From NCBI RefSeq assembly GCF_900215335.1, contig NZ_OCMT01000002.1, positions 1,178,001 to 1,242,000 on the forward strand: DNA of 64,000 bases, written 5' to 3'. Source of the stretch: Pedobacter xixiisoli (GTDB taxonomy: Bacteria > Bacteroidota > Bacteroidia > Sphingobacteriales > Sphingobacteriaceae). Below are positions 1-64,000 of this stretch, one piece after another. A model generated the notes under the pieces. The model saw nothing but the letters and a program-made list of their open reading frames with translations. It was not told the DNA's origin and made no database searches. Positions within the stretch are counted from its first letter, which is position 1; the number at the start of each line of letters is the position of its first letter. A program made the position numbers and the translations under genes.

Positions 1-440
1 TTGGCAAACTCGGTAAAAGATATTCTTTTGAGGAAAAGATTGTCGTTAGCTCCTTTCTCAAAACGATATACACCTTCGCCAATTTGGTCACCAGCTAAGC
101 CAAAATTACCGTTACGCATATCGGCAGATGCCTTAGCAATACGGTTTACAATCAGAATTTCGCGGCCTAAAATGCTATCTGGCACTTCGAAAAAATACTT
201 TTTCTCTTTTTGATGTACCTTGAAATAACCTGCTTGTGTTTTTGTGCCTTTGGTAATGATTTCGCCGTAAGGCTTAATCGCAGAAGCCTTTTTCAGGCTA
301 TCTGCAGTTTTTTTAGCTGGATCAACTGCTACTTTTGCAACAGGAGCCGGCTTTTTCTTTTTAAACAGGGCGCATCCCGACCCTAACGTCAGGATGCTGA
401 TTGCCCCATACAATACAATTGATTTGTTATTGAATTTCAT
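1..440 (-). CDS. Zinc-dependent metalloprotease-like lipoprotein (DUF5117/5118 type), partial
   Basis: This gene starts with ATG at 440 and runs off the left edge of the window, so only about 146 N-terminal residues are present. It begins with a lipoprotein signal peptide ending in a lipobox (GSGCALFKKKK), then a Lys/Ala/Pro-rich linker, then a region reading YFEVPDSILGREILIVNRI. That opening is typical of the large secreted zinc metalloproteases with DUF5118/DUF5117/DUF4953 domains of Bacteroidota; the zinc motif would lie outside the window. It follows the SusD gene by 7 bp and is probably the last gene of the ECF/FecR/SusCD unit. The family call is inferred from the N-terminus only. Confidence 0.7.
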   Translation of the reverse strand, partial: MKFNNKSIVLYGAISILTLGSGCALFKKKKPAPVAKVAVDPAKKTADSLKKASAIKPYGEIITKGTKTQAGYFKVHQKEKKYFFEVPDSILGREILIVNRIAKASADMRNGNFGLAGDQIGEGVYRFEKGANDNLFLKRISFTEFA

Positions 441-447
441 TCTAAAC

Positions 448-1800
448 TTATCTTGGATTTTGTGTGATTTCTGGGTTATATTGGATGTATTTATCACCGA
501 TAGGGAAAGTATAACGGTTACTATTTGGTGTTAAAGAGATGGCTGTTCCTTTAAATACACGTGTCACAGTCGGCATTAAACCATTGTCTTTCGACAATCT
601 TCGTTGATCAAACCAACGCATACCAGTACCCATTAATTCGCGACGGCGTTCATCTAAAACTAATCGCAAAGCTTGGTCACTATTTGATGCCGTAAAGGCA
701 ACATAGTGCTCAGGTTTGAAACGGTTTTGGCGCAGTGCATTCAACGTAGCAACTGCTGCAGCGGTATTATCCGCTCTTGCATCACATTCCGCTTTAATTA
801 GCATCATTTCTGGCACACTTGGACCAGTGTTAATACCATCGTAAATTACACGTTGTTTGGCATAAGAACGGTTGGTAAAAGTTGGCTGCCAAAATATACT
901 CGCTGGGGCAGTATACGTTGTATAACGAATATCGTTTGTGTCAAATAAACTTTCAAGCGAAGCGGTCATAGGAAGCGCAACGGGGAAGCTAGATACACGC
1001 TTAAAGAAAATATTCTCAGGATGTAAGTTCCTAGTAGGATGTGTAGTAATCGCCCCTAAATTCAATAAACTACTTTTTAGGGAAAGTGCTAGTTCTGCAT
1101 TTCTCTTTGCTTCTGCAAAATTACGTTTATGCAGATTTACTCTTGCCAGCATTCCGTAGGCACCCACTTTAGAGGCATTGGTAGGGAAATCTGGCAAATT
1201 GTTCAATGCTGGTAAAGCAGTGTTCAAATCTGTCTCAATTTGTTCATAAACCTTCGCAACACTTGAGCGACTAAGATCATTAAAGAACGTGATACCCATT
1301 ACCAATGGAATACCTGGATCTGTAGCAGCAGTATTAGCATCGTACTGCTTAGCGTAGAGGTTTACTAAGGTATGAAAGATAAAAGCACGGTGTAACAAAG
1401 CTGAAGCCTGAATAGTTTTCTTTTGCGCTTCTGACCCGCCTTCGCTATCTAAAACACCATTGATGACCGTATTGCAAGTATATAGTTGTTCGTAAAGTTT
1501 CTGCCAATCTGCATCCTCTTCTGTATTACTATATATTTTTTCTCCCCAAGTGTAGATATTTGCATTAACTGTAGACAGTGCTGTCTGCCATCTAATGTCA
1601 TCACTCTCTAAATCATCTGCTGCATATAACGGATTGGAATAAGACAACTCCAATAAAGTTGAGTTATAAAGCAATGCTTGATGATCAGAAGTATTCTTTA
1701 ATATTTTGATATTTACAGGAGGTATCTCTACGTATTTCCTGCAGCCTGCAGCGCTCAATAAAATAACGCCAATCAGGGTACTATATATATATTTAAGCAT
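448..1800 (-). CDS. RagB/SusD family nutrient uptake lipoprotein
   Basis: A 450-residue surface lipoprotein that would cap the TonB-dependent channel encoded just upstream. The signal peptide ends in a lipobox (LLSAAGC, Cys20). The N-terminal SusD-like helical region spans roughly residues 25-220 (DWQKLYEQLYTCNTVINGV; ALLHRAFIFHTLVNLY), and the C-terminal region has the usual LDERRRELMGTGMRWFDQRR and final YTFPIGDKYIQYNPEITQNP signature. It is on the short side for SusD proteins. The gene lies 10 bp after the SusC stop, so the pair is almost certainly cotranscribed. The ligand cannot be told; the downstream peptidase gene suggests peptide or protein material. Confidence 0.93.
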   Translation of the reverse strand: MLKYIYSTLIGVILLSAAGCRKYVEIPPVNIKILKNTSDHQALLYNSTLLELSYSNPLYAADDLESDDIRWQTALSTVNANIYTWGEKIYSNTEEDADWQKLYEQLYTCNTVINGVLDSEGGSEAQKKTIQASALLHRAFIFHTLVNLYAKQYDANTAATDPGIPLVMGITFFNDLSRSSVAKVYEQIETDLNTALPALNNLPDFPTNASKVGAYGMLARVNLHKRNFAEAKRNAELALSLKSSLLNLGAITTHPTRNLHPENIFFKRVSSFPVALPMTASLESLFDTNDIRYTTYTAPASIFWQPTFTNRSYAKQRVIYDGINTGPSVPEMMLIKAECDARADNTAAAVATLNALRQNRFKPEHYVAFTASNSDQALRLVLDERRRELMGTGMRWFDQRRLSKDNGLMPTVTRVFKGTAISLTPNSNRYTFPIGDKYIQYNPEITQNPR

Positions 1801-1810
1801 AATCTATAGC

Positions 1811-4800
1811 TTATAATGTTAGATTTAAATTGAATACATAATTACGGGTTGGAGGCAAGTTGTTAAACATACTTGTCATTTGATATTCTGGGTCGATACC
1901 TTCTTTATTTGCAACCCATATTAAACCTAAGTTGCTTACTGTAGCACCAAGGTTTACTCCTTTGATGAAAGGTAAACCTTTAAGCATACTATTTGGCAAA
2001 GCATAAGTTAATGAAACCTGTTGTAAACGAATTTGTCCAGCATCTCTAATATTTAAATCCGAGTTAATATATCTGGTTATAGAGTTTACATTTACATTTG
2101 ATAAACCTGGTACGTCGGTAAATGCCTCGTCTCCAGGATTTCTCCAGCGATTTACGATGGCTGCATTATTCCCAATAATACCTGAATAACCTCCGTTTGT
2201 TGGATATAAGCCCTGCGAAATATTCTGGATCAAGAATTTATGGCCTAGGTTATAGGTTGCCCTAGCCATTAAAGTCCAACCTTTATAACTGAAAGTATTG
2301 GTAAAACCTCCAAAATGCGGTGCAACGGTTCTTCCAGCAGCAACCCTGTCTTCTGTTCTAATCGTATTATCGGTAGAAGACTTGATAATCCCATTTGCAT
2401 CAAAGATTTGTCCTCTGCCCAAATTATCCAAACCAGCCCATCTGTATACCCAAATATTATCTACTGCATAACCATTAGTAAGTGCAAGACCAGTAATCGT
2501 TTGTGGTTGGATACGAGATTCTGTTACTTCATTAGTATTGTAGCCATAATTAAAGATTGCGTTCCATTTAAAATCTTTGGTACGTAATAATTCTGCTGTA
2601 ATACCTAAATCTACTCCGTGTGCTTTCAGCGTTCCTGCATTGTAAGTTAAACTTTGCCAACCGTAGGTAGAATTAATTGGTAGAGCTATTAATAGGTCGC
2701 TAACATTTTTTTTATAGTAATCGAAGTTGAAACTCACTCTATTATTAAAAAGAGCTACATCTAAACCAATGTTGGTCATTTTTGTGATTTCCCAACCTAA
2801 ATCCTGGTTTACAGGAAATCCGATGTTAGCATAAGGCAATTGTGTATAACCATCTACTAAACCTAAACGTATGGTGGTAAAATTTGAAGATTGCTCAGGA
2901 ATATTCCCAGATACACCAATCGAACTTCGTAAACTTAAACCTGAAACCCAACGGATGTCGGACATGAAATCTTCCTTAGAAACATCCCAACGCAAACCAG
3001 CAGACCAAAGTGGTGTAGCACGAGCTTTTCTACTTACCCCTAATACGTTAACATCGTCGAAACGAGCACTGGCAGTAGCGTGGTACTTTCCAAGATAAGA
3101 ATAACTTCCATTTCCATAATAAGACAAGTATCTTCTAATATTGCGAGAAATAAGGTTATTTGGCTGACCAATCGAAACTTGGTTACCATAGATATTATAA
3201 TACCTAGCAGCATTGCCAACGGTATTCACATTGATACTGGTCGATAATTCTTCATTGTATCCGTAAAGCATCTGCTCCGAGCCACTTGCTTTTTCTTCAC
3301 GGATCTCAGAACCGACAATCATATCAAAATGATGGTCTGCACCAAAATCTTTTTTTACATCAAATTGAGCTCTTAAGCCATAATCATTACGGTTTACACG
3401 TCCAGCTTGGTAAATTCCTCCTTTAGGAAAGCCGTATACAGTTCCTAGCAGCGCAACATTTTGCTGGCTTGTACCAGTATTGATCAGGTTACGGGTGTAA
3501 TAACTATTTTCGTTTTTCAAGTTAACTTGCTCTTCAATAGATTTTTGAAGCTGTCCAGATACTGTGAAATTTAACCAATTGGTAATGATACCTTTTACCG
3601 AAGAATTTATGCGGATAACGTTACCGGTATTCACGGTATTTCCATACGCTAGCTCATCTATAGCGTTGTATGTCCACGGTAGCAAATTCCTAACTCGAGT
3701 TAAGCTATCAGATGTACGCGTAGTAAAAACTACACCCTTACGTATTCTATTTCCATTCGCATCTACCATCAGTTCGTAAGGAGCCAACCCGAGAGAGCCT
3801 TCGCTTAACGCTGAAATAGCAGCAGTATTTACCTTACTTTTTGAATAATTATAGTTAAGACCTGTAGTAACAATCAAACGATTATTCAGGAAGTTATTAG
3901 TCAGGTTAGATAATACCGAATATTTTTCTGCTTCGTTACTCTTAAAAACGGGGCGATCTTTGGTATAGTTACCCGAAATATAATAAGAACTATTTCCTTT
4001 ACCTCCAGCAAATGATAAGTTATATTGTTGTTGCATGGCTGTTTGCAAAAGGTAGTCCCTTATTTGGTCATGATTGGAACGGCTTGCCAGCTCTTTCAAC
4101 GCAGCATCTCTTTGCGGAATTAATGCAGGGTTTCTCTTTGCCCTAAACATCCATTCTTGGGCTTCCGTTACTGGTCCTGTTCTCCAACCATTTGTTGGCG
4201 AAGCGATAAGGTTGGCCACTGGATCTTGGATAAAGTTTTTATCGACTAATTCTTGTTCTAATTCAATGTACTGCGCATTGGTCATTGAATTTAAATCAGA
4301 CAATTTTGCTGCTGCAGAAAGACCAGTAGTCGCAGAAAAATTAACTGAAGACGTTCCTTTCTTTCCTCTCTTCGTTGTGATAACGATAACACCGTTGGCT
4401 GCTTTAGCTCCCCAAATTGCAGAAGCGGCAGCATCTTTTAAGAAAGTTATACTTTCGATATCAGCTGGGTTAAATGTACTTAATATTGCATTTCCAGAAG
4501 TTTCTGGCTGATTTCTATTATTTGGTCTAGATTCTATAACACTATTTGTAACGGTTGTTAAATCCTGATTTACAGCTGGAAAGCCATCAATAACTACCAA
4601 TGGAGATTTACCTGTATAAGAACTAGTTCCCCTAACCTGTATCGTATTTTTTCTGATATCAAATTGTACTCCTGGAATTTTACCTTCCAATCTTTCCATT
4701 AAATTGATACTTGGTGTTTCTTCAATTTCCTTAGACGTAATTACATTTGCGGCTCCGGTAGTAGTTCCTTTTTTGATTTCCTGATAACCTGTAGAGATCA

Positions 4801-5443
4801 CTACTCCATCTAATTCTTGCGTGACAGGCGAAAGGCGTATTAACATATTTTCTTGTACAGCCATACTCCGCGAAGCATAACCTACACTCGATAAGCTCAG
4901 AGAAGCATTTTCTTCTACATCGTCGATTTTGAATAATCCATTTACATCTGTGACTGCAGATTTATTAGTTCCTGTAATTTTAACGGTCACACCAGGCATT
5001 GGTAAATTTGTTTCGGTATCCAACACCTTTCCACTAACAGTTATCCTAGCGAAATAACTCTTGATACGATCCAGCAAACCTTTTTCTTTAGGCTTTACCA
5101 CCACCGTTTTGTTAACGATTTCGTAAGCTAAATTTTTAGCCGAAAGCGTTTGTTCTAACGCTTGTTCTAATGGCGTAGCCTGAAATGCTGCATTGATCTT
5201 GATCGCATCATTCACTTTGCCTTCCTGCCATACCACATGGTATCCGGTCTGTTTTCTTATTTCAGTAAAAAATTCTTTAAGAGAGCTATTATTTTTTTTG
5301 AAAGTTACATTTTGAGCGAGTCCTGCTGCACTTAGCTGCATCAAGAAAACGGTCATAATTATCATGGTTAGCTTCATTATTCTTACTAATGGATTAGTCG
5401 CCAAAGCAGAATGCCAAGGCTCTTTTTGATCCTTAATTTTCAT
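1811..5443 (-). CDS. SusC/RagA TonB-linked outer membrane protein with N-terminal STN signalling domain
   Basis: A 1210-residue TonB-dependent channel. After a cytoplasmic stretch and signal peptide (about residues 20-43) comes an STN domain (about 48-115, FFTEIRKQTGYHVVW), then a carboxypeptidase-regulatory-like domain (about 135-210), a plug domain (about 230-355, with the SusC signature DIESITFLKDAAASAIWGAK) and a beta-barrel ending in YVFNLNLTL. An STN domain is what FecA-type transducers use to contact a FecR protein, and FecR plus an ECF sigma gene lie directly upstream. This points to substrate-dependent surface signalling. ATG start at 5443; no promoter with a full consensus was found in the 127-bp gap before FecR. 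Confidence 0.95.
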   Translation of the reverse strand: MKIKDQKEPWHSALATNPLVRIMKLTMIIMTVFLMQLSAAGLAQNVTFKKNNSSLKEFFTEIRKQTGYHVVWQEGKVNDAIKINAAFQATPLEQALEQTLSAKNLAYEIVNKTVVVKPKEKGLLDRIKSYFARITVSGKVLDTETNLPMPGVTVKITGTNKSAVTDVNGLFKIDDVEENASLSLSSVGYASRSMAVQENMLIRLSPVTQELDGVVISTGYQEIKKGTTTGAANVITSKEIEETPSINLMERLEGKIPGVQFDIRKNTIQVRGTSSYTGKSPLVVIDGFPAVNQDLTTVTNSVIESRPNNRNQPETSGNAILSTFNPADIESITFLKDAAASAIWGAKAANGVIVITTKRGKKGTSSVNFSATTGLSAAAKLSDLNSMTNAQYIELEQELVDKNFIQDPVANLIASPTNGWRTGPVTEAQEWMFRAKRNPALIPQRDAALKELASRSNHDQIRDYLLQTAMQQQYNLSFAGGKGNSSYYISGNYTKDRPVFKSNEAEKYSVLSNLTNNFLNNRLIVTTGLNYNYSKSKVNTAAISALSEGSLGLAPYELMVDANGNRIRKGVVFTTRTSDSLTRVRNLLPWTYNAIDELAYGNTVNTGNVIRINSSVKGIITNWLNFTVSGQLQKSIEEQVNLKNENSYYTRNLINTGTSQQNVALLGTVYGFPKGGIYQAGRVNRNDYGLRAQFDVKKDFGADHHFDMIVGSEIREEKASGSEQMLYGYNEELSTSINVNTVGNAARYYNIYGNQVSIGQPNNLISRNIRRYLSYYGNGSYSYLGKYHATASARFDDVNVLGVSRKARATPLWSAGLRWDVSKEDFMSDIRWVSGLSLRSSIGVSGNIPEQSSNFTTIRLGLVDGYTQLPYANIGFPVNQDLGWEITKMTNIGLDVALFNNRVSFNFDYYKKNVSDLLIALPINSTYGWQSLTYNAGTLKAHGVDLGITAELLRTKDFKWNAIFNYGYNTNEVTESRIQPQTITGLALTNGYAVDNIWVYRWAGLDNLGRGQIFDANGIIKSSTDNTIRTEDRVAAGRTVAPHFGGFTNTFSYKGWTLMARATYNLGHKFLIQNISQGLYPTNGGYSGIIGNNAAIVNRWRNPGDEAFTDVPGLSNVNVNSITRYINSDLNIRDAGQIRLQQVSLTYALPNSMLKGLPFIKGVNLGATVSNLGLIWVANKEGIDPEYQMTSMFNNLPPTRNYVFNLNLTL

Positions 5444-5570
5444 TACATTTGTTTGTTTAGTGATTTAGTTGTTGTATCTCAAATATTCTTCTGGAACACT
5501 AAATTTATAGTCTGGGGATGTTCGTAGCATTCCCAGCTTTTTTTAGTGCCATTCCTAATTATATAGAACT

Positions 5571-6701
5571 CTATCTTATAGCAACGACCCTCCTTCCTTT
5601 TACTTTAAAGTGAACAGAGCCAGTGCTTTCTAAAACTTCTAGCAACTGCGAAATATTTTCAAACCTCGATAGCGATCCTTTGAGTACTTCTCTCTTTATC
5701 GACTCGTCTTCAAATGCTACCTCTACATTGTACCAACGAGAGGCCTGTCGCATTACGGTTTCCAAATCCTGACCAGCCAAAAGGAAAACGCCGTCTTTCC
5801 AAGCCACAGCATCTTCTGCATTTACTTCAGAAGTGCTCAGGTTATTGTTCTTCAACTGAGCTTGCTGACCAACACGCAACTTCAAAGCTTGACCTGTAGC
5901 CGTCTCCAATTTTACGCTACCTTCCAAAAGTGTGGTGGTAGTTACCTCTTCATCATGATAACTGTTGACGTTGAACCTTGTACCCAATACGGCTATGGTT
6001 TGACCTTTCGTCTCTACAACAAAGGGGTGTTTTTGATCTTTTGCTACTTCGAAATAAGCTTCTCCAGAAAGTGTCACTTTACGTGTGCCTTGCTCAACTA
6101 ATTGGGGATGATAAGTTAAACTTGATGCAGCATTTAGCCATATTATTGAACCATCTGGAAGTCGAACTTGGTAGGTTTCTCCTTTAGCGGTAGCCAGTGT
6201 ATTGTACTGATTTGCATTAGCTGCACCTTTCTTTACCTCGTAGATTAACTGCCCATCTTTTGTTTTGCGAACCTTAACGCCAGCCTGTTGAGCAAGCTCG
6301 CCATCCATTGCGCCCGACAAATAGATTTGCTTTCCATCTGACAAAGTAAGCGTTGCGCCTTGTTTTCCAGGGAGAACATCGTTGGCATAAGCTATTTTAT
6401 CAGGATTATTTTTTTCATCTACTGATCTATAGGTGAATATCCCTACGGTGAAAATAAGTCCAGCTATGGCCGCAGCCACAGCTACTCGAGGCCAAAGTCT
6501 TACTTTGCGTGGCTCTTGAGCATTCAGAAAAAAGTTGTTACGCAAGTCTTCAAGATCTTTACGGAAAACTTCGGTATCCTCAAAAGGCTCTGCTTGATTT
6601 GCATAATGCAAATACCAACTTTCGAGTAATTTGCGTTCTTCGGCATTGATACTACCGTCTCTAAATTTTTGCAATAAACTTGCACCTGTCTGTTTGGTCA
6701 T
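5571..6701 (-). CDS. FecR family anti-sigma factor
   Basis: A 376-residue inner-membrane anti-sigma regulator. An N-terminal cytoplasmic region (about 1-68) should hold the sigma factor; a single transmembrane helix lies at about 71-90 (VAVAAAIAGLIFTVGIF); the periplasmic FecR domain (about 105-270) shows DGSIIWLNAASSLTYHP and VTLSGEAYFEVAKD; a C-terminal DUF4974-type domain (about 300-375) ends the protein. It should relay the state of the STN-bearing SusC to the ECF sigma factor. It lies 146 bp after the sigma gene. The order sigma, FecR, SusC, SusD is the standard Bacteroidota arrangement. Confidence 0.95.
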   Translation of the reverse strand: MTKQTGASLLQKFRDGSINAEERKLLESWYLHYANQAEPFEDTEVFRKDLEDLRNNFFLNAQEPRKVRLWPRVAVAAAIAGLIFTVGIFTYRSVDEKNNPDKIAYANDVLPGKQGATLTLSDGKQIYLSGAMDGELAQQAGVKVRKTKDGQLIYEVKKGAANANQYNTLATAKGETYQVRLPDGSIIWLNAASSLTYHPQLVEQGTRKVTLSGEAYFEVAKDQKHPFVVETKGQTIAVLGTRFNVNSYHDEEVTTTTLLEGSVKLETATGQALKLRVGQQAQLKNNNLSTSEVNAEDAVAWKDGVFLLAGQDLETVMRQASRWYNVEVAFEDESIKREVLKGSLSRFENISQLLEVLESTGSVHFKVKGRRVVAIR

Positions 6702-6847
6702 CGTATATCATGACATTTCCTTTAAAAAGGCAGTATCATTAAGATACTTTATCAAAGAAATGTGGTTTGTTTAGGTTTAATGGGTTGCCCCTCTATTAAA
6801 ACAGACAGCTAAAGAAGACTTAGGGGTACGTTGAAATGAAAAAAAAA

Positions 6848-7423
6848 TCAAAAAGGCAAAAAATGTATAAACAATGCGACACGAATCTTCAATCGAAGGA
6901 TTTTAAGTGCCCTTTGTGCTTGCTTTTTAACCGTATGCTCCGAAATATTTAGACGTTCAGCAATTTCTTTATAAGAAAGCTCTTCTTTTCTGCTCAATTC
7001 AAACACTTCTCGCATCTTATCTGGTAACGATGCAATTTCCCGCTCAATAATTTGAGCCAATTCCTTTTCTCTGAACTGATCTTCCGTGTAAGAAACACCT
7101 AATTCCATAAAAGCAGTTATCGAATCTGCATATTTAGAAACCACCTGTTGGTGCGCCATGATGTTAAGAATTCTGTTTCGAGTAGCACCATATAGATAGG
7201 GAGCTACCTCACCTGAAAGTGCTAACGTTTCGCGTTTAGACCAAATGGCGGCAAAGACTTCTTGTACGACATCTTTAGCTTCATCGCTATCACGAAGCAT
7301 TTTTTTAGCATGTAAATATAGTGACTGATGGTATCGCTGAAACAATTCGGCAAAAGCAACACGGTCGCCTTTTTGTAGAAGCTGTAGTAGCTCTGTATCC
7401 GAAATTTGTTGATATGCATCCAT
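6848..7423 (-). CDS. ECF-type RNA polymerase sigma-70 factor (FecI-like)
   Basis: A 191-residue extracytoplasmic-function sigma factor. Region 2 (about 18-90) includes LYLHAKKMLRDSDEAKDVVQEVFAAIW; region 4 (about 122-178) includes LPDKMREVFELSRKE and the helix-turn-helix SYKEIAERLNISEHTVKKQ. The reading frame extends to a TTG at 7444, but ATG at 7423 (MDAYQQ) is preferred because a candidate -7 box (TATTTTTG on the minus strand, 7432-7439) lies between the two possible starts. It should drive the downstream SusCD unit once FecR is triggered. Confidence 0.93.
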   Translation of the reverse strand: MDAYQQISDTELLQLLQKGDRVAFAELFQRYHQSLYLHAKKMLRDSDEAKDVVQEVFAAIWSKRETLALSGEVAPYLYGATRNRILNIMAHQQVVSKYADSITAFMELGVSYTEDQFREKELAQIIEREIASLPDKMREVFELSRKEELSYKEIAERLNISEHTVKKQAQRALKILRLKIRVALFIHFLPF

Positions 7424-7431
7424 TTGAATTT

Positions 7432-7439
7432 CAAAAATA
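7432..7439 (-). promoter_or_regulatory. Candidate -7 box of the ECF sigma gene
   Basis: TATTTTTG on the minus strand matches the Bacteroidota TAnnTTTG -7 element and ends 8 nt before the ATG at 7423. No convincing -33 TTTG is seen at the right distance, so this is a weak call made on the -7 box alone. Confidence 0.35.
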
Positions 7440-7603
7440 AACAAAATCTCTCTAGTGGATTATTTCTAAGACAATTAAGTATTGTAAAAACGGATGTTCT
7501 CTAGAATTACTAGATTAATTTCAAAATATTAGTTCATGTGAAGCGATCGAAAACGCCGTCAACCATCATTCAATAGAAAATTAGGAATGTGTATAAACAG
7601 AAA

Positions 7604-7624
7604 ACCCCGAATTTACTTCGGGGT
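7604..7624 (-). terminator. Terminator of tRNA-Phe copy 1
   Basis: An 8-bp perfect stem ACCCCGAA/TTCGGGGT with a 5-nt loop begins 10 nt after the 3' end of the tRNA and is followed on the minus strand by a short T run. It fits a factor-independent terminator. Confidence 0.75.
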
Positions 7625-7633
7625 CTGTGGAAG

Positions 7634-7706
7634 TGGTGCCTGCTGGGATCGAACCAGCGACACAAGGATTTTCAGTCCTTTGCTCTACCTACTGAGCTAA
7701 GGCACC
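7634..7706 (-). tRNA. tRNA-Phe (GAA), copy 1
   Basis: The minus strand folds into a full cloverleaf of 73 nt: acceptor GGTGCCT/AGGCACC with discriminator A, D stem GCTC/GAGC, anticodon stem AAGGA/TCCTT with loop CTGAAAA (anticodon GAA), and T arm GCTGG-TTCGATC-CCAGC. CCA is not encoded. It is identical to the second copy at 27491-27563. Confidence 0.97.
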
Positions 7707-7721
7707 TCCCGTTTGGGAATG

Positions 7722-7729
7722 CAAATGTA
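7722..7729 (-). promoter_or_regulatory. -7 box of tRNA-Phe copy 1
   Basis: TACATTTG on the minus strand is a perfect TAnnTTTG element ending 15 nt before the mature 5' end of the tRNA. It is the last part of the 101-bp repeat. No clear -33 TTTG is visible beyond it. Confidence 0.65.
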
Positions 7730-7881
7730 ACTTCTTTTTTTGAAAAGCGAAATGAAAACAAAATTTTATTGATTTCATTTCTTACTCTGATGCGATTTAA
7801 CAACCAGAAACGAAACTTGAACCAGATGAAACCAAAGCCAATTAATTAAAACGCAGTATCCATTATTTGCACCAAAGCGTT

Positions 7882-8379
7882 TTATCTGCTATAATCGTCT
7901 TGTATACGTACAATATCATTTTCATCAGAAGGGTTTCCTGGATTGGTGTGCTGCCATATTTCCGCAACTATCCCCCAGTCGGATAAACCAATCAGTCGGT
8001 GTCTTTCGCCCTGTTTTAATACAATCCGTTCCTGTTTATGGTATATTTTTAATTCACCTTCTAAATCAGTGTCACTTCTTACAATGCCTACATTTCCTTC
8101 AATCACTTGCCAAATTTCGGCACGGCCGTGATGATACTGCCAAGATAAACGCTGTTCAGGTGCAACAACCAGAACCTTAGGACTAAGTTTACCTCCAATT
8201 CTTAGTTCATCCACATTAATTCCGTCGAAATATAAGTCTGCAAAATATTGAGCCTGTTCTTCATCTATAACAAAAAAACCGCCCCAAGGTCTGTTAAAAT
8301 CTTTTGCACTTAATTTTAATCCTTGTTTTACTAATTGTTGTTCTACTTTATTAAAAAATTGGTTCTTATTATTATCCAT
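7882..8379 (-). CDS. Cupin protein resembling the type II phosphomannose isomerase domain
   Basis: A 165-residue single-domain cupin without signal peptide. It carries landmarks of the mannose-6-phosphate isomerase type II family: RPWGGFFVID near residue 30, the cupin core LSWQYHHGRAEIWQVIEG (about 95-112), KQGERHRL, and a C-terminal ENDIVRIQDDYSR resembling the EDDIVR..D.YGR ending of the bifunctional ManC/PMI enzymes. Inference: it isomerises mannose-6-phosphate to fructose-6-phosphate as the last step of this PUL. Stand-alone cupins of this kind are sometimes labelled phosphoheptose isomerase, so the exact substrate is uncertain. The start ATG is 3 nt from a 13-bp tandem repeat. Confidence 0.75.
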   Translation of the reverse strand: MDNNKNQFFNKVEQQLVKQGLKLSAKDFNRPWGGFFVIDEEQAQYFADLYFDGINVDELRIGGKLSPKVLVVAPEQRLSWQYHHGRAEIWQVIEGNVGIVRSDTDLEGELKIYHKQERIVLKQGERHRLIGLSDWGIVAEIWQHTNPGNPSDENDIVRIQDDYSR

Positions 8380-8382
8380 TTG

Positions 8383-8415
8383 AAATGCTATAATTAAATG
8401 CTATAATTAAATGCT
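8383..8415. repeat. 13-bp tandem repeat in front of the cupin gene
   Basis: The unit AAATGCTATAATT occurs twice in perfect tandem (8383-8395 and 8396-8408) followed by a partial third copy. It occupies the leader just upstream of the cupin ATG on the minus strand, where copy number could alter translation. Confidence 0.85.
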
Positions 8416-8449
8416 TTATTAATTTTAAATTTTCTTCCGATTAGATCAG

Positions 8450-9304
8450 TTACTTTTTGCTCTTTAAATTATTAAGTTTATTTATCCTCTCTATTTCCGA
8501 CAATAATAAACGGTAGGCAGGTTTATCCATATCGTGACCATAGCCTTGAATTTCCAATAACTTTACATCTTTATGTCCTGTTTCCTTCAACATGCGCATT
8601 AAATATGCATTCTCTTCATAGCGACCCAACAATTCTAATTCTCTATCTCCAGTAATTAATAATATGGGCGGGGCATCAGGTCGAACGTGATAAAGAGGCG
8701 CTAACTCATCAACTATTACTTTTGTTGCTGCCATTTTTTTTTCTTGCCTAATCGTAAAATGTGTGATGGTATGACCGCTAAAAGAAATTAATCCCGCCAA
8801 TTTATTTGCATCTATTGCGTGTTTTTCCATCCATGATTTATCTAGGGTAATCATATTAGCTAAATACGCTCCCGCAGACATGCCAGCAATAAATATTTTA
8901 CTCTTATCCCCTCCAAATCTATCTATATTATTAAAAACCCATGCCACTGCTGCCGCTGCATCTTCTATGTAGGCCGGAGATTTTACCATGGGAGATAATC
9001 TATAACCTACGCCTACTACACAGATGTTTTTATCTTTCAATTCTGTTGGTATCTCTTTATTACCTCCAGTTAGCCCTCCTCCATGAAACCAAATCACGGT
9101 GGTAAAACTTTTCATATCTTTAGGATAATAAACATCCAAAACGCATCGTTCCTTTTTATCTTTATCCAGAAGATTATTTTTGTAATAGCTAATGTTTTTA
9201 CTTTCCAGATATCCTTGCTGTTGCCCAAACACCGAAAATATTGTATTAAAAAATAAAAACATTAATAGCATTGCGCTCTTTGGTATTGTAATAGTATTTA
9301 TCAT
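8450..9304 (-). CDS. Secreted alpha/beta hydrolase (esterase/lipase family)
   Basis: A 284-residue protein with a signal peptide (about 1-28, cleavage near VFGQ). It has the alpha/beta-hydrolase layout of the hormone-sensitive-lipase/BD-FAE-like esterases: oxyanion-hole motif HGGG at 74-77, nucleophile elbow GMSAG with Ser143, a late Asp in LITGDRE and catalytic His in GYGHDMD. As part of the PUL it may remove acetyl or other ester groups from the glycan; this role is inference. It lies 70 bp before the cupin gene and 261 bp after the T9SS-sorted gene, a gap that holds a long inverted repeat. Confidence 0.85.
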   Translation of the reverse strand: MINTITIPKSAMLLMFLFFNTIFSVFGQQQGYLESKNISYYKNNLLDKDKKERCVLDVYYPKDMKSFTTVIWFHGGGLTGGNKEIPTELKDKNICVVGVGYRLSPMVKSPAYIEDAAAAVAWVFNNIDRFGGDKSKIFIAGMSAGAYLANMITLDKSWMEKHAIDANKLAGLISFSGHTITHFTIRQEKKMAATKVIVDELAPLYHVRPDAPPILLITGDRELELLGRYEENAYLMRMLKETGHKDVKLLEIQGYGHDMDKPAYRLLLSEIERINKLNNLKSKK

Positions 9305-9454
9305 ATCTGATTTAATTAACTAAACTTAGGTTGTAGAAATTTAGTATTCCTTAGATGTCCACTAGATATGCACTTCGAATAACCTTCGAGTAGCTTTTAT
9401 CCAAGTTCTACTATTCTTTGTGATTTTCAGCAAGAAATCTAACTTCTAATATAA

Positions 9455-9510
9455 TAGACTTGTACTGAAATAATTTCCGATACCTTGCGGATTATCTCAG
9501 TACAAGTCTA
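9455..9510. repeat. 56-bp inverted repeat in the gap between PUL genes
   Basis: The arms TAGACTTGTACTGA (9455-9468) and TCAGTACAAGTCTA (9497-9510) are perfect 14-bp reverse complements. The interior carries further partial pairing (ATAAT..CCG against CGG..TTAT), so nearly the whole segment can fold into one hairpin. A second small palindrome, CGATTTTAATCG (9514-9525), follows. There is no T run typical of a terminator. It could be a transcript-processing or attenuating hairpin, or a small mobile or repetitive element. Confidence 0.85.
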
Positions 9511-9565
9511 CAGCGATTTTAATCGGTTTAGTAAAACTGTATTTTAAACCTTGCCTATCTTATCC

Positions 9566-11440
9566 CTATTTAACGAACTTTGAAGTATATTGTTGATGTC
9601 CATCCTTAAAAACGACTACATAAACTCCCGCAGCTAAGCTGGCAATATTTACTTCAGCAGAACTATAACCTTTCTGTGTTGAAACTTTCGTTAAAAGGTT
9701 ACCGCTAACACTAAACACCTTAACCTCTGCATTATTTTCTGTAGTTGGATGCTGAATTTGAAGGGATGAACCTGTACTCCATGCTTTAAAATGAGCTTTA
9801 CTTAAACTAGGTAATTTTACAGCCTCAATTTCACTATACTTGTAGGTACCATCATTATCAACTATTTTTAAACGGTAATATAGGGTTGATGAAGTTACTA
9901 TGCTATGATCTGTGAATGAGTAGGTTTGTGGCCCAGCTAATTTGTTAGTAGGTTTGTTACCTATAGTAGTAAAACTTAAACCATTTATGCTTCTTTCTAC
10001 TTCAAATTCTTTAAAATTAACTTCATTTTCTGTTTTCCAAACTAAATTAATTTTCCCGTTTGTGGGGATGGCTTTAAAATCTATTAGATCTAAAGGTAAG
10101 GTCGCTCCAATTTCATACCTATGATTATATGCACCATTTGCATTAAAATCTAATTCAATAGCAATCTGTTGGTTTTTAGTATTTCCACGGAATTTATAAG
10201 AGTATTGGTAATCGTCACTATTAACACTATACAATCCGTATAGAGGCCCTGTAAAAAGATTATCTGCTGGGCGACTTGGATTATCAAAATTGACAGACCC
10301 CCAAAAAACAGATGCACCATTGGCTAAATCCATTTTAATTTTATACCGCTCATCATTCATAGTAGCAGGCCAAACAGGGCTTACTTTTGTACCTGTAAAT
10401 TTACCATTATTGGTATAAGGTAACAATAACTTATCTCCACCCCAACCATTGCTACTCATGTACAAATAAACGCTATTAATTTCTTGGCGAACAAAAGTTT
10501 TATTTACTAAATCTATTTTAATATAATAAGGTTTTAACACACCAGTAACTGCTAAAGCAGTATTACCTTCTACTACTGTGTTATTGGTTACTGTGTAGTT
10601 ATACGTTTGGCTATTAGCGGTTCCTGATATTGTAAAACTACCCGCCTGAAGACCTCCTACGAATTCAAAAACACCGACATCTTTTTTCTTTAATACAGCA
10701 GTAGTGGTTTCCAACGCAGAGCCAGAGATAGTTAGGTTATCTGCAATTACTAAATCGGCAACGTAATCAGTTATTTTATGGGTGTAATTAGATGTATTAC
10801 TAAAAATAACCTCAGCATTAAACAGCGTACCTGTATTGTTATACTTAGAAGCTATTTTATATTCTTTAGCTCCACCTGGCCACTTATCATTACTGTTTAA
10901 AAAATAGAGATCATAGTAAGATTGAGGAGTGCTACCATCTGGAACACCACCAGAGGCAGATGGCCCTGGCTGGAAAGTTTCTATTACTCCGCCTTCTAAA
11001 TTTAAGCGTATACGGTATCTATCGTCTCCCCACCCTGCAATTCCAGATAAACCTGTCGCTTTAAAAGATGAATTACCAACATAACTTAAAGTGCCTATAG
11101 AGAATGCATTCCAAGGTGCCCATAAAGTTATATTTTGTATTCTTTTAACATCTACCACTGGAGTAGCACCAGAATAATCTACACGAATACGATGAGGCAC
11201 CAAAGTTCCAGTAACGGTGATATTTGCAGTAGCTATCGTGTTATCGCCGGCAAAAGAATAATCTCCAGTCTTTAAAGAGGTATAAAGTTCGTAAACATTA
11301 CCGTTTAACTTCATCGGAATTGACGCTCCCGTTTCTGTAGCGGTTCCCTGCAACGAGAGAGAAGCTGGCGGAATAGCAGCTATAGCATTTATGCTGAAAA
11401 GTAGCATTAGCACAAAATAAAAAGTAAATTTTGTCTTCAT
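9566..11440 (-). CDS. SusE/SusF-like glycan-binding protein with tandem units and a T9SS sorting domain
   Basis: A 624-residue secreted protein with an ordinary signal peptide (about 1-22), not a lipobox. Two tandem units of roughly 200 residues (about 27-230 and 232-447) each pair an Ig-like module with a second module carrying a DERYKIKMDL / DDRYRIRLNL motif and ending in YTHK or YNHR. The same module ends the SusE-like lipoprotein encoded at 14771-15919. A fibronectin-type stretch follows (about 448-545, LPLDLIDFKA..NGKINLVWKT), then a T9SS type A sorting domain (about 550-624, ending GVYVVVFKDGHQQYTSKFVK). Expected role: surface glycan binding for the PUL, exported by the type IX system. 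Specificity is unknown. Confidence 0.82.
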   Translation of the reverse strand: MKTKFTFYFVLMLLFSINAIAAIPPASLSLQGTATETGASIPMKLNGNVYELYTSLKTGDYSFAGDNTIATANITVTGTLVPHRIRVDYSGATPVVDVKRIQNITLWAPWNAFSIGTLSYVGNSSFKATGLSGIAGWGDDRYRIRLNLEGGVIETFQPGPSASGGVPDGSTPQSYYDLYFLNSNDKWPGGAKEYKIASKYNNTGTLFNAEVIFSNTSNYTHKITDYVADLVIADNLTISGSALETTTAVLKKKDVGVFEFVGGLQAGSFTISGTANSQTYNYTVTNNTVVEGNTALAVTGVLKPYYIKIDLVNKTFVRQEINSVYLYMSSNGWGGDKLLLPYTNNGKFTGTKVSPVWPATMNDERYKIKMDLANGASVFWGSVNFDNPSRPADNLFTGPLYGLYSVNSDDYQYSYKFRGNTKNQQIAIELDFNANGAYNHRYEIGATLPLDLIDFKAIPTNGKINLVWKTENEVNFKEFEVERSINGLSFTTIGNKPTNKLAGPQTYSFTDHSIVTSSTLYYRLKIVDNDGTYKYSEIEAVKLPSLSKAHFKAWSTGSSLQIQHPTTENNAEVKVFSVSGNLLTKVSTQKGYSSAEVNIASLAAGVYVVVFKDGHQQYTSKFVK

Positions 11441-11476
11441 AACTTTTTGATTTTAACTTGTTAAGGAAATATGATT

Positions 11477-13300
11477 TTATTTTTTATTTAATGAGTTGGT
11501 TATTTTCTGATTTATTTCTTTCATTCTATTCTCTTCCACTTTCACTACTTTACGGTCGTAAGTTATTAAACCATTTACCTCACCCTCTACATCAGTAGTT
11601 TGAGTATAAACGGCTGCCGAGTATCCCATTTTAATTAACCTCAAAAGTTCTTCGCCATATTTAACGTACTCATCTGTCACTTCTTTCGCATTTTTAAATT
11701 GTACATACCCCCAATTTTTATCTGCTTGCCATAAATGATCTTTTAGCGGTAAACCTATTCCCCCGTATTCTCCTAAAACTGTAGCTCTTTCAGAATCGTT
11801 TTCATAAACGGTTAAACTTGGTCCAGGATAATGATGAATATCCAACATATCGCCGGTACGGTAATGATTTCCTCCACTTGCAGGATTAACTAGCCTAGAG
11901 GGATCATATCTTTTTGTCCACTCTGAAATCTCTACTGTTTTGAACTGACCCCAAGCTTCGTTAAATGGTACCCAAGTAACGATAGAAGGATAAGAGTATA
12001 AATTGTCGATAATCTCTTTCCACTCTTTTCTATAATCTGCTTCAGACTCAACCGACCTTACCAATTCTTCTCCATTAAAAAATTGACGCATTTGCCATTT
12101 CGGTGATTGTGTTCCATTTCCGTTGGGCATATCTTGCCAAACCAGTATGCCTACTTTATCACAATGGGTATACCATCTAGCAGACTCTACCTTTACATGT
12201 TTGCGGATCATGTTGTAACCAAGTTCTTTGGTCTTTTTGATATCATAAAGCAAAGCCTCGTCTGTTGGAGCGGTGTATAAACCATCTGGCCACCAACCCT
12301 GATCTAATGGTCCAAAATGAAAATAATCTTTATTGTTTAATTGCAAACGCACTATGCCCTGTTGATCTCTTTTATAAGAAACTTTACGCATCGCGGCATA
12401 GCTTTTCACATTGTCTATTAATTTTCCTTTATTAAATAACTTGATTTCCAAATCATATAAAAATGGCGATTCTGGTGACCATAGTTTAGCATTTGGAATT
12501 GAGATTTCTGTTTTTTGTCCAGCAGCAAACTTAACAACCGCAATTACTTTGTTTCCCTCTTTTACAATAGCTTCTATAATTGATGTAGAGTTAGCATTTT
12601 GAGCATTAACATGTATTAACAACTTATTATTGTCAACATCTGAAGTTGATTTTACGTTAGCGATGTATTGCTCATTTACAGGCTCTAACCAAACTGTTTG
12701 CCAAATACCTGATACTGGAGTGTACCATATTCCATGAGGATTCTTGATTTGTTTACCCCTTGCTTGATATCCGTCATCTGTTGGGTCCCATACTTTTACT
12801 ACTACTTCTTGTAATCCTGTGGTAAGAAATGGAGTAATGTCAAAATCGAAAGCTGTATATCCTCCTGTATGTGAACCAACTTTTATATCATTTACAAAAA
12901 CATCCGCTTTCCAATCTACCGCACCAAAATGCAATAGGATGTTCTTCCCACTCCAATTGGCTGGTATTTCAAATTTTCTTCGATACCAAAGTTCTTTAGT
13001 TTTCCCTAATTCTTTTTGCACTCCAGACAAACTAGATTCTACAGCAAAAGGCACTAATATTTTACCTTGAAAATCAGCAGGCTGCGGCTTACCTGCAGAA
13101 ACTATTGCATAATCCCACAAGCCGTTTAAATTTATCCAGTCTATACGTTCCATAATTGGCCTTGGATATTCTGGCAAAACATTTTTAGAATCTATTGTTT
13201 CGGCCCATTTTGTTTTGATTTTATCTCCAGCGGGTTTCCATTGCGCAAACAGAAAGGAGTTTGTAAACAATAGTATTAACAAAGAGAATTTTGCTTTCAT
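11477..13300 (-). CDS. Glycoside hydrolase family 2 protein
   Basis: A 607-residue secreted enzyme with a signal peptide (about 1-20). Domain order: sugar-binding jelly roll (about 45-210), Ig-like domain (about 212-310), TIM barrel (about 320-600). The acid/base Glu sits in VPFNEAWGQ (about residue 448) and the nucleophile in VLGEYGGIG (about 511), as in GH2. The C-terminal domains of LacZ are absent. Specificity (beta-mannosidase, beta-galactosidase or other) cannot be read from sequence. The frame can begin at a TTG at 13306, but ATG at 13300 gives a normal signal peptide. It lies between the T9SS-sorted protein and a GH76 gene. Confidence 0.88.
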   Translation of the reverse strand: MKAKFSLLILLFTNSFLFAQWKPAGDKIKTKWAETIDSKNVLPEYPRPIMERIDWINLNGLWDYAIVSAGKPQPADFQGKILVPFAVESSLSGVQKELGKTKELWYRRKFEIPANWSGKNILLHFGAVDWKADVFVNDIKVGSHTGGYTAFDFDITPFLTTGLQEVVVKVWDPTDDGYQARGKQIKNPHGIWYTPVSGIWQTVWLEPVNEQYIANVKSTSDVDNNKLLIHVNAQNANSTSIIEAIVKEGNKVIAVVKFAAGQKTEISIPNAKLWSPESPFLYDLEIKLFNKGKLIDNVKSYAAMRKVSYKRDQQGIVRLQLNNKDYFHFGPLDQGWWPDGLYTAPTDEALLYDIKKTKELGYNMIRKHVKVESARWYTHCDKVGILVWQDMPNGNGTQSPKWQMRQFFNGEELVRSVESEADYRKEWKEIIDNLYSYPSIVTWVPFNEAWGQFKTVEISEWTKRYDPSRLVNPASGGNHYRTGDMLDIHHYPGPSLTVYENDSERATVLGEYGGIGLPLKDHLWQADKNWGYVQFKNAKEVTDEYVKYGEELLRLIKMGYSAAVYTQTTDVEGEVNGLITYDRKVVKVEENRMKEINQKITNSLNKK

Positions 13301-13388
13301 TTTCAATTGCCTTAATTCATTAAATCGTTTTAGTAACCTGATTAAGTCAATTTACACAAGAATAAATTTTGCAGAAATTGACTTAGAA

Positions 13389-13515
13389 ACTGTTTAAAAA
13401 ATGGAATAAATATTTGACAGGTTGAGTTTGGTGAGGACACCAAACTCTAGCGACTTGCTATAGGCGAATGTCCCCAACCGCCTAAGTATTTATTTTCATT
13501 GAAAATTTAAACAGT
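13389..13515. repeat. 127-bp nested inverted-repeat element
   Basis: Outer arms ACTGTTTAAA (13389-13398) and TTTAAACAGT (13506-13515) and inner arms AATAAATA (13405-13412) and TATTTATT (13487-13494) enclose two hairpins: GAGTTTGGTG-AGGA-CACCAAACTC (13424-13447) and TAGGCG..CGCCTA (13461-13484), separated by TAGCGACTTGCTA. It fills most of the gap between the GH76 and GH2 genes. The double-hairpin core is related, in reverse orientation, to 63276-63334. Confidence 0.85.
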
Positions 13516-13535
13516 CCTTAATTAAATGCAAATAC

Positions 13536-14705
13536 CTAGTTTAGAAGCCCTTTATTTTGCAATAGTGCCATTGCTTCCATTAAAGTGCAGCCACTTATTT
13601 GTGCACGAAGAGATACATTAGCCGTTTGGGGGGCTTCCCACCAATGATAGCCATACAAAGGAACAGGTGTTTTTAGCGTTCCTTTAAGCCATAAAGTTTC
13701 TGCACTATGCTTTATAAAAGTGATGTAACGCTTTCTATTTGCTTCGGGCAAATCTTTATGCATAATTAACTGAGTAAAGTATCTTATAAAGATGCCTTTG
13801 AACAAATTCACATCATGATCTTGTTGCTCTGCCCAGTCTGACAATACCCTATTATTGGTATTGATAAGGTTTGCCATCGTCCAATCGGCAGTTTTTATCG
13901 CATCTTTCAAATAAGTTCTGTCTCCAGTAATGTTATAAATTTCTAATGCCGAGCCAATATATGTACCTGTATTATAAGTCCAGTCTCCCCTAGTATTATC
14001 TATAGTTTCGAACACCCTACCTGATTGTTGAACTACTCTGTGGTTTTTCATCCAATCATAAATTCTATTGTACCATACGTTGTTCTTTAACCCAAGAGCG
14101 GTTTGAGCCTCTCCGTATTTTTGCCAGCGTCTTGCGGCAGTAATTGTAGATGGCCCGTTAGTAGGAATACCTTTACTTCTTCCTGCTGTATTCTCTTCGT
14201 GATTCCATCTGATACCCCCACCATCAAAATCATTCCAACCTTTAACTATTTCGTCCCATAAATATTTAGCTGATGTCTCATAGCGAGTATCTCCAGTTAC
14301 TTGAAAGGCTCTCAAGTGCGCTACCGCATGCCAAGCCATATCATCATAGTAATTATTATAGAAACTATTTCCATTTTTTACTCTTACGCCTTGGTAAAAA
14401 TCATTAATGGCATTCTTGTATAGGTCTGATTTTGTTCTCTCATAAGCATCAATTAAGACTTCTAAACCATGCGCCTCCGGCCAATAATCATATTGACCAA
14501 TTGCACCTAGATTATTATTATTAAAATGATGTTTCGTTGTATTCCAGTAAGCTGTCATTAAAGCCTGACTACTGCTATCTGCTACTTTATTCCAATCTAT
14601 TTTTGGTATTGGATTTCTTTCGATATACTCATCATTAATTTTTCCGCATGAGTAAAACCCGAAAACGATTAACAAGCATACTGTGATATATAATTTTAAT
14701 TTCAT
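13536..14705 (-). CDS. Glycoside hydrolase family 76 lipoprotein (endo-alpha-1,6-mannanase type)
   Basis: A 389-residue lipoprotein; the lipobox Cys is residue 20 (GFYSCGK) when translation starts at ATG 14705, which is preferred over the upstream in-frame start at 14744 because it gives a clean signal peptide. The (alpha/alpha)6-barrel shows the GH76 hallmark pair of adjacent aspartates in NNYYDDMAW (Asp121-Asp122), plus GGGIRWNHEE and DWTYNTGTYIGSALEIY. Family knowledge: GH76 cleaves alpha-1,6-mannan backbones of fungal or bacterial origin. As a lipoprotein in a PUL it is probably surface exposed and makes the first cuts. It lies 65 bp after the SusE-like gene. Confidence 0.9.
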   Translation of the reverse strand: MKLKLYITVCLLIVFGFYSCGKINDEYIERNPIPKIDWNKVADSSSQALMTAYWNTTKHHFNNNNLGAIGQYDYWPEAHGLEVLIDAYERTKSDLYKNAINDFYQGVRVKNGNSFYNNYYDDMAWHAVAHLRAFQVTGDTRYETSAKYLWDEIVKGWNDFDGGGIRWNHEENTAGRSKGIPTNGPSTITAARRWQKYGEAQTALGLKNNVWYNRIYDWMKNHRVVQQSGRVFETIDNTRGDWTYNTGTYIGSALEIYNITGDRTYLKDAIKTADWTMANLINTNNRVLSDWAEQQDHDVNLFKGIFIRYFTQLIMHKDLPEANRKRYITFIKHSAETLWLKGTLKTPVPLYGYHWWEAPQTANVSLRAQISGCTLMEAMALLQNKGLLN

Positions 14706-14770
14706 GACAAAATCTTTTAGAAGGATGTTTAGCTTAATTACCAAACATCCTCTTTGACTACTAAAAATTA

Positions 14771-15919
14771 TTATATTTTAACCATTTTATGTGTGTATGC
14801 TCCACTGGCATTCATTGTTATGGTTACGTCAACAAAGTTCTTTGCAAGGTTAGCAGCATCGTAGAAATCGTTGGCAAATTTAAATACACCTGTAAATGCG
14901 CCAGCTTCTACTGGTTTCATTTGGAAATAAGACTCGGTAGCTAAGTTTGGACGATTGTCTGAATTTCCTAGCTGCCCCCAATTCTCAACACCAGTATTGA
15001 ATGTATAAACAAACTTGTAACGGTCTTCTTGCCATCCGCCTTTGTTAACGAAAATTACATTATAGTTAGCTAGTTTCCATACGCCTCCACCTTGGTAAGT
15101 AAAAGTATGCGTAACTCGGTTTTGATCGCTTAACAAAATCCCTATAGATTGTAACTCTCTAATCACCACACTTCCAGAAAGAAAATCTATTTTAATTTTA
15201 TAAACTGCGGTTTTAGCTACCTCAGCACCATTATTATTTTCCTTAAAACTTGTTCCCGACGGATCTACAGTAAATGTTCTAGATACATTTTGTCTTGAAT
15301 CTACAAAATGATATTTTTTACCAACTGTTAACCTGGTGTATATTTCAAATTCGTTACCACCGTCTAATGCTTTTAATTGCTGTGCTTTAGAAAGATCTGT
15401 TCCTCCTTCAGATGCTTCGCCGCTAATAAATACAGCCAATGGTGCTTCTATACCTTCTAATCTTGTAATGGTGAGGTTTCTGCTTAAAGCTGATTTGGTT
15501 TTAGACATGCCTCTTGATGATACTACCGTCCATTTTAAAGCAGCTTGTTCTCCAGAAGCTGCACCTGCTAGCGCCGCTATTCTATTTAATATTCTATGTG
15601 TAATGGTAAGACCAGAACTAGTTCCTTTGTTGTCAGAACTAACAGAATAAATAGGTTTAGAGAAGTCTCCACCTGCTTTATCAAACAATACATCGTAGTA
15701 AACAATGCTATTATCATCAGCCGTTGCTTTTTCCCATTCGAAAAATACGCTGGCAGTAGCCGTTGGTTGCAAATTAACGGTTCTATTATCTGCTGGTTCG
15801 TACAAATTACTTACCTCAGAAACCTTTACCTCTCTTAATTCGTCTTTCTTTTTGCAACTTGTGAACGAAACAATTACCATTAGTAATAATGCTAATTGTG
15901 TGAATATTTTTGTTTTCAT
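14771..15919 (-). CDS. SusE-like outer membrane glycan-binding lipoprotein
   Basis: A 382-residue lipoprotein (lipobox SFTSCKKK) with start ATG at 15919; the frame extends to 15943 but the shorter form gives a normal signal peptide. An N-terminal SusE-type Ig domain (about 25-160, LYEPADNRTVNL..VFFEWEKA) is followed by one two-module unit (about 160-382) with EDRYKFVYTF and the terminal GAYTHKMVKI. The gene sits directly after SusD, the SusE position. It should bind glycan at the cell surface beside the SusCD complex. The same two-module unit occurs twice in the T9SS-sorted protein at 9566-11440. Confidence 0.85.
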   Translation of the reverse strand: MKTKIFTQLALLLMVIVSFTSCKKKDELREVKVSEVSNLYEPADNRTVNLQPTATASVFFEWEKATADDNSIVYYDVLFDKAGGDFSKPIYSVSSDNKGTSSGLTITHRILNRIAALAGAASGEQAALKWTVVSSRGMSKTKSALSRNLTITRLEGIEAPLAVFISGEASEGGTDLSKAQQLKALDGGNEFEIYTRLTVGKKYHFVDSRQNVSRTFTVDPSGTSFKENNNGAEVAKTAVYKIKIDFLSGSVVIRELQSIGILLSDQNRVTHTFTYQGGGVWKLANYNVIFVNKGGWQEDRYKFVYTFNTGVENWGQLGNSDNRPNLATESYFQMKPVEAGAFTGVFKFANDFYDAANLAKNFVDVTITMNASGAYTHKMVKI

Positions 15920-15959
15920 ATTTATGTTTTTAATGTTAACCACTAAGTTTTTTTAATAA

Positions 15960-17585
15960 TTAATATCCTGGATTTTGACTTAAATTTGCATTAAGAACTC
16001 TTTCTTTTCTTGGAACTGCCCACAGATAATCTCTGTTCACGTTAAATCTGCCTGGAGTAAGTTTAATATATTCGAAAACGCCACCAACCTTTTCAAATTT
16101 GGCTCCTCTACGGTCTGATGTTAATACAACTGGTGCAGTTTTCCATCTGCGTATATCAAATACACGTAGTCCTTCCAAAGCAAGCTCGCAACGTCTTTCG
16201 TTTCTTATAATTTCTTGCAACTGTAACGGAGTTGCCGTAGTAGGAAAACCAACCGCAGCAGTAGTATTATCAAATCCTGCTCTTAACCTCAATGGCTTTA
16301 TGGTCTGATCCCATACGGCCTGTGTCATCGCACCATTTTCATGCATCGCCTCAGCATACATCAAAAGAACATCTGCAAATCTTATTAATGGTAAGTTTAA
16401 GTTCGATGCCCAACCTAATGTGTAAGTTGAAGGATTAGGATCTGCATATTTACGATAATAATATCCTGTAGCAGTGGTAGCCTGTCCCTGACCTGTGTAT
16501 TTATTGGAAACTCTTCCAGCTGGATTAACTCCATCGGGATTTATTACAATTGGGTAAGTCACCCCGCTTCTGTCTCTCCATGTAGAGCCATCATAAACTA
16601 TGGTTGCACCCATTCTAAAATCACGGCCAGCATAGGGAGCATTTCCTTCTACCCATTTGTTACCATTGGTCATTAAATAAGAATCAACCAATTCTTGTGT
16701 TGGTGCAGCAAGGCTAAGACGAGCTTCGGCAGATAAAGGAGCATAATCTACAAGATTACCCCATGTGCGCAACTGCGGAACGTAGCCCATTTCGAGAATA
16801 CTTTCGCTATTATATTCATTAGATGCTAAAAATAACCCCTCATAAGTTGGAAATAAGGTATAGGTACCAAAATTGGTAGTATTCACTAGCTTATTACAGT
16901 ACTCGGCAACTTTAAGAAAATTACTTTCATACAAATACGCCCTAGCATTTAGTGCAACAGCAGCTCCTTTGGTAATTCTACCTCTGTCTGCAACTGCGTA
17001 ATCCAGATTTGAAGGCAGTACAGCAGCAACCTCATCTAATTCTGTATGAATCCAGTTTTTGATTTGTGTGCTTGGTGTACGAGCTATTGACTTAGATTCT
17101 GCTAAGGTAATATCCTTTGTATAGAAAGGTACATCGCCAAAATGAGTTGTCAATCTCAAATAAAGAAATGCTCTTATAAAGCGTATTTCAGCTTTCATGC
17201 GTTCTTTTAGTGCACCATTCATATTAGGAACGCGGTCTACATTCTCTAGAAATGTGTGGCAGGTTTTAATACCACCATAACAATCATCCCACTCGCTGGC
17301 AAAGCGTCCATTAGATGCATCTGCCTGGCCAGTTGCAATTAATTTTTCATTAGTGTTTCCGTAACCAGAATAAACATTATCGCTTAAAACCTCGTTATTA
17401 AAAAGGTTGTCGCTACTAAACATCTGGCGGTAAGCCATATTTACAACCGAAGAAGCTTTATCTGCTGTGCTCCAATAGTTTGCTTCTGTAAATCTATCTG
17501 TTGGTGCAACATCCAGTTTTACACATCCTGTAAGCAATACACATCCGGAAAATATGATTGCAATTGTATATTTCATACTATTCAT
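15960..17585 (-). CDS. RagB/SusD family glycan-binding lipoprotein
   Basis: A 541-residue lipoprotein (lipobox LLTGCVKLD) of full SusD length. The N-terminal SusD-like region shows ADKASSVVNMAYRQMF and IRFIRAFLYLRLTTHFGDVPF; the C-terminal RagB/SusD domain shows RFADVLLMYAEAMHENG, IRNERRCELALEGLRVFDIRRW and the final LNANLSQNPGY. It should form the lid of the SusC channel 18 bp upstream. An AAGGA-like sequence lies at normal distance before ATG 17585; a second in-frame ATG at 17576 is possible. Confidence 0.95.
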   Translation of the reverse strand: MNSMKYTIAIIFSGCVLLTGCVKLDVAPTDRFTEANYWSTADKASSVVNMAYRQMFSSDNLFNNEVLSDNVYSGYGNTNEKLIATGQADASNGRFASEWDDCYGGIKTCHTFLENVDRVPNMNGALKERMKAEIRFIRAFLYLRLTTHFGDVPFYTKDITLAESKSIARTPSTQIKNWIHTELDEVAAVLPSNLDYAVADRGRITKGAAVALNARAYLYESNFLKVAEYCNKLVNTTNFGTYTLFPTYEGLFLASNEYNSESILEMGYVPQLRTWGNLVDYAPLSAEARLSLAAPTQELVDSYLMTNGNKWVEGNAPYAGRDFRMGATIVYDGSTWRDRSGVTYPIVINPDGVNPAGRVSNKYTGQGQATTATGYYYRKYADPNPSTYTLGWASNLNLPLIRFADVLLMYAEAMHENGAMTQAVWDQTIKPLRLRAGFDNTTAAVGFPTTATPLQLQEIIRNERRCELALEGLRVFDIRRWKTAPVVLTSDRRGAKFEKVGGVFEYIKLTPGRFNVNRDYLWAVPRKERVLNANLSQNPGY

Positions 17586-17603
17586 GATATAATCCTTTTC
17601 TTC

Positions 17604-20600
17604 TTAAAATTCCACATTTAAACCACCACCAAAATATTTGATCAATGGATAGTTTCTTCCACTATTTGCTCCACCAGCTCCCATATTAGAACCAAACTCT
17701 GAAGATTCAGGATCTATGAATGACTGGTGGCTTAACGTGATCATATTTTGCGCATTCAAAAAGAATCTAACTTTTTGAGCTCCTATTTTTTGTGTCAACG
17801 ATTTAGGAAGTGAATAACCAATTTGAATATTTTTAAGCCTTAAATAAGCTGCATTAAATATTTGCAAATCAGAACCTTTACCGTAATTATTAGTTGTAGA
17901 TGAGGTTGATGGAGCTGTTAAACGAGGATATCTTGCTTCCTGATTGTCTGGTGTCCAATAATCTAATTGGTGTTGGAATATTACGAATGAATAATTGCCA
18001 TGAAATGGCTCGATCGATTCTCCACGTAAAGCCATTTCACGTTTACCAACGCCTTGCCACAACATACCTATATCGAATCCTTTCCATTCAAAATTATAGT
18101 TAAAACCAAATGTAAATCTTGGAAAAGCGTGGCCTAAAACAAATCTATCGCTATCATTAATTACACCATCTCCATTTCTATCCACATACCTGATGTCTCC
18201 GGGTTGTAAATCTGCTCCGATTGGTATCGCAGCAGACAATATTTCTTCCTGATTACGGAAATACCCGTCCATCTTATAGCCATAATAGGAAGCGTAAGGC
18301 AAACCTACTCTTGTGATACGTTCTATTTCATCAGATTTATCTATCCTTTCAAATCCTTCAAATTCTGTAACCTCATTTCTAGAATCACCAAGGTTAAATC
18401 CGAAAGTATGGTTAAAATCGCTGTGCTTAAGACGATAATTAATGCTTAGATCCCATCCCTGATTTTTCATTGACCCTATATTGGCATTAGCTACTGCACC
18501 ACCTAAAGTGCCAGGTACAAGCGGCGTAAGTAAAATACCCGACGTTAATTTATGGAAGTAATCAAATGAAACATTTAACTTATTTTTAAAAAACCCTGCA
18601 TCTGCACCAATATTAAAAGTTTTAGAGGTCTCCCATCTTAAGTTGGGATTTCCAAAGGTATATCCAGTACCACTTCCCGCAACATTATTAAATCCATATT
18701 GATTATTATATACGGTATAGGTAGTGTAGGTTTGATAATCGTCGGCACTTTGATTCCCTAAAGTACCATAAGAACCCCTTATTTTTAAATCCCCTACACG
18801 CTCCTTATATGCTTTCATGAAACTTTCTTCAGACGCTCTCCATCCTAAAGAAACAGATGGAAAAAACCCCCATCTCTCTTCTTTTGCAAATTTCGAAGAC
18901 CCATCATACCTCATACTTACTTCGGCGAAGTACCTATCTTTATAAATATAACCTAAACGACCGAACACAGAAGCTAAAGCTCTTTCTGTTGTACCTCCAG
19001 GTGTGTTATAGCTACTTACATCTATAATTGTAGTCTCTATAGGCACACCTAATTCCGGATCTACAAATTGTTTCTTAATTTCGTTTCTTTGTTGACGATA
19101 AGACTCATTAGAGTAACCTGCTAAGGCTGTGATATTATGATCTTTATTAAAAGTACGGTTAAAATCTAGTAGAAACTGACTATTCAAATAAGTTGCTTTT
19201 CCGTTATAATCTTCGATACTATAATTATTGGAAGTACTAGCGTTAATTGGTGTATCCGAACCTGATAAATCATAGATTGGCACAAAAAATCTTCTGATTA
19301 GGCGGTGATCAGGATTAAGGTCTAAACCAAAAATCGCTTTTGCTTTTAGTCCTTTAATAATTTCGTATTCTCCGTTTACAATCCCCTGAAAATGGTCATT
19401 ATCAGTTTTAGTAAAGCCACCTTGCTCCAAATCAGCAAGTGGATTACTATTTAATATTTCGTTTGCATAATAACGTCCATTTTCTGGTAAAGGCTTGTAA
19501 GTATTATAGACAGGAACACGAGCTGAGTTTGCCAACAAAAACCCTGTATTTCCTTGAAATGATTTCCCTTCGGTTCTGTCATAAGCAGCTATAGTAGTTA
19601 ATTTAAACTTTTTATATTCTGCGGTTAGGTTTAAACGGAAATTATATCTTTTTGTACCATAATCTGGACCTCTAAAATTACTTCTCTGATCGAAATAACC
19701 TGCTGATACCATATAAGAGGTATTTTCTGAACCGCCTCTGACACTTGCATTATGCGTTTGCTGAAAACCATCTTTTAAAATGGCATTCATCATATATTCT
19801 GAATCGTGAGTAGCAAAATCCTGAATCTGTTGAGATGAATATACAGGGGCTAAACCTGAATTGACATAGGCATCGTTACGCAGCATAGCATTCTCGTAAC
19901 CAACAACTGGCTTTAGCAAGACTTCTGGATTTTGAGAACCTACACTTGTGCTAAACGATACTCGGGGAGTCATATTCTTACTTCCCTTTTTGGTGGTTAC
20001 TAACAACACTCCATTGGCCGAACGTGAACCATAAATGGCGGCACTACCAGCATCTTTTAGCACAGATATGCTTTCAATATCACTTGGATTAAGACTGTTT
20101 AGCGCTCCTGTACTGTTCGCAATTACACCATCTATTACTACCAAAGGTTCTGTATTATTGAAAGTACTTACACCTCTAATGTTAATATTTAGCGTATTAT
20201 CGTTAGGATTCATACTTCTTTGCTGAATTACGAGACTGGGTGAAACTCCCTGCAATGCCTGAGTAGTATTCGCTACAGGACGGTTTTCTATTATAGAAGA
20301 CTTGATCTGATCTATTGCTCCTGTAACACTTTTACGAGTAGTAGTACCGTAGCCAATTACTACTACTTCGTTCATTAACTGAGTATCCTCCTGTAGCTTA
20401 ATTTTAATTTCATTTGCATTTACTACGGTAAACGATGACTTTTTAAAGCCTACAAAAGAAAATTCTAGAATAGCTCCTACTTGTGATTTTAATGAGAAAT
20501 ATCCTTCAGAATTTGTAACTGTTACTTTTTTGGTTCCCTTTTCTGCCACGGCAACACCAACCAATGGTAAGTTTTCGGAATCCAAAACATAACCTGAAAC

Positions 20601-20810
20601 AATTAAATCTTGTAGTTTGTTAGAGAGATTTGCACTGGTCTGTTTAGAACCGTACTTGTTAGTTGCTTGTTTATTTTCTTCTGATGCGAAAGATATACTG
20701 CCATAAAAGAGTATAAACAAGATAAATAATCTGGCAGCAAAAAATGGTCTATCGTCTAAGGAAGATGAAAAGATACTTTTTGCCGACTGCGAACGACATT
20801 TATTGATCAT
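17604..20810 (-). CDS. SusC/RagA TonB-dependent oligosaccharide channel of the PUL
   Basis: A 1068-residue outer-membrane transporter. Signal region at about 25-43; carboxypeptidase-regulatory-like domain at about 68-145; the conserved EVVVIGYGT stretch near 148; plug domain about 160-270 with DIESISVLKDAGSAAIYGSR; the beta-barrel fills the rest and ends in YFGGGLNVEF. Unlike the SusC at 1811-5443 it lacks an STN domain, so it is not expected to signal through a FecR protein; regulation more likely comes from the LacI gene. It lies 174 bp after the MFS gene; no consensus promoter was found in that gap. Confidence 0.95.
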   Translation of the reverse strand: MINKCRSQSAKSIFSSSLDDRPFFAARLFILFILFYGSISFASEENKQATNKYGSKQTSANLSNKLQDLIVSGYVLDSENLPLVGVAVAEKGTKKVTVTNSEGYFSLKSQVGAILEFSFVGFKKSSFTVVNANEIKIKLQEDTQLMNEVVVIGYGTTTRKSVTGAIDQIKSSIIENRPVANTTQALQGVSPSLVIQQRSMNPNDNTLNINIRGVSTFNNTEPLVVIDGVIANSTGALNSLNPSDIESISVLKDAGSAAIYGSRSANGVLLVTTKKGSKNMTPRVSFSTSVGSQNPEVLLKPVVGYENAMLRNDAYVNSGLAPVYSSQQIQDFATHDSEYMMNAILKDGFQQTHNASVRGGSENTSYMVSAGYFDQRSNFRGPDYGTKRYNFRLNLTAEYKKFKLTTIAAYDRTEGKSFQGNTGFLLANSARVPVYNTYKPLPENGRYYANEILNSNPLADLEQGGFTKTDNDHFQGIVNGEYEIIKGLKAKAIFGLDLNPDHRLIRRFFVPIYDLSGSDTPINASTSNNYSIEDYNGKATYLNSQFLLDFNRTFNKDHNITALAGYSNESYRQQRNEIKKQFVDPELGVPIETTIIDVSSYNTPGGTTERALASVFGRLGYIYKDRYFAEVSMRYDGSSKFAKEERWGFFPSVSLGWRASEESFMKAYKERVGDLKIRGSYGTLGNQSADDYQTYTTYTVYNNQYGFNNVAGSGTGYTFGNPNLRWETSKTFNIGADAGFFKNKLNVSFDYFHKLTSGILLTPLVPGTLGGAVANANIGSMKNQGWDLSINYRLKHSDFNHTFGFNLGDSRNEVTEFEGFERIDKSDEIERITRVGLPYASYYGYKMDGYFRNQEEILSAAIPIGADLQPGDIRYVDRNGDGVINDSDRFVLGHAFPRFTFGFNYNFEWKGFDIGMLWQGVGKREMALRGESIEPFHGNYSFVIFQHQLDYWTPDNQEARYPRLTAPSTSSTTNNYGKGSDLQIFNAAYLRLKNIQIGYSLPKSLTQKIGAQKVRFFLNAQNMITLSHQSFIDPESSEFGSNMGAGGANSGRNYPLIKYFGGGLNVEF

Positions 20811-20984
20811 AGCTTTATTGTATCATTTAGGTTTTTATTTGGTTATTTCTAGGAGATGCTTAGCAAACTCTTGATTTCTTTTGATTTAACTCATTCATTT
20901 TACATTGGCTTTTGGTTAGTAATTGGTTTTAAATTTATTTTCTATAAGGAAGTGCTAGGCTAAGTTCGCCGGCCACATTCTCGT

Positions 20985-22217
20985 TTAGTGCTTAACTTTA
21001 TAAAATTTGGCTCCAAATAAAAAGATGACCAGATAGCAGATAATTGGCAAATAAAAAGCAGCAGCAACACTCTGATTTGCAATTAATCCCATTAAGAAAG
21101 GAAACACAGCACCACCTACAACGCCCATAGAAATAAATGATGATGCTTGTTGCGTATGCTTTCCTAAGTTTTTGATGCCCAAACTAAAAATTGTAGGAAA
21201 CATGATGCTAAAGAAAAAATTGATAAATAATAATGCGATAAAAGAAGTCCATCCTAATCCCTGTGCTACAATAAGACACATTACGATGTTTAATAAAGCG
21301 AATATTGCAAGTAATCTACTGGCCGAAATATATTTCATTAAAAAAGTACCAATAAACCTTCCAGCAAGCATCATCCCCATGAAAAGCACTAAATAGTGAC
21401 CTGCAATTTCATCAGAGAATCCCATTACTTCATGGCCATAATTGATAAAGAATGCCCAAGTGCCACCTTGCGCTGCTACATTAAAAAATTGCGCAACTAC
21501 TGCCCAAACAAAGTGTTTGTGCTGAAAAAGTTTCTTAGCTGGCTTTATGTCCACATTAACTGCTTCGGTATTTGTTTCCGCTATTTCTTCGTGTGGATCT
21601 GCAAGCGCAGGAACTTTAACGAAACTAAATGCAACAGCAATTATTAAAATTACAGTGCCAATTCCCAAGTAGAGATTTTTCACGGACTCCATACCTTCTC
21701 CCTGACTTGCAGCGCCGCGAAACAAGAAATAGGTTCCAAGAGCAGGTCCTATCATTGTGCCCACAGCGTTAAATGCCTGCGCAAAATTCACACGTTGATC
21801 ACTACTGCGTTGGTCGCCCAAAGAAGCCATAAATGGATGAGCTACTGTTTCCAATGTAGCAAGACCACAACCAAGAATGAATAATGCGATACGAAAAAAC
21901 CCAAATGATTCTGCACTTGCAGCGGGAACGAATAAAAAAGAGCCTGCGGCAAAAAGGACAAGTCCTAATAAGACCCCATTTTTATAACCAAATCTTTTCA
22001 TAAACAAACCTGCAGGAATACTCATGATAAAATATGCGCCGAAAATAGAAAACTGTACCAAACCCGAATTGGCCTTCGAAACATTAAGCACAGATTGGAA
22101 ATGCTTGTTTAGTACATCGCCCATAGTGATGCCAATGCCCCAAAACATAAATAGGGAGGTAACGAAGACAAGCGTTATTAAAAATTTGTTTTCTGTAAAT
22201 CGAACTTTTTCTTGCAT
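20985..22217 (-). CDS. FucP-like sugar:proton MFS symporter
   Basis: A 410-residue inner-membrane protein with about 12 hydrophobic segments and the layout of the FucP/GluP sugar branch of the major facilitator superfamily (FSIFGAYFIMSIPAGLFMKRFGYKNGVLLGL near residue 52-82; LETVAHPFMASLGDQRSSDQRVNFAQAFNAVGTMIGP). It should carry a monosaccharide, in this context most likely mannose, from periplasm to cytoplasm. The gene follows GH76 by 34 bp, consistent with one transcript. Confidence 0.88.
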   Translation of the reverse strand: MQEKVRFTENKFLITLVFVTSLFMFWGIGITMGDVLNKHFQSVLNVSKANSGLVQFSIFGAYFIMSIPAGLFMKRFGYKNGVLLGLVLFAAGSFLFVPAASAESFGFFRIALFILGCGLATLETVAHPFMASLGDQRSSDQRVNFAQAFNAVGTMIGPALGTYFLFRGAASQGEGMESVKNLYLGIGTVILIIAVAFSFVKVPALADPHEEIAETNTEAVNVDIKPAKKLFQHKHFVWAVVAQFFNVAAQGGTWAFFINYGHEVMGFSDEIAGHYLVLFMGMMLAGRFIGTFLMKYISASRLLAIFALLNIVMCLIVAQGLGWTSFIALLFINFFFSIMFPTIFSLGIKNLGKHTQQASSFISMGVVGGAVFPFLMGLIANQSVAAAFYLPIICYLVIFLFGAKFYKVKH

Positions 22218-22251
22218 GGTGTTTATTATAGAGGGTTAAGTTTTGTTTATA

Positions 22252-23328
22252 TTATAATTTCTCTACTTGCGCCAGTAACGAATAAATTTCTATCATCGCC
22301 CCCTGATCTATTAATCGTTTTTCTGAGCGTGTGCCCACTAAATTTTGCTCGTTACGTTCTTTTTCCCATATCGCATCGGCATCTGTTTTAAAGAAGTTTA
22401 TCCATTCTGGATTTTTATCAATTTTATACAGCTCCATATAACCTCTAAGCATTACGGCATTAAACCAGTATTCGTTTGGCAACCTATTATTTTTGAAGAA
22501 ATGCGCCTTACCTGCTTTTGCTACACGCTTTGCTTCTTCAAGATATTTGGCATCTTTAGTAAGGTTATATAAAATAACAGCCGACTGTAACATTGTACCA
22601 GTATTGTATGTGTAAGTGTCTTTGTTAATTTTTAAAGATGGAATTTGGATATTATCCCAATAAACGCCTTCCGGAGATTGCAAACGACTTTTAGTCCAAT
22701 CGTAAACAGCTATAGCTGTTTTTAAATATTCTGGTTTAGGATTTTGTTGATAAAGTCTAAGTGCCACCAACACCCCAGGACCATTAGAACACGTGTTCTT
22801 TGTAGTCATATCTTTCTCTCTCCAGTATATTCCTCCACCAGCAACAGTATCAAGCCCAAAAAGAATAAAATCATATATTTTATGAGCTTCTTTTAGATAC
22901 TTCTTGTTGCCATTACGCTTATAAGCATCTAAATAGGTAATAGCTACCCATTGGTTATCATCGTAATATTTAGTGGTAATTTTTTCTTTTGTAACATAAT
23001 CCTGATAAGCGGGAATTGGTTTGGTGTTTACCCAATACTGGTCAACTGCTTTTACAACTGGCTTCATGAAATTACTTCCCGGAAACAACACTTCCATTTC
23101 ATTAGTTGCCTGTAAATATGCGCACAATGGCCACAACCACGAATGTTTATTTTCGTTTTTAGCACTATCCGTACTCTCGTAATATAACGACGTTTTATTC
23201 GCTTTTAAATAGGTGTTTACAGCATGATCAATCTTTTTAACACGATCGATATATTTAGACTCTTGTGCGGCGACAAGTCCAGAAACAAAAAGAACAACGG
23301 TAAGTAAGGTAATTTTTTTAAAAATCAT
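22252..23328 (-). CDS. Secreted glycoside hydrolase family 76 protein
   Basis: A 358-residue protein with an ordinary signal peptide (about 1-21, VAAQE), so probably periplasmic rather than lipid anchored. GH76 signs: adjacent aspartates in TKYYDDNQW (Asp123-Asp124), GGGIYWREKD, CSNGPGVLVALRLY and YTYNTGTMLQSAVILYNLT. It is clearly related to, but divergent from, the lipoprotein GH76 at 13536-14705. A periplasmic copy would process imported mannan fragments. It lies 53 bp after GH125. Confidence 0.88.
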   Translation of the reverse strand: MIFKKITLLTVVLFVSGLVAAQESKYIDRVKKIDHAVNTYLKANKTSLYYESTDSAKNENKHSWLWPLCAYLQATNEMEVLFPGSNFMKPVVKAVDQYWVNTKPIPAYQDYVTKEKITTKYYDDNQWVAITYLDAYKRNGNKKYLKEAHKIYDFILFGLDTVAGGGIYWREKDMTTKNTCSNGPGVLVALRLYQQNPKPEYLKTAIAVYDWTKSRLQSPEGVYWDNIQIPSLKINKDTYTYNTGTMLQSAVILYNLTKDAKYLEEAKRVAKAGKAHFFKNNRLPNEYWFNAVMLRGYMELYKIDKNPEWINFFKTDADAIWEKERNEQNLVGTRSEKRLIDQGAMIEIYSLLAQVEKL

Positions 23329-23381
23329 AATTCATCTATTTATTAAAAATGAAAGGGGTATATCAATACAATTTCTTCTAG

Positions 23382-24800
23382 TTAAGACAACAATTCTGGT
23401 CTCTCATTAAAGACTTTCCATAAAAATTCTCCAAAAATGGTATTTGTCCATGCAAACCATGATCTAGTAAACTTCTCCGGATTATCTTTATGAAAAGATT
23501 CATGCATAAACCCAGTTCCGCCGTGGGTATTTTGCAGCATTTTTATACATTGGCTAATCTCGTCGTTGCTTGTACTGGTTAAACCTTTAGCGATTACACT
23601 CATTGGCCAAACCATATCCAAACCTATGTGTGGCCCCCCAATTCCTTCTCCGGTAGTACCTGTAAAGAAAAATGGGTTATGCTCAGACCATACAAATTTT
23701 CTAGTATTTTGATAGATTGGATCTTCAAGAGATACGGCTCCTAAGTAAGGCATTGCTAACAAACTCGGTATATTTGCATCATCCATTAGGTTGTAACTAC
23801 CTAATCCATTTACCTCAAATGCATAAATATCTCCGAACTCTTTATGGTGTACTATAGCATGTTTCTTCAAAGCAGCTTCAACCTCCAAGCCTAAATCAAG
23901 TAGTTCAGTAGCTGTTTTTTCATCTCCAACAATTACTTTCATCATTTCTGATGCTTGTTTTAAACTCGTTACCGCAAAAAAGTTAGAAGGTACTAAGAAA
24001 GAGAAAACAGTAGCATCATCACTAGGCCTAAAAGCCGAACAAATTAAGCCCACAGGTTTAACCGGGTATCCGTAACCCGACATTGGCACCCCATCCGTAG
24101 CCCAAGATGTTTTTCTTTGGAAATGATAAGGACCTAAATCTTGTTTTCTTTGTTGCTCTTTGAACGTTTTTAAGGTTGCTTTGATCGCATTTTGCCAATT
24201 CGTGTCGAAACAACTTTTATCGCCAGTTTCTTTCCAATAATGATAAGCTAAACGAATAGGATAGCAAAGCGAATCTATCTCCCATTTCCTTTCGTGTATC
24301 CCTGGCTTCATGTCAGTAATATCATCTTTCCACTCTCCTTGCTTATGAGGATCATTGTAGAAAGCATTGGCATACGGATCTTTCAATACACATGCCGTTT
24401 GATGATTAATTACTCCAGCTATTAACTGTTTTAACTTTTCGTCTTTTTTCATGAAAGGCAAATACGGCCAAACCTGCGCTGTACTATCTCTTAGCCACAT
24501 CGCATCTATATCTCCAGTAATTACGTACGTATCTGGCCTTCCGTTTTTTAAAGAGAAACTAACCGTAGTGTCTAATGTATTCGGAAAACAATTATTAAAA
24601 AGCCATGCTAGTTCTTTGTTTTTTACACGCTTGGTAAATTCTACTATTGCCTTTTCTATTGCAGGACTACTAAAATTTCTTTTAGACAAAGGCGTTCTCA
24701 CCTCTTTAAAATTTAACGAACTGGCATAAGACAGTGGGTTGCCTAAATAAAGCGCACCACCAATCAAGCTAACATTTCTTATAAAAGATCTACGTTTCAA
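23382..24800 (-). CDS. Glycoside hydrolase family 125 protein (exo-alpha-1,6-mannosidase type)
   Basis: A 472-residue enzyme with a Tat-like N-terminus (KRRSFIRNVSLIGGALYLG). The conserved block YVITGDIDAMWLRDSTAQVWPY (about 92-113), WEIDSLCYPIRLAYHYW, and GTGFMHESFHKDNPEKFTRSWFAWTNTIFGE identify the metal-independent alpha-mannosidase family GH125. Known members release mannose from alpha-1,6-linked ends, complementing GH76. The start codon is TTG at 24800: an in-frame stop lies five codons upstream and no ATG intervenes. A strong promoter lies about 400 nt upstream (25209-25240). Confidence 0.9.
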   Translation of the reverse strand: MKRRSFIRNVSLIGGALYLGNPLSYASSLNFKEVRTPLSKRNFSSPAIEKAIVEFTKRVKNKELAWLFNNCFPNTLDTTVSFSLKNGRPDTYVITGDIDAMWLRDSTAQVWPYLPFMKKDEKLKQLIAGVINHQTACVLKDPYANAFYNDPHKQGEWKDDITDMKPGIHERKWEIDSLCYPIRLAYHYWKETGDKSCFDTNWQNAIKATLKTFKEQQRKQDLGPYHFQRKTSWATDGVPMSGYGYPVKPVGLICSAFRPSDDATVFSFLVPSNFFAVTSLKQASEMMKVIVGDEKTATELLDLGLEVEAALKKHAIVHHKEFGDIYAFEVNGLGSYNLMDDANIPSLLAMPYLGAVSLEDPIYQNTRKFVWSEHNPFFFTGTTGEGIGGPHIGLDMVWPMSVIAKGLTSTSNDEISQCIKMLQNTHGGTGFMHESFHKDNPEKFTRSWFAWTNTIFGEFLWKVFNERPELLS

Positions 24801-25208
24801 AACTTCTACTTTTTATGATAAAAAACTTATTAATATGACACTTTAAAGCACTGCATCACATCGCATTGCCGCAACCATGTAAGCCACCCTTGCCTCAACG
24901 CTAATTAAATAGCACGACACGAGAAACAGCAACATATAAAATGATGTAATCTTTTTTATTTAAGCACTTGTTAAAACTCATAGTTCTTCATCGACAAGGC
25001 CTCAATTATCCCTATCGTTACCATGCTAAAAAACCGAGAAACTGCTTGAAGAAACAACCACAAGACTTTACACATTTATATTTTGGTTAAAAACTTCTAC
25101 TTCTTTAAAAAAAAAGTAGATGCTGCGCTATTTAAAAAATCGAATCGCCTACATTCGAAACTATACAAATAGCTTTTATAAAAATTCTTTTTACAAATTC
25201 ATTACAAT
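24801..25208 (-). other. Long non-coding leader region upstream of GH125
   Basis: About 400 bp without a credible gene on either strand. It would be transcribed as a 5' leader from the promoter at 25209-25240. Only a weak hairpin (CTACTT..AAGTAG, about 25102-25124) was noticed; no riboswitch family or LacI-type palindrome was recognised. Confidence 0.5.
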
Positions 25209-25240
25209 CAAATATAAAAATACTAAATTGATTTAGCAAA
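25209..25240 (-). promoter_or_regulatory. Bacteroidota-type promoter for the GH125-to-SusCD part of the PUL
   Basis: On the minus strand TTTG (25237-25240) is followed after exactly 20 nt by TATATTTG (25209-25216), a full match to TTTG-N(19-21)-TAnnTTTG. It points towards GH125 and lies just beyond the ROK gene stop, so transcription would start near 25202. Confidence 0.7.
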
Positions 25241-25253
25241 CACTAAAATTTAA

Positions 25254-26135
25254 TTATTGAGGATTTTGAACTAAAAATAATTCCTCCCACAAACAACCAG
25301 CTCCAACCAAAGCAGCATCTTCCCACAATGACGCCTGCAAAATCACAACATCTTTATTTTCAATACTTTTACTCATTCCGCTTTCGAACATACTTAGAGA
25401 TTTCCCAATATTCCCCCCTATAACAACTACGTCTCCCTGCTCCTCTTTCAAGAAGTCATTAACAAAATCACCTAAATTATTCGAAAACTCTTCGATAATC
25501 TGATTTTTCGATTCCGAATCACCTGAATTAACTAAAGCTTCTACACTTTCTAACTTCTGTTTAGTTAACTCTTCAAATCTTCTTTCAAACCATCTGGCTG
25601 ATATATAGTCTTCAGCAATACCGTCGCCCATAGGTACAATTGCCCTAAATAAATCACGAGTAACCCCATTAACACTAACTGCAGAACCTAATCCAGTACC
25701 GAGAGTAATCCCTAAAATTATGCCATTTAATGACAGCTTTTGATGCATAATCTCCCCATGTAGAAATGCCTCAGCATCGTTTCTGAACATTATATTAGCA
25801 GGTTTTACGGACAATGCATCAGCCAAGGCCTGCTTAATATCTCTTCCATATAACGAATCGTATTTACTAAGCCCTTTGATATAAGAAACTCCTTTCTCGT
25901 AGTCAAACGGGCCCGGCATAGCTATACCAAAAAACACCTCTGTAGAATTGTCTGCCGACACAAAATCCTGCAAAAAGGTTGTCCAAGAATGAATAATGGA
26001 TTCGAAAGAACCGTGAGAGTTTACACGAAGTCTTTTTCTAGTTTCAGACAACACCGACCAATTTTTAACATTTATTTCACCAGCGGTTATATGCGATCCT
26101 CCGATATCTACACCTATCAGCTTTTTATTTCCCAT
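25254..26135 (-). CDS. ROK-family sugar kinase homologue
   Basis: A 293-residue cytoplasmic protein of the ROK/actin-like ATPase fold: phosphate-1 loop IGVDIGGSHITAG (about 7-19), GIAMPGPFDYEKG, sugar-site FRNDAEAFLHGE, and phosphate-2 loop GITLGTGLGSA. The usual ROK zinc signature (His plus CxCGxxGC) is missing; the equivalent region reads VPMGDGIAEDYISARWFERRF. Zinc-less ROK proteins are known in this phylum. In context it most likely phosphorylates mannose, but glucose or fructose cannot be excluded. A perfect LacI-type palindrome lies 34 bp upstream of its ATG. Confidence 0.8.
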   Translation of the reverse strand: MGNKKLIGVDIGGSHITAGEINVKNWSVLSETRKRLRVNSHGSFESIIHSWTTFLQDFVSADNSTEVFFGIAMPGPFDYEKGVSYIKGLSKYDSLYGRDIKQALADALSVKPANIMFRNDAEAFLHGEIMHQKLSLNGIILGITLGTGLGSAVSVNGVTRDLFRAIVPMGDGIAEDYISARWFERRFEELTKQKLESVEALVNSGDSESKNQIIEEFSNNLGDFVNDFLKEEQGDVVVIGGNIGKSLSMFESGMSKSIENKDVVILQASLWEDAALVGAGCLWEELFLVQNPQ

Positions 26136-26168
26136 CAGAATTTATATTTGTATTAGATTACAATAATA

Positions 26169-26180
26169 TAAAACGTTTTA
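26169..26180. promoter_or_regulatory. Candidate LacI-family operator
   Basis: TAAAACGTTTTA is a perfect 12-bp palindrome with the central CG typical of LacI/CcpA/PurR-family operators. It lies between the LacI gene and the ROK kinase gene, 34 bp before the kinase ATG. It is the only such palindrome noticed in the PUL gaps. Confidence 0.6.
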
Positions 26181-26245
26181 GCAAAATCAAAATATGATTG
26201 TTGATTTATTTTTGCCAGAAATCAGAAATCATGCTAAAAACGCAT

Positions 26246-26303
26246 AAAAAGACCTTTAAATCACATTTTCAACCGAAACTAAAAACGATTGAAAGGTCTT
26301 TTT
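26246..26303 (-). terminator. Inverted repeat after the LacI gene, possible terminator
   Basis: The arms AAAAAGACCTTT (26246-26257) and AAAGGTCTTTTT (26292-26303) pair perfectly over 12 bp around a 34-nt interior. It lies just downstream of the LacI stop codon on the minus strand, and the stem ends in T5. The long loop makes the terminator call moderate. Confidence 0.5.
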
Positions 26304-26337
26304 AAACCCAAACTAGTTAATAGAAATCTAAATAGCT

Positions 26338-27357
26338 TTATAATCTCCTACTTGAAGCTCTTATGATTAACTCTGGAGATAAAATGTCTGTTTGTATTTT
26401 TTTTACTTTGGAAGCCTTGTTAAGTTTGCCTAAAAGAATAGTGATAAGTTTTTCGGACATCTCTTCAATAGGCTGAGCAATAGCTGTTATACTCGGTGAA
26501 TGCAATTCAAATACCACATCATCATCAAAACATACAACGGCAAGATCTTCAGGTATTTTCTTTCCTAGTTTCTTAAGAGCCTTTAAACCACTAATACATA
26601 AATAATTGGTGCCAAAAAACACAGCATCCAAATTGGGTTTTCTTTCTAAGAAAGACACAATATGCCTAATGATTTGCTCTTCATCTTGGTTAAAAGAAAT
26701 CTCCTTTAAATGATGAGGTAAATTGTGTTGTGTTAATGCGCTCTCGTAGCCCTGCAACCTATCTTGCATTTGTGTTTGCAATGAATCTAACGTTATAAAT
26801 GCGATGTTTTTATAACCATTGTTAATGAGATGCAAAACAGCCTCGTAAGTGCTAGTTCTATTGTCAACTACCACATAATCTGCATTAGTATCCGGCAGAT
26901 AACGATCAAAAAGTATCACCGGAGTACCATTATCGATTAAGTCGTTTACCTCTTTTTCTACTCCCTCCGGAGGGCTGATAATATAACCATCAACATGACG
27001 GTCTTGAAACATACTCAATAAATCTTTAGTTTTTACACTATCGTTATCAGTACTACAATAAATTATTTTATAACCATTTTTGTACGCCTTCTCTTCTATT
27101 AACCTAGCAATACTCGAAAAAAAAGGATCTGCTATGTCTTCCACCATCAACCCAATAATCATTGTTTTGCCCGTCCGCAAGCTTTGTGCCAAGGAATTAG
27201 GCTTATAGCCTACCTCTTCAATTTGCTTTAAAACTCTTTTCACTAGTTCGTCACTAATTCTTTTTTCTTTGGCTTTTCCATTAAGGATAAAAGAAATAGT
27301 CGTAGGTGAAATGTTTAGCTGTTTAGCTAAGTCAACTATAGATAGTTTTTTTTTCAA
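26338..27357 (-). CDS. LacI-family transcriptional regulator of the PUL
   Basis: A 339-residue regulator. The N-terminal helix-turn-helix (about 4-25, SIVDLAKQLNISPTTISFIL) and hinge (YKPNSLAQSLRTGKT) precede a periplasmic-binding-protein-like sensor domain (about 62-335) with IGLMVEDIADPFFSS and PVILFDRYLPDTNADYVVVDN. Start codon is TTG at 27357; an in-frame stop lies four codons upstream and a consensus promoter lies 21 nt before it. It heads the minus-strand PUL and probably represses it until a sugar ligand binds. The palindrome at 26169-26180 is its likely target. Confidence 0.92.
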   Translation of the reverse strand: MKKKLSIVDLAKQLNISPTTISFILNGKAKEKRISDELVKRVLKQIEEVGYKPNSLAQSLRTGKTMIIGLMVEDIADPFFSSIARLIEEKAYKNGYKIIYCSTDNDSVKTKDLLSMFQDRHVDGYIISPPEGVEKEVNDLIDNGTPVILFDRYLPDTNADYVVVDNRTSTYEAVLHLINNGYKNIAFITLDSLQTQMQDRLQGYESALTQHNLPHHLKEISFNQDEEQIIRHIVSFLERKPNLDAVFFGTNYLCISGLKALKKLGKKIPEDLAVVCFDDDVVFELHSPSITAIAQPIEEMSEKLITILLGKLNKASKVKKIQTDILSPELIIRASSRRL

Positions 27358-27378
27358 GCTTTCTGTTTATGAGTTTAT

Positions 27379-27410
27379 CAAAAATAGCTTTTTTAGTCCG
27401 TCATTTCAAA
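27379..27410 (-). promoter_or_regulatory. Promoter of the LacI gene
   Basis: On the minus strand TTTG (27407-27410) and TATTTTTG (27379-27386) are separated by 20 nt, a full match to the Bacteroidota consensus. The -7 box ends 21 nt before the TTG start codon, which supports that start. Confidence 0.7.
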
Positions 27411-27458
27411 TTCACTAACTTGTAAAACCATCAGCAGATTCAAAATGCGATAAACAAA

Positions 27459-27484
27459 AAAGCCCTGCATTACTGCAAGGCTTT
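27459..27484 (-). terminator. Terminator of tRNA-Phe copy 2
   Basis: AAAGCCTTGCA-GTAA-TGCAGGGCTTT on the minus strand forms an 11-bp stem (one T-G pair) followed by a T run. It starts 6 nt after the tRNA 3' end and differs in sequence from the terminator of copy 1. Confidence 0.75.
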
Positions 27485-27490
27485 AGGAAG

Positions 27491-27563
27491 TGGTGCCTGC
27501 TGGGATCGAACCAGCGACACAAGGATTTTCAGTCCTTTGCTCTACCTACTGAGCTAAGGCACC
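27491..27563 (-). tRNA. tRNA-Phe (GAA), copy 2
   Basis: Seventy-three nt, identical to copy 1, with anticodon GAA in loop CTGAAAA. CCA is not encoded. Confidence 0.97.
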
Positions 27564-27578
27564 TCCCGTTTGGGAATG

Positions 27579-27586
27579 CAAATGTA
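27579..27586 (-). promoter_or_regulatory. -7 box of tRNA-Phe copy 2
   Basis: TACATTTG on the minus strand, same position relative to the tRNA as in copy 1 (15 nt before the mature 5' end). Confidence 0.65.
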
Positions 27587-27795
27587 GCCATCTTTTTTTA
27601 AAGACAAAATTATTTTAAAAAAATAATGTAATTCCTGCATAAATAAAGCTTTTTAAGCTATAAATCAGCGAATTAATTTTTCAGAAAAACATTCCATAAT
27701 TCATAACCGTTCTAAATTTATTAAATTATGCATGCATAGTAAATGTTTTAAAACGAAATATTTTAACTTCGTTGTACCATTACGGTAGATATATT

Positions 27796-29091
27796 ATGGT
27801 TTCACAAATTATATTCGTCATTTTGGCCTTAGCAGGCACTGCTCTATTTGCGTACAATGCCCGCAAGGTAGTTCGCAATATTAAATTAGGAAGAGCTGTT
27901 AACCGTACTGACCAACCTCAAAAAAGATTGCTTACGATGCTAAAGGTTGCTTTTGGGCAAACTAAAATGGCCGTGAGACCAGTTCCTTTCTTTCTACACC
28001 TCATTGTTTATTTAGGCTTTGTGATCATCAACTTAGAAGTATTAGAGATTGTGATAGATGGTGCTTTTGGAACTCACCGTGTTTTTGCAGGATTGGGAGG
28101 CTTTTACAACTTTCTTATTGGTAGCTTCGAGTTTTTGGCCGCTGGCGTTTGGTTAGCCTGTGCTATTTTCCTTATCCGAAGAAATGTGGTTAAAATCAAG
28201 CGTTTTTCGGGCGTAGAGATGAAAAACTGGCCAAAATCAGATGCGAACTACATCCTTATTACAGAAATTCTTTTAATGACAGCATTTTTAACCATGAATG
28301 CTGCCGATGTGAAACTACAGTCGCTAGGCGCTACACATTATATCGAAGCTGGAGCTTTCCCCGTAAGTACTTGGTTTGTTGGCTTGTTACCAAACAGCGT
28401 TGATAGCTTAATTTTCATCGAACGTTTTTGCTGGTGGTTCCATATTGCAGGCATTTTTGCCTTTTTAAACTACCTGCCCTATTCTAAGCATTTCCACATC
28501 ATGTTGGCTTTCCCAAATACGTACTTTTCTAACTTGAAGCCAAAGGGACAGTTTACCAACATGGATAGCGTTACTAATGAGGTTAAAGCCATGCTAGATC
28601 CTTCGTTTGTACCCGCAGATACAGCACCTGGGAAGTTCGGAGCAAAAGATATTCAAGACCTTAGCAGGATAAACTTACTTAACGCTTATACTTGTACAGA
28701 ATGCGGAAGATGTACTTCCGTTTGTCCGGCAAATATTACAGGCAAACTACTTTCGCCTCGTAAAATTATGATGGATACCCGAGACCGTATGGAAGAAGTT
28801 GGCAAAAACATCGATAAACACGGGTTAGAACATCAAGACGGCAAATCATTGCTAGATGATTACATTACCAGAGAAGAAATTTGGGCCTGTACCAGTTGTA
28901 ATGCCTGTGTAGAGGCTTGCCCAGTGAATATCGACCCACTAGAAATTATTGTAGAACTGAGACGCTATGCAGTAATGGAAGAATCAGTTGCACCGGCAAG
29001 CATCAATGCCATGCTGGGCAATGTAGAAAACAATGGTGCTCCTTGGAAATATTCGCCTGCTGACAGGTTTAATTGGAGCGAAGGAAATTAG
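27796..29091 (+). CDS. Membrane-bound 4Fe-4S ferredoxin-type oxidoreductase subunit
   Basis: A 431-residue protein starting at ATG 27796 (the frame opens at 27772). The N-terminal half has about 5-6 transmembrane helices of the NarI/HdrE-like cytochrome b type with conserved His (PFFLHLIVYLGF; FCWWFHIAGIFAF). The C-terminal half carries two 4Fe-4S motifs, CTECGRCTSVCP and CTSCNACVEACP. It should pass electrons between the membrane and the partner encoded downstream, which carries the CCG cysteine domains. Such pairs resemble HdrED and GlpC/LutA-type reductases; the electron donor here is unknown. Confidence 0.87.
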   Translation: MVSQIIFVILALAGTALFAYNARKVVRNIKLGRAVNRTDQPQKRLLTMLKVAFGQTKMAVRPVPFFLHLIVYLGFVIINLEVLEIVIDGAFGTHRVFAGLGGFYNFLIGSFEFLAAGVWLACAIFLIRRNVVKIKRFSGVEMKNWPKSDANYILITEILLMTAFLTMNAADVKLQSLGATHYIEAGAFPVSTWFVGLLPNSVDSLIFIERFCWWFHIAGIFAFLNYLPYSKHFHIMLAFPNTYFSNLKPKGQFTNMDSVTNEVKAMLDPSFVPADTAPGKFGAKDIQDLSRINLLNAYTCTECGRCTSVCPANITGKLLSPRKIMMDTRDRMEEVGKNIDKHGLEHQDGKSLLDDYITREEIWACTSCNACVEACPVNIDPLEIIVELRRYAVMEESVAPASINAMLGNVENNGAPWKYSPADRFNWSEGN

Positions 29092-29192
29092 TTTAAAGCT
29101 GGAAAGTCCGAGGCCCGAAAGATTTAAATAACGATTAAAGATCATGAATTTCAAGTCTTGATACTTGATGCTCATTACTAGATACTAAAAAA

Positions 29193-29981
29193 ATGGAATT
29201 CAAAGTACCAACAATGGCCGAACTAATGGCCGCAGGAGAAGAACCAGAAATATTATTTTGGGTAGGATGCGCTGGAAGTTACGACGAACGAGCGCAAAAA
29301 ATCACTAGAGATATCTGTAAAATCCTACATCATGTTGGACTGAAATATGCTGTCTTAGGCACAGAAGAAAGTTGTACTGGAGACCCCGCAAAACGAGCTG
29401 GAAACGAATTTCTATTCCAGATGCAGGCCATGACCAACATCGAAGTGCTGAATGCCTACAATATCAAGAAAATCGTAACTGGTTGTCCGCATTGCTTTAA
29501 CACCATTAAAAACGAGTACCCAGGTTTAGGTGGCACTTACGAAGTGATCCACCATACACAATTGATACAAGAACTTATCAACGAAGGCAAGCTTAAAGCT
29601 GAAGGTGGCGAAAGTTTCAAAGGCAAGAAAATCACTTACCATGATCCGTGTTATTTAGGCAGGGCAAATGGCGTTTACGAAGCCCCAAGAAAAGCGTTAG
29701 AAGTTTTAGATGCTGATTTAGTGGAAATGAAACGCTGCAAAGCTAATGGACTATGTTGTGGCGCTGGCGGTGCTCAAATGTTCAAAGAGCCAGAAAAAGG
29801 CAAGAAAGACGTAAACATTGAGCGTATCGAAGAAGCTTTATCAACTGAACCTCAGTTTATTGCTGCCGGCTGCCCTTTCTGCATGACTATGCTTAACGAT
29901 GGTGTAAAATTAAAAGACAAAGAACAAGAAGTTAAAGTATTAGATATCGCTGAGATTACCGCTAGAGCGAATGGGTTGTAG
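29193..29981 (+). CDS. CCG-domain Fe-S oxidoreductase subunit (HdrB/LutA-like)
   Basis: A 262-residue cytoplasmic protein with two cysteine-rich CCG domains: the first with VGCAGSYDER, ESCTGDPAKR and GCPHCFNTIKNEYP, the second with HDPCYLGR, GLCCGAGGAQMF and AAGCPFCMTML. These bind a non-cubane or 4Fe-4S cluster in heterodisulfide reductase, glycolate oxidase and lactate-utilisation proteins. It is the expected partner of the preceding membrane Fe-S protein, in the same orientation 101 bp downstream. A strong bidirectional terminator follows. Confidence 0.87.
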   Translation: MEFKVPTMAELMAAGEEPEILFWVGCAGSYDERAQKITRDICKILHHVGLKYAVLGTEESCTGDPAKRAGNEFLFQMQAMTNIEVLNAYNIKKIVTGCPHCFNTIKNEYPGLGGTYEVIHHTQLIQELINEGKLKAEGGESFKGKKITYHDPCYLGRANGVYEAPRKALEVLDADLVEMKRCKANGLCCGAGGAQMFKEPEKGKKDVNIERIEEALSTEPQFIAAGCPFCMTMLNDGVKLKDKEQEVKVLDIAEITARANGL

Positions 29982-30054
29982 GGACTATGCATCCGTGATC
30001 AGGGGTCAGTTGAAACGGCCTACCATTTTGTTTAAGCAAATTACAAGTCCATAA

Positions 30055-30096
30055 AATTAGAAAAGCTTCTACCCAAAAGTAGAAGCTTTTCTAATT
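30055..30096. terminator. Bidirectional terminator between convergent genes
   Basis: AATTAGAAAAGCTTCTAC and GTAGAAGCTTTTCTAATT form a perfect 18-bp stem with a 6-nt loop, with T-rich sides in both directions. It lies between the Fe-S gene (plus) and the Ig-like repeat gene (minus). Confidence 0.85.
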
Positions 30097-30121
30097 AGCA
30101 ACAAAATTTATCTATTTCTGG

Positions 30122-33100
30122 TTAATCTACTTTGATCACTTTTGTACTTAGCACGCCATAACTGCCATAGCTACGCACCGAATAAGTTGCCCTCGAAAGG
30201 CCTGTTAAAGCAATTCTTTGTTCGATTTCTAATGGCGATACTTTGATCGTTTTAAGCACTTTACCAAGCAAATCAACCAATTGTATTTTATTGGTACCTA
30301 ATGGAAAAGCTACCTTTGTTTCGGCAACTACCGGATTTGGGATTACTAGTAATTTTGCTTCTGCATCAAACTTGAAATCTACAGACCTCACTTCTAACTC
30401 TTCGGTCGTTCCATTGTAATCCGTTTGTATCAGTTTATAATAATTGGTACCTCTTAGCGGTTGGCGATCGTAAAAAGAATAATTATTTCTAATAGCAGTT
30501 GTGCCATTTCCTGCTACTGTACCTATTTGAACAAAATCTTTTTCATTAGCAGACCTAAAAATACCAAAAGACTTATTGTTGCTTTCTGATTCTGTAGACC
30601 ATTCCAACTTTGCAGCATTTCCCTCTGGTTTAGCTTTGAAAGAAATTAATCTTACTGGAAGTATGCCCTGATAATTAATAACGAATTGGGTGGCTGCGGT
30701 ATTTTCATTATCAGCAACATCAACTGCTTTTCCAGCTGCCACGCTAACGCTTACATTTCCAGTAGATATTGGCGAAACTGTAATGTTATAAACACTACCG
30801 CTGCCGCTAAAACTAGCTATGTTACCATTTCCAACGGTAATATCGCCCTGTACAAAACCAGTTACATTTTCCGAAAATGTAATAGTATATGGAATTGGTG
30901 ATGTAGTTGTAGTAGTACCATATATTCCTACTGATGAAGTGATACTTACCGTTGGCACTACTCCGTCTATTACAATATTCTTATTAGCTCCCAATGAACC
31001 TGTCGCACCTGGGCTGGATAAGGTTAAGACCGCATCATTACCAGCGGCATCTCTAATGCTTTCGCCAGCAACTAATGCAGCTGTACTAGAATAGTCTAAA
31101 TCTGACGACACATCATTTGCTAGTACAGTGTAAGCAAAATTAAGTGTAGACCCTGATCCAGAAGTATAATCTATAAATCTTGAAGAAGATCCTATTCTAA
31201 GGCGTAAAAATGGGTTGTCAACTACAATTACGTTTTCAGAGAAATTTACCTGTATGTTAATGATATCGCCAACCTTATAGGTACCATTAGCCGTTGTAGA
31301 GCTTACCGACACTACCGTAGGCGCAACCGCATCTATAACTATCACTTTACTATTGCCAAGTGAATTTACCGCTCCCGGAGCTGCCAAAGTTAGCGTAGCA
31401 TTGTTTCCTGCGGCATCTTTTATGGTTGCACCATTAAGCGCTAACGCCGTTGTTGACGTATAATCCAAATCTGAAGATATATCGCCAGCAGTAACGGTGT
31501 AAGTGAAAATTAATTTAGCTGTACCAGATCCCGATGAATAGTTCACTACCCTATCAGTACCACCAGTTTCTAAAGTTAGCTGAGGCGTATTTGTTACGAC
31601 AACGTTTTCAGAAAAGTTAACCTCAATACTAATGACACCACCTGTTTTATAAGTGCCATTCGCAGTAGATGAGCTCACAGAACTTACAGTTGGCACTACT
31701 CCGTCTACTAAAACGGCGGTAGTTGATCCTACACTGTTTAATGTAAGTGTTGCATCATTCAAGGCGGCATCTCGTAAGGTTCCGCTATTGGCAGAAAGTG
31801 TTCCGATGCTAATACCATCGTTATCTAAATTGCCACTTTGTACCGTATACCTAAACAATGCGGCCGTAGAACCAGAACCAGAAACGTAGTTTGCGAATAC
31901 CGATGAACTACCTATTGTTAGCGCAATTCGTGGGGTTCCAGTGATGTTAACTACCTCGCTAAAATTTACTGTAAAATCCAAATTGTCGCCTAATTTATAA
32001 GTGCCATTTGCAGGAACGCCCACACTACTTACGGTTGGCACAACGCCATCTATCCTTATTGCTTTATTACTACCAAGAGAGTTCGTAGCCCCTGGGCTTG
32101 CTAATACTAACACCGCATTATTTCCTACAGCGTCTTTTATTGTACCACCGTTAAGCGCCAACGCAGCAGTTCCCGTATAATCTAAATCAGCAGCTATATC
32201 TCCAACCTGCACGGTGTAGTTAAAGGTTAAAGTAGATGTTCCAGAACCAGAAGCGTAATTTACCACTCGATCTGTAGTCCCTGTTTCCAAAGTAAGCTGG
32301 GGTGTACCAGTTACAATTACACTCTCAGAGAAATTAACCTGTACACTAATATTGGCCCCGAGTTTATAAGTACCATCAGTAGTAGATGAGTTGACAGAAG
32401 TTACTGCTGGTGCCGATCTATCAATCGTAAAAATTTCTCCAGAAAATGGCAATGCGGTAGATATACTAGCTGAAAGACCCGTAGCATTTTCAAAATTTAA
32501 TCCAATGGTACCGCTTCCATTACCTGTATTAACAGTAACAGTATAAGTTGTACCAGACCCACTAACACCTGCAATAGAAGCTCCGGCAATGCTTCCATTA
32601 GTACTTAGTGAAAAATTACTAGTGTTAACGCCTGTAACCGAAGCTCCAAAGGTAGCTGTGTAAGTTACCGATGACTGATTAGTTGGATTGGTGCTAGCTC
32701 TTACAATAGAATTAATGGTAGTAGTTGCCGCCGTGCTTCCCCACCTAAAGTTATCTAAAGCCACGTAGTTAATTGTAGCACCGCCCTGTACCTCTATTTC
32801 ATCAATATTAACGCTGCCAAATCCCGCCGCTACAAAATCGATAAAAGTAAAACCGTTAGAATTAGCTGTAAGCGTAGGATTGAGTGTAAATAAGGTTGAG
32901 CCAGTTTTTTTACCTCTAAAAGTTACTCCGCCAGTGCTTGTAGGATTTAAACCTTTATCTGTTGAAATATAAACGAAAATAGATTTAATGGTAAATAGAG
33001 CAGCATCCGTTGTTTTAATAGAGTAAGCCTGATTAGCACTTGCCGATCCACTATTATCAATAAAATTATTGGAACTCCCTCCACACGCCGTCGCCGAAGC

Positions 33101-33394
33101 ACAACCTACTCCAACACCATAACCACCAGTAGAGGGTCCGGTACTCGTTGTCTCTATCGTTTCTCCGCAATGCAAGAATTTTTGCCCAGGGATAAAAATA
33201 CCAAAAAGCCCACCTGTATTTTTACCACAATTAGGCGTAACTAATGTAAATGACTGGGAGTTACTGACAAATGCCCTTGGCTTACCAGACGTATAGCTCT
33301 CAAAGGTTTCTGTGGTTTGCGCCAATGCATTTTGCACAAAGCCAGTAATTAGCATTAAAAAAAATGCTATTGTTAGTTGGTAGTTTTTCTTCAT
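30122..33394 (-). CDS. Large Ig-like repeat surface protein with T9SS sorting domain
   Basis: A 1090-residue secreted protein with signal peptide (about 1-25). An N-terminal beta-rich module (about 27-215) precedes an Ig-like stretch and then four repeats of roughly 110-120 residues, each opening with D.VAPTV.SV...NGTYK.GD.I.I.VNFSE and closing with .DAAGN.A.L.L..PGA..SLG. A fifth, divergent repeat (VSITSSVGIYGTTTTTSPIPYTITFSE) follows, then a fibronectin-like region (LPVRLISFKAKPEG) and a T9SS type A sorting domain ending STKVIKVD. Likely an adhesin or matrix protein; no catalytic motif was seen. It is not evidently part of an operon. Confidence 0.85.
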   Translation of the reverse strand: MKKNYQLTIAFFLMLITGFVQNALAQTTETFESYTSGKPRAFVSNSQSFTLVTPNCGKNTGGLFGIFIPGQKFLHCGETIETTSTGPSTGGYGVGVGCASATACGGSSNNFIDNSGSASANQAYSIKTTDAALFTIKSIFVYISTDKGLNPTSTGGVTFRGKKTGSTLFTLNPTLTANSNGFTFIDFVAAGFGSVNIDEIEVQGGATINYVALDNFRWGSTAATTTINSIVRASTNPTNQSSVTYTATFGASVTGVNTSNFSLSTNGSIAGASIAGVSGSGTTYTVTVNTGNGSGTIGLNFENATGLSASISTALPFSGEIFTIDRSAPAVTSVNSSTTDGTYKLGANISVQVNFSESVIVTGTPQLTLETGTTDRVVNYASGSGTSTLTFNYTVQVGDIAADLDYTGTAALALNGGTIKDAVGNNAVLVLASPGATNSLGSNKAIRIDGVVPTVSSVGVPANGTYKLGDNLDFTVNFSEVVNITGTPRIALTIGSSSVFANYVSGSGSTAALFRYTVQSGNLDNDGISIGTLSANSGTLRDAALNDATLTLNSVGSTTAVLVDGVVPTVSSVSSSTANGTYKTGGVISIEVNFSENVVVTNTPQLTLETGGTDRVVNYSSGSGTAKLIFTYTVTAGDISSDLDYTSTTALALNGATIKDAAGNNATLTLAAPGAVNSLGNSKVIVIDAVAPTVVSVSSTTANGTYKVGDIINIQVNFSENVIVVDNPFLRLRIGSSSRFIDYTSGSGSTLNFAYTVLANDVSSDLDYSSTAALVAGESIRDAAGNDAVLTLSSPGATGSLGANKNIVIDGVVPTVSITSSVGIYGTTTTTSPIPYTITFSENVTGFVQGDITVGNGNIASFSGSGSVYNITVSPISTGNVSVSVAAGKAVDVADNENTAATQFVINYQGILPVRLISFKAKPEGNAAKLEWSTESESNNKSFGIFRSANEKDFVQIGTVAGNGTTAIRNNYSFYDRQPLRGTNYYKLIQTDYNGTTEELEVRSVDFKFDAEAKLLVIPNPVVAETKVAFPLGTNKIQLVDLLGKVLKTIKVSPLEIEQRIALTGLSRATYSVRSYGSYGVLSTKVIKVD

Positions 33395-33780
33395 ATAACG
33401 TTGTTGATTTTATCTAGATTTTAATTATTGACTTTTCAGTTTAAATACAGATATGATACAAATCATGAATACTATTGAAATAATGCCAAAAAATGGGATT
33501 GCATATAAAATTGCCAGATTTGAGAACGGCAAGCCTTGAAGAGACATTAACATATTGAAGATAAATGATTTGCTGGCAATAAAGCTATGCAAATTATTAC
33601 TCTTTTTAAGAATAAAACTTTAAAGAGAAAGGAAAATTTTAGTCAGTCGGCGAAATAATACACCTACGCTGCGCAAAGCGATTTTCATAAAAAGATCACT
33701 GGATTTTTATAGATATGTAAAATATAATTTCACACTCAAAAACAACTGAAAACAAAAAATTAAAGCAGCTTTAAACAGAA
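33395..33780. other. Intergenic region with no recognised feature
   Basis: A 386-bp AT-rich gap between two minus-strand genes. No credible ORF, tRNA or long palindrome was found, and no TAnnTTTG box is placed well for the Ig-like repeat gene. Confidence 0.5.
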
Positions 33781-34263
33781 TTACTTATTAGCCACCAAGC
33801 TAGTCTGCATTAAAGCTCTAAAATGACTAGCCAATTCGTTTAATTTTTCTTCGTCAATGCCTTTCAAAGGCACAACCATGTAGGTCGACATGCTATCTAC
33901 CGCTCCTTGCCTATCGTTTCTAGTTTGTACAATTACATCGTCGTTTTTGGTACGCAACCAAAGCTCGCCACTTGTGGTGTTACCGTAATAATCCATTGAG
34001 GAAAATCTCGAAAGATTAAAGGAAAAGAACTCTTCTTTGCCATTGGCATAAACCTTCCTAAATCTGCAAAAACCACTGTTAGTAACATTCAATTCGTAGC
34101 GTTTTAAAGCTTCAACTTGCCCATCTTTATCGTAATATTTATTGAGCCAACCATGAATAAAAGCACGGCTATCTCCTGACGAAACAAAGCCAGACAGCAA
34201 TAAAAAAGCTAAGCTAAATGAAAAGAAAACCAACTTTTTCAAGTCGAATGTAAACTTTTGCAT
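33781..34263 (-). CDS. Conserved hypothetical exported protein
   Basis: A 160-residue protein with a hydrophobic N-terminal segment (about 10-28, LVFFSFSLAFLLLSGF) that is probably a signal peptide or anchor. The rest is soluble and polar (WLNKYYDKDGQ; LWLRTKNDDVIVQTRND). I do not recognise a family. It is divergent from the gene at 34315, with 51 bp between the starts. Confidence 0.7.
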   Translation of the reverse strand: MQKFTFDLKKLVFFSFSLAFLLLSGFVSSGDSRAFIHGWLNKYYDKDGQVEALKRYELNVTNSGFCRFRKVYANGKEEFFSFNLSRFSSMDYYGNTTSGELWLRTKNDDVIVQTRNDRQGAVDSMSTYMVVPLKGIDEEKLNELASHFRALMQTSLVANK

Positions 34264-34314
34264 GAGAGTTCCGTTTTAAGAAGGGTAAGTTAAAAAAATT
34301 GATAAATTTGAAAT

Positions 34315-34800
34315 ATGATTTTTTCTCCACAATCCAAAGTTTGGATCTACCAAAGTAACCGTAAGTTTAATGATCAGGAAGCTACAGAAATACGTGATAT
34401 TTTAGATCGTTTTGTAGAGCAATGGACAGCCCATGGTGCTCAACTTAAAGCGAAAGCGGAGATTTTCCATCATTACTTTATTGTATTAATTGTAGATCAA
34501 GATGTAGCTAATGCTACTGGCTGCTCAATTGATTCATCGGTAAGAATAATCAAAGAGATTGAAAGTAAATTCAGTTTAGACCTTTTTGACCGCTTTAACA
34601 TGGCTTACAAAATTGATAACGAAGTTCATGTTGCTACCAAAGAAGATTTCGAAACTTTAATTAGCGCTAAAAAAATAGGTTTAGAAACCGTAGTATTTAA
34701 CAATTTGGTGCAGACCTTAGAAGATTTCGAGCAAAAATGGGAAGTACAACTACAAGATAGCTGGCATAAAAACATTTTTGCAGAACAGTTAAACGGGTAG
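34315..34800 (+). CDS. Conserved Bacteroidota hypothetical, often mislabelled ABC transporter ATPase
   Basis: A 161-residue cytoplasmic protein opening MIFSPQSKVWIYQSNRKF and containing AEIFHHYFIVLIVDQDVANATGCSIDSS and LDLFDRFNMAY. Similar proteins are widespread in the phylum and are often named ABC transporter ATPase, yet no Walker A, signature or Walker B motif is present here. Function unknown. A TAAATTTG box (34303-34310) ends 4 nt before the ATG, so the transcript may be leaderless. Confidence 0.8.
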   Translation: MIFSPQSKVWIYQSNRKFNDQEATEIRDILDRFVEQWTAHGAQLKAKAEIFHHYFIVLIVDQDVANATGCSIDSSVRIIKEIESKFSLDLFDRFNMAYKIDNEVHVATKEDFETLISAKKIGLETVVFNNLVQTLEDFEQKWEVQLQDSWHKNIFAEQLNG

Positions 34801-35282
34801 TTGGCTAACTGTTGAATCGGTTATTTGGTGAACTGATTTTTTGAAAACGTCCGCTCCATAAAATTCGGCAATGGCAGTCCCGCTATCCGCTGTATCTTTT
34901 CGCTTAGCTAAAAGGATGCCGCTTCTATCGGGTTTAACAAACTTAAACCTGTGCAATAAAGCTGCCAGCCAAACCCGATTGAAACGGTAATACTTTTTGT
35001 TTTATTGCTGTCATCCTGAACGCTAGTGAAGGATCCCTAATTTTAATCACTGAAGAAATAGATATCTAGAAACTCGGGGATAACAACAAGCCTAAAACAA
35101 AAAGATTATAGTGAAAAGCGGGACTAGCCGAACCGATATCAAACTGCAAGTGCTTTTCTAATCATTTCAATCTATAAGCTAAATACTAATACCTGACACC
35201 TGATACCTGACCACTAGTTACTGATACCTAACAACAAACAACCTTCATAATTATTTGTTACCTTGATATACAAATACCATTT
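34801..35282. other. Repeat-filled intergenic region
   Basis: This gap has no gene. It holds interspersed repeat copy A (34876-35125) and, nearer the AsmA-like gene, a degenerate run of ACCTGATA-like units (about 35190-35235). Confidence 0.7.
34876..35125 (+). repeat. Interspersed palindromic element, copy A
   Basis: Bounded by AGTCCCGC (34876-34883) and GCGGGACT (35118-35125). Inside are ATCGGGTTT and AAACCCGATTGAAACGG arms around AACTTAAACCTGTGCA, then a second insertion-like stretch (GTCATCCTGAACGCTAGTGA) before AAAAAGATT. It shares the outer arms and the CGGGTTT/AAACCCGATTG core with copies at 39233-39364 and 49316-49589. Confidence 0.85.
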
Positions 35283-37727
35283 ATGAAACGTTGGCTCAAA
35301 ATTTCTTTGAAAATTATTGGTGGATTATTGGTGCTACTCATTCTAGCATGGTGTGGCGCTGCCTATTATATTAACAAAAACAATGAAGCAATTTTGGCCA
35401 AGATACTTGACCAAGTAAATGCCAAAGTAAATGGAACCGTTGAAGTTTCACACATGGAAACTACTTTGCTGAAAGGATTTCCTGGCATATCTGTTTCTCT
35501 TAAAAATGTTTCTCTTCGCGATAGTTTGTGGAGCAAGCACAAAAAAGAGTTGTTTAGAGCAAAAGACATTGATGTTTCTTTGAATGCACTATCACTAATT
35601 ATTGGAACAATCAATATCCGCAAAGTAGCAATTAACAATGCCAACATTTATCTATACACAGACTCAACCGGCTACACTAACACCAGTATGTTCCGTACCA
35701 AAGACAAGAAAAAAGCTGTTGAAAATGACGATAGCGCTAGCTCTTTGCAAATAAGAATTATTGATTTGAACAAGGTTGATTTGGTAATTGATAACCAAAA
35801 ACGTTTTAAGCTTTTTAGCTTCTATGTAGATGAGCTGAAAGGAAAAATTAAATATCCTTTGGGCAGATGGGATGGAAATTTCAAGCTTAAAACCAAAGTA
35901 AGAAGCTTTGCTTTCAACACTAGAAAGGGTAGCTTTTTAAAAGATAAAACTATTGCAGGAAATATGACTGCTCATTATGATGATGAGTCGGAAGCGATCA
36001 TCATTGACCAAAAACCAATTAAAATAGGTGAAGACACTTTCAGTATTGGTGCCAGCATCAACATTGCAGAAAACAAATCTGCTTTTTCTATCGCCATCAA
36101 GGCCGACCAAATCTTGTATCGTAATGTAGCACAAATATTAGCTCCCAACATATCCGAAAAACTGTTTAAGTTCGGTATAGAAAAACCGATGGATGTTACC
36201 GCTAGTATCATTGATAACGGCGACAAAAACTCTAGCGACCCGCTCATTAATGTAAAGATGACGGTGAAGAACAACAATGTCTCTATACCATCTGGAGAGC
36301 TCAAAGACTGTTCTTTCATCGGATATTTCTCTAACCAAGACACGACCAGCAAACCTATTGGAGATGCCAATTCGATTATCCGTTTTTACGGGCTGGCGGC
36401 TAATTATTATAACGCCCCGATAAGAATAGATACATTTACTGTTTCCAATTTAGAAAAACCTTTAGCACAAGGTTTAATTACTTCTAAATTTGATTTATCA
36501 AAACTCAATGGTTCTTTTGAAGAAGAAAGTTTCAAATTTGAAAAAGGTACAGCAGATTTAAGTCTATTTTGTCAAGCTGATATTGATAATTTCCTATTTA
36601 CCAAGCCTGTACTTCATGGTAAAATAATAATAAAGGATGCCACGATCAATTACCTTCCCCGTAATTTAAAATTGGTAAATAGCTCTTTAGATTTAAATTT
36701 TAACCAAAAGGATTTAAATATCACCAACAGCAGGTTTCAGTTGGGCAAAAGCATACTGAGCATGAATTGTTCCATTGAAAACTTCTTAAATTTCTACTAT
36801 ACCGATCCCGAAAAGATAGAAGCTAGGGTAAACTTGAGCAGTCCGAATTTAAACCTTACCGAGTTTATGCCCTTCTTGGGGCCACGACAAGCTAAACGTA
36901 AAAAAACTTCGAGCAAAAATGCCATTAAGGAAGCATCAGAGCAGTTAAGCGCAGCCTTGGAAGCCTCAAAAGTTCATTTGCAACTAAATGTAAAACAAGC
37001 GGCATACAATAAATTTATTGCCCGTAATTTAAATGCGCATATTTCACTCATTGGCAATGGGGTTTATTTCAATAAAATTACGGTGCAACATGCTGGCGGT
37101 CACGTTAATTTTAGTGGAAAGGTGGAGCAGCTGGGTGCTATCAATAAAATGCAGCTCAATGCGAATATTGCCAAGGTAAGTATTAAAGAGTTTTTCTACG
37201 CCTTTGATAATTTCGGACAGCAGTCTATTACCAATAAAAATTTAAAAGGATTTCTGTCGGCAAATGTTAATGCTTCTGGTAATGTAACCGCTAAAGGCAA
37301 TATAGCACCAAAATCAATGTATGGAAAAGTAAACTTCACCTTGGATAAAGCTGCATTGGTAGGTTTTGAGCCTTTAGAAAAAGTTGGAAAGTTTGTTTTT
37401 AGAAGCCGAAATCTTTCTAATGTACAATTGGAGAAATTAAATGGTACGTTAACTTTACGCGGCGACAAAGTAGATATCAGTCCGATGAAGATAAATTCTA
37501 CTGCACTTAACTTCGATGTGAAAGGCGTTTACGGTTTCAACAGTGGCACCAATATCGCTCTGGATATTCCATTAAGAGACCCTAAAAAAAGTGCTGATAT
37601 TATAGATAAGGAAGAGCGGGAATTAGCCCGAATGAAAGGCATTGTACTACATCTAAAAGCGGTAGATGAAGATGGGGAATTAAAAATTAGATGGAATAAG
37701 AAGAAAGACAGGGAAGCGAATAAATAA
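35283..37727 (+). CDS. AsmA-like inner-membrane protein
   Basis: An 814-residue protein with one N-terminal transmembrane anchor (about 8-30, IIGGLLVLLILAWCGAAYYI) and a long beta-rich periplasmic part. The opening (VSHMETTLLKGFPGISVSLKNVSLRD) and the C-terminal region (about 620-800) fit the AsmA family, whose members bridge inner and outer membranes and are linked to lipid transport and outer-membrane assembly. ATG at 35283. No strong promoter was found; the upstream gap is filled by repeats. Confidence 0.82.
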   Translation: MKRWLKISLKIIGGLLVLLILAWCGAAYYINKNNEAILAKILDQVNAKVNGTVEVSHMETTLLKGFPGISVSLKNVSLRDSLWSKHKKELFRAKDIDVSLNALSLIIGTINIRKVAINNANIYLYTDSTGYTNTSMFRTKDKKKAVENDDSASSLQIRIIDLNKVDLVIDNQKRFKLFSFYVDELKGKIKYPLGRWDGNFKLKTKVRSFAFNTRKGSFLKDKTIAGNMTAHYDDESEAIIIDQKPIKIGEDTFSIGASINIAENKSAFSIAIKADQILYRNVAQILAPNISEKLFKFGIEKPMDVTASIIDNGDKNSSDPLINVKMTVKNNNVSIPSGELKDCSFIGYFSNQDTTSKPIGDANSIIRFYGLAANYYNAPIRIDTFTVSNLEKPLAQGLITSKFDLSKLNGSFEEESFKFEKGTADLSLFCQADIDNFLFTKPVLHGKIIIKDATINYLPRNLKLVNSSLDLNFNQKDLNITNSRFQLGKSILSMNCSIENFLNFYYTDPEKIEARVNLSSPNLNLTEFMPFLGPRQAKRKKTSSKNAIKEASEQLSAALEASKVHLQLNVKQAAYNKFIARNLNAHISLIGNGVYFNKITVQHAGGHVNFSGKVEQLGAINKMQLNANIAKVSIKEFFYAFDNFGQQSITNKNLKGFLSANVNASGNVTAKGNIAPKSMYGKVNFTLDKAALVGFEPLEKVGKFVFRSRNLSNVQLEKLNGTLTLRGDKVDISPMKINSTALNFDVKGVYGFNSGTNIALDIPLRDPKKSADIIDKEERELARMKGIVLHLKAVDEDGELKIRWNKKKDREANK

Positions 37728-37771
37728 AATGCACATTAACATACCCTAAACAAAACTAACACCTAAATATC

Positions 37772-37779
37772 TATATTTG
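37772..37779 (+). promoter_or_regulatory. -7 box placed 3 nt before the mntA start
   Basis: TATATTTG, a perfect TAnnTTTG, ends 3 nt before ATG 37783. With the usual 4-6 nt from the box to the transcription start, the mRNA would begin at or next to the start codon. No clear -33 TTTG is visible. Confidence 0.5.
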
Positions 37780-37782
37780 TAT

Positions 37783-38091
37783 ATGGAGGCAGTAGAGAAC
37801 AAACAAAGCTTAATAACCAGACTGAAAGTCAATAGCACTAAACTAAAATCGTTTGGCGTGGCTAAGCTTGGAATTTTTGGTTCTTTTGTTAAAGATTATC
37901 CAACTCCAGAAAGCGATGTAGATTTTTTGATAGAGTTTGCCCCTCATCAAAAAAACTATGACAACTTCATGAATCTCTCCTTCTTTTTAGAAGAACTTTT
38001 AGGCAGACGCGTAGAGATTGTGACCCCACAATCATTAAGCAAACATATTGGACCTCACATTTTAGCAAGCGCAGAATATGTTGCCCTCTAA
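37783..38091 (+). CDS. mntA: MntA-type minimal nucleotidyltransferase (antitoxin)
   Basis: A 102-residue protein of the MNT family. The nucleotidyltransferase motif GSF(9)SDVD is seen as Gly33-Ser34 followed by Asp45 and Asp47, that is GSx10DxD; a third acidic residue may lie in RRVEIV. In the HepT/MntA system the MNT protein AMPylates a tyrosine of the HEPN toxin and so neutralises it. The frame opens at TTG 37777, but ATG 37783 is preferred. It overlaps the HepT gene by 14 bp, indicating tight coupling. Confidence 0.9.
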   Translation: MEAVENKQSLITRLKVNSTKLKSFGVAKLGIFGSFVKDYPTPESDVDFLIEFAPHQKNYDNFMNLSFFLEELLGRRVEIVTPQSLSKHIGPHILASAEYVAL

Positions 38092-38422
38092 TCTAGAATT
38101 GCTTAGACACATTTTAGATGAAACAACATTCATCTTAAATGCTGTAGATGACAAAAATGATGAACAAATTGTAAATGATCCGATTTTATCTAGAGCAATC
38201 ATTAGAAGTTTAGAAATTATTGGAGAAGCAAGCACCAAAGTAGACGTTGATTTCAAAGCTATTCATCCTCAAGTAGAATGGCGAAAAATGTCAGCAACAA
38301 GAAATAGATTAATCCATGATTATTTCGGAGTTGATTACGATATAGTGATCGATATTATCAAAAATAAATTACCGAACCTTCAGCATGACATTTCTCAAAT
38401 TATTTCTGACTCAAAGGAATAA
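38078..38422 (+). CDS. hepT: HepT-type HEPN ribonuclease toxin
   Basis: A 114-residue HEPN-domain protein with the catalytic and modification motif R-x4-H-x-Y as Arg75, His80 and Tyr82 (RNRLIHDYF). Known HepT toxins cleave RNA and are silenced by AMPylation of that tyrosine by MntA, encoded just upstream. Both partners look intact, so this is probably a working type VII toxin-antitoxin pair. Its stop codon abuts the stop codon of mtgA on the other strand with no base between them. Confidence 0.9.
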   Translation: MLPSNLELLRHILDETTFILNAVDDKNDEQIVNDPILSRAIIRSLEIIGEASTKVDVDFKAIHPQVEWRKMSATRNRLIHDYFGVDYDIVIDIIKNKLPNLQHDISQIISDSKE

Positions 38423-39154
38423 TTAAAAATCCAGCGGCCCCAACCTACGCATATTTCGCATAATCAGATATTTCCGATGCTGGATATAACTTGTTGCCTT
38501 GTTTGGGTTCCAACGTAATGGATTTGGGAAACATGCAGCCAATAAAGCTGCTTCAGAACGGCTCATTTTCTTACAAGAATGGCCATAATATCTCTGAGAT
38601 GCAGCTTCGGCACCGTAAATACCATCACCCATTTCAATTACATTCAAGTATACTTCTAAAATTCGCTCCTTGCTCCACAATACTTCTATCAGTAGTGTAA
38701 AGTAAGCTTCAAAAGCTTTTCTTATATACGAACGTCCAGGCCATAGAAACACATTTTTAGCCGTTTGTTGGGAAATGGTGCTGCCCCCTTTGATTTTTTT
38801 AGTCTTCTTTCCCTTCTTCGCATTGCTTTCGTAAGCTTTTTCCATCGCTTTCAAGTCGAAGCCCATGTGCTTAAGGAAAAGTTGGTCTTCGGCAGATACC
38901 GCGGCACGTTTCATGTTATCCGAAATATCTTCAAACTTCACCCATTCCTTTTTAATTTTGGCAGGTTTATCTTCAGCTTTGCGTTCCCAATTACGTTGCA
39001 CCATTAAAAAGGTAATTGGCGGGTTAATAAAGCGATAAGCTAAAACCCAAATCACAGAGAACATAAAAAACCACAACAGTACTTTTCCTACTACAATAGC
39101 TATACGTTTAAATAAAGAATTTTCACTTTTTGATTTGGTTGATTTGCGAGCCAT
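38423..39154 (-). CDS. mtgA: Monofunctional biosynthetic peptidoglycan transglycosylase
   Basis: A 243-residue GT51 enzyme that polymerises lipid II into glycan strands at the inner membrane. A transmembrane anchor (about 18-40) precedes the GT51 domain with AVSAEDQLFLKHMGFD (catalytic Glu89), KGGSTISQQTAKNVFLWPGR, KERILEVYLNVIEMGDGIYGAE and EAALLAACFPNPLRWNP. There is no transpeptidase domain, as expected for MtgA. TACCTTTG (39160-39167) ends 5 nt before the ATG, suggesting a very short or absent leader. Confidence 0.95.
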   Translation of the reverse strand: MARKSTKSKSENSLFKRIAIVVGKVLLWFFMFSVIWVLAYRFINPPITFLMVQRNWERKAEDKPAKIKKEWVKFEDISDNMKRAAVSAEDQLFLKHMGFDLKAMEKAYESNAKKGKKTKKIKGGSTISQQTAKNVFLWPGRSYIRKAFEAYFTLLIEVLWSKERILEVYLNVIEMGDGIYGAEAASQRYYGHSCKKMSRSEAALLAACFPNPLRWNPNKATSYIQHRKYLIMRNMRRLGPLDF

Positions 39155-39159
39155 TAATA

Positions 39160-39167
39160 CAAAGGTA
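39160..39167 (-). promoter_or_regulatory. -7 box placed 5 nt before the mtgA start
   Basis: TACCTTTG on the minus strand matches TAnnTTTG and ends 5 nt before ATG 39154. No good -33 element is seen. Confidence 0.45.
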
Positions 39168-39451
39168 GAATTTTTGGATTAAAGGTGTTATTCATTATTT
39201 GAAAAGCAATGACAGTACTGCTATTGAGGCTTACTCCCGCCAAACGCTTTACTACGTGCTCGCTTATGTCGGGTTTAAAATGCAAGTGTTGTGCACAGGT
39301 TTAAGTTAATTAAACCCGATTGCAGCGAATGCCGATTTTATCGGCAGAAGCGGAAAGCGGGACTACAATTGCCATGGAACACCAGCAAACATTTTCAAAA
39401 AGAAGGCAAACTAATGAACCGATGACTAATGAACTATTGAGCTAATAATCG
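39168..39451. other. Repeat-bearing gap between mtgA and nth
   Basis: No gene is present. It holds interspersed element copy B (39233-39364) and, before nth, a degenerate run of CTAATGAAC-like units (about 39409-39446). Confidence 0.6.
39233..39364 (-). repeat. Interspersed palindromic element, copy B (short form)
   Basis: Bounded by ACTCCCGC (39233-39240) and GCGGGACT (39357-39364). Its reverse complement aligns with copy A: AGTCCCGCTTTCCGCT, then ATCGGGTTTAA, then the shared 16-mer AACTTAAACCTGTGCA. It lacks the ATACTTTTT...AAAAAGATT half that in copies A and C holds an inserted stem-loop. Confidence 0.85.
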
Positions 39452-39462
39452 TAAATTTGGCA

Positions 39463-40122
39463 ATGCTAAAAAAAGAACGTTATCAGCATTTTGTTGAGCA
39501 TTTTTCTACCAATCAGCCGCATGCCGAAACTGAATTGCATTACAATAATCCTTACCAATTATTGGTTGCGGTAATTCTATCCGCACAATGTACCGATAAA
39601 CGTATTAATCAGGTAACTCCGGCTCTTTTTCAGCGGTTTCCCAATGCAAAAGCATTAGCAGAAACTACTCCGGATATTGTGTTCGATTATATCAGAAGTG
39701 TAAGCTACCCAAACAATAAAGCCAAACATTTGGTAGGCATGGCCAATATGCTGCTAAATGACTTTAATGACGAAGTGCCCTCTGACATAAAAGAGCTACA
39801 AAAAATGCCCGGTGTAGGCAGAAAAACGGCTAATGTAATTGCTTCTGTAGTTTATAATGAACCAGCAATGGCTGTAGATACGCATGTATTTAGAGTAGCC
39901 AACCGCTTAGGTTTAACCAAAGGAAAGACGCCTTTGGCTGTAGAAAAAGATTTGGTAAAACACCTCCCAGAGCATACCATAGCAGTGGCGCACCATTGGT
40001 TAATTTTGCATGGCAGATATATTTGTGTGGCTCGCAGTCCAAAATGCGATATTTGTGAATTAACTTACTTTTGCCAATACTTTGAAAAACAGCAAAAAGC
40101 TAAAAATATGAGCAAAACATAA
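39463..40122 (+). CDS. nth: Endonuclease III
   Basis: A 219-residue DNA glycosylase/AP lyase of base-excision repair that removes oxidised pyrimidines. The helix-hairpin-helix is MPGVGRKTANVI with catalytic Lys121; the catalytic Asp is residue 139 (AVDTHVFR); the C-terminal 4Fe-4S loop is C188-x6-C195-x2-C198-x5-C204. The frame opens at TTG 39457, but ATG 39463 is preferred. TAAATTTG (39452-39459) ends 3 nt before it, so the mRNA may be leaderless. Confidence 0.96.
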   Translation: MLKKERYQHFVEHFSTNQPHAETELHYNNPYQLLVAVILSAQCTDKRINQVTPALFQRFPNAKALAETTPDIVFDYIRSVSYPNNKAKHLVGMANMLLNDFNDEVPSDIKELQKMPGVGRKTANVIASVVYNEPAMAVDTHVFRVANRLGLTKGKTPLAVEKDLVKHLPEHTIAVAHHWLILHGRYICVARSPKCDICELTYFCQYFEKQQKAKNMSKT

Positions 40123-40148
40123 AGGAGTAAAAAATATTTCTAAAAACA

Positions 40149-40181
40149 TTTGCACTTAATGAAAACATTTTGATATTTTTG
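40149..40181 (+). promoter_or_regulatory. Promoter of recA
   Basis: TTTG (40149-40152) and TATTTTTG (40174-40181) are separated by 21 nt and match the Bacteroidota consensus. Transcription would start near 40186, giving a leader of about 70 nt. No SOS-box-like palindrome was recognised. Confidence 0.7.
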
Positions 40182-40256
40182 CTAAAATTATTAGTTAAAA
40201 ATAATTAAATATTTGCCGAAACCTATTATTATATTTATTACCAGAATTTAAAAGAC

Positions 40257-41267
40257 ATGAATCCAAATACAGAAAAATTAAAAGCATTACAGCTTACCTT
40301 AGATAAACTTGAAAAATCCTACGGTAAAGGTTCTATCATGAAGCTTGGCGACCAAGCTGTAGAAAAGATGGACGTTATTTCAACTGGTTCTATCAGTTTA
40401 GATATTGCTTTAGGTGTAGGCGGCGTACCGAAGGGTCGTGTTATTGAAATTTATGGCCCTGAATCTTCTGGTAAAACTACTTTAGCTACACACATTATTG
40501 CTGAAGCACAGAAAAAAGGTGGTATCGCAGCTATTATTGATGCGGAACACGCTTTTGATAAATTTTATGCGAAGAAATTAGGTGTTGATACTGATAATCT
40601 ATTGATTTCTCAACCAGATAATGGTGAGCAGGCTTTAGAAATTGCGGATAACTTAATCCGTTCTGGCGCTATTGATGTAATCGTAATTGACTCTGTTGCT
40701 GCACTGGTACCTAAGGCTGAGATTGAAGGTGAAATGGGTGATAGTAGAATGGGCTTACAAGCTCGTTTAATGAGTCAGGCACTACGTAAATTAACTGGAA
40801 CAATTTCTAAAACAGGATGTTGCTGTATCTTCATCAACCAATTGCGTGAAAAAATTGGTGTGATGTTCGGTAACCCAGAAACGACTACTGGTGGTAACGC
40901 ACTTAAGTTTTATGCTTCAGTACGTTTAGATATTCGTAGAACTTCACAGATTAAAGATTCTGACGAAGTTTCTGGTAACCGCGTTAAAGTTAAGATTGTA
41001 AAAAATAAAGTTGCTCCTCCTTTCCGTTTAGCAGAATTCGACATCATGTTTGGTGAAGGTATTTCTAAAGTTGGTGAGATTATAGATTTAGGCGTTGACT
41101 TTGGTATCGTTAAAAAAGCAGGTTCGTGGTTCTCTTACGGAGAAACTAAATTAGGACAAGGTAGAGATGCGGTTAAACAATTATTATTAGACAACCCTGA
41201 GTTGGCAGAAGAAATTGAAACCCGTATTAGAGAAGAAGTAACTGGAGAACAGTTAGAAGAACAATAG
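40257..41267 (+). CDS. recA: Recombinase RecA
   Basis: A 336-residue RecA with Walker A GPESSGKT (residues 67-74), a Walker B-type [10 protein letters not shown], the loop region [24 protein letters not shown], and [24 protein letters not shown]. It catalyses homologous strand exchange. The gene is single, with its own promoter and a strong terminator. Confidence 0.99.
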
Positions 41268-41289
41268 CATTTATTACAATGCCAGGATA

Positions 41290-41327
41290 TTAAAAAGGTC
41301 GCAATTTAAAAATTGCGACCTTTTTAA
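41290..41327 (+). terminator. Terminator of recA
   Basis: TTAAAAAGGTCGCAATTT and AAATTGCGACCTTTTTAA pair over 18 bp with a 2-nt gap at the tip; the 3' arm carries a T run. It lies 22 bp after the recA stop. Confidence 0.85.
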
Positions 41328-41388
41328 TTATATACGTTCCTTTTTGATTTTGTTTCAAAACATCTTTAAAAATATCTCACAGGCTACT

Positions 41389-41408
41389 GGGCGAAAGATG
41401 TTTCGCCC
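41389..41408. terminator. GGGCGAAA hairpin after the START-domain gene
   Basis: GGGCGAAA-GATG-TTTCGCCC is a perfect 8-bp stem with a 4-nt loop ending one base before the stop codon of the minus-strand gene at 41409. No T run follows in that direction. It may be a terminator or a REP-like palindrome. Confidence 0.5.
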
Positions 41409-42056
41409 CTACCCGTTATCGATGAAACCTAAATTGGCATTTACATATTGTGATTTGTTCACCTGCACTTTCATTTTCTTGAAAGTTTCTGCTGGTCCAC
41501 TGGTAGCAAAAAGATTAACCAACCAAACAGGAATAGTACCTCCTGGATCTACCTCTAAGGTATAATCTATTTGCACTAAGTTATTTTTCACAGGAGTTAA
41601 CACCCATTTACCGTTAGAGTGCGCTACCCTAACTATATGTGGCTTAACAGGTAGGTAATTGGCTTCTGTTGGACCATTAATGGTAACTACTTTGCTCTGC
41701 GCATCTTGAGTTACCTTTAAATGAGCAATAAAATCTCGATTATTTACTGGCCAAGGAATATCTACCTCAGAATAGTAATACAGTTCTGATGGTGAAACTT
41801 TTTTAAGCAAGAAGCTTGATTTAGTTCCATACACCCATTCTTCCCCAGCATTAACATCCATAATTAAAGCGACGACCTGAGAAAGCTTGGCAGGAAGACT
41901 GCATTTTACCCTAATGCCCTTTAAGCCAGAAGCAGAAACCGTTTTGGTATAAATATTTAGCCCATTCTTCGTACTCTTTAGCGTCCAATCAGTCTGAGCG
42001 TACAGAGATTGATGAAGCAAAAAAAGCATCAGTAGTAACAGACTTTTCCTATACAT
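41409..42056 (-). CDS. Secreted START-domain protein
   Basis: A 215-residue protein with a signal peptide (about 1-20, LHQSLYAQ). The mature part fits the START/SRPBCC lipid-binding fold: WTLKSTKNGLNIYTKTV at the start, YYYSEVDIPWPVNNRDFIAHLKV in the middle and QIDYTLEVDPGGTIPVWLVNLFA near the end. Such proteins bind a hydrophobic ligand; none is known here. It lies 7 bp after the small membrane protein gene and probably shares a transcript with tsaD. Confidence 0.8.
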   Translation of the reverse strand: MYRKSLLLLMLFLLHQSLYAQTDWTLKSTKNGLNIYTKTVSASGLKGIRVKCSLPAKLSQVVALIMDVNAGEEWVYGTKSSFLLKKVSPSELYYYSEVDIPWPVNNRDFIAHLKVTQDAQSKVVTINGPTEANYLPVKPHIVRVAHSNGKWVLTPVKNNLVQIDYTLEVDPGGTIPVWLVNLFATSGPAETFKKMKVQVNKSQYVNANLGFIDNG

Positions 42057-42063
42057 ATTATTA

Positions 42064-42282
42064 TTACCTAAAACTAGAAGCTTTTGGTGCGGCGGCAGGC
42101 ATTTTCTCTTTCACAAAAGAAGAATCTAACCTAACAATGGTATAAGCAGCTATCACAGCACCGATTAATAACAGCACTAAGCCTATGTAATTTTTTCTCT
42201 TGTCTTGCTTAATTACCCAAATTAAAAATGCGATTAAGGGAATGGCTAGTAAGCCGAAAAAAATAAAACTAGTAGTTTGCAT
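42064..42282 (-). CDS. Small two-helix membrane protein
   Basis: A 72-residue protein with two predicted transmembrane helices (about 5-24 and 32-50) and a basic loop between them (KQDKRKNY). The C-terminal tail is Ala/Pro rich. No family is recognised. It is kept as a real gene because it lies 11 bp after tsaD and 7 bp before the START gene in the same orientation, and its composition is that of a membrane protein. Confidence 0.7.
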   Translation of the reverse strand: MQTTSFIFFGLLAIPLIAFLIWVIKQDKRKNYIGLVLLLIGAVIAAYTIVRLDSSFVKEKMPAAAPKASSFR

Positions 42283-42293
42283 ATATTCTAATA

Positions 42294-43295
42294 TTAGAAA
42301 TTCATTCTGGCCATTGGCGATACCTCTTGACCAACAAAATCATTTTGTAAAAACTTTTGATAGCCAGCTATTGCAATCATAGCCGCATTATCAGTACAAT
42401 ATTCAAATTTTGGGATAAAAACCTCCCAACCTAAAGTATCTTGCAAGCCTAACAATGTGTTACGCAGACCAGAATTTGCCGAAACACCGCCAGCAATAGC
42501 TATTTGATTGCAATTATACTGCTTTGCGGCCTTCTTTAATTTATTAAGTAGGATATTTACAATGCTGTGTTGTACGGATGCACAAATATCTGCCAGATTT
42601 TCTTCCACAAAAGATGGATTCTCTCTCTGACGGTCTCTTACAAAATAGAGTATAGCAGTTTTAAATCCACTGAAACTAAAGTTTAAACCTTGTATTTGCG
42701 GTTCTGGAAATTGATAGGCTTTCGGATTTCCTTCTTTCGCATGTTTATCAATCAACGGACCACCGGGATAAGGTAAGTTTAAAATTTTCGCAGTTTTATC
42801 AAAGGCCTCTCCTGCTGCATCATCTAACGTCTCTCCAACAATCTCCATATCAAAATAGTCTTTCACCAAAACAATCTGGGTGTGACCACCCGAAACGGTA
42901 AGACATAAGAAAGGAAATCTCGGTTTTGGCTCGTCAATAAAGTGCGCCAAAATGTGAGCTTGCATGTGATTTACAGAAATCAAAGGTAAATTTAATGCTA
43001 AAGCAAAAGATTTTGCAAAAGAAACGCCCACCAAAAGCGCTCCTAATAAGCCGGGACCTTGCGTAAATGCAACGCCTTCCAAGTCCTTTTTATCCACTCC
43101 TGCTATCGCTAAAGCCTGTTGCACAGCCGGTACGATATTTTGTTGATGCACCCTCGAGGCAAGCTCTGGAATTACACCTCCATAATTTTCATGAATTGTT
43201 TGGTTTGCAATAACATTGGCAGTAATTTTGCCGTTATCACAGATGGCAACTGAAGTTTCGTCGCAGGATGATTCTATAGCTAATATAATGGGCAC
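42294..43295 (-). CDS. tsaD: tRNA N6-adenosine threonylcarbamoyltransferase
   Basis: A 333-residue TsaD/Kae1 protein that completes t6A37 synthesis in ANN-decoding tRNAs. Signs: ILAIESSCDETSVAI at the start, metal ligands His110 and His114 in NHMQAHI, SGGHTQIVLV, and GGVSANSGLRN. No ATG exists near the start. GTG at 43295 is preferred (MPIILAIESS); TTG at 43301 is the other choice. TAATTTTG (43315-43322) is a candidate -7 box 19 nt before the GTG. That box overlaps the coding frame of the divergent TamB-like gene. Confidence 0.95.
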   Translation of the reverse strand: MPIILAIESSCDETSVAICDNGKITANVIANQTIHENYGGVIPELASRVHQQNIVPAVQQALAIAGVDKKDLEGVAFTQGPGLLGALLVGVSFAKSFALALNLPLISVNHMQAHILAHFIDEPKPRFPFLCLTVSGGHTQIVLVKDYFDMEIVGETLDDAAGEAFDKTAKILNLPYPGGPLIDKHAKEGNPKAYQFPEPQIQGLNFSFSGFKTAILYFVRDRQRENPSFVEENLADICASVQHSIVNILLNKLKKAAKQYNCNQIAIAGGVSANSGLRNTLLGLQDTLGWEVFIPKFEYCTDNAAMIAIAGYQKFLQNDFVGQEVSPMARMNF

Positions 43296-43369
43296 GTACA
43301 AGAGATTTAAGCTACAAAATTATTAAAAAACTATTAAAAATACTTCTGTGGATTATCGCTTCAATCATA

Positions 43370-46300
43370 TTGTTGGTTGCCGGCGTAGTTTTTTCCCTAC
43401 AGTTTAAACCTGTACAGACGTTTGTAGCCAAAAAAGCCGCAGATTATCTTTCTAAAGAATTGAATACAACCGTTAAAGTTGGTGGGCTTTATGTAAGGCC
43501 TTTCAAATCTGTAGTGCTTGAAGAATTATTAGTATTAGACCTACAGAAAGATACTTTGGCCCATTTTCCAAAATTTCTGGTAGATCTTAACTATTTTTCT
43601 TTGAAAGAAAGAATAGTAGACATCAACACTGTTCAACTAAACGATGGAACTTTCTTTCTAAAAAAACAGACCGATGGGAATAGCAACTTGGATTTCATAA
43701 TTGATTATTTTGATAGCGGTAAGCCAAAGACTCCTTCGAAAAAGAAAAAGTTTCAAATTCTCTTCGATAGGGTTATCATCAATAATCTTCACTTCAAATA
43801 CAAAAACTTTAATGATAACGAAAAGGTTGATGGCGTAAATTTTGAAGATGTTGATGTTACCGAGATGAATGGCATATTCGAAGGTCTAGATACGAAGGAC
43901 CACCTACTGCAAGCGAACATCAAGAACCTTACTCTAAAGGAAAAAAGTGGCTTTTATTTAAAAAACCTGAGCGCTTTTACTACAGTAGATAGTAATGCAA
44001 TAGAATTAAAAAAACTACTTTTAGTCACCAATAAAACTCGCCTTACCGACTATTATCAAATGAAGTTTAAAAGCTTCCGAGATTTTAAGGATTACGAAAA
44101 TAAGGTAAGGATGAAAGCCAATTTCGTAAATAGTCATATATCTTCCAGTGATATCGCTTTTTTTGCTCCTGCGTTAAAAAAGATGAAACTGGATATCGAT
44201 ATTGACGGGCAGATTACGGGTTTAGTAAATAATTTAAGAGCAAAAAAGCTATCAGTTAAGACTGGAAAAGCAACTTACATTAAAGGCGATTTCTCTATGA
44301 AAGGACTTCCCAACTGGGATGAAACTTTTATGGACATGAAGATTGAGCTTGCGGGAACCAACAAGAAAGACTTAGACGAAATTCTAACTGACCTTACCGG
44401 GAAACGCGTCAAATCAATTCCAGAAATTGTAAACAAGTTTGGAAATATCAACTTCAATGGGCATTTCACTGGTTTTCAGAATGATTTCATCGCCTATGGT
44501 GAGTTTAAAACCAAGTTAGGCCGTTTGAAGTCTGATGTAAACATGAAAATTGATAAAAAAGGCATTCCATCTTACTCAGGGAATGTAAAAACTTACGATT
44601 TTCATATTGGCGATTTACTCAATGAAAAATTATTAGGCAGAGTTACCTCTGAACTGAATATTAAAGGTAGAGGTACAGAAATCAAAGACCTAAACGAAGA
44701 GTTGAAGGGAAAGATCAGTTACCTAGATTTTAAAGGCTATCGTTACAGAAACATTGATATCAACGGTACTTTTGAGAAAAAATTCTTTGACGGAAACTTA
44801 AAAATAAATGATAAAAACGTACAATTAGACTTTGATGGCGGCGTAAACCTTAATCCAGAACTACCAGTTTTTAACTTTAAAGCAAACATCAGAAATGCCC
44901 GTTTAAAAACACTGAAACTTTACAAAGATTCCCTTAAAGTAGATGCAATTTTCAGCACCAATTTCTCCGGAACTAACTTAGATAATATACAAGGACGATT
45001 GCTGCTTCAAGAAATCACCTTGAACAATCTACGTGGAATCTATAAAATTGATTCTGTATTTTTAAATGCTCGAGGTACGGGGATGGATAGAAGTCTAAGC
45101 ATCAATTCTGATATTCTGGAAGCAGGAATTAAGGGCCAGTATGATTTAGGAACCATTGTATCTTATTTTAAAACCATTGGAAAAACATACGTTCCGTCTC
45201 TAAAAACAGACATCTATAAATTCAAAACACAGGTATTTGATTTTAGGTTAAGGATAAAAAACTTCGAGCCTATTGCTGAACTGATTTCTCCGGGATTAGA
45301 AATTGACAAAGAATCCTTACTAGTAGGTGCTTTCGACTCTAGAAATAACACCGCTACGTTGGGTGGCGTAATTAAACGATTAAAGTTCAAAGGTATCGTT
45401 GCCAACAACGTTATTATCGACGAGAATACTTCGCCACAACAACTTACTGCCATTGTTTCTTCGGATAGAATAGATTTAAATGACAGCCTTTACATCAAGA
45501 ACGTCAACATTTCTAATATTCTACGGAACGACAGTCTATCGCTAAACGTTAAGCTTTCTAACGCAGATGATGCCAACCAACTCGATTTAAACGGACTAGT
45601 TGAATTCTTACCTGATACCGCTAAAATCAGTATCCTCCCTTCTAACTTGAAAATAAACTATCAAGACTGGAATATTGAAGAAAAAGTACAAATTGGACTC
45701 AACAAAGGCAAAACAAAAATTGAAAACTTCTCGCTGAGCAGCGGTACACAGGAGTTAAAAATCAATGGAATTATTTCTGAAGATCCAACTGATGTGGTCA
45801 CCTTAGCTTTAGAAAATTTTAATCTTAAAACGCTAAATCCGTTCTTCAAATCGGCAGGCGTTAATCTTGCTGGTGTAGCAAACGGAAAGACAATGGTCTA
45901 CGGCTTATTAAAATCGCCTAAAATTTCAGACAGCTTGAGGGTTGATTCTTTAGGGTTTAATGGTACTTACATCGGCAGCTTAACCGATACTTCTTCTTTT
46001 AATAGTGATACCAAAATAGCTACGGTTTACGCTAAAATTGTGGCTGCCGACAGAGAAACGTTCAATATCACTGGAAATATCAATGCCGCAGAAAAGCAAA
46101 TTGATCTTAATGTAAAATTAGATGACAGTGAGCTGGCCTTACTCACCCCTTTTGTGCGCAAGCTGGTTTCTAACCTAAAAGGAAAGGTATCTGCAGATTT
46201 ATCGGTAAAAGGTCCTTTCTCAGAACCATTGATAAATGGCGATATCAATTTGGATAAAGCGCAGGTAACTGTTAACTACTTAAAAACAACTTACATTATA

Positions 46301-47770
46301 GACGACCAAGTAACGGTAAACAACAGTGCTATACAACTAAACAATTTAGTACTAAAAGACTTGGAGGGGCATACAGGAACAGCAAGTGGTTCGGTAGACC
46401 TAAAAAATATAGACAACCCTAACATTCAGGTAGAACTTGAGGCAAAAAATTTATTAGCGTTAAATACTACATCAAAAGATAATGCTGTTTATTTCGGGAA
46501 AGCCTATGGTACCGGTAAATTCTCTTTTAAAGGACCTACCAATGATATGTTTATTGACATTGATGCCAAAACCGAAAAAGGAACTGTATTTAGCTTACCA
46601 TTAAACAGTTCTGAAACAATAACGGACAAAGACTTCATCACTTTTGTAAGTAAAGACACCACCAAAGTAGTTAAAAAAATATCGAGCTTCGAAGGATTAA
46701 GCATGAGATTTAAACTAAGCGTTGACCCAAATACTACAGTAAATATTTTTACCGTGTTAGGCAAGCTTAGTGGAACGGGAAATGCAGACTTAGAGCTCAA
46801 TATATCTAAAGTGGGTGATTTTGAGATGAAGGGCGATTACATTATTGAAAGTGGTGTATTTGATTTTACGGCGAGAGAAGTAATCAATAAGCGATTTGAA
46901 ATTAGGCAAGGAGGAACCATTAGGTGGACTGGAAACCCAACTAATGCGCAAATTAACCTGAAGGCCATTTACATGTTACGTGCAGCCTTGGGCGACCTTT
47001 ATCAAGCTGCAAATAGAGATGCAAGTAGTAATGCTACACAAACTGCACAAACCGAGGTGGAAATGGGTTTAACAGGCTTATTAATGAAACCAGATATTAA
47101 ATTGGATATTTTTTTCCCTGCCAATCCAGCTATCAAAGAAGAACTACAGTCTTATTTTAACGACGGAAACAACTTAAACACTCAAGCTTTAAGCTTAATT
47201 ATACAGCGTAGATTTGCTCCTGGTACAGGTGCTGAGAATTTAAGTCAGCAATTAGGCTCGGTAGGCACAGGTACCGCAACAGATTTGATTTTTAACCAGC
47301 TGAACAATGTACTATCTAGCTTAAACTTAAACTTTGTAGACATTAATATTCGTTCGTTTAATGAAGCTAGTGCCTCAGCAAAGCTCTTCAATGACCGGGT
47401 AATTATTAGTGCTGGAATCACCGATATTAGCAAAAGTTCTATTGATAACTCTATCGGTTTTAGAAATGAGATTGGTCGTGAGGTAGAAATACTAGGCTTA
47501 ATTAAAAAAGATGGCAGCTTAGTTGGTAAAATCGCCAATAAACCACCCACTATTCAAAGTATATTTGCCAACCCAGGTATAGATCCATATCGAAATGTAT
47601 TTTCTTTAGGTTTAATTTATAACCAACAGTTCGACACCTTTACAGAGCTACTGAAAAAAATTTCGGGCAAATATCGCAGAGAGCAAAAGAAGAAAGACGC
47701 GGAGAAAGAAAAGCAGCGAATAGATAAAGAAGCGATTCTTACTGAGAAGAAGAAAAACCAAAACAAATAA
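43370..47770 (+). CDS. TamB-like translocation/assembly module protein, start uncertain
   Basis: A protein of about 1466 residues or more. The C-terminal part (about 1080-1420) matches the TamB (DUF490) domain: GKLSGTGNADLELN, GDFEMKGDYIIESGVFDF, GGTIRWTGNPTNAQINLKAIYMLRA and LVGKIANKPP. TamB-like proteins span the periplasm and help outer-membrane biogenesis. The listed start is TTG 43370, but the frame is open and coding-like back to 43289 and encodes KIIKKLLKILLWIIASIILL, an obvious membrane anchor, with no ATG, GTG or TTG in frame. The true start or a frameshift upstream is unresolved. The C-terminus is Lys/Glu rich. Confidence 0.88.
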   Translation: MLVAGVVFSLQFKPVQTFVAKKAADYLSKELNTTVKVGGLYVRPFKSVVLEELLVLDLQKDTLAHFPKFLVDLNYFSLKERIVDINTVQLNDGTFFLKKQTDGNSNLDFIIDYFDSGKPKTPSKKKKFQILFDRVIINNLHFKYKNFNDNEKVDGVNFEDVDVTEMNGIFEGLDTKDHLLQANIKNLTLKEKSGFYLKNLSAFTTVDSNAIELKKLLLVTNKTRLTDYYQMKFKSFRDFKDYENKVRMKANFVNSHISSSDIAFFAPALKKMKLDIDIDGQITGLVNNLRAKKLSVKTGKATYIKGDFSMKGLPNWDETFMDMKIELAGTNKKDLDEILTDLTGKRVKSIPEIVNKFGNINFNGHFTGFQNDFIAYGEFKTKLGRLKSDVNMKIDKKGIPSYSGNVKTYDFHIGDLLNEKLLGRVTSELNIKGRGTEIKDLNEELKGKISYLDFKGYRYRNIDINGTFEKKFFDGNLKINDKNVQLDFDGGVNLNPELPVFNFKANIRNARLKTLKLYKDSLKVDAIFSTNFSGTNLDNIQGRLLLQEITLNNLRGIYKIDSVFLNARGTGMDRSLSINSDILEAGIKGQYDLGTIVSYFKTIGKTYVPSLKTDIYKFKTQVFDFRLRIKNFEPIAELISPGLEIDKESLLVGAFDSRNNTATLGGVIKRLKFKGIVANNVIIDENTSPQQLTAIVSSDRIDLNDSLYIKNVNISNILRNDSLSLNVKLSNADDANQLDLNGLVEFLPDTAKISILPSNLKINYQDWNIEEKVQIGLNKGKTKIENFSLSSGTQELKINGIISEDPTDVVTLALENFNLKTLNPFFKSAGVNLAGVANGKTMVYGLLKSPKISDSLRVDSLGFNGTYIGSLTDTSSFNSDTKIATVYAKIVAADRETFNITGNINAAEKQIDLNVKLDDSELALLTPFVRKLVSNLKGKVSADLSVKGPFSEPLINGDINLDKAQVTVNYLKTTYIIDDQVTVNNSAIQLNNLVLKDLEGHTGTASGSVDLKNIDNPNIQVELEAKNLLALNTTSKDNAVYFGKAYGTGKFSFKGPTNDMFIDIDAKTEKGTVFSLPLNSSETITDKDFITFVSKDTTKVVKKISSFEGLSMRFKLSVDPNTTVNIFTVLGKLSGTGNADLELNISKVGDFEMKGDYIIESGVFDFTAREVINKRFEIRQGGTIRWTGNPTNAQINLKAIYMLRAALGDLYQAANRDASSNATQTAQTEVEMGLTGLLMKPDIKLDIFFPANPAIKEELQSYFNDGNNLNTQALSLIIQRRFAPGTGAENLSQQLGSVGTGTATDLIFNQLNNVLSSLNLNFVDINIRSFNEASASAKLFNDRVIISAGITDISKSSIDNSIGFRNEIGREVEILGLIKKDGSLVGKIANKPPTIQSIFANPGIDPYRNVFSLGLIYNQQFDTFTELLKKISGKYRREQKKKDAEKEKQRIDKEAILTEKKKNQNK

Positions 47771-47821
47771 GGGTATTTACAACTTTAGAATTACGACTGA
47801 CGATTTCGACTACTAAAATAT

Positions 47822-47856
47822 AAAAGCGCCAGAAGTAATTACCTCCTGACGCTTTT
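47822..47856 (-). terminator. Terminator of ribBA
   Basis: On the minus strand AAAAGCGTCAGGAG and CTTCTGGCGCTTTT pair throughout when two G-U pairs are allowed; a T run follows. It sits between convergent genes and pairs less well in the plus direction. Confidence 0.7.
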
Positions 47857-47889
47857 TAACCTTTTACTTTCTACTTTTAACTTAAAAAG

Positions 47890-49101
47890 TTAGCCCTTTA
47901 AAATCTGGTGTCCCATTTTATCTCTCTTAGCAATTAAGTAAGATTCATTGTGTTTGTTACTTTCTATCTCTATCGCTATGTTTTCTACAATTTCTAAACC
48001 GTAGCCAACTAAGCCAGCTCTTTTAGTTGGATTGTTGGACATCAGTTTCATATTGGTAATACCTTGCGCTCGTAAAATTTGAGCACCAACACCATAGTCA
48101 CGTTCATCGCCTTTAAAACCAAGTTGAATGTTTGCTTCTACCGTATCCATACCCGCATCCTGCAAATTGTACGCATGCAGTTTGTTCACTAAACCAATAC
48201 CTCTACCTTCTTGGTTCATATATACAATTAAGCCTTTACCTTCCTTCTCAATCATTTCCATAGCTCTGTGTAACTGTGGACCACAATCACAACGGCAAGA
48301 ACCAAAAATATCTCCCGTAACGCATGAACTGTGAATACGTGTCAACACCGCTTCGCCCTCTTCCCATTCGCCTTTTGAGATAGCCATGTGCGTAGCACCG
48401 TTACTCAATTGCGTATAAGCAGTCATTTTGAAATCGCCCCATTGTGTCGGCAAATTCACCGTTACTTCTTCTTTAATTAAACTTTCTGCTGCTAAACGAT
48501 AGGTAATCAAATCTTTGATAGAAATGATTTTTAAATCGTGTTGTTTAGCAATTAGCATCAAGTCAGGCAAACGAGCCATGGTACCATCCTCGTTCATAAT
48601 TTCTACCAAAACGCCAGCAGGTTCAAAACCTGCTAAACGAGCAATATCAATGGTAGCCTCTGTATGCCCAGTTCTACGTAATACGCCTTCTTTTCTAGCC
48701 CTCAACGGGAAAATATGCCCAGGTCTACCTAAATCTTCTGGCTTAGTAGATGGATTTATTAAAGCCTGTACAGTCTTAGCTCTATCGTGTGCCGAAATAC
48801 CTGTAGTACAACCTTGTCCAATTAAATCTACCGATACAGTAAATGGCGTTTGGTGTAAAACGGTATTGTTTTGAACCATTAAGTTCAATTCCAATTTATC
48901 GCACATTTCTTCGATTAGTGGAGCGCAGATTAAACCACGTCCGTACTTAGACATGAAGTTGATTACTTCTGGTGTTACATTTCTGGCAGCCGTTAAAAAA
49001 TCACCTTCATTTTCACGGTCTTCATCATCAACTACTATGATAATTTTTCCAGCTCTTACATCGGCAAGTGCCTCTTCTATTGTATTTAATTTGATTTCCA
49101 T
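47890..49101 (-). CDS. ribBA: Bifunctional DHBP synthase / GTP cyclohydrolase II
   Basis: A 403-residue riboflavin-biosynthesis enzyme. The RibB half (about 1-205) has [13 protein letters not shown] and [16 protein letters not shown]; the RibA half (about 208-403) has [24 protein letters not shown], with the zinc cysteines, and [10 protein letters not shown]. The reading frame is open far upstream to 49275, but ATG 49101 ([12 protein letters not shown]) is the conserved start, and a -7 box at 49151-49158 supports it. No FMN riboswitch fits in the roughly 45-nt leader. Confidence 0.97.
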
Positions 49102-49150
49102 TTTGGCAATAACAAAATGCATGGGATTTGCCCCACTTTTAATTTGAGTG

Positions 49151-49158
49151 CAAAGGTA
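49151..49158 (-). promoter_or_regulatory. -7 box of ribBA
   Basis: TACCTTTG on the minus strand is a perfect TAnnTTTG box; transcription would start near 49145, about 45 nt before ATG 49101. This rules out the longer upstream reading frame. No clear -33 element. Confidence 0.55.
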
Positions 49159-49639
49159 CAACCATTTTATGAGTTGTGGGTTATTAGCCACTAGTTTTTG
49201 ACCTGTAAAGAACATTATGACATTGGAGAAGCAGTTTCCTAGTTTTAATAAATCAACAGTTATTATAATTAGCAAATAATTTGAAGAGCAATAACAGCTA
49301 TTCCAAACTTCCTGTAGTCCTGCTTTTCATTATAGCCCTCGCTACACTACGTTTGCTCGGGGCTGCCATTTCAATCAGGTCTAATCGGCAAAATGAGGGG
49401 TGCTATTTAACGTTCCTAGCAAAAGCCTAGGTAAGCCAAACCCGATTGAAGTGGAAATACTTTTTTGACGCGTTATTTCGACCGCAGGGAGAAATCTGTT
49501 TTTTAGTAGCGCATAACTTGGAGATTTCTTACATGCGTTCGAAATGACGGCAGTAGAAGACAAAAAAGATTGAAACGTAAAGCGGGACTACCATTGCGAT
49601 GGAAAACAGCCGCAGCTTTTTAAACAAATAAGCAAAAAA
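49159..49639. other. Repeat-bearing gap between ribBA and the LptF/G permease
   Basis: No gene recognised; the open frame here is the unused upstream extension of ribBA. The main content is interspersed element copy C (49316-49589). Confidence 0.6.
49316..49589 (+). repeat. Interspersed palindromic element, copy C
   Basis: Bounded by AGTCCTGC (49316-49323) and GCGGGACT (49582-49589). It shares AAACCCGATTGAAGTGGAAATACTTTTTTG and AAAAAAGATTGAAACG with copy A. Between those two blocks is a separate stem-loop: TTATTTCGACCGCAGGGAG.. (49473-49497) pairs imperfectly with ..ATGCGTTCGAAATGA (49522-49547). The 3' flank ACCATTGCGATGGAA also resembles the flank of copy B. Confidence 0.85.
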
Positions 49640-51112
49640 CTAGTTTTTGGCTTCTATTTCTGTAGTTTTTTTACGCTTAAAAAGCTTTTTGAATAAGCCA
49701 ACAATTAGTTGTTTGTAATAATCGATATCGAATAAGGCAGAATCTACCGTTGCTTTGTAAGTTAGGAAAGCACCTACTGGCGTGAGGATAATTACGGCCA
49801 TCCACATTCCCGCAACAGGGTCTAAAGATCCTTCTTTGGCAGATTTCTCGGCTACTGTAGAAATGATATGGTAGAACAAAAAGAAAATCACTGCAATTAC
49901 CACCGGCAAACCTAAACCGCCTTTACGAATGATAGCCCCCAAAGGTGCGCCGATAAAGAAAAGCAACAAGCAAGATACGGCTAAGGTATACTTACGCTGA
50001 TACTCTATTTTCGCCCTTAAAACTTCCTTACTTCTAAACTCGTAATCTGCAAGCTGACCTTTGATCGTTTGCTTCAAAGCGTCTATTTGATCGTATGCAC
50101 TTTGTAATGCCTGCGCTTTCTGATCTTTGGGGATAAAGCTAAGCACATCGCCTTTAAAGATCGTTGGAGGGGTTTTAACCTTGGTATATCCTTTTATATA
50201 ACTACTTTGTTTAAAGTAATACTGTGCATTTGTTTGCAACGCCCTTCCAATACTATCCAAACCTTTTGTCAACGAATCTCTTCGGTGCAGCAACTCTTTA
50301 CGGTTCAGCATAGGTGCATTATTCTTAAAATTTTGCTCCTCTGTACGTGTCATGCTTTTAAAACTACTGAAATCGAACTTAACTTCCGTTTGCTTAAAGC
50401 GCATCCTAGTTAACGACTGGCGAGGATTATAGCTACCGTTATTAGACGCAGCTTCTTGGTAACGAACGCCATTGACCAAGTTCAGCACCATGTAGTTACC
50501 ATCTGAGGTTTTGGACATCTTCCCCTTTTCGGCCATAATAATTTGCGGAATACCAGTGTTACTTCCACTTTTATGATCATAAATCATGATGCCATAAAGG
50601 GAATCTACCGCTCCTTCGCCCTTGCGCTCTATACGCATAGAATAACCTGGAATGCTATTGTTAAACACTCCGGCTTTAATTAAAAAGGAAAGCTTTTTAT
50701 TACGAACATCCCAGAGTAGCGAACCGTATTTTAAATTGGCCTTGGGCAGCATATAATCTGAAAAGAAAAAGGAGGCGACTGCTAAACCTACAATGAGAAT
50801 AAGCAATGGCTGCATAGCTTTACGCAAAGAAACTCCCGCCGACTTGATGGCCACTAACTCATAATTCTCTCCGAGGTTACCGAAAGTCATGATGGAAGAC
50901 AGCAAAATGGCCAACGGCAATGCCATAGCTACATTTGAAGCCGATGCGTACATCATCAATTCGGCTATAACGTACCATTCGAACCCCTTGCCTATTAAAT
51001 CATCGACGTACTTAAACAAAAAGAACATCAACAGAATAAACATCACAATAAAAAATGTGACGGCAAAAGGTCTAATAAATGCCTTGATTAGCAGTAAATG
51101 AATCTTTTTCAA
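49640..51112 (-). CDS. LptF/LptG (YjgP/YjgQ) family permease
   Basis: A 490-residue inner-membrane protein with about six transmembrane helices in the LptF/G pattern: three near the N-terminus (about 12-35, 52-72, 100-120), a long periplasmic domain, and three near the C-terminus (about 375-450, LLLFFIGAPLGAIIRKGGLGLPVVIAVIFF). LptF and LptG drive lipopolysaccharide extraction with LptB. The start must be TTG 51112, since a TAG stop is the codon directly before it. TATCTTTG (51118-51125) ends 5 nt before that codon. Confidence 0.93.
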   Translation of the reverse strand: MKKIHLLLIKAFIRPFAVTFFIVMFILLMFFLFKYVDDLIGKGFEWYVIAELMMYASASNVAMALPLAILLSSIMTFGNLGENYELVAIKSAGVSLRKAMQPLLILIVGLAVASFFFSDYMLPKANLKYGSLLWDVRNKKLSFLIKAGVFNNSIPGYSMRIERKGEGAVDSLYGIMIYDHKSGSNTGIPQIIMAEKGKMSKTSDGNYMVLNLVNGVRYQEAASNNGSYNPRQSLTRMRFKQTEVKFDFSSFKSMTRTEEQNFKNNAPMLNRKELLHRRDSLTKGLDSIGRALQTNAQYYFKQSSYIKGYTKVKTPPTIFKGDVLSFIPKDQKAQALQSAYDQIDALKQTIKGQLADYEFRSKEVLRAKIEYQRKYTLAVSCLLLFFIGAPLGAIIRKGGLGLPVVIAVIFFLFYHIISTVAEKSAKEGSLDPVAGMWMAVIILTPVGAFLTYKATVDSALFDIDYYKQLIVGLFKKLFKRKKTTEIEAKN

Positions 51113-51117
51113 CTATG

Positions 51118-51125
51118 CAAAGATA
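51118..51125 (-). promoter_or_regulatory. -7 box placed 5 nt before the LptF/G permease start
   Basis: TATCTTTG on the minus strand fits TAnnTTTG and ends 5 nt before the TTG start codon, again suggesting a leaderless message. The -33 element is not evident. Confidence 0.4.
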
Positions 51126-51238
51126 GGCGTTTTTTGCAGAAATTGGAGGCTTATACTTGGTAAGTTTTTTGTTTTAACGCTAGAAACATACACCTTTAAC
51201 CGAGGCAAAGATGAAGTACTGCAATTTGATTTCGGAAC

Positions 51239-51619
51239 TTAAGCTCCCAATACGCTCAGCAAATAAGTAATTTGATTATCCCAAATCTGTTTTCTTTCCT
51301 GCAAAGTGTCATCCGTAGCAAAATCGGTAATGGCCAAAGCTACATCGTTGGTTAGTTCGTCTTGTACAATCTCCATTTCGAAGTAGCAATAAGGTTCATC
51401 ATCAACCCATCTAAACTTCACTAGTTTATTTTCTTTAATGCTAATGAGCTTCGCTTTTTGTATTTCTCCGTCCCAAGTAAAAGTATAAGTTTGGTCTCTA
51501 AATATTACATCATCTGCAAACCATTGCGACAAGCCGTTGGGCTCGTTCAAAAAACTGTATAATATACGTGGTGAAGACCTTATGGCGTATTCTAATGTAA
51601 ATTTCTTCTTTTCTGACAT
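51239..51619 (-). CDS. START-like (SRPBCC/AHSA1-type) domain protein
   Basis: A 126-residue cytoplasmic protein. FTLEYAIRSSPRILYSFLNEPNGLSQWFAD, VKFRWVDDEPYCYFEMEI and the closing WDNQITYLLSVLGA fit the START-like domain proteins common in Bacteroidota. A hydrophobic ligand pocket is expected; the ligand and role are unknown. It is a separate unit between the permease gene and tRNA-Met. Confidence 0.85.
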   Translation of the reverse strand: MSEKKKFTLEYAIRSSPRILYSFLNEPNGLSQWFADDVIFRDQTYTFTWDGEIQKAKLISIKENKLVKFRWVDDEPYCYFEMEIVQDELTNDVALAITDFATDDTLQERKQIWDNQITYLLSVLGA

Positions 51620-51826
51620 CCTTACTTCTTTTTTAGTACTGACTATATTTTTCTAAAGAAAAGTAATTTCTTTTATAAAAGCAAAGTTTTAGAAATAAGT
51701 ATTTTTTAAAACTCACAGCAGATAGATTTAAAGGTTTCACAAAATTTATTCCTACTGCAAAAACCTATAAAACAAGCACATCTGAATTAGTTTTATGGGA
51801 AATAAAAACCTTTGAAAATATTTTTC

Positions 51827-51854
51827 TTGTTTACTGGATTAAATCCTATATTTG
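51827..51854 (+). promoter_or_regulatory. Promoter of tRNA-Met
   Basis: TTG (51827-51829) and TATATTTG (51847-51854) are 17 nt apart; the -7 box ends 13 nt before the mature tRNA. The -7 match is perfect, the spacing slightly short. Confidence 0.6.
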
Positions 51855-51867
51855 CATCTCGAAAATC

Positions 51868-51941
51868 GGCGGGGTAGCTCAGATGGTTAGAGCGCAGGAT
51901 TCATAACCCTGAGGTCGGCAGTTCGATTCTGCTCCCCGCTA
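51868..51941 (+). tRNA. tRNA-Met (CAT), probably elongator
   Basis: Seventy-four nt fold into a cloverleaf: acceptor GGCGGGG/CCCCGCT with a G1-T72 wobble and discriminator A, D stem GCTC/GAGC, anticodon loop TTCATAA (CAT), T arm GGCAG-TTCGATT-CTGCT. The initiator features (1-72 mismatch, GGG/CCC anticodon stem) are absent. A lysidine-modified tRNA-Ile2 cannot be fully excluded. There is one A-C mismatch at 31-39. CCA is not encoded. Confidence 0.92.
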
Positions 51942-51947
51942 CTGGTT

Positions 51948-51975
51948 AAAAGCTCACAGCAATGTGGGCTTTTTT
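51948..51975 (+). terminator. Terminator of tRNA-Met
   Basis: AAAAGCTCACA-GCAA-TGTGGGCTTTT forms an 11-bp stem with one T-G pair, followed by T6. Confidence 0.8.
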
Positions 51976-52017
51976 GGTTTTAAAGGAATAAGCATTTACT
52001 TTTCACCTTCAACAAAA

Positions 52018-52042
52018 AAGCGTCCCAATAAATGAGACGCTT
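52018..52042 (-). terminator. Terminator of the S41 peptidase gene
   Basis: On the minus strand AAGCGTCTCA and TGGGACGCTT pair around a 5-nt loop and are followed by a T run, 5 bp after the stop codon. Confidence 0.7.
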
Positions 52043-52046
52043 CGTT

Positions 52047-53453
52047 TTATTCTTCCAAATATTTTACAGCAAATTCTACCCAGTCTTTTACCGATTTATC
52101 TAAATGGACATCGGGTTGGATCCCAATGTTATCTATCGGATACTCTGGCAAGCGCAAGGCTCTGTAAGTTGGCATTAGGAGTTGATAATTCGCACAACCA
52201 AAATCTATTAAATAAGCATTACCGTAATCTAATGCACCATAACTTGGTATGCCCATTAATTTTACTTTCTTGCTTTGCTTAGCGAGAAACAGGAAATATT
52301 CTGCAGAACTTCCCGTTCGTTTATTGGCTAGTACAACCACATTCTTTGGACTTTTCGCGGCAATTTCCACTTCTTGAATTTGAACAAGTTCCCCACCTCC
52401 ATTAAAGTTTACAAACTTACCAAGCTGTTGTTTCAAAGTTGCAATATTCTTGTCGATTCCTTCTGTTGAAGCATTGGCATCAAGCGTTTTCTTGTATCGT
52501 TCCAAGTTGTCAATATATGTTTGGGTAGCTAAAAACTCTGCGCCGGTGTTGCGTATGTTTTTACCCATAATGTAGGGCAATAACTTTTTATAGGCATCGG
52601 TGGTACCCCCTGGATTACCTCTAAGGTCAACAATCAGATTTTCAGTATTTTCAAGCAACTCTTTATGCTGTTCAATAAGTTCATTTATTTCTTTCAAATA
52701 TTGATATTCGAAACTAGGCAGCTTTAGAATGGTTGTTCTAGCAGTCAATTTTTTAATATAGAAACCTTCAAATTCTTTTAACCTAGCTGCAACTTTTGCC
52801 TCATTCACTTTCGATTTTGGCACTTGCTTTACCAAGGTTACACTTACTTCATCCAAAAAAAGCACACCTTCATCGTAATATTTATACGAACCCTGTTTTA
52901 AGCTCTTATCTAAGAGTGCGTACTCAAAATCTCCATTAGTTAATAGCTTAAATTTAATTTCTTTAGGTTTCCAAGAGATAGATTCGGCTTCTATAATAAA
53001 GCCAACATATTCATCTTTTCCGTTCTTTTTAATTCCTATTTTGTAGCCATCTGTTATCCAAACACCTTCTAAATGATCCTCTGAAGATTGAACCTTATCT
53101 TGAAAGTCTTTAATATCCACCGCAAAAGAAGCAACCGAACCAATTACACCTCCAGCAGCAAAGGGAGCGCCATTGGCACCTACCCACAAGTGCGGGTCTT
53201 TAAAGTAATCGGTGTATCTTTTTAAAAGTTGCCGACAAGTCAATTCGTCTGCTTTTTTAGCTTCAGCAATTAGGTTTTCTTTAAATCCATTGTATAAAAA
53301 GGCTTCTTTTGTTTTTGCGGAAAAGCCTGGATATTCGGTCTCTACTTTGGAGATTAGTTTTGTTAGGGTTTGCTCGCAATTACAGGCTGGCAGCTGTTGG
53401 GCAGACAGGGATTGGGCAAATAAGACAGCAATTAGGTAAAGTATTTTCTTCAT
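52047..53453 (-). CDS. Secreted S41 family peptidase
   Basis: A 468-residue protein with a signal peptide (about 1-18, QSLSAQQ). The C-terminal half (about 240-460) is the tail-specific protease fold: LPSFEYQYLKEINELI, NLIVDLRGNPGGTTDAY, and the nucleophile-serine region NKRTGSSAEYFLFLAKQS. There is no obvious PDZ domain; the N-terminal half (TDYFKDPHLWVGANG) is a tricorn/CtpA-type extension. Its substrate is unknown. TATTTTTG (53473-53480) 19 nt before the ATG is a candidate -7 box. Confidence 0.88.
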   Translation of the reverse strand: MKKILYLIAVLFAQSLSAQQLPACNCEQTLTKLISKVETEYPGFSAKTKEAFLYNGFKENLIAEAKKADELTCRQLLKRYTDYFKDPHLWVGANGAPFAAGGVIGSVASFAVDIKDFQDKVQSSEDHLEGVWITDGYKIGIKKNGKDEYVGFIIEAESISWKPKEIKFKLLTNGDFEYALLDKSLKQGSYKYYDEGVLFLDEVSVTLVKQVPKSKVNEAKVAARLKEFEGFYIKKLTARTTILKLPSFEYQYLKEINELIEQHKELLENTENLIVDLRGNPGGTTDAYKKLLPYIMGKNIRNTGAEFLATQTYIDNLERYKKTLDANASTEGIDKNIATLKQQLGKFVNFNGGGELVQIQEVEIAAKSPKNVVVLANKRTGSSAEYFLFLAKQSKKVKLMGIPSYGALDYGNAYLIDFGCANYQLLMPTYRALRLPEYPIDNIGIQPDVHLDKSVKDWVEFAVKYLEE

Positions 53454-53519
53454 ATCAATTTCGATTACGCAACAAAAATAAGTTTAACGCTTTAATCAAA
53501 ATTGTAAAAATGTAACCTG

Positions 53520-54326
53520 CTAAATAAACAGCCAGATATATCCTTTATTGGTATCTACTTTTTTAAAGAAAGCGTTTGGGCTAACTTTTGCCAACTGTTT
53601 AAAGTCTTTAATGAGATGTGACTGGTCGTAAAACAAGCTCTCGTAAGATAATTCCGTTAAGCTATCGGTCTCTTTTCGTTTTGCTATCGCATTTCTAAAA
53701 CGGTGTATCTTTCTATATTCTGTAGGAGATTTACCTACCCCTTGAGTGAATAATTTGTTCAGGTATTGTCTTGAGAAATTATGTTTCTTGGCAATTCCGT
53801 CTATCCTCAGATCAGCTTCTATATCAATAATTACTTTTTCTAGCAACGATAACTCAACAGTACGAAGTTTTGAAAGCCAATACTGTTCTAGCATATCTCG
53901 TTGAAGCATTCTATCTTTTTGTTTTAGAACGGCAGCCATTGTCTCCTTGAAATCTGGAAAAGGATTAAAACATAAGGCACTTTTTTGCAGGATCAGCTCA
54001 TCTGCGTTAGCCATAAAATGATGAATACCTAAGGGCTTGAAATAAATTGTAATTTCGTTGATGGCGCCTTCGCAATTAACTTCTATTGGATTTGTGTAAC
54101 GCGAAACATAATTAGCTACTAAATTTTCGTGCTCGGATTCCTTAACCACAATTTTATTTTCTTCAACCTGTATATCGGCATTGGCATTTACCGAAACAAT
54201 AAAAAAGTTATTTGGGAAAGTCCAATAATGTAAAGATGTTGGCTCTTCTGAAGAAGCAATAAAATAGTAACCTTCGATATATTTTTTCAAGACCTCGTTT
54301 TTTGGTCTATAGAATTCCATCTGCAT
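53520..54326 (-). CDS. AraC-family transcriptional regulator
   Basis: A 268-residue regulator. The N-terminal 150 residues form a cupin-like sensor region (MEFYRPKNEVLKKYIEGYYF; ITIYFKPLGIHHF). The C-terminal AraC helix-turn-helix (about 170-262) includes LRIDGIAKKHNFSRQYLNKLF and YRKIHRFRNAIAK..LSYESLFYDQSHLIKDFKQL. It lies 21 bp after the DUF2200 gene and may share its transcript. Targets unknown. Confidence 0.9.
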   Translation of the reverse strand: MQMEFYRPKNEVLKKYIEGYYFIASSEEPTSLHYWTFPNNFFIVSVNANADIQVEENKIVVKESEHENLVANYVSRYTNPIEVNCEGAINEITIYFKPLGIHHFMANADELILQKSALCFNPFPDFKETMAAVLKQKDRMLQRDMLEQYWLSKLRTVELSLLEKVIIDIEADLRIDGIAKKHNFSRQYLNKLFTQGVGKSPTEYRKIHRFRNAIAKRKETDSLTELSYESLFYDQSHLIKDFKQLAKVSPNAFFKKVDTNKGYIWLFI

Positions 54327-54347
54327 CTTATCGCTAAACTGAAAAAG

Positions 54348-54701
54348 CTACTTTCTCAATATTTTATCCATTGCTTTTCCTCTTGCTAATTCATCAACCA
54401 GCTTATCCAGGTAGCGTACTTGCCTCATTAAGTCGTCTTCTATTTCTTCAATTCTGTAGCCGCAAATTACTCCTGTAATTTTTGAAACATTGGGATGAAG
54501 CTGAGCTTGGGCAAAAAAATCTTGGAAATTAGTTTTGTTATCGATATGCTGCTGTATCGCATTTTCGTCGTAACCTGTTAGCCAAGTAATCACCTCATTT
54601 AGTTCAGCTATCGTACGTCCTTTTTTTTCTAGTTTGGTGATGTAGTGCGGATAAACACTAGCAAAAGACATCTTGTAAACTCTTTCGTTGTTACTTTTCA
54701 T
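54348..54701 (-). CDS. DUF2200 domain protein
   Basis: A 117-residue cytoplasmic protein with the DUF2200 signature [33 protein letters not shown] and [45 protein letters not shown]. Function unknown. TAAATTTG on the minus strand (54722-54729), 20 nt before the ATG, is a likely -7 box. Confidence 0.9.
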
Positions 54702-54766
54702 ACTAATTGCTCCTTAGACTTCAAATTTAGCTAAATTATTGAAGGCTTTAGTAAGCTTTAGTATTT

Positions 54767-55222
54767 CTAAGCTTCTTGCTTAACGACTTTGCTCTTCGCA
54801 AGTTTTAGCTCTAAGTTCGCTTTACTGGCGCTCACCACATTTAAAATTAAATCTCGGCTGGTTTTCTCTAGATTTCCGTAAGGAAGAACCACCCTTATTT
54901 TATTGCCATTATACTCGCCATTGTAAACCTGTACCGGCTTACTATCGGCAGTATCTAAAACCTTTACGTTATTACCTATTGGGTTAGGATTTAAACAAAC
55001 CAGATTAACCTCCTTGATATCTATACCCTTAGCTTTCGAAACACAGGTGAGTTGGATACTTAAAGACGTTTCTGTTCTATACAGCACCGAAACTTCGGCT
55101 TGGCTTTCTTTGTTTTGAGCTTGGAAAGTAACTTTGTTTTTCTTTGAATTTACACAGGAAGTGATTAAAAATAAAGCATAAAAACATACGAGGTAGAGCG
55201 ACGTTTTTCTTTTGGTAGACAT
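54767..55222 (-). CDS. Hypothetical lipoprotein
   Basis: A 151-residue protein with a lipobox (LFLITSCVNSKK). The mature part is beta-rich with no recognised domain. A candidate -7 box TATATTTG (55340-55347, minus) would give a leader of about 110 nt, and a 19-bp palindrome lies just upstream of it (55363-55381). The two genes downstream run the same way but with a 65-bp gap. Confidence 0.65.
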   Translation of the reverse strand: MSTKRKTSLYLVCFYALFLITSCVNSKKNKVTFQAQNKESQAEVSVLYRTETSLSIQLTCVSKAKGIDIKEVNLVCLNPNPIGNNVKVLDTADSKPVQVYNGEYNGNKIRVVLPYGNLEKTSRDLILNVVSASKANLELKLAKSKVVKQEA

Positions 55223-55339
55223 GATGGGATTAAAAATTTTACTCTGTTAATTATTAAAAAGACTCAACTTATTTATGGCATCTATTTTTATTTAATTTGA
55301 TGCTTTTCGAACAAGTTTAATCCAATAAAGAACGTTGAG

Positions 55340-55381
55340 CAAATATACGGCAATACTTAGGGTTTGGTTTGTCAAACCAAA
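55340..55381 (-). promoter_or_regulatory. Candidate promoter with overlapping palindromic operator
   Basis: TATATTTG (55340-55347, minus strand) fits the -7 box. Upstream lies TTTGGTTTG-T-CAAACCAAA (55363-55381), a perfect 9-bp inverted repeat around one base, in the place of the -33 region. The palindrome is a plausible regulator site for the lipoprotein gene. Confidence 0.45.
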
Positions 55382-55508
55382 GTAAACAAAAACTTAGCTA
55401 TCTGATAACCTGCATATTGATACATTTTAAAGACAATTTTCCCTTTTGCGTTTGACTTATCTTTTTAATATTTCAACGTGATTCATCATTTTATTACCAG
55501 GCTAAAGC

Positions 55509-56147
55509 CTAAAGCAAATCAATTTCTTTTTGTAGATTTTCTCTCGCCTTAGATTCTAGTTTTTCATAGAAGTAGGCTGTTTTATAAATTCTCGGCATCG
55601 TTAAAAAATGCTTTAAAACCTTCTTTCGACCAACTTTATAAATCAAATTTGGAAATATTTGATATTCTTTTCTAACGCTCTTAAAATATGCAGCATAACT
55701 ATCCCAATCCTGTCCTAAAATAGAAAGGTCTGCATCTGTAAAATAATTAGTATCGTGATTATTGCTAACAACATGAGATTTTGTTGCCAGAATTTGCTCC
55801 TTACATTCTTTGATGATAGCTAAGGGAATTCCAGCTTTTAGCATTCGATTTTCGGCTAGTTCAGCACTTTTTTCCTCATTATTTGATTGTGTAGCGCTGT
55901 AAATGATATCGTGATAATACAATGAAAACAAAATAACATCCCAGTTTTGCAATTGCGCTGCTATGGCTTCGAGCTGTGCCAGTAAATTTTCTAAATGAGT
56001 TAGAGAATGATAGTACCGCTGCTGCCCTGAGTACGCTATTTCTATCTCATCCCAAAGTTCTTCAATCAACTCGTTGTTAATAGTGTAGCGATTTAAAAGC
56101 GTGTAAAAAGTTTCCTTAAGTGCTATCATATCAAAGCTTTCCTGCAA
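55509..56147 (-). CDS. HD-domain metal-dependent phosphohydrolase-like protein
   Basis: A 212-residue cytoplasmic protein of the HD superfamily. Metal ligands are likely in QRYYHSLTHLENLL, the paired YYHDIIYSATQSNNEEKSAELA and the later NYFTDADLSILG, a pattern typical of the predicted HD phosphohydrolases of COG4339. The substrate is unknown. It lies 62 bp after the hybrid kinase gene in the same direction. A second in-frame ATG at 56129 is possible. Confidence 0.8.
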   Translation of the reverse strand: MQESFDMIALKETFYTLLNRYTINNELIEELWDEIEIAYSGQQRYYHSLTHLENLLAQLEAIAAQLQNWDVILFSLYYHDIIYSATQSNNEEKSAELAENRMLKAGIPLAIIKECKEQILATKSHVVSNNHDTNYFTDADLSILGQDWDSYAAYFKSVRKEYQIFPNLIYKVGRKKVLKHFLTMPRIYKTAYFYEKLESKARENLQKEIDLL

Positions 56148-56209
56148 GATAACAGGTCACTTTCAGATTTTAAAATAATAGTGGATTTACTTGATTAGAT
56201 GCTATACCA

Positions 56210-57772
56210 TCAAGACAGTAACATTTTAAGTTTAGCGAAAAGCTCCTTCGGAGGATAAGGCTTATACACCAATTCATCAAACCCTTGCTGAATCATATCT
56301 TCTCTAACAACGGTTACCGCAGAAGCCGTTAAGGCTACGATGGGTACACGCTGCTGTGCTCCCTCCAATTGTCTAATTTTCCTAGTTGCCTGATAGCCAT
56401 CCATCACAGGCATGTGCAAATCCATTAGCACCAAATCGTAATCTCTTTCGATAGTTTGGTCGACCGCTACCTGTCCATTCTCTGCCACGTCGAAAGTTAC
56501 GCCCCAGCGTTTCAACAACCTAGACACCAACATCACATTCACTTCGTTATCTTCTACCAAAAGTATGTGCTTGCCATTCAGCGAATCGTCTTCTGTGATC
56601 ACAGTAGATTGTTGATGATTTTTAGGCACTAAAAAAGGAACGCAAACCGTAAATGTAGAACCTATGCCATGTTTGCTTGCCACGTCGATACTTCCACCTT
56701 GCAGTTCAATTAGTTTTTTAGAAATAGCCAAACCTAAGCCTGTACCTCCGTATTTTCTTGTCGTATCTCTGCTTCCTTGAGTAAAGCTTTCGAAAATCAA
56801 GCCTAGCTTTTCTTTAGCAATGCCAATACCCGTATCAGCTACCGAGAAAACAAGGAAATCTACTCTTCCCTCCTTTTTAGTTGTTAAACCTACTGTAATC
56901 GAACCTTTTTTGGTGAATTTTACTGCATTGGTCATTAAGTTGGTGAGCACCTGCGCCAATCGTGTACGATCGCCATTAACCCATTGGGGCACCTCCGAAG
57001 CAATCCTTACATTCAGTTCTACGTCGGTATGCTCTAACTGCCTTTTGAAATAGCCAAGTGTGTGTTCCAATAATTCCCGAATATTAATAGCCACTACTTC
57101 TAGTCCCAGTTTACCCGATTGGATCTTGTGGTAATCCAAGATATCATTGATCAAGTCCATCAAGTTATTTGCCGAAAACTTGAGAATATTTAAGGATTCA
57201 ATTTGATGGGGCAAAGTCTCTCCCACTAGCAGAAGGTCCGTAAAACCAATAATGGCATTTAGCGGCGTTCTAATTTCGTGGCTCATGGTCGACAGAAATT
57301 CTGTTTTCAGTTTATCGGCATCTTCTGCCAATTCCTTTGCTTTAATCAAGTTGCGCTCGGTTTCCTTTCTTGCAGACACATCAAGGAAAGCGCCGTATAG
57401 TTTTACAGTTTTTCCATTTTCTTTCATAGGCTTGCCCATCATTCTAATCCATGTACGTTTATTTAAAGGATGATTAAAAGGTAATTCCAAATCAAAAGGT
57501 AGTCCTTCGTTAATGGCTTCGTCAATAGCACTCTTTAAAGTTAAAAGCGCTTCGGGAGTATAGCCCTGTTCAATTTGTTCAATATCGGCATCTGTGGCGT
57601 TCAAGGCACCGTGAATGCGGAAAGCTTCCTCAGACCAACGGGCTTTAATTTGGAGAACATCGAGTTCCCAAACGCCAATTTTAGCCATAGAAGCCATTTC
57701 CGTTAATATTTCACTAGAAGCTTGGAGCATAGTAGCGTTGTCCTTTTTCTTATCCAACAAACCACTAATCAC
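56210..57772 (-). CDS. Hybrid histidine kinase with PAS and receiver domains
   Basis: A 520-residue soluble hybrid sensor kinase. Order: PAS domain with PAC motif (about 28-137, IGVWELDVLQ..LYGAFLDVSARKE), HisKA (about 155-222, phosphoacceptor His165 in MSHEIRTPLN), HATPase_c (about 265-382, N box LMTNAVKFTKKG, G boxes DTGIGI and GGTGLGLAI), receiver (about 401-518, phosphoacceptor Asp451, Lys504). There is no transmembrane segment and no output domain, so a cytoplasmic signal and a separate partner are expected. The start is GTG 57772; the frame stays open to 57831 without another good start codon. Confidence 0.93.
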   Translation of the reverse strand: MISGLLDKKKDNATMLQASSEILTEMASMAKIGVWELDVLQIKARWSEEAFRIHGALNATDADIEQIEQGYTPEALLTLKSAIDEAINEGLPFDLELPFNHPLNKRTWIRMMGKPMKENGKTVKLYGAFLDVSARKETERNLIKAKELAEDADKLKTEFLSTMSHEIRTPLNAIIGFTDLLLVGETLPHQIESLNILKFSANNLMDLINDILDYHKIQSGKLGLEVVAINIRELLEHTLGYFKRQLEHTDVELNVRIASEVPQWVNGDRTRLAQVLTNLMTNAVKFTKKGSITVGLTTKKEGRVDFLVFSVADTGIGIAKEKLGLIFESFTQGSRDTTRKYGGTGLGLAISKKLIELQGGSIDVASKHGIGSTFTVCVPFLVPKNHQQSTVITEDDSLNGKHILLVEDNEVNVMLVSRLLKRWGVTFDVAENGQVAVDQTIERDYDLVLMDLHMPVMDGYQATRKIRQLEGAQQRVPIVALTASAVTVVREDMIQQGFDELVYKPYPPKELFAKLKMLLS

Positions 57773-57832
57773 TTTGTTTGAGTCTATAGAAGTGACGCTA
57801 TTTACCAGAGAGGCAAGCCATAAGGCTGGAGT

Positions 57833-59236
57833 TTATTCTTTTGCTCTCATGTTCTCACCATCCTTAAAGTGTAGTCTTCTGAAAACAAATCCCGATAGGA
57901 TGGTTAAACCTCCGATAACTAAAAAAGTATAGCGAAAGGCATTGTGAATTTCGTTGTGAATCAACTTCACATCGCCCTGAAAAACCTTTAAAACAATTAG
58001 GCCAAAGGCGATACCAAAACCGATGGCAAGCTGCTGGTTCACCGAAGCTAAGGAATTACCGCTACTGGTGTGATATTGTCGCAAATCGGCAATAGAAATG
58101 GAGTTCATTGCGGTAAACTGTATGGAGTTGAAAAAACCTAGCAAAGCGATGATTGGCATATACCAGTAAAACGAGGTTTGTATTACTGGAATGGCCATGC
58201 AACAAATTAATATTCCAATCATAAACGTATTGAACATTAAGGTTTTGCGGTAACCAAATTTATTGAGAATTTTGATGACATTAGATTTAGCTAACATGGC
58301 TGTAAGTGCCATTGGCGCCACAATCCAACCAGAGGTAACTGCCGACTGACCGTAAGCAATCTGTATCATCATTGGTAGCAATAAGGGCACCGAACTGATC
58401 CCTAAGCGAGTGGCCAAATTACCAACAATGCCCACTCTAAAAGTTCTAACTTTGAACAAGTTTAATGGGAAGATAGGGTTATTGTCTCGAGTGGCATGGC
58501 GATAATAGAAATATAACATTAAGAAGCCCAGAAAAAACACAGATAAAACTGGTGTCATGTGCGCCGTATTACCGAACATTTCTAACGCAATGGAAAGCAA
58601 TAGAGAAGCCGCAGCAAAAATCAAAAAGCCTTTAAGATCAAAATCGATGATGTTTGAACGATAGTCGGGCATGTATTTGATACTTAAAACAATGCCAATT
58701 AACCCTATGGGAATGTTGATAAGGAAAATCCAGTGCCACGATAAATAATCTACCATATAACCGCCCACCAATGGCCCCAACACAGGACCAATTAATGCTG
58801 GAATAATGGCAAAGTTCATTGCTTTAAGCAGTTCGTTTTTGGGAAAAGTTCTAATGAGCGCCAACTTTCCTACGGGCGTCATTAAACTACCACCTATACC
58901 CTGTAGCACCCTAGCAAAAACCAACTGCGTTAAATTATGGGAAAGCGAACAAAATAAAGAACCTGCAGCAAATAAAATTAGTGAGGCAATAAATATTTTT
59001 CTGGTACCGAACTTATCTGCCAAAAAACCACTCACCGGCATAAATAGCGCCAAAGTTAGCACATAACTGATAATCGCATTTTGCATGTTTAGCGGCGATT
59101 CGTTCAAATCTTTGGCAATGGTAGGCAGTGATGTATTTAGGATGGTAGAATCCAACATCTGCATAAAGATGGACGTTGCCAGTATTACGGGCAGTAGTTT
59201 TTTCGTGGTGCTGGGTGGTGAAGTGGATTCTTGCAT
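57833..59236 (-). CDS. DHA2-type multidrug efflux MFS transporter
   Basis: A 467-residue inner-membrane protein with about 14 hydrophobic segments, as in the EmrB/QacA (DHA2) branch. Signs: MLDSTILNTSLPTIAKDLN in helix 1, GFLADKFGTRKIFI (motif A), RVLQGIGGSLMTPVGKLAL (motif B) and PALIGPVLGPLVGGYMVDYLSWHWIF (motif C). It should export drugs or toxic metabolites using proton force. It is followed after 60 bp by the hybrid kinase gene, probably in one transcript. Confidence 0.92.
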   Translation of the reverse strand: MQESTSPPSTTKKLLPVILATSIFMQMLDSTILNTSLPTIAKDLNESPLNMQNAIISYVLTLALFMPVSGFLADKFGTRKIFIASLILFAAGSLFCSLSHNLTQLVFARVLQGIGGSLMTPVGKLALIRTFPKNELLKAMNFAIIPALIGPVLGPLVGGYMVDYLSWHWIFLINIPIGLIGIVLSIKYMPDYRSNIIDFDLKGFLIFAAASLLLSIALEMFGNTAHMTPVLSVFFLGFLMLYFYYRHATRDNNPIFPLNLFKVRTFRVGIVGNLATRLGISSVPLLLPMMIQIAYGQSAVTSGWIVAPMALTAMLAKSNVIKILNKFGYRKTLMFNTFMIGILICCMAIPVIQTSFYWYMPIIALLGFFNSIQFTAMNSISIADLRQYHTSSGNSLASVNQQLAIGFGIAFGLIVLKVFQGDVKLIHNEIHNAFRYTFLVIGGLTILSGFVFRRLHFKDGENMRAKE

Positions 59237-59328
59237 TATCTTTTATCCTTGACTGCGGCAGTAAAGCTACTAACTAAAGAAAAAAACAGATGTCTTTGTT
59301 TATTCAAAATATTGATTTTTTACATCTC

Positions 59329-60645
59329 CTAATCCTTGTTCAACATCGAATTTTGCTTGGTGTCTTTCATAAAAATATAAACAACCAACGAAAAAGCAAT
59401 ACAACCAGTAATGTACCAATAGTAATAATGTTCTACATGGTTTTGTTTAAACAGCAAAGCGACGTACTCTGCCGAGCCCCCAAAAATAGCCACCGTTAGC
59501 GCATAAGGCAAGCCCACCCCAAGTGCTCTAATATGCGTAGGAAACAACTCAGCTTTCACTACGGCATTGATAGAAGTATAGCCCGAAACAATCAACAAGG
59601 CAATAAGGAGATAAACAAAGGCTTCCCACATACCCGCTGCGTTACTTAATCCATTCAACAGCGGAACGGTAAGCAAAGTTCCAGCAATGCCAAAACCTAA
59701 CAACAAAGGGCGGCGACCAATTTTATCCGACAGCAAGCCAAAAAGAGGTTGTATCAAGGCGAAAATAAATAAGGACAAAAACGAGATCAACGTTGCTTCT
59801 TGCTTGCTTAAATGCACCGTGTTTACCAAAAACTTCTGCATATAAGTAGTGTAAGTATAAAATGCTAAAGTACCGCCCAAGGTTAAACCTACTACGGTGA
59901 TCAGTGCTTTAGGATGTTTCAACAATTCCCTAATCGAACCTTTTTTATCTTTCGCTTCATCAGCGGCTAATTTGTTTTTCTCGAAGGACGCGGTTTCGTG
60001 CAAACTAGACCTCAAGTAGAGCGCAATTACCGACAACATCGCCCCTATTACAAAAGGAATTCGCCAACCCCAATCGTGTAGCTGCGCCTCTGTTAGGATA
60101 AATTTCTGCAACACCAATTGGATGCCCAAAGCCATCAGCTGCCCGCCAATAAGCGTTACATACTGAAAGCTGGAATAAAATCCTCTCCTATCTTTTGTCG
60201 CCATTTCACTTAAATAAGTGGCCGATACACCATATTCTCCCCCCACACTTAAACCTTGCAGCAAACGAGCCAATAGTAACATAGCCGGCGCAAAAATCCC
60301 GACAGATTCATAAGTGGGCGTTATTGCGATTAATAAAGAACCAAAAGACATTAACAAAACCGAAACCGTCATCGCTTTTTTACGACCAATTTTATCGGCA
60401 ACTGTACCAAACAGCCAACCTCCAATGGGGCGCATTAAAAAGCCTACTGCAAAAATACCGGCGGTATTAAGCAACTGCGCCGTTTGGTTTCCATTTGGAA
60501 AAAAAGAACCAGAAAAGTAAATGGCAAAAGCAGCGTAGGCATACCAATCGTACCATTCTACCAAATTACCTATGGAGCCACCAACAATGGCTTTGATACG
60601 ATGACCAGTAGAAAGTTCTTTGTCTGTAGATTGAGTTATTTCCAT
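59329..60645 (-). CDS. MHS-type MFS metabolite:proton symporter
   Basis: A 438-residue inner-membrane protein of the metabolite:H+ symporter branch (KgtP/ProP/ShiA type): GGSIGNLVEWYDWYAYAAFAIYF, MRPIGGWLFGTVADKIGRKKAM, RLLQGLSVGGEYGVSATYLSEMA and SDKIGRRPLL. The substrate is probably a small organic acid or zwitterion but cannot be read. It is 92 bp upstream of the DHA2 gene and divergent from the AraC gene at 60860. Confidence 0.9.
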   Translation of the reverse strand: MEITQSTDKELSTGHRIKAIVGGSIGNLVEWYDWYAYAAFAIYFSGSFFPNGNQTAQLLNTAGIFAVGFLMRPIGGWLFGTVADKIGRKKAMTVSVLLMSFGSLLIAITPTYESVGIFAPAMLLLARLLQGLSVGGEYGVSATYLSEMATKDRRGFYSSFQYVTLIGGQLMALGIQLVLQKFILTEAQLHDWGWRIPFVIGAMLSVIALYLRSSLHETASFEKNKLAADEAKDKKGSIRELLKHPKALITVVGLTLGGTLAFYTYTTYMQKFLVNTVHLSKQEATLISFLSLFIFALIQPLFGLLSDKIGRRPLLLGFGIAGTLLTVPLLNGLSNAAGMWEAFVYLLIALLIVSGYTSINAVVKAELFPTHIRALGVGLPYALTVAIFGGSAEYVALLFKQNHVEHYYYWYITGCIAFSLVVYIFMKDTKQNSMLNKD

Positions 60646-60831
60646 TACTTATGCTGCTTCTAATCCGAAAGATACAATTATAGGGAATAGAAAACGATTA
60701 GCAGACCACGCTTAAATATTGTTCTGCGAGCAAATATCAACCAATCTCTTTTTTACTTATATTGATTCCTGTATTACCTACCATAATTACTGATTGGAGT
60801 TACACATGACAAAAGCGGTTATTTCTTTCTT

Positions 60832-60839
60832 TAAATTTG
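60832..60839 (+). promoter_or_regulatory. -7 box of the AraC gene at 60860
   Basis: TAAATTTG is a perfect TAnnTTTG ending 20 nt before the ATG. No clear -33 TTTG was found. Confidence 0.45.
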
Positions 60840-60859
60840 TGAAGACAAATTAGGAAATC

Positions 60860-61753
60860 ATGGCAGAGATTATCAATTTCAGCACCATTAAGGAATACAA
60901 CCAATTCAACAACAACGAAACACTGCATCCTTTGGTAAACGTGGTTTATTTGGAAAAAGCTAGTCCTAGGCAACACAGACGCTTACGTTACGATTTCTAC
61001 ACTATCTTTTTAAAGCAGATTAAGTGCGGCGATTTACGTTATGGCTTAAAAAACTATGATTACGAAGAAGGCACTTTGATATTCTTAGGACCAGGACAGG
61101 TAATTGGTCAAAATAGTGAGGAATATTACGATCCGCAAGGTATTGCCTTGGTTTTTCATCCTGATTTATTGCATGGCACTGCATTAGGCAAAAACATGAA
61201 CAGCTATCAATTTTTCTCTTATGCCGTAAACGAAGCTTTACACCTATCAGAACAGGAAAGAAAAATAATATTAGATTGCTTTTCGAAAATCGAATACGAA
61301 TTACAACACGCCATCGATAAACACAGCAAACAACTGATTGTATCAAATATCGAACTATTTCTAAATTATTGCACCCGTTTTTACGACCGTCAGTTTATTA
61401 CCCGTGAAAATGCCAACAAAGGGCTTTTAGAACGATTTGAGGATTTATTAAATGGTTATTTCTCTTCAGAAAATCCTCAGAACATTGGCTTACCATCGGT
61501 AGCTTACTGTGCCCAAGAACTAAACCTATCCGCAAATTATTTTGGTGATTTAATTAAAAAGGAAACAGGGCAATCTCCACAAGAGTATATTCAAAACAAG
61601 GTAATAGATGTGGCCAAAGAACTCATTTTCGACCAGCGTAAATCGGTAAGCGAAATTGCTTATGAATTGGGCTTTAAATATCCCCAGCACTTTACTCGAT
61701 TGTTTAAGCAAAAAGTTGGCGTTTCTCCTAAGGAATATCGAGTGTTAAATTAA
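60860..61753 (+). CDS. AraC-family transcriptional regulator
   Basis: A 297-residue regulator with an N-terminal cupin-like sensor domain (about 20-150, RRLRYDFYTIFLKQIKCGDLRYGL; GTLIFLGPGQVIG) and a C-terminal AraC domain (about 195-297) with SVAYCAQELNLSANYFGDLIKKETGQSPQEYIQ and SVSEIAYELGFKYPQHFTRLFKQKVGVSPKEYR. It lies 12 bp before the monooxygenase-like gene and is likely to control that gene and the dehydrogenase behind it. Confidence 0.94.
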   Translation: MAEIINFSTIKEYNQFNNNETLHPLVNVVYLEKASPRQHRRLRYDFYTIFLKQIKCGDLRYGLKNYDYEEGTLIFLGPGQVIGQNSEEYYDPQGIALVFHPDLLHGTALGKNMNSYQFFSYAVNEALHLSEQERKIILDCFSKIEYELQHAIDKHSKQLIVSNIELFLNYCTRFYDRQFITRENANKGLLERFEDLLNGYFSSENPQNIGLPSVAYCAQELNLSANYFGDLIKKETGQSPQEYIQNKVIDVAKELIFDQRKSVSEIAYELGFKYPQHFTRLFKQKVGVSPKEYRVLN

Positions 61754-61765
61754 TCTGTTATTAGA

Positions 61766-62167
61766 ATGAAATTTACTTCGGCTGCAATCATAACTCTATT
61801 TTCTTTGTTTAGTTATCAGCAATCACATGCTCAGCATCAAGAAAGGATGATACGTATAGCAAAAATTGAAGTCCACCCAGAATATCTAGAAGAGTATAAA
61901 TCTTTTTTAACTGAGGAAATTAAAGCATCATTAACAAAAGAACCTGGCGTGTTAACTTTATATGCAATGCATGAAAAAGATGAACATTACAAAATATCCA
62001 TCTTAGAAGTTTATGCAAATACCACCGCCTATGAAGCGCACATTAAAACACCTCATTTTCTAAAATACAAAACCGGCACGCTTAAGATGATCAAATCTTT
62101 AGAGCTATTAGACATGAGCCCTATTCTATTTGAGGAAAAGACCAAATTTCAAAACAAAACCAATTAA
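61766..62167 (+). CDS. Secreted antibiotic-biosynthesis-monooxygenase (ABM) domain protein
   Basis: A 133-residue protein with a signal peptide (about 1-22, QQSHAQH). The rest is one ABM/dimeric alpha-beta barrel domain: IRIAKIEVHPEYLEEYKSFL, EPGVLTLYAMHEKDEHYKISILEVYANTTAYEAHIKTPHFLKY. Members often act as cofactor-free quinol monooxygenases, but a periplasmic form of unknown substrate is common next to AraC genes. It lies between the AraC and dehydrogenase genes. Confidence 0.85.
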   Translation: MKFTSAAIITLFSLFSYQQSHAQHQERMIRIAKIEVHPEYLEEYKSFLTEEIKASLTKEPGVLTLYAMHEKDEHYKISILEVYANTTAYEAHIKTPHFLKYKTGTLKMIKSLELLDMSPILFEEKTKFQNKTN

Positions 62168-62189
62168 TAATAATCATAGATAAATTTAT

Positions 62190-63251
62190 ATGCAAACAAC
62201 AAGTGTTAAAGCTTTCGGTACTACGGCACCTGAAGCAGATTTAGCTCCATTGAGCATTAACCGTAGAGCAGTACAACCAAACGATGTAGAGATTGAGATT
62301 TTATACTGTGGCGTTTGCCATTCAGATTTACATACAGCCCGTAACGACTGGGGAGGTTCTATTTATCCAGCAGTACCAGGTCACGAAATTGTAGGGAAAA
62401 TTACCGCAGTTGGCAGTGCCGTTTCCAAATTTAAAGTAGGCGATTTAGCAGGCGTTGGCTGTATTGTAGATTCTTGCAAAACTTGTAGCAGCTGTCAGCA
62501 AGATTTAGAGCAATATTGCTTAAACGGCTTCACTGGCACTTATAACGGACAAGATTTACAATTAGGCGGACAAACTTTTGGTGGCTATTCAGAAAAAGTG
62601 GTAGTTAAGGAAGACTTCGTTTTAGCGGTACCTGCCAACCTTGATTTAGCAGCGGTAGCACCATTGTTATGTGCTGGAATTACCACTTGGTCGCCATTAA
62701 AACACTGGAATGTTAAAGAAGGTAGCAAAGTAGCGGTAATTGGCTTAGGTGGTTTGGGCCACATGGCTATTAAATTAGCCAAAGGCTTAGGTGCTGATGT
62801 GACCTTGTTTTCTAGAACTCCTGATAAAACTGAAGACGCAAAAGCATTAGGTGCCGACCATGTGGTAATCTCAACAGACGAAGCACAAATGAAAGCCGTA
62901 CGTGGACAGTTCGATGTAATTATTGACACTGTTCCTTACGTTCACGATGTAAACCCTTATGTAGCTACATTGAATATCAACGGCACTTTAGTTTTAGTGG
63001 GCTATTTAGGAGGTTTAGAGCCTATCTTAAATACTGTTCCAATGATTTTAGGACGTAAATCGGTAGCTGGCTCTGTAATTGGCGGCATTGCCGAAACTCA
63101 GGAAATGTTAGATTTCTGTGGTGAAAAAGGTATCGTTTCAGAAATCGAAATCATCAAGATGCAGGAGATCAACACCGCTTACGAGCGCATGCTAAAAAGT
63201 GATGTGCGCTATCGTTTTGTGATTGATATGGCTTCTTTGAAAAATAGTTAA
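62190..63251 (+). CDS. Zinc-dependent NAD(P) alcohol dehydrogenase (YahK/CAD type)
   Basis: A 353-residue medium-chain dehydrogenase/reductase. Catalytic zinc ligands are in CGVCHSDLHTA (Cys40) and VPGHEIVG (His65, Glu66); the structural zinc site is Cys96, Cys99, Cys102 and Cys110; the nucleotide motif is GLGGLGHMAIKLAKGLG. It fits the cinnamyl-alcohol/aldehyde reductase branch, which reduces a wide range of aldehydes with NADPH. The 22-bp gap to the ABM gene suggests an operon under the AraC regulator, perhaps for aldehyde or quinone stress. Confidence 0.94.
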   Translation: MQTTSVKAFGTTAPEADLAPLSINRRAVQPNDVEIEILYCGVCHSDLHTARNDWGGSIYPAVPGHEIVGKITAVGSAVSKFKVGDLAGVGCIVDSCKTCSSCQQDLEQYCLNGFTGTYNGQDLQLGGQTFGGYSEKVVVKEDFVLAVPANLDLAAVAPLLCAGITTWSPLKHWNVKEGSKVAVIGLGGLGHMAIKLAKGLGADVTLFSRTPDKTEDAKALGADHVVISTDEAQMKAVRGQFDVIIDTVPYVHDVNPYVATLNINGTLVLVGYLGGLEPILNTVPMILGRKSVAGSVIGGIAETQEMLDFCGEKGIVSEIEIIKMQEINTAYERMLKSDVRYRFVIDMASLKNS

Positions 63252-63275
63252 GATTTTTGCAACAGATGTACAGAT

Positions 63276-63334
63276 AAGGCGGGTGAAGACACCCGCCTTT
63301 AGCCATCGTTAACGTTTGTTGTCCTCACCAAACG
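63276..63334. repeat. Double-hairpin element, second copy
   Basis: AAGGCGGGTG-AAGA-CACCCGCCTT (63276-63299) is followed by TAGCCATCGTTAA and then CGTTTG..CAAACG (63313-63334) with TTGTCCTCAC in the loop. Taken in reverse, this is the same arrangement as 13424-13484 (a GTTTGGTG hairpin, a TAGC spacer, an AGGCG hairpin). The first hairpin may also serve as terminator for the dehydrogenase gene, though no long T run follows. Confidence 0.75.
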
Positions 63335-63361
63335 CTTGCTATGATAAATAGAATTTATTTT

Positions 63362-63414
63362 AACCACATAGACACATAGAATGATTGTAAGAAAAACTAT
63401 GTGTCTATGTGGTT
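63362..63414. repeat. 18-bp perfect inverted repeat
   Basis: AACCACATAGACACATAG (63362-63379) and CTATGTGTCTATGTGGTT (63397-63414) pair perfectly around a 17-nt loop. No gene overlaps it. It resembles a REP-type palindrome more than a terminator. Confidence 0.85.
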
Positions 63415-63594
63415 GATTTATTTGAAATTATTTGTGCATCTGTGGCTAAAAAAACCTTTGTATCAAATTTGAGCCTTTGCTAAAACCACAACTTATTTTT
63501 CTTACTTTTATTTAGAGGATGGCCTAACAACCATACTTTATAAACAAAACAATTTCATTAATAAATCCGTTGCCTTAAACGATTACCATCATTT

Positions 63595-64000
63595 ATGAAG
63601 CAGGAATACAATTTTTCCCGAAGGTTTTTCCTGAAAACCTCGTCGGCGCTTGGCGCATTGGCTTTTATCCCAAAAGGTGTAAAGGCATTTTATGAGGAAG
63701 TAAAAAACTTCATTGTTCCCAAAAAGGAACAATTGCCACTCACCGTTTCTATCAATAAAAAAAGTTACGCCATCAAGGCGGATACGCGAACTACGCTATT
63801 GGATTTGCTGAGGGAAGACTTGAACCTAACGGGAGCTAAAAAAGGTTGCGACCATGGTCAGTGTGGTGCTTGCACCGTTCATATTGATGGCGAACGAGCA
63901 TTAAGCTGTTTGACGCTAGCAGCAATGGTTCCAGGTAAGGAAGTGACGACTATTGAAGGTTTAGCTAACGGCGACAAACTTCACCCCATGCAGGAAGCTT
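63595..64000 (+). CDS. Tat-exported 2Fe-2S subunit of a molybdenum hydroxylase, partial
   Basis: The gene starts at ATG 63595 and is cut by the right edge after 135 codons. A twin-arginine signal (SRRFFLK, residues 8-14) is followed by a 2Fe-2S ferredoxin domain with Cys85, Cys90, Cys93 and Cys105 (GCDHGQCGACTVHIDGERALSC). This is the small subunit type of the xanthine/aldehyde oxidase family (PaoA/YagT-like); a second 2Fe-2S domain, then FAD and molybdenum subunits, would be expected beyond the window. Substrate unknown. Confidence 0.9.
   Translation, partial: MKQEYNFSRRFFLKTSSALGALAFIPKGVKAFYEEVKNFIVPKKEQLPLTVSINKKSYAIKADTRTTLLDLLREDLNLTGAKKGCDHGQCGACTVHIDGERALSCLTLAAMVPGKEVTTIEGLANGDKLHPMQEA

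Follow-up and report, generated by a model that had tools for sequence, protein, structure and literature searches.

The gene under study occupies positions 9566 to 11440, on the minus strand, of the window, by which we mean the whole 64,000-nucleotide stretch of the Pedobacter xixiisoli genome analyzed here. All larger open reading frames from a LacI-type regulator (26338..27357, domain scan) down to a mannose-6-phosphate isomerase-type cupin (7882..8379; PF01050, E 2e-10) are encoded on that strand. The regulator is followed by a ROK family protein (sugar kinase or regulator; 25254..26135, domain scan), a GH125 alpha-mannosidase (23382..24800; PF06824, E 9e-172), a GH76 protein with a non-lipoprotein signal peptide as judged by eye (22252..23328; PF03663, E 5e-39) and an MFS transporter (20985..22217, domain scan). 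Next come a SusC TonB-dependent transporter (17604..20810, domain scan), a SusD (15960..17585; PF07980, PF14322) and a SusE-like lipoprotein (14771..15943, ATG at 15919). The latter carries a TSC lipobox, a PF14292 domain and, at 14774-15448, one unit consisting of an X25 pair (domain scan, profile and model). A second GH76 protein, of the endo-alpha-1,6-mannanase family and with a lipobox-like FYSC (13536..14744; PF03663, E 7e-34), and a GH2 family hydrolase (11477..13306, domain scan) separate this lipoprotein from the gene under study, which begins 36 bp behind the GH2 gene. On its other side lie a BD-FAE-type esterase (8450..9304, domain scan) and the cupin, all again on the minus strand.

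Because two GH76 proteins, a GH125 protein, a mannose-6-phosphate isomerase-type cupin and a ROK protein lie beside SusC and SusD, the gene content points to an alpha-mannan-type PUL. No GH92 was found among the 19 window proteins scanned. The mannan PULs of Bacteroides thetaiotaomicron are described as having DUF1735-DUF4361 proteins at the susE position instead (PMC11216935). Directly behind the last PUL gene, a 10-pair terminator-like hairpin was observed (7602-7626, minus strand); promoter- and terminator-like sites in the region showed no excess over shuffles. Beyond the mannan PUL, and on the same strand, comes a further SusD/SusC pair accompanied by genes for FecR and an ECF sigma factor (448-7444).

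The intact reading frame at 9566-11440 encodes 624 amino acids, comprising a putative signal peptide, two SusE-type X25-pair units, an Fn3-like region and a T9SS type A sorting domain. The N terminus (aa 1-22, 11375..11440) resembles a signal peptide by eye and contains no cysteine. Unit 1 (aa 23-227, 10760..11374) and unit 2 (aa 228-445, 10106..10759) come next and are followed by the Fn3-like region (aa 446-545, 9806..10105), a label given both in an earlier note on this DNA and in our analysis, for a stretch in which a Pfam match is absent. Tail cassettes of this kind are common in T9SS cargo, and stretches of aa 446-624 share 25-41% identity with many other T9SS proteins. The C-terminal sorting domain itself (aa 560-624, 9569..9763) was matched by PF18962 (E 7e-8, 33.1 bits, cut-off 27) and by TIGR04183 (39.3 bits, curated cut-off 23), both above cut-off. 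The earlier note had described the protein as T9SS-sorted and lacking a lipobox, and both statements agree with these results: there is not a single cysteine in the 624 residues, so a lipobox is missing. PF14292 did not match at E 0.1, as compared to 7e-20 for the SusE-like protein of the window, and the Pfam-type domain scan matched no catalytic domain.

The genome itself contains 46 places with a TIGR04183 tail over the cut-off, and it encodes SprA. SprA is widespread in the genus (39 of 40 genomes), yet an evident T9SS sortase, PorU-like, was detected in only three of the 40, the own genome included, with every match under the curated cut-off. Since the two components are so unevenly distributed, most relatives in the genus may lack the T9SS export route.

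The two units are tandem copies, at aa 25-224 and aa 229-441, of the approximately 215-residue unit that ends the neighboring SusE-like lipoprotein. This recurrence had been noted earlier on the basis of motifs, which are indeed present (QEDRYKFVY...YTHKM in the SusE-like protein, DDRYRIRL...YTHK and DERYKIKM...YNHR in the T9SS protein), and it is borne out by sequence comparisons. When the complete T9SS protein was compared with the SusE-like protein by BLASTP, two placements resulted, one for unit 2 (E 2e-5) and one for unit 1 (E 5e-5). A profile of 31 SusE-like relatives scored 71.5 bits for aa 25-224, 126.2 bits for aa 229-441 and 148.5 bits for the SusE-like protein, with a top score of 6.6 among 1,000 shuffles; the window sequences were excluded from this profile and its members come from other genomes, the relatives themselves having been gathered with the T9SS protein as query. 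A second unit profile (A4) yielded 118 and 148.5 bits; three of its 65 rows are the window units, and the rest were found mainly via the SusE N-terminal domain. The window units share only 26-29% identity with the SusE unit and 28% with each other. The X25 Pfam family PF22058 matched the units weakly (E 0.93, 10 bits against a cut-off of 27), and phmmer searches of single proteins against the PDB returned chance matches only. The unit profile matched the first module of the dextran surface-binding protein BT3088 (E 8e-8).

Structure predictions covered unit 1 and the SusE-like lipoprotein. The model of unit 1 (mean pLDDT 91.3) gave no significant Foldseek match in the PDB (all E > 0.9); a second aligner ranked SusE 4fch (Z 10.2), SusE 4fem (Z 9.9) and SusF 4fe9 (Z 9.0) as its top three. 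The superposition on 4fch covers SusE residues 176-387 (167 aligned residues, rmsd 5.2 Å, 10% identity), and the X25 proteins 7rpy and 2wan were also among the fold matches. The model of the SusE-like lipoprotein (pLDDT 93.2) likewise had SusE/SusF entries as its top three (Z 11.6 for SusF 4fe9, 10.0 for SusE 176-387, and 9.5), while rows 5-50 of the list for the full-length model were mostly Fn3-like matches to its N-terminal domain. Of the three units whose superposition the earlier note had called for, unit 1 and that of the SusE-like protein were modeled, and both fall on the same part of SusE. As both models align to the two-domain region 176-387, one unit is, by these predictions, a pair of X25-type beta-sandwich modules, and the T9SS protein would have four of them. 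The earlier idea of a SusE unit that recurs twice is correct in this respect, with the amendment that each unit corresponds to two modules and not to one. SusE is described with two X25 modules and SusF with three (PMC9112005).

We also considered how the units arose. In a tree of 97 sequences (rows more than 80% identical or below 100 bits were dropped, and three were re-added by hand), the two window units pair together (92/88, not starred), apart from the SusE-like protein of the window. Their branches, at 2.26 and 2.44, are long relative to a median of 0.24. The AU test rejected a grouping of the three window units as one clade (p 0.015, on these long branches), and when one window unit was omitted, the position of the other shifted. 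The sister pairing of units 1 and 2 may reflect long-branch attraction. Given the 26-29% identity and the rejected three-unit clade, recent copying from the neighboring susE appears unlikely, and we reject a recent local duplication for now.

Unit matches were found in 67 of 300 genomes of the order, 15 of 395 of the phylum, 14 of 395 of the class and 34 of 145 of the genus, as well as in 32 of 339 Flavobacteriaceae (family sample G663, assigned through named records with a SusE of the same type), 10 of 200 genomes of a further family (G689) and one of 23 relatives picked for T9SS-type matches; these samples overlap. A first scan of named genomes found no relative. Co-occurrence of unit and sorting domain was assessed on 256 loci, matches outside them being judged by frame length only. 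The CTD profile drew on 28 CTD places of the own genome; among the 46 in total, 30 had loci, and two of these, L094 and L109, were excluded. The form with a double unit and a T9SS tail occurs in one of the 145 genus genomes, the own genome, and is absent from the other genomes whose matches were examined in the order, phylum, class and family samples and among the 23 relatives. Searches of the order, phylum, genus and class had suggested that no comparable architecture exists. This was overturned by the Flavobacteriaceae search, which provided another PUL with a SusE-like unit and a T9SS domain, of the kind that the earlier note had proposed to look for. Apart from the window gene, one reading frame in the 256 loci has both parts (locus L255, 4211-7192). 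In its 993-residue product, Big_2 and a SusE-type X25 pair are joined to GDSL, a part that matches LamG weakly, and a T9SS tail. It is encoded between GH30 and GH3 genes in a beta-glucanase-type cluster of Flavobacteriaceae, 1.5 kb behind a SusE-like lipoprotein, with whose X25 pair its own is 44% identical (205 aa, E 7e-42), well above the 26-29% in the window.

Several other candidates were rejected as parallels. At L132, a SusE-like gene is followed at a distance of 1.3 kb by the gene of a T9SS protein that is LamG-type and has no SusE unit; the T9SS protein at L142 has a weak F5/8-type match only, and L072-L076 and L079 encode SusE/SusF-like lipoproteins as judged by eye. At L211, a protein with GDSL and the unit was read in a frame without a sorting domain; the frame at L256 runs off the contig, so a tail may be missing from the sequence. 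Among the unit-bearing reading frames of loci L113-L192, 86 of 87 have a lipobox-like cysteine (the pattern missed six, of which five were recovered by eye, and the start of L136 is truncated). Two X25 pairs in one chain were seen in the Bacteroides SusF-like lipoproteins of L144 and L147, and two one-unit proteins lie side by side in the PULs L143, L146, L157, L161, L171, L177 and L180.

Three further observations concern related modules. The L132 protein (12445-14412, a Bacteroidales MAG) is itself a T9SS-sorted, LamG-type and lectin-like protein beside SusE. Proteins with Big_2, a SusE-type X25 pair, GDSL and a LamG-like part form a family present in different bacterial families (L211, 2311-5868, minus strand; L256, 1-2559, minus strand; L255, 4211-7192); where read, their neighbors are alpha-1,3-glucanase-type or GH30/GH3 genes, and one member has a T9SS tail. 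In four SusD-type proteins from genomes of the Flavobacteriaceae type, a SusE/SusF-type PF16411 module lies inside the SusD_RagB domain (L231, 397-2304; L236, 964-2865, minus strand; L238, 412-2319; L242, 403-2310).

The T9SS cut-offs, BLASTP and the profile agree that one PUL encodes the same binding unit in two ways, once in a lipoprotein and once in a protein with a T9SS tail, as had been suggested. In our view, the gene product is probably an accessory surface protein that binds glycan for the alpha-mannan PUL and is composed of four X25-type modules and a generic T9SS tail cassette. The protein most likely serves as a T9SS-exported catcher of alpha-mannan that acts outside the SusC complex; both its export and its mannan binding are what we infer here. 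It would leave the cytoplasm by Sec and cross the outer membrane via T9SS with cleavage of the tail, and the mature protein would be anchored on the cell surface or released. There it would bind alpha-1,6-mannan or yeast-type mannan at some distance from the SusCD complex, thereby raising the local substrate concentration and feeding the lipid-anchored GH76; binding next to SusC would fall to the SusE-like lipoprotein. From the PUL context, it is plausible that the two proteins share a putative glycan ligand.

Docking of the T9SS protein on SusC is not expected, since it is missing the N-terminal Ig-like domain. In the dextran utilisome, unambiguous density is reported for the first two SGBP domains only (PMC7618045), consistent with docking of the N-terminal part at SusC. 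The authors also remark that the starch SusC offers additional lipoproteins no spare surface (PMC7618045). A protein that lacks the N-terminal domain and takes a different export route would fit a second, undocked role.

The strongest alternative is that the units have diverged toward another ligand, or act as a non-binding spacer or adhesin, so that the common fold would reflect ancestry only. An alignment of 62 relatives has 47 conserved columns, of which unit 1 keeps 28 and unit 2 keeps 27, as compared to 37 in the SusE-like protein of the window; a conserved stretch, GSxNxDNxRP, is missing from unit 1, and the W of SWGRDERYKF is missing from unit 2. Together with the long branches (2.26 and 2.44, median 0.24), this lack of conserved positions suggests that the ligand and affinity of the window units may differ from those of their relatives, or that binding may have been lost. 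In Ruminococcus bromii, binding by paired X25 modules is reported to need aromatic residues from both lobes (PMC9112005). Against this alternative, the gene sits inside the PUL, 36 bp behind GH2, and its 624-residue frame is unbroken with both units at full length; we regard it as unlikely.

Less probable still is the idea that the protein leaves the cell surface altogether and binds mannan as a free, soluble factor, for example to loosen yeast or fungal walls or to mobilize substrate. In other T9SS bacteria, type A cargo is anchored by the sortase. No membrane-anchor domain was matched in the protein, as this explanation would predict; yet there is no catalytic domain either, so with release the cell would lose substrate. 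Full release of T9SS cargo is known from ChiA of Flavobacterium johnsoniae (PMC5127042). That the gene is a one-off, lineage-specific fusion without lasting function, a young orphan architecture, is very improbable: its form was indeed found in one of 145 genus genomes and in none of the others whose matches were examined, but its units are 28% identical, which, if they were duplicated in this gene, means that the frame stayed open over a long divergence, and a parallel exists in Flavobacteriaceae.

With the accessory surface glycan-binding protein as the preferred reading, we tentatively raise a broader proposal, to which we give somewhat less than even chances. In some PULs, a single glycan-recognition unit would be shared out over two export routes, on a lipoprotein docked to SusC and on a T9SS-exported protein that acts away from the transporter. 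Such a split would have two or more origins, one of them in a pure binding protein with four X25 modules in the alpha-mannan PUL of the Pedobacter type and another on a hydrolase-like protein at the GH30/GH3 locus of Flavobacteriaceae. The utilisome discussion does not settle the arrangement of PULs in which binding proteins outnumber the docking sites on SusC (PMC7618045). The T9SS protein described here has the modules of its lipoprotein neighbor but lacks the docking domain and would use a different export route, which lets capture near SusC be compared with distant capture. SusE-type X25 modules also move among the surface parts of PULs (SusE, SusD inserts, T9SS proteins), which helps to annotate unnamed T9SS cargo. 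In the literature searched, which was mainly open-access, we found no description of SusE-type units on a T9SS protein.

Among known systems, SusE and SusF of B. thetaiotaomicron (4FCH, 4FEM, 4FE9), which are PF14292/PF16411 lipoproteins, share the tandem X25-type modules and the SusCD locus. The T9SS protein differs from them in having neither PF14292 nor a lipobox, and in combining four modules with a T9SS tail. The earlier suggestion of a T9SS counterpart of SusF does not hold in the strict sense, as both the N-terminal domain and the lipid anchor of SusF-type proteins are absent. By sequence, the nearest solved relative of the units is SGBPdex BT3088 (9SJE, 9SJI), through its first module, although BT3088 is part of the SusC-docked dextran utilisome (PMC7618045). 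The SusF-like proteins of Bacteroides (L144, L147) resemble the T9SS protein in having two tandem X25-pair units each; unlike it, L144 has PF14292 and a lipobox-like cysteine, and both are without a T9SS tail. The GDSL protein of Flavobacteriaceae likewise combines a SusE-type X25 pair with a T9SS tail and is encoded near a SusE-like lipoprotein, but with one pair only and with additional Big_2, GDSL hydrolase and LamG-like parts. BACON-domain proteins are also described as PUL surface modules with a C-terminal Por_secre_tail T9SS domain (PMC11216935); BACON, in contrast, is a different module and comes without a duplicated SusE-type unit. Sca5 X25-2 of R. bromii (7RPY), which was among the fold matches, is an X25 pair as well, and Sca5 has a C-terminal sortase sequence (PMC9112005), whereas it is a Gram-positive scaffoldin for starch. 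The parts are thus known, namely SusE-type X25 pairs, T9SS tails, T9SS-secreted PUL enzymes and T9SS-tailed surface modules; the combination is new.
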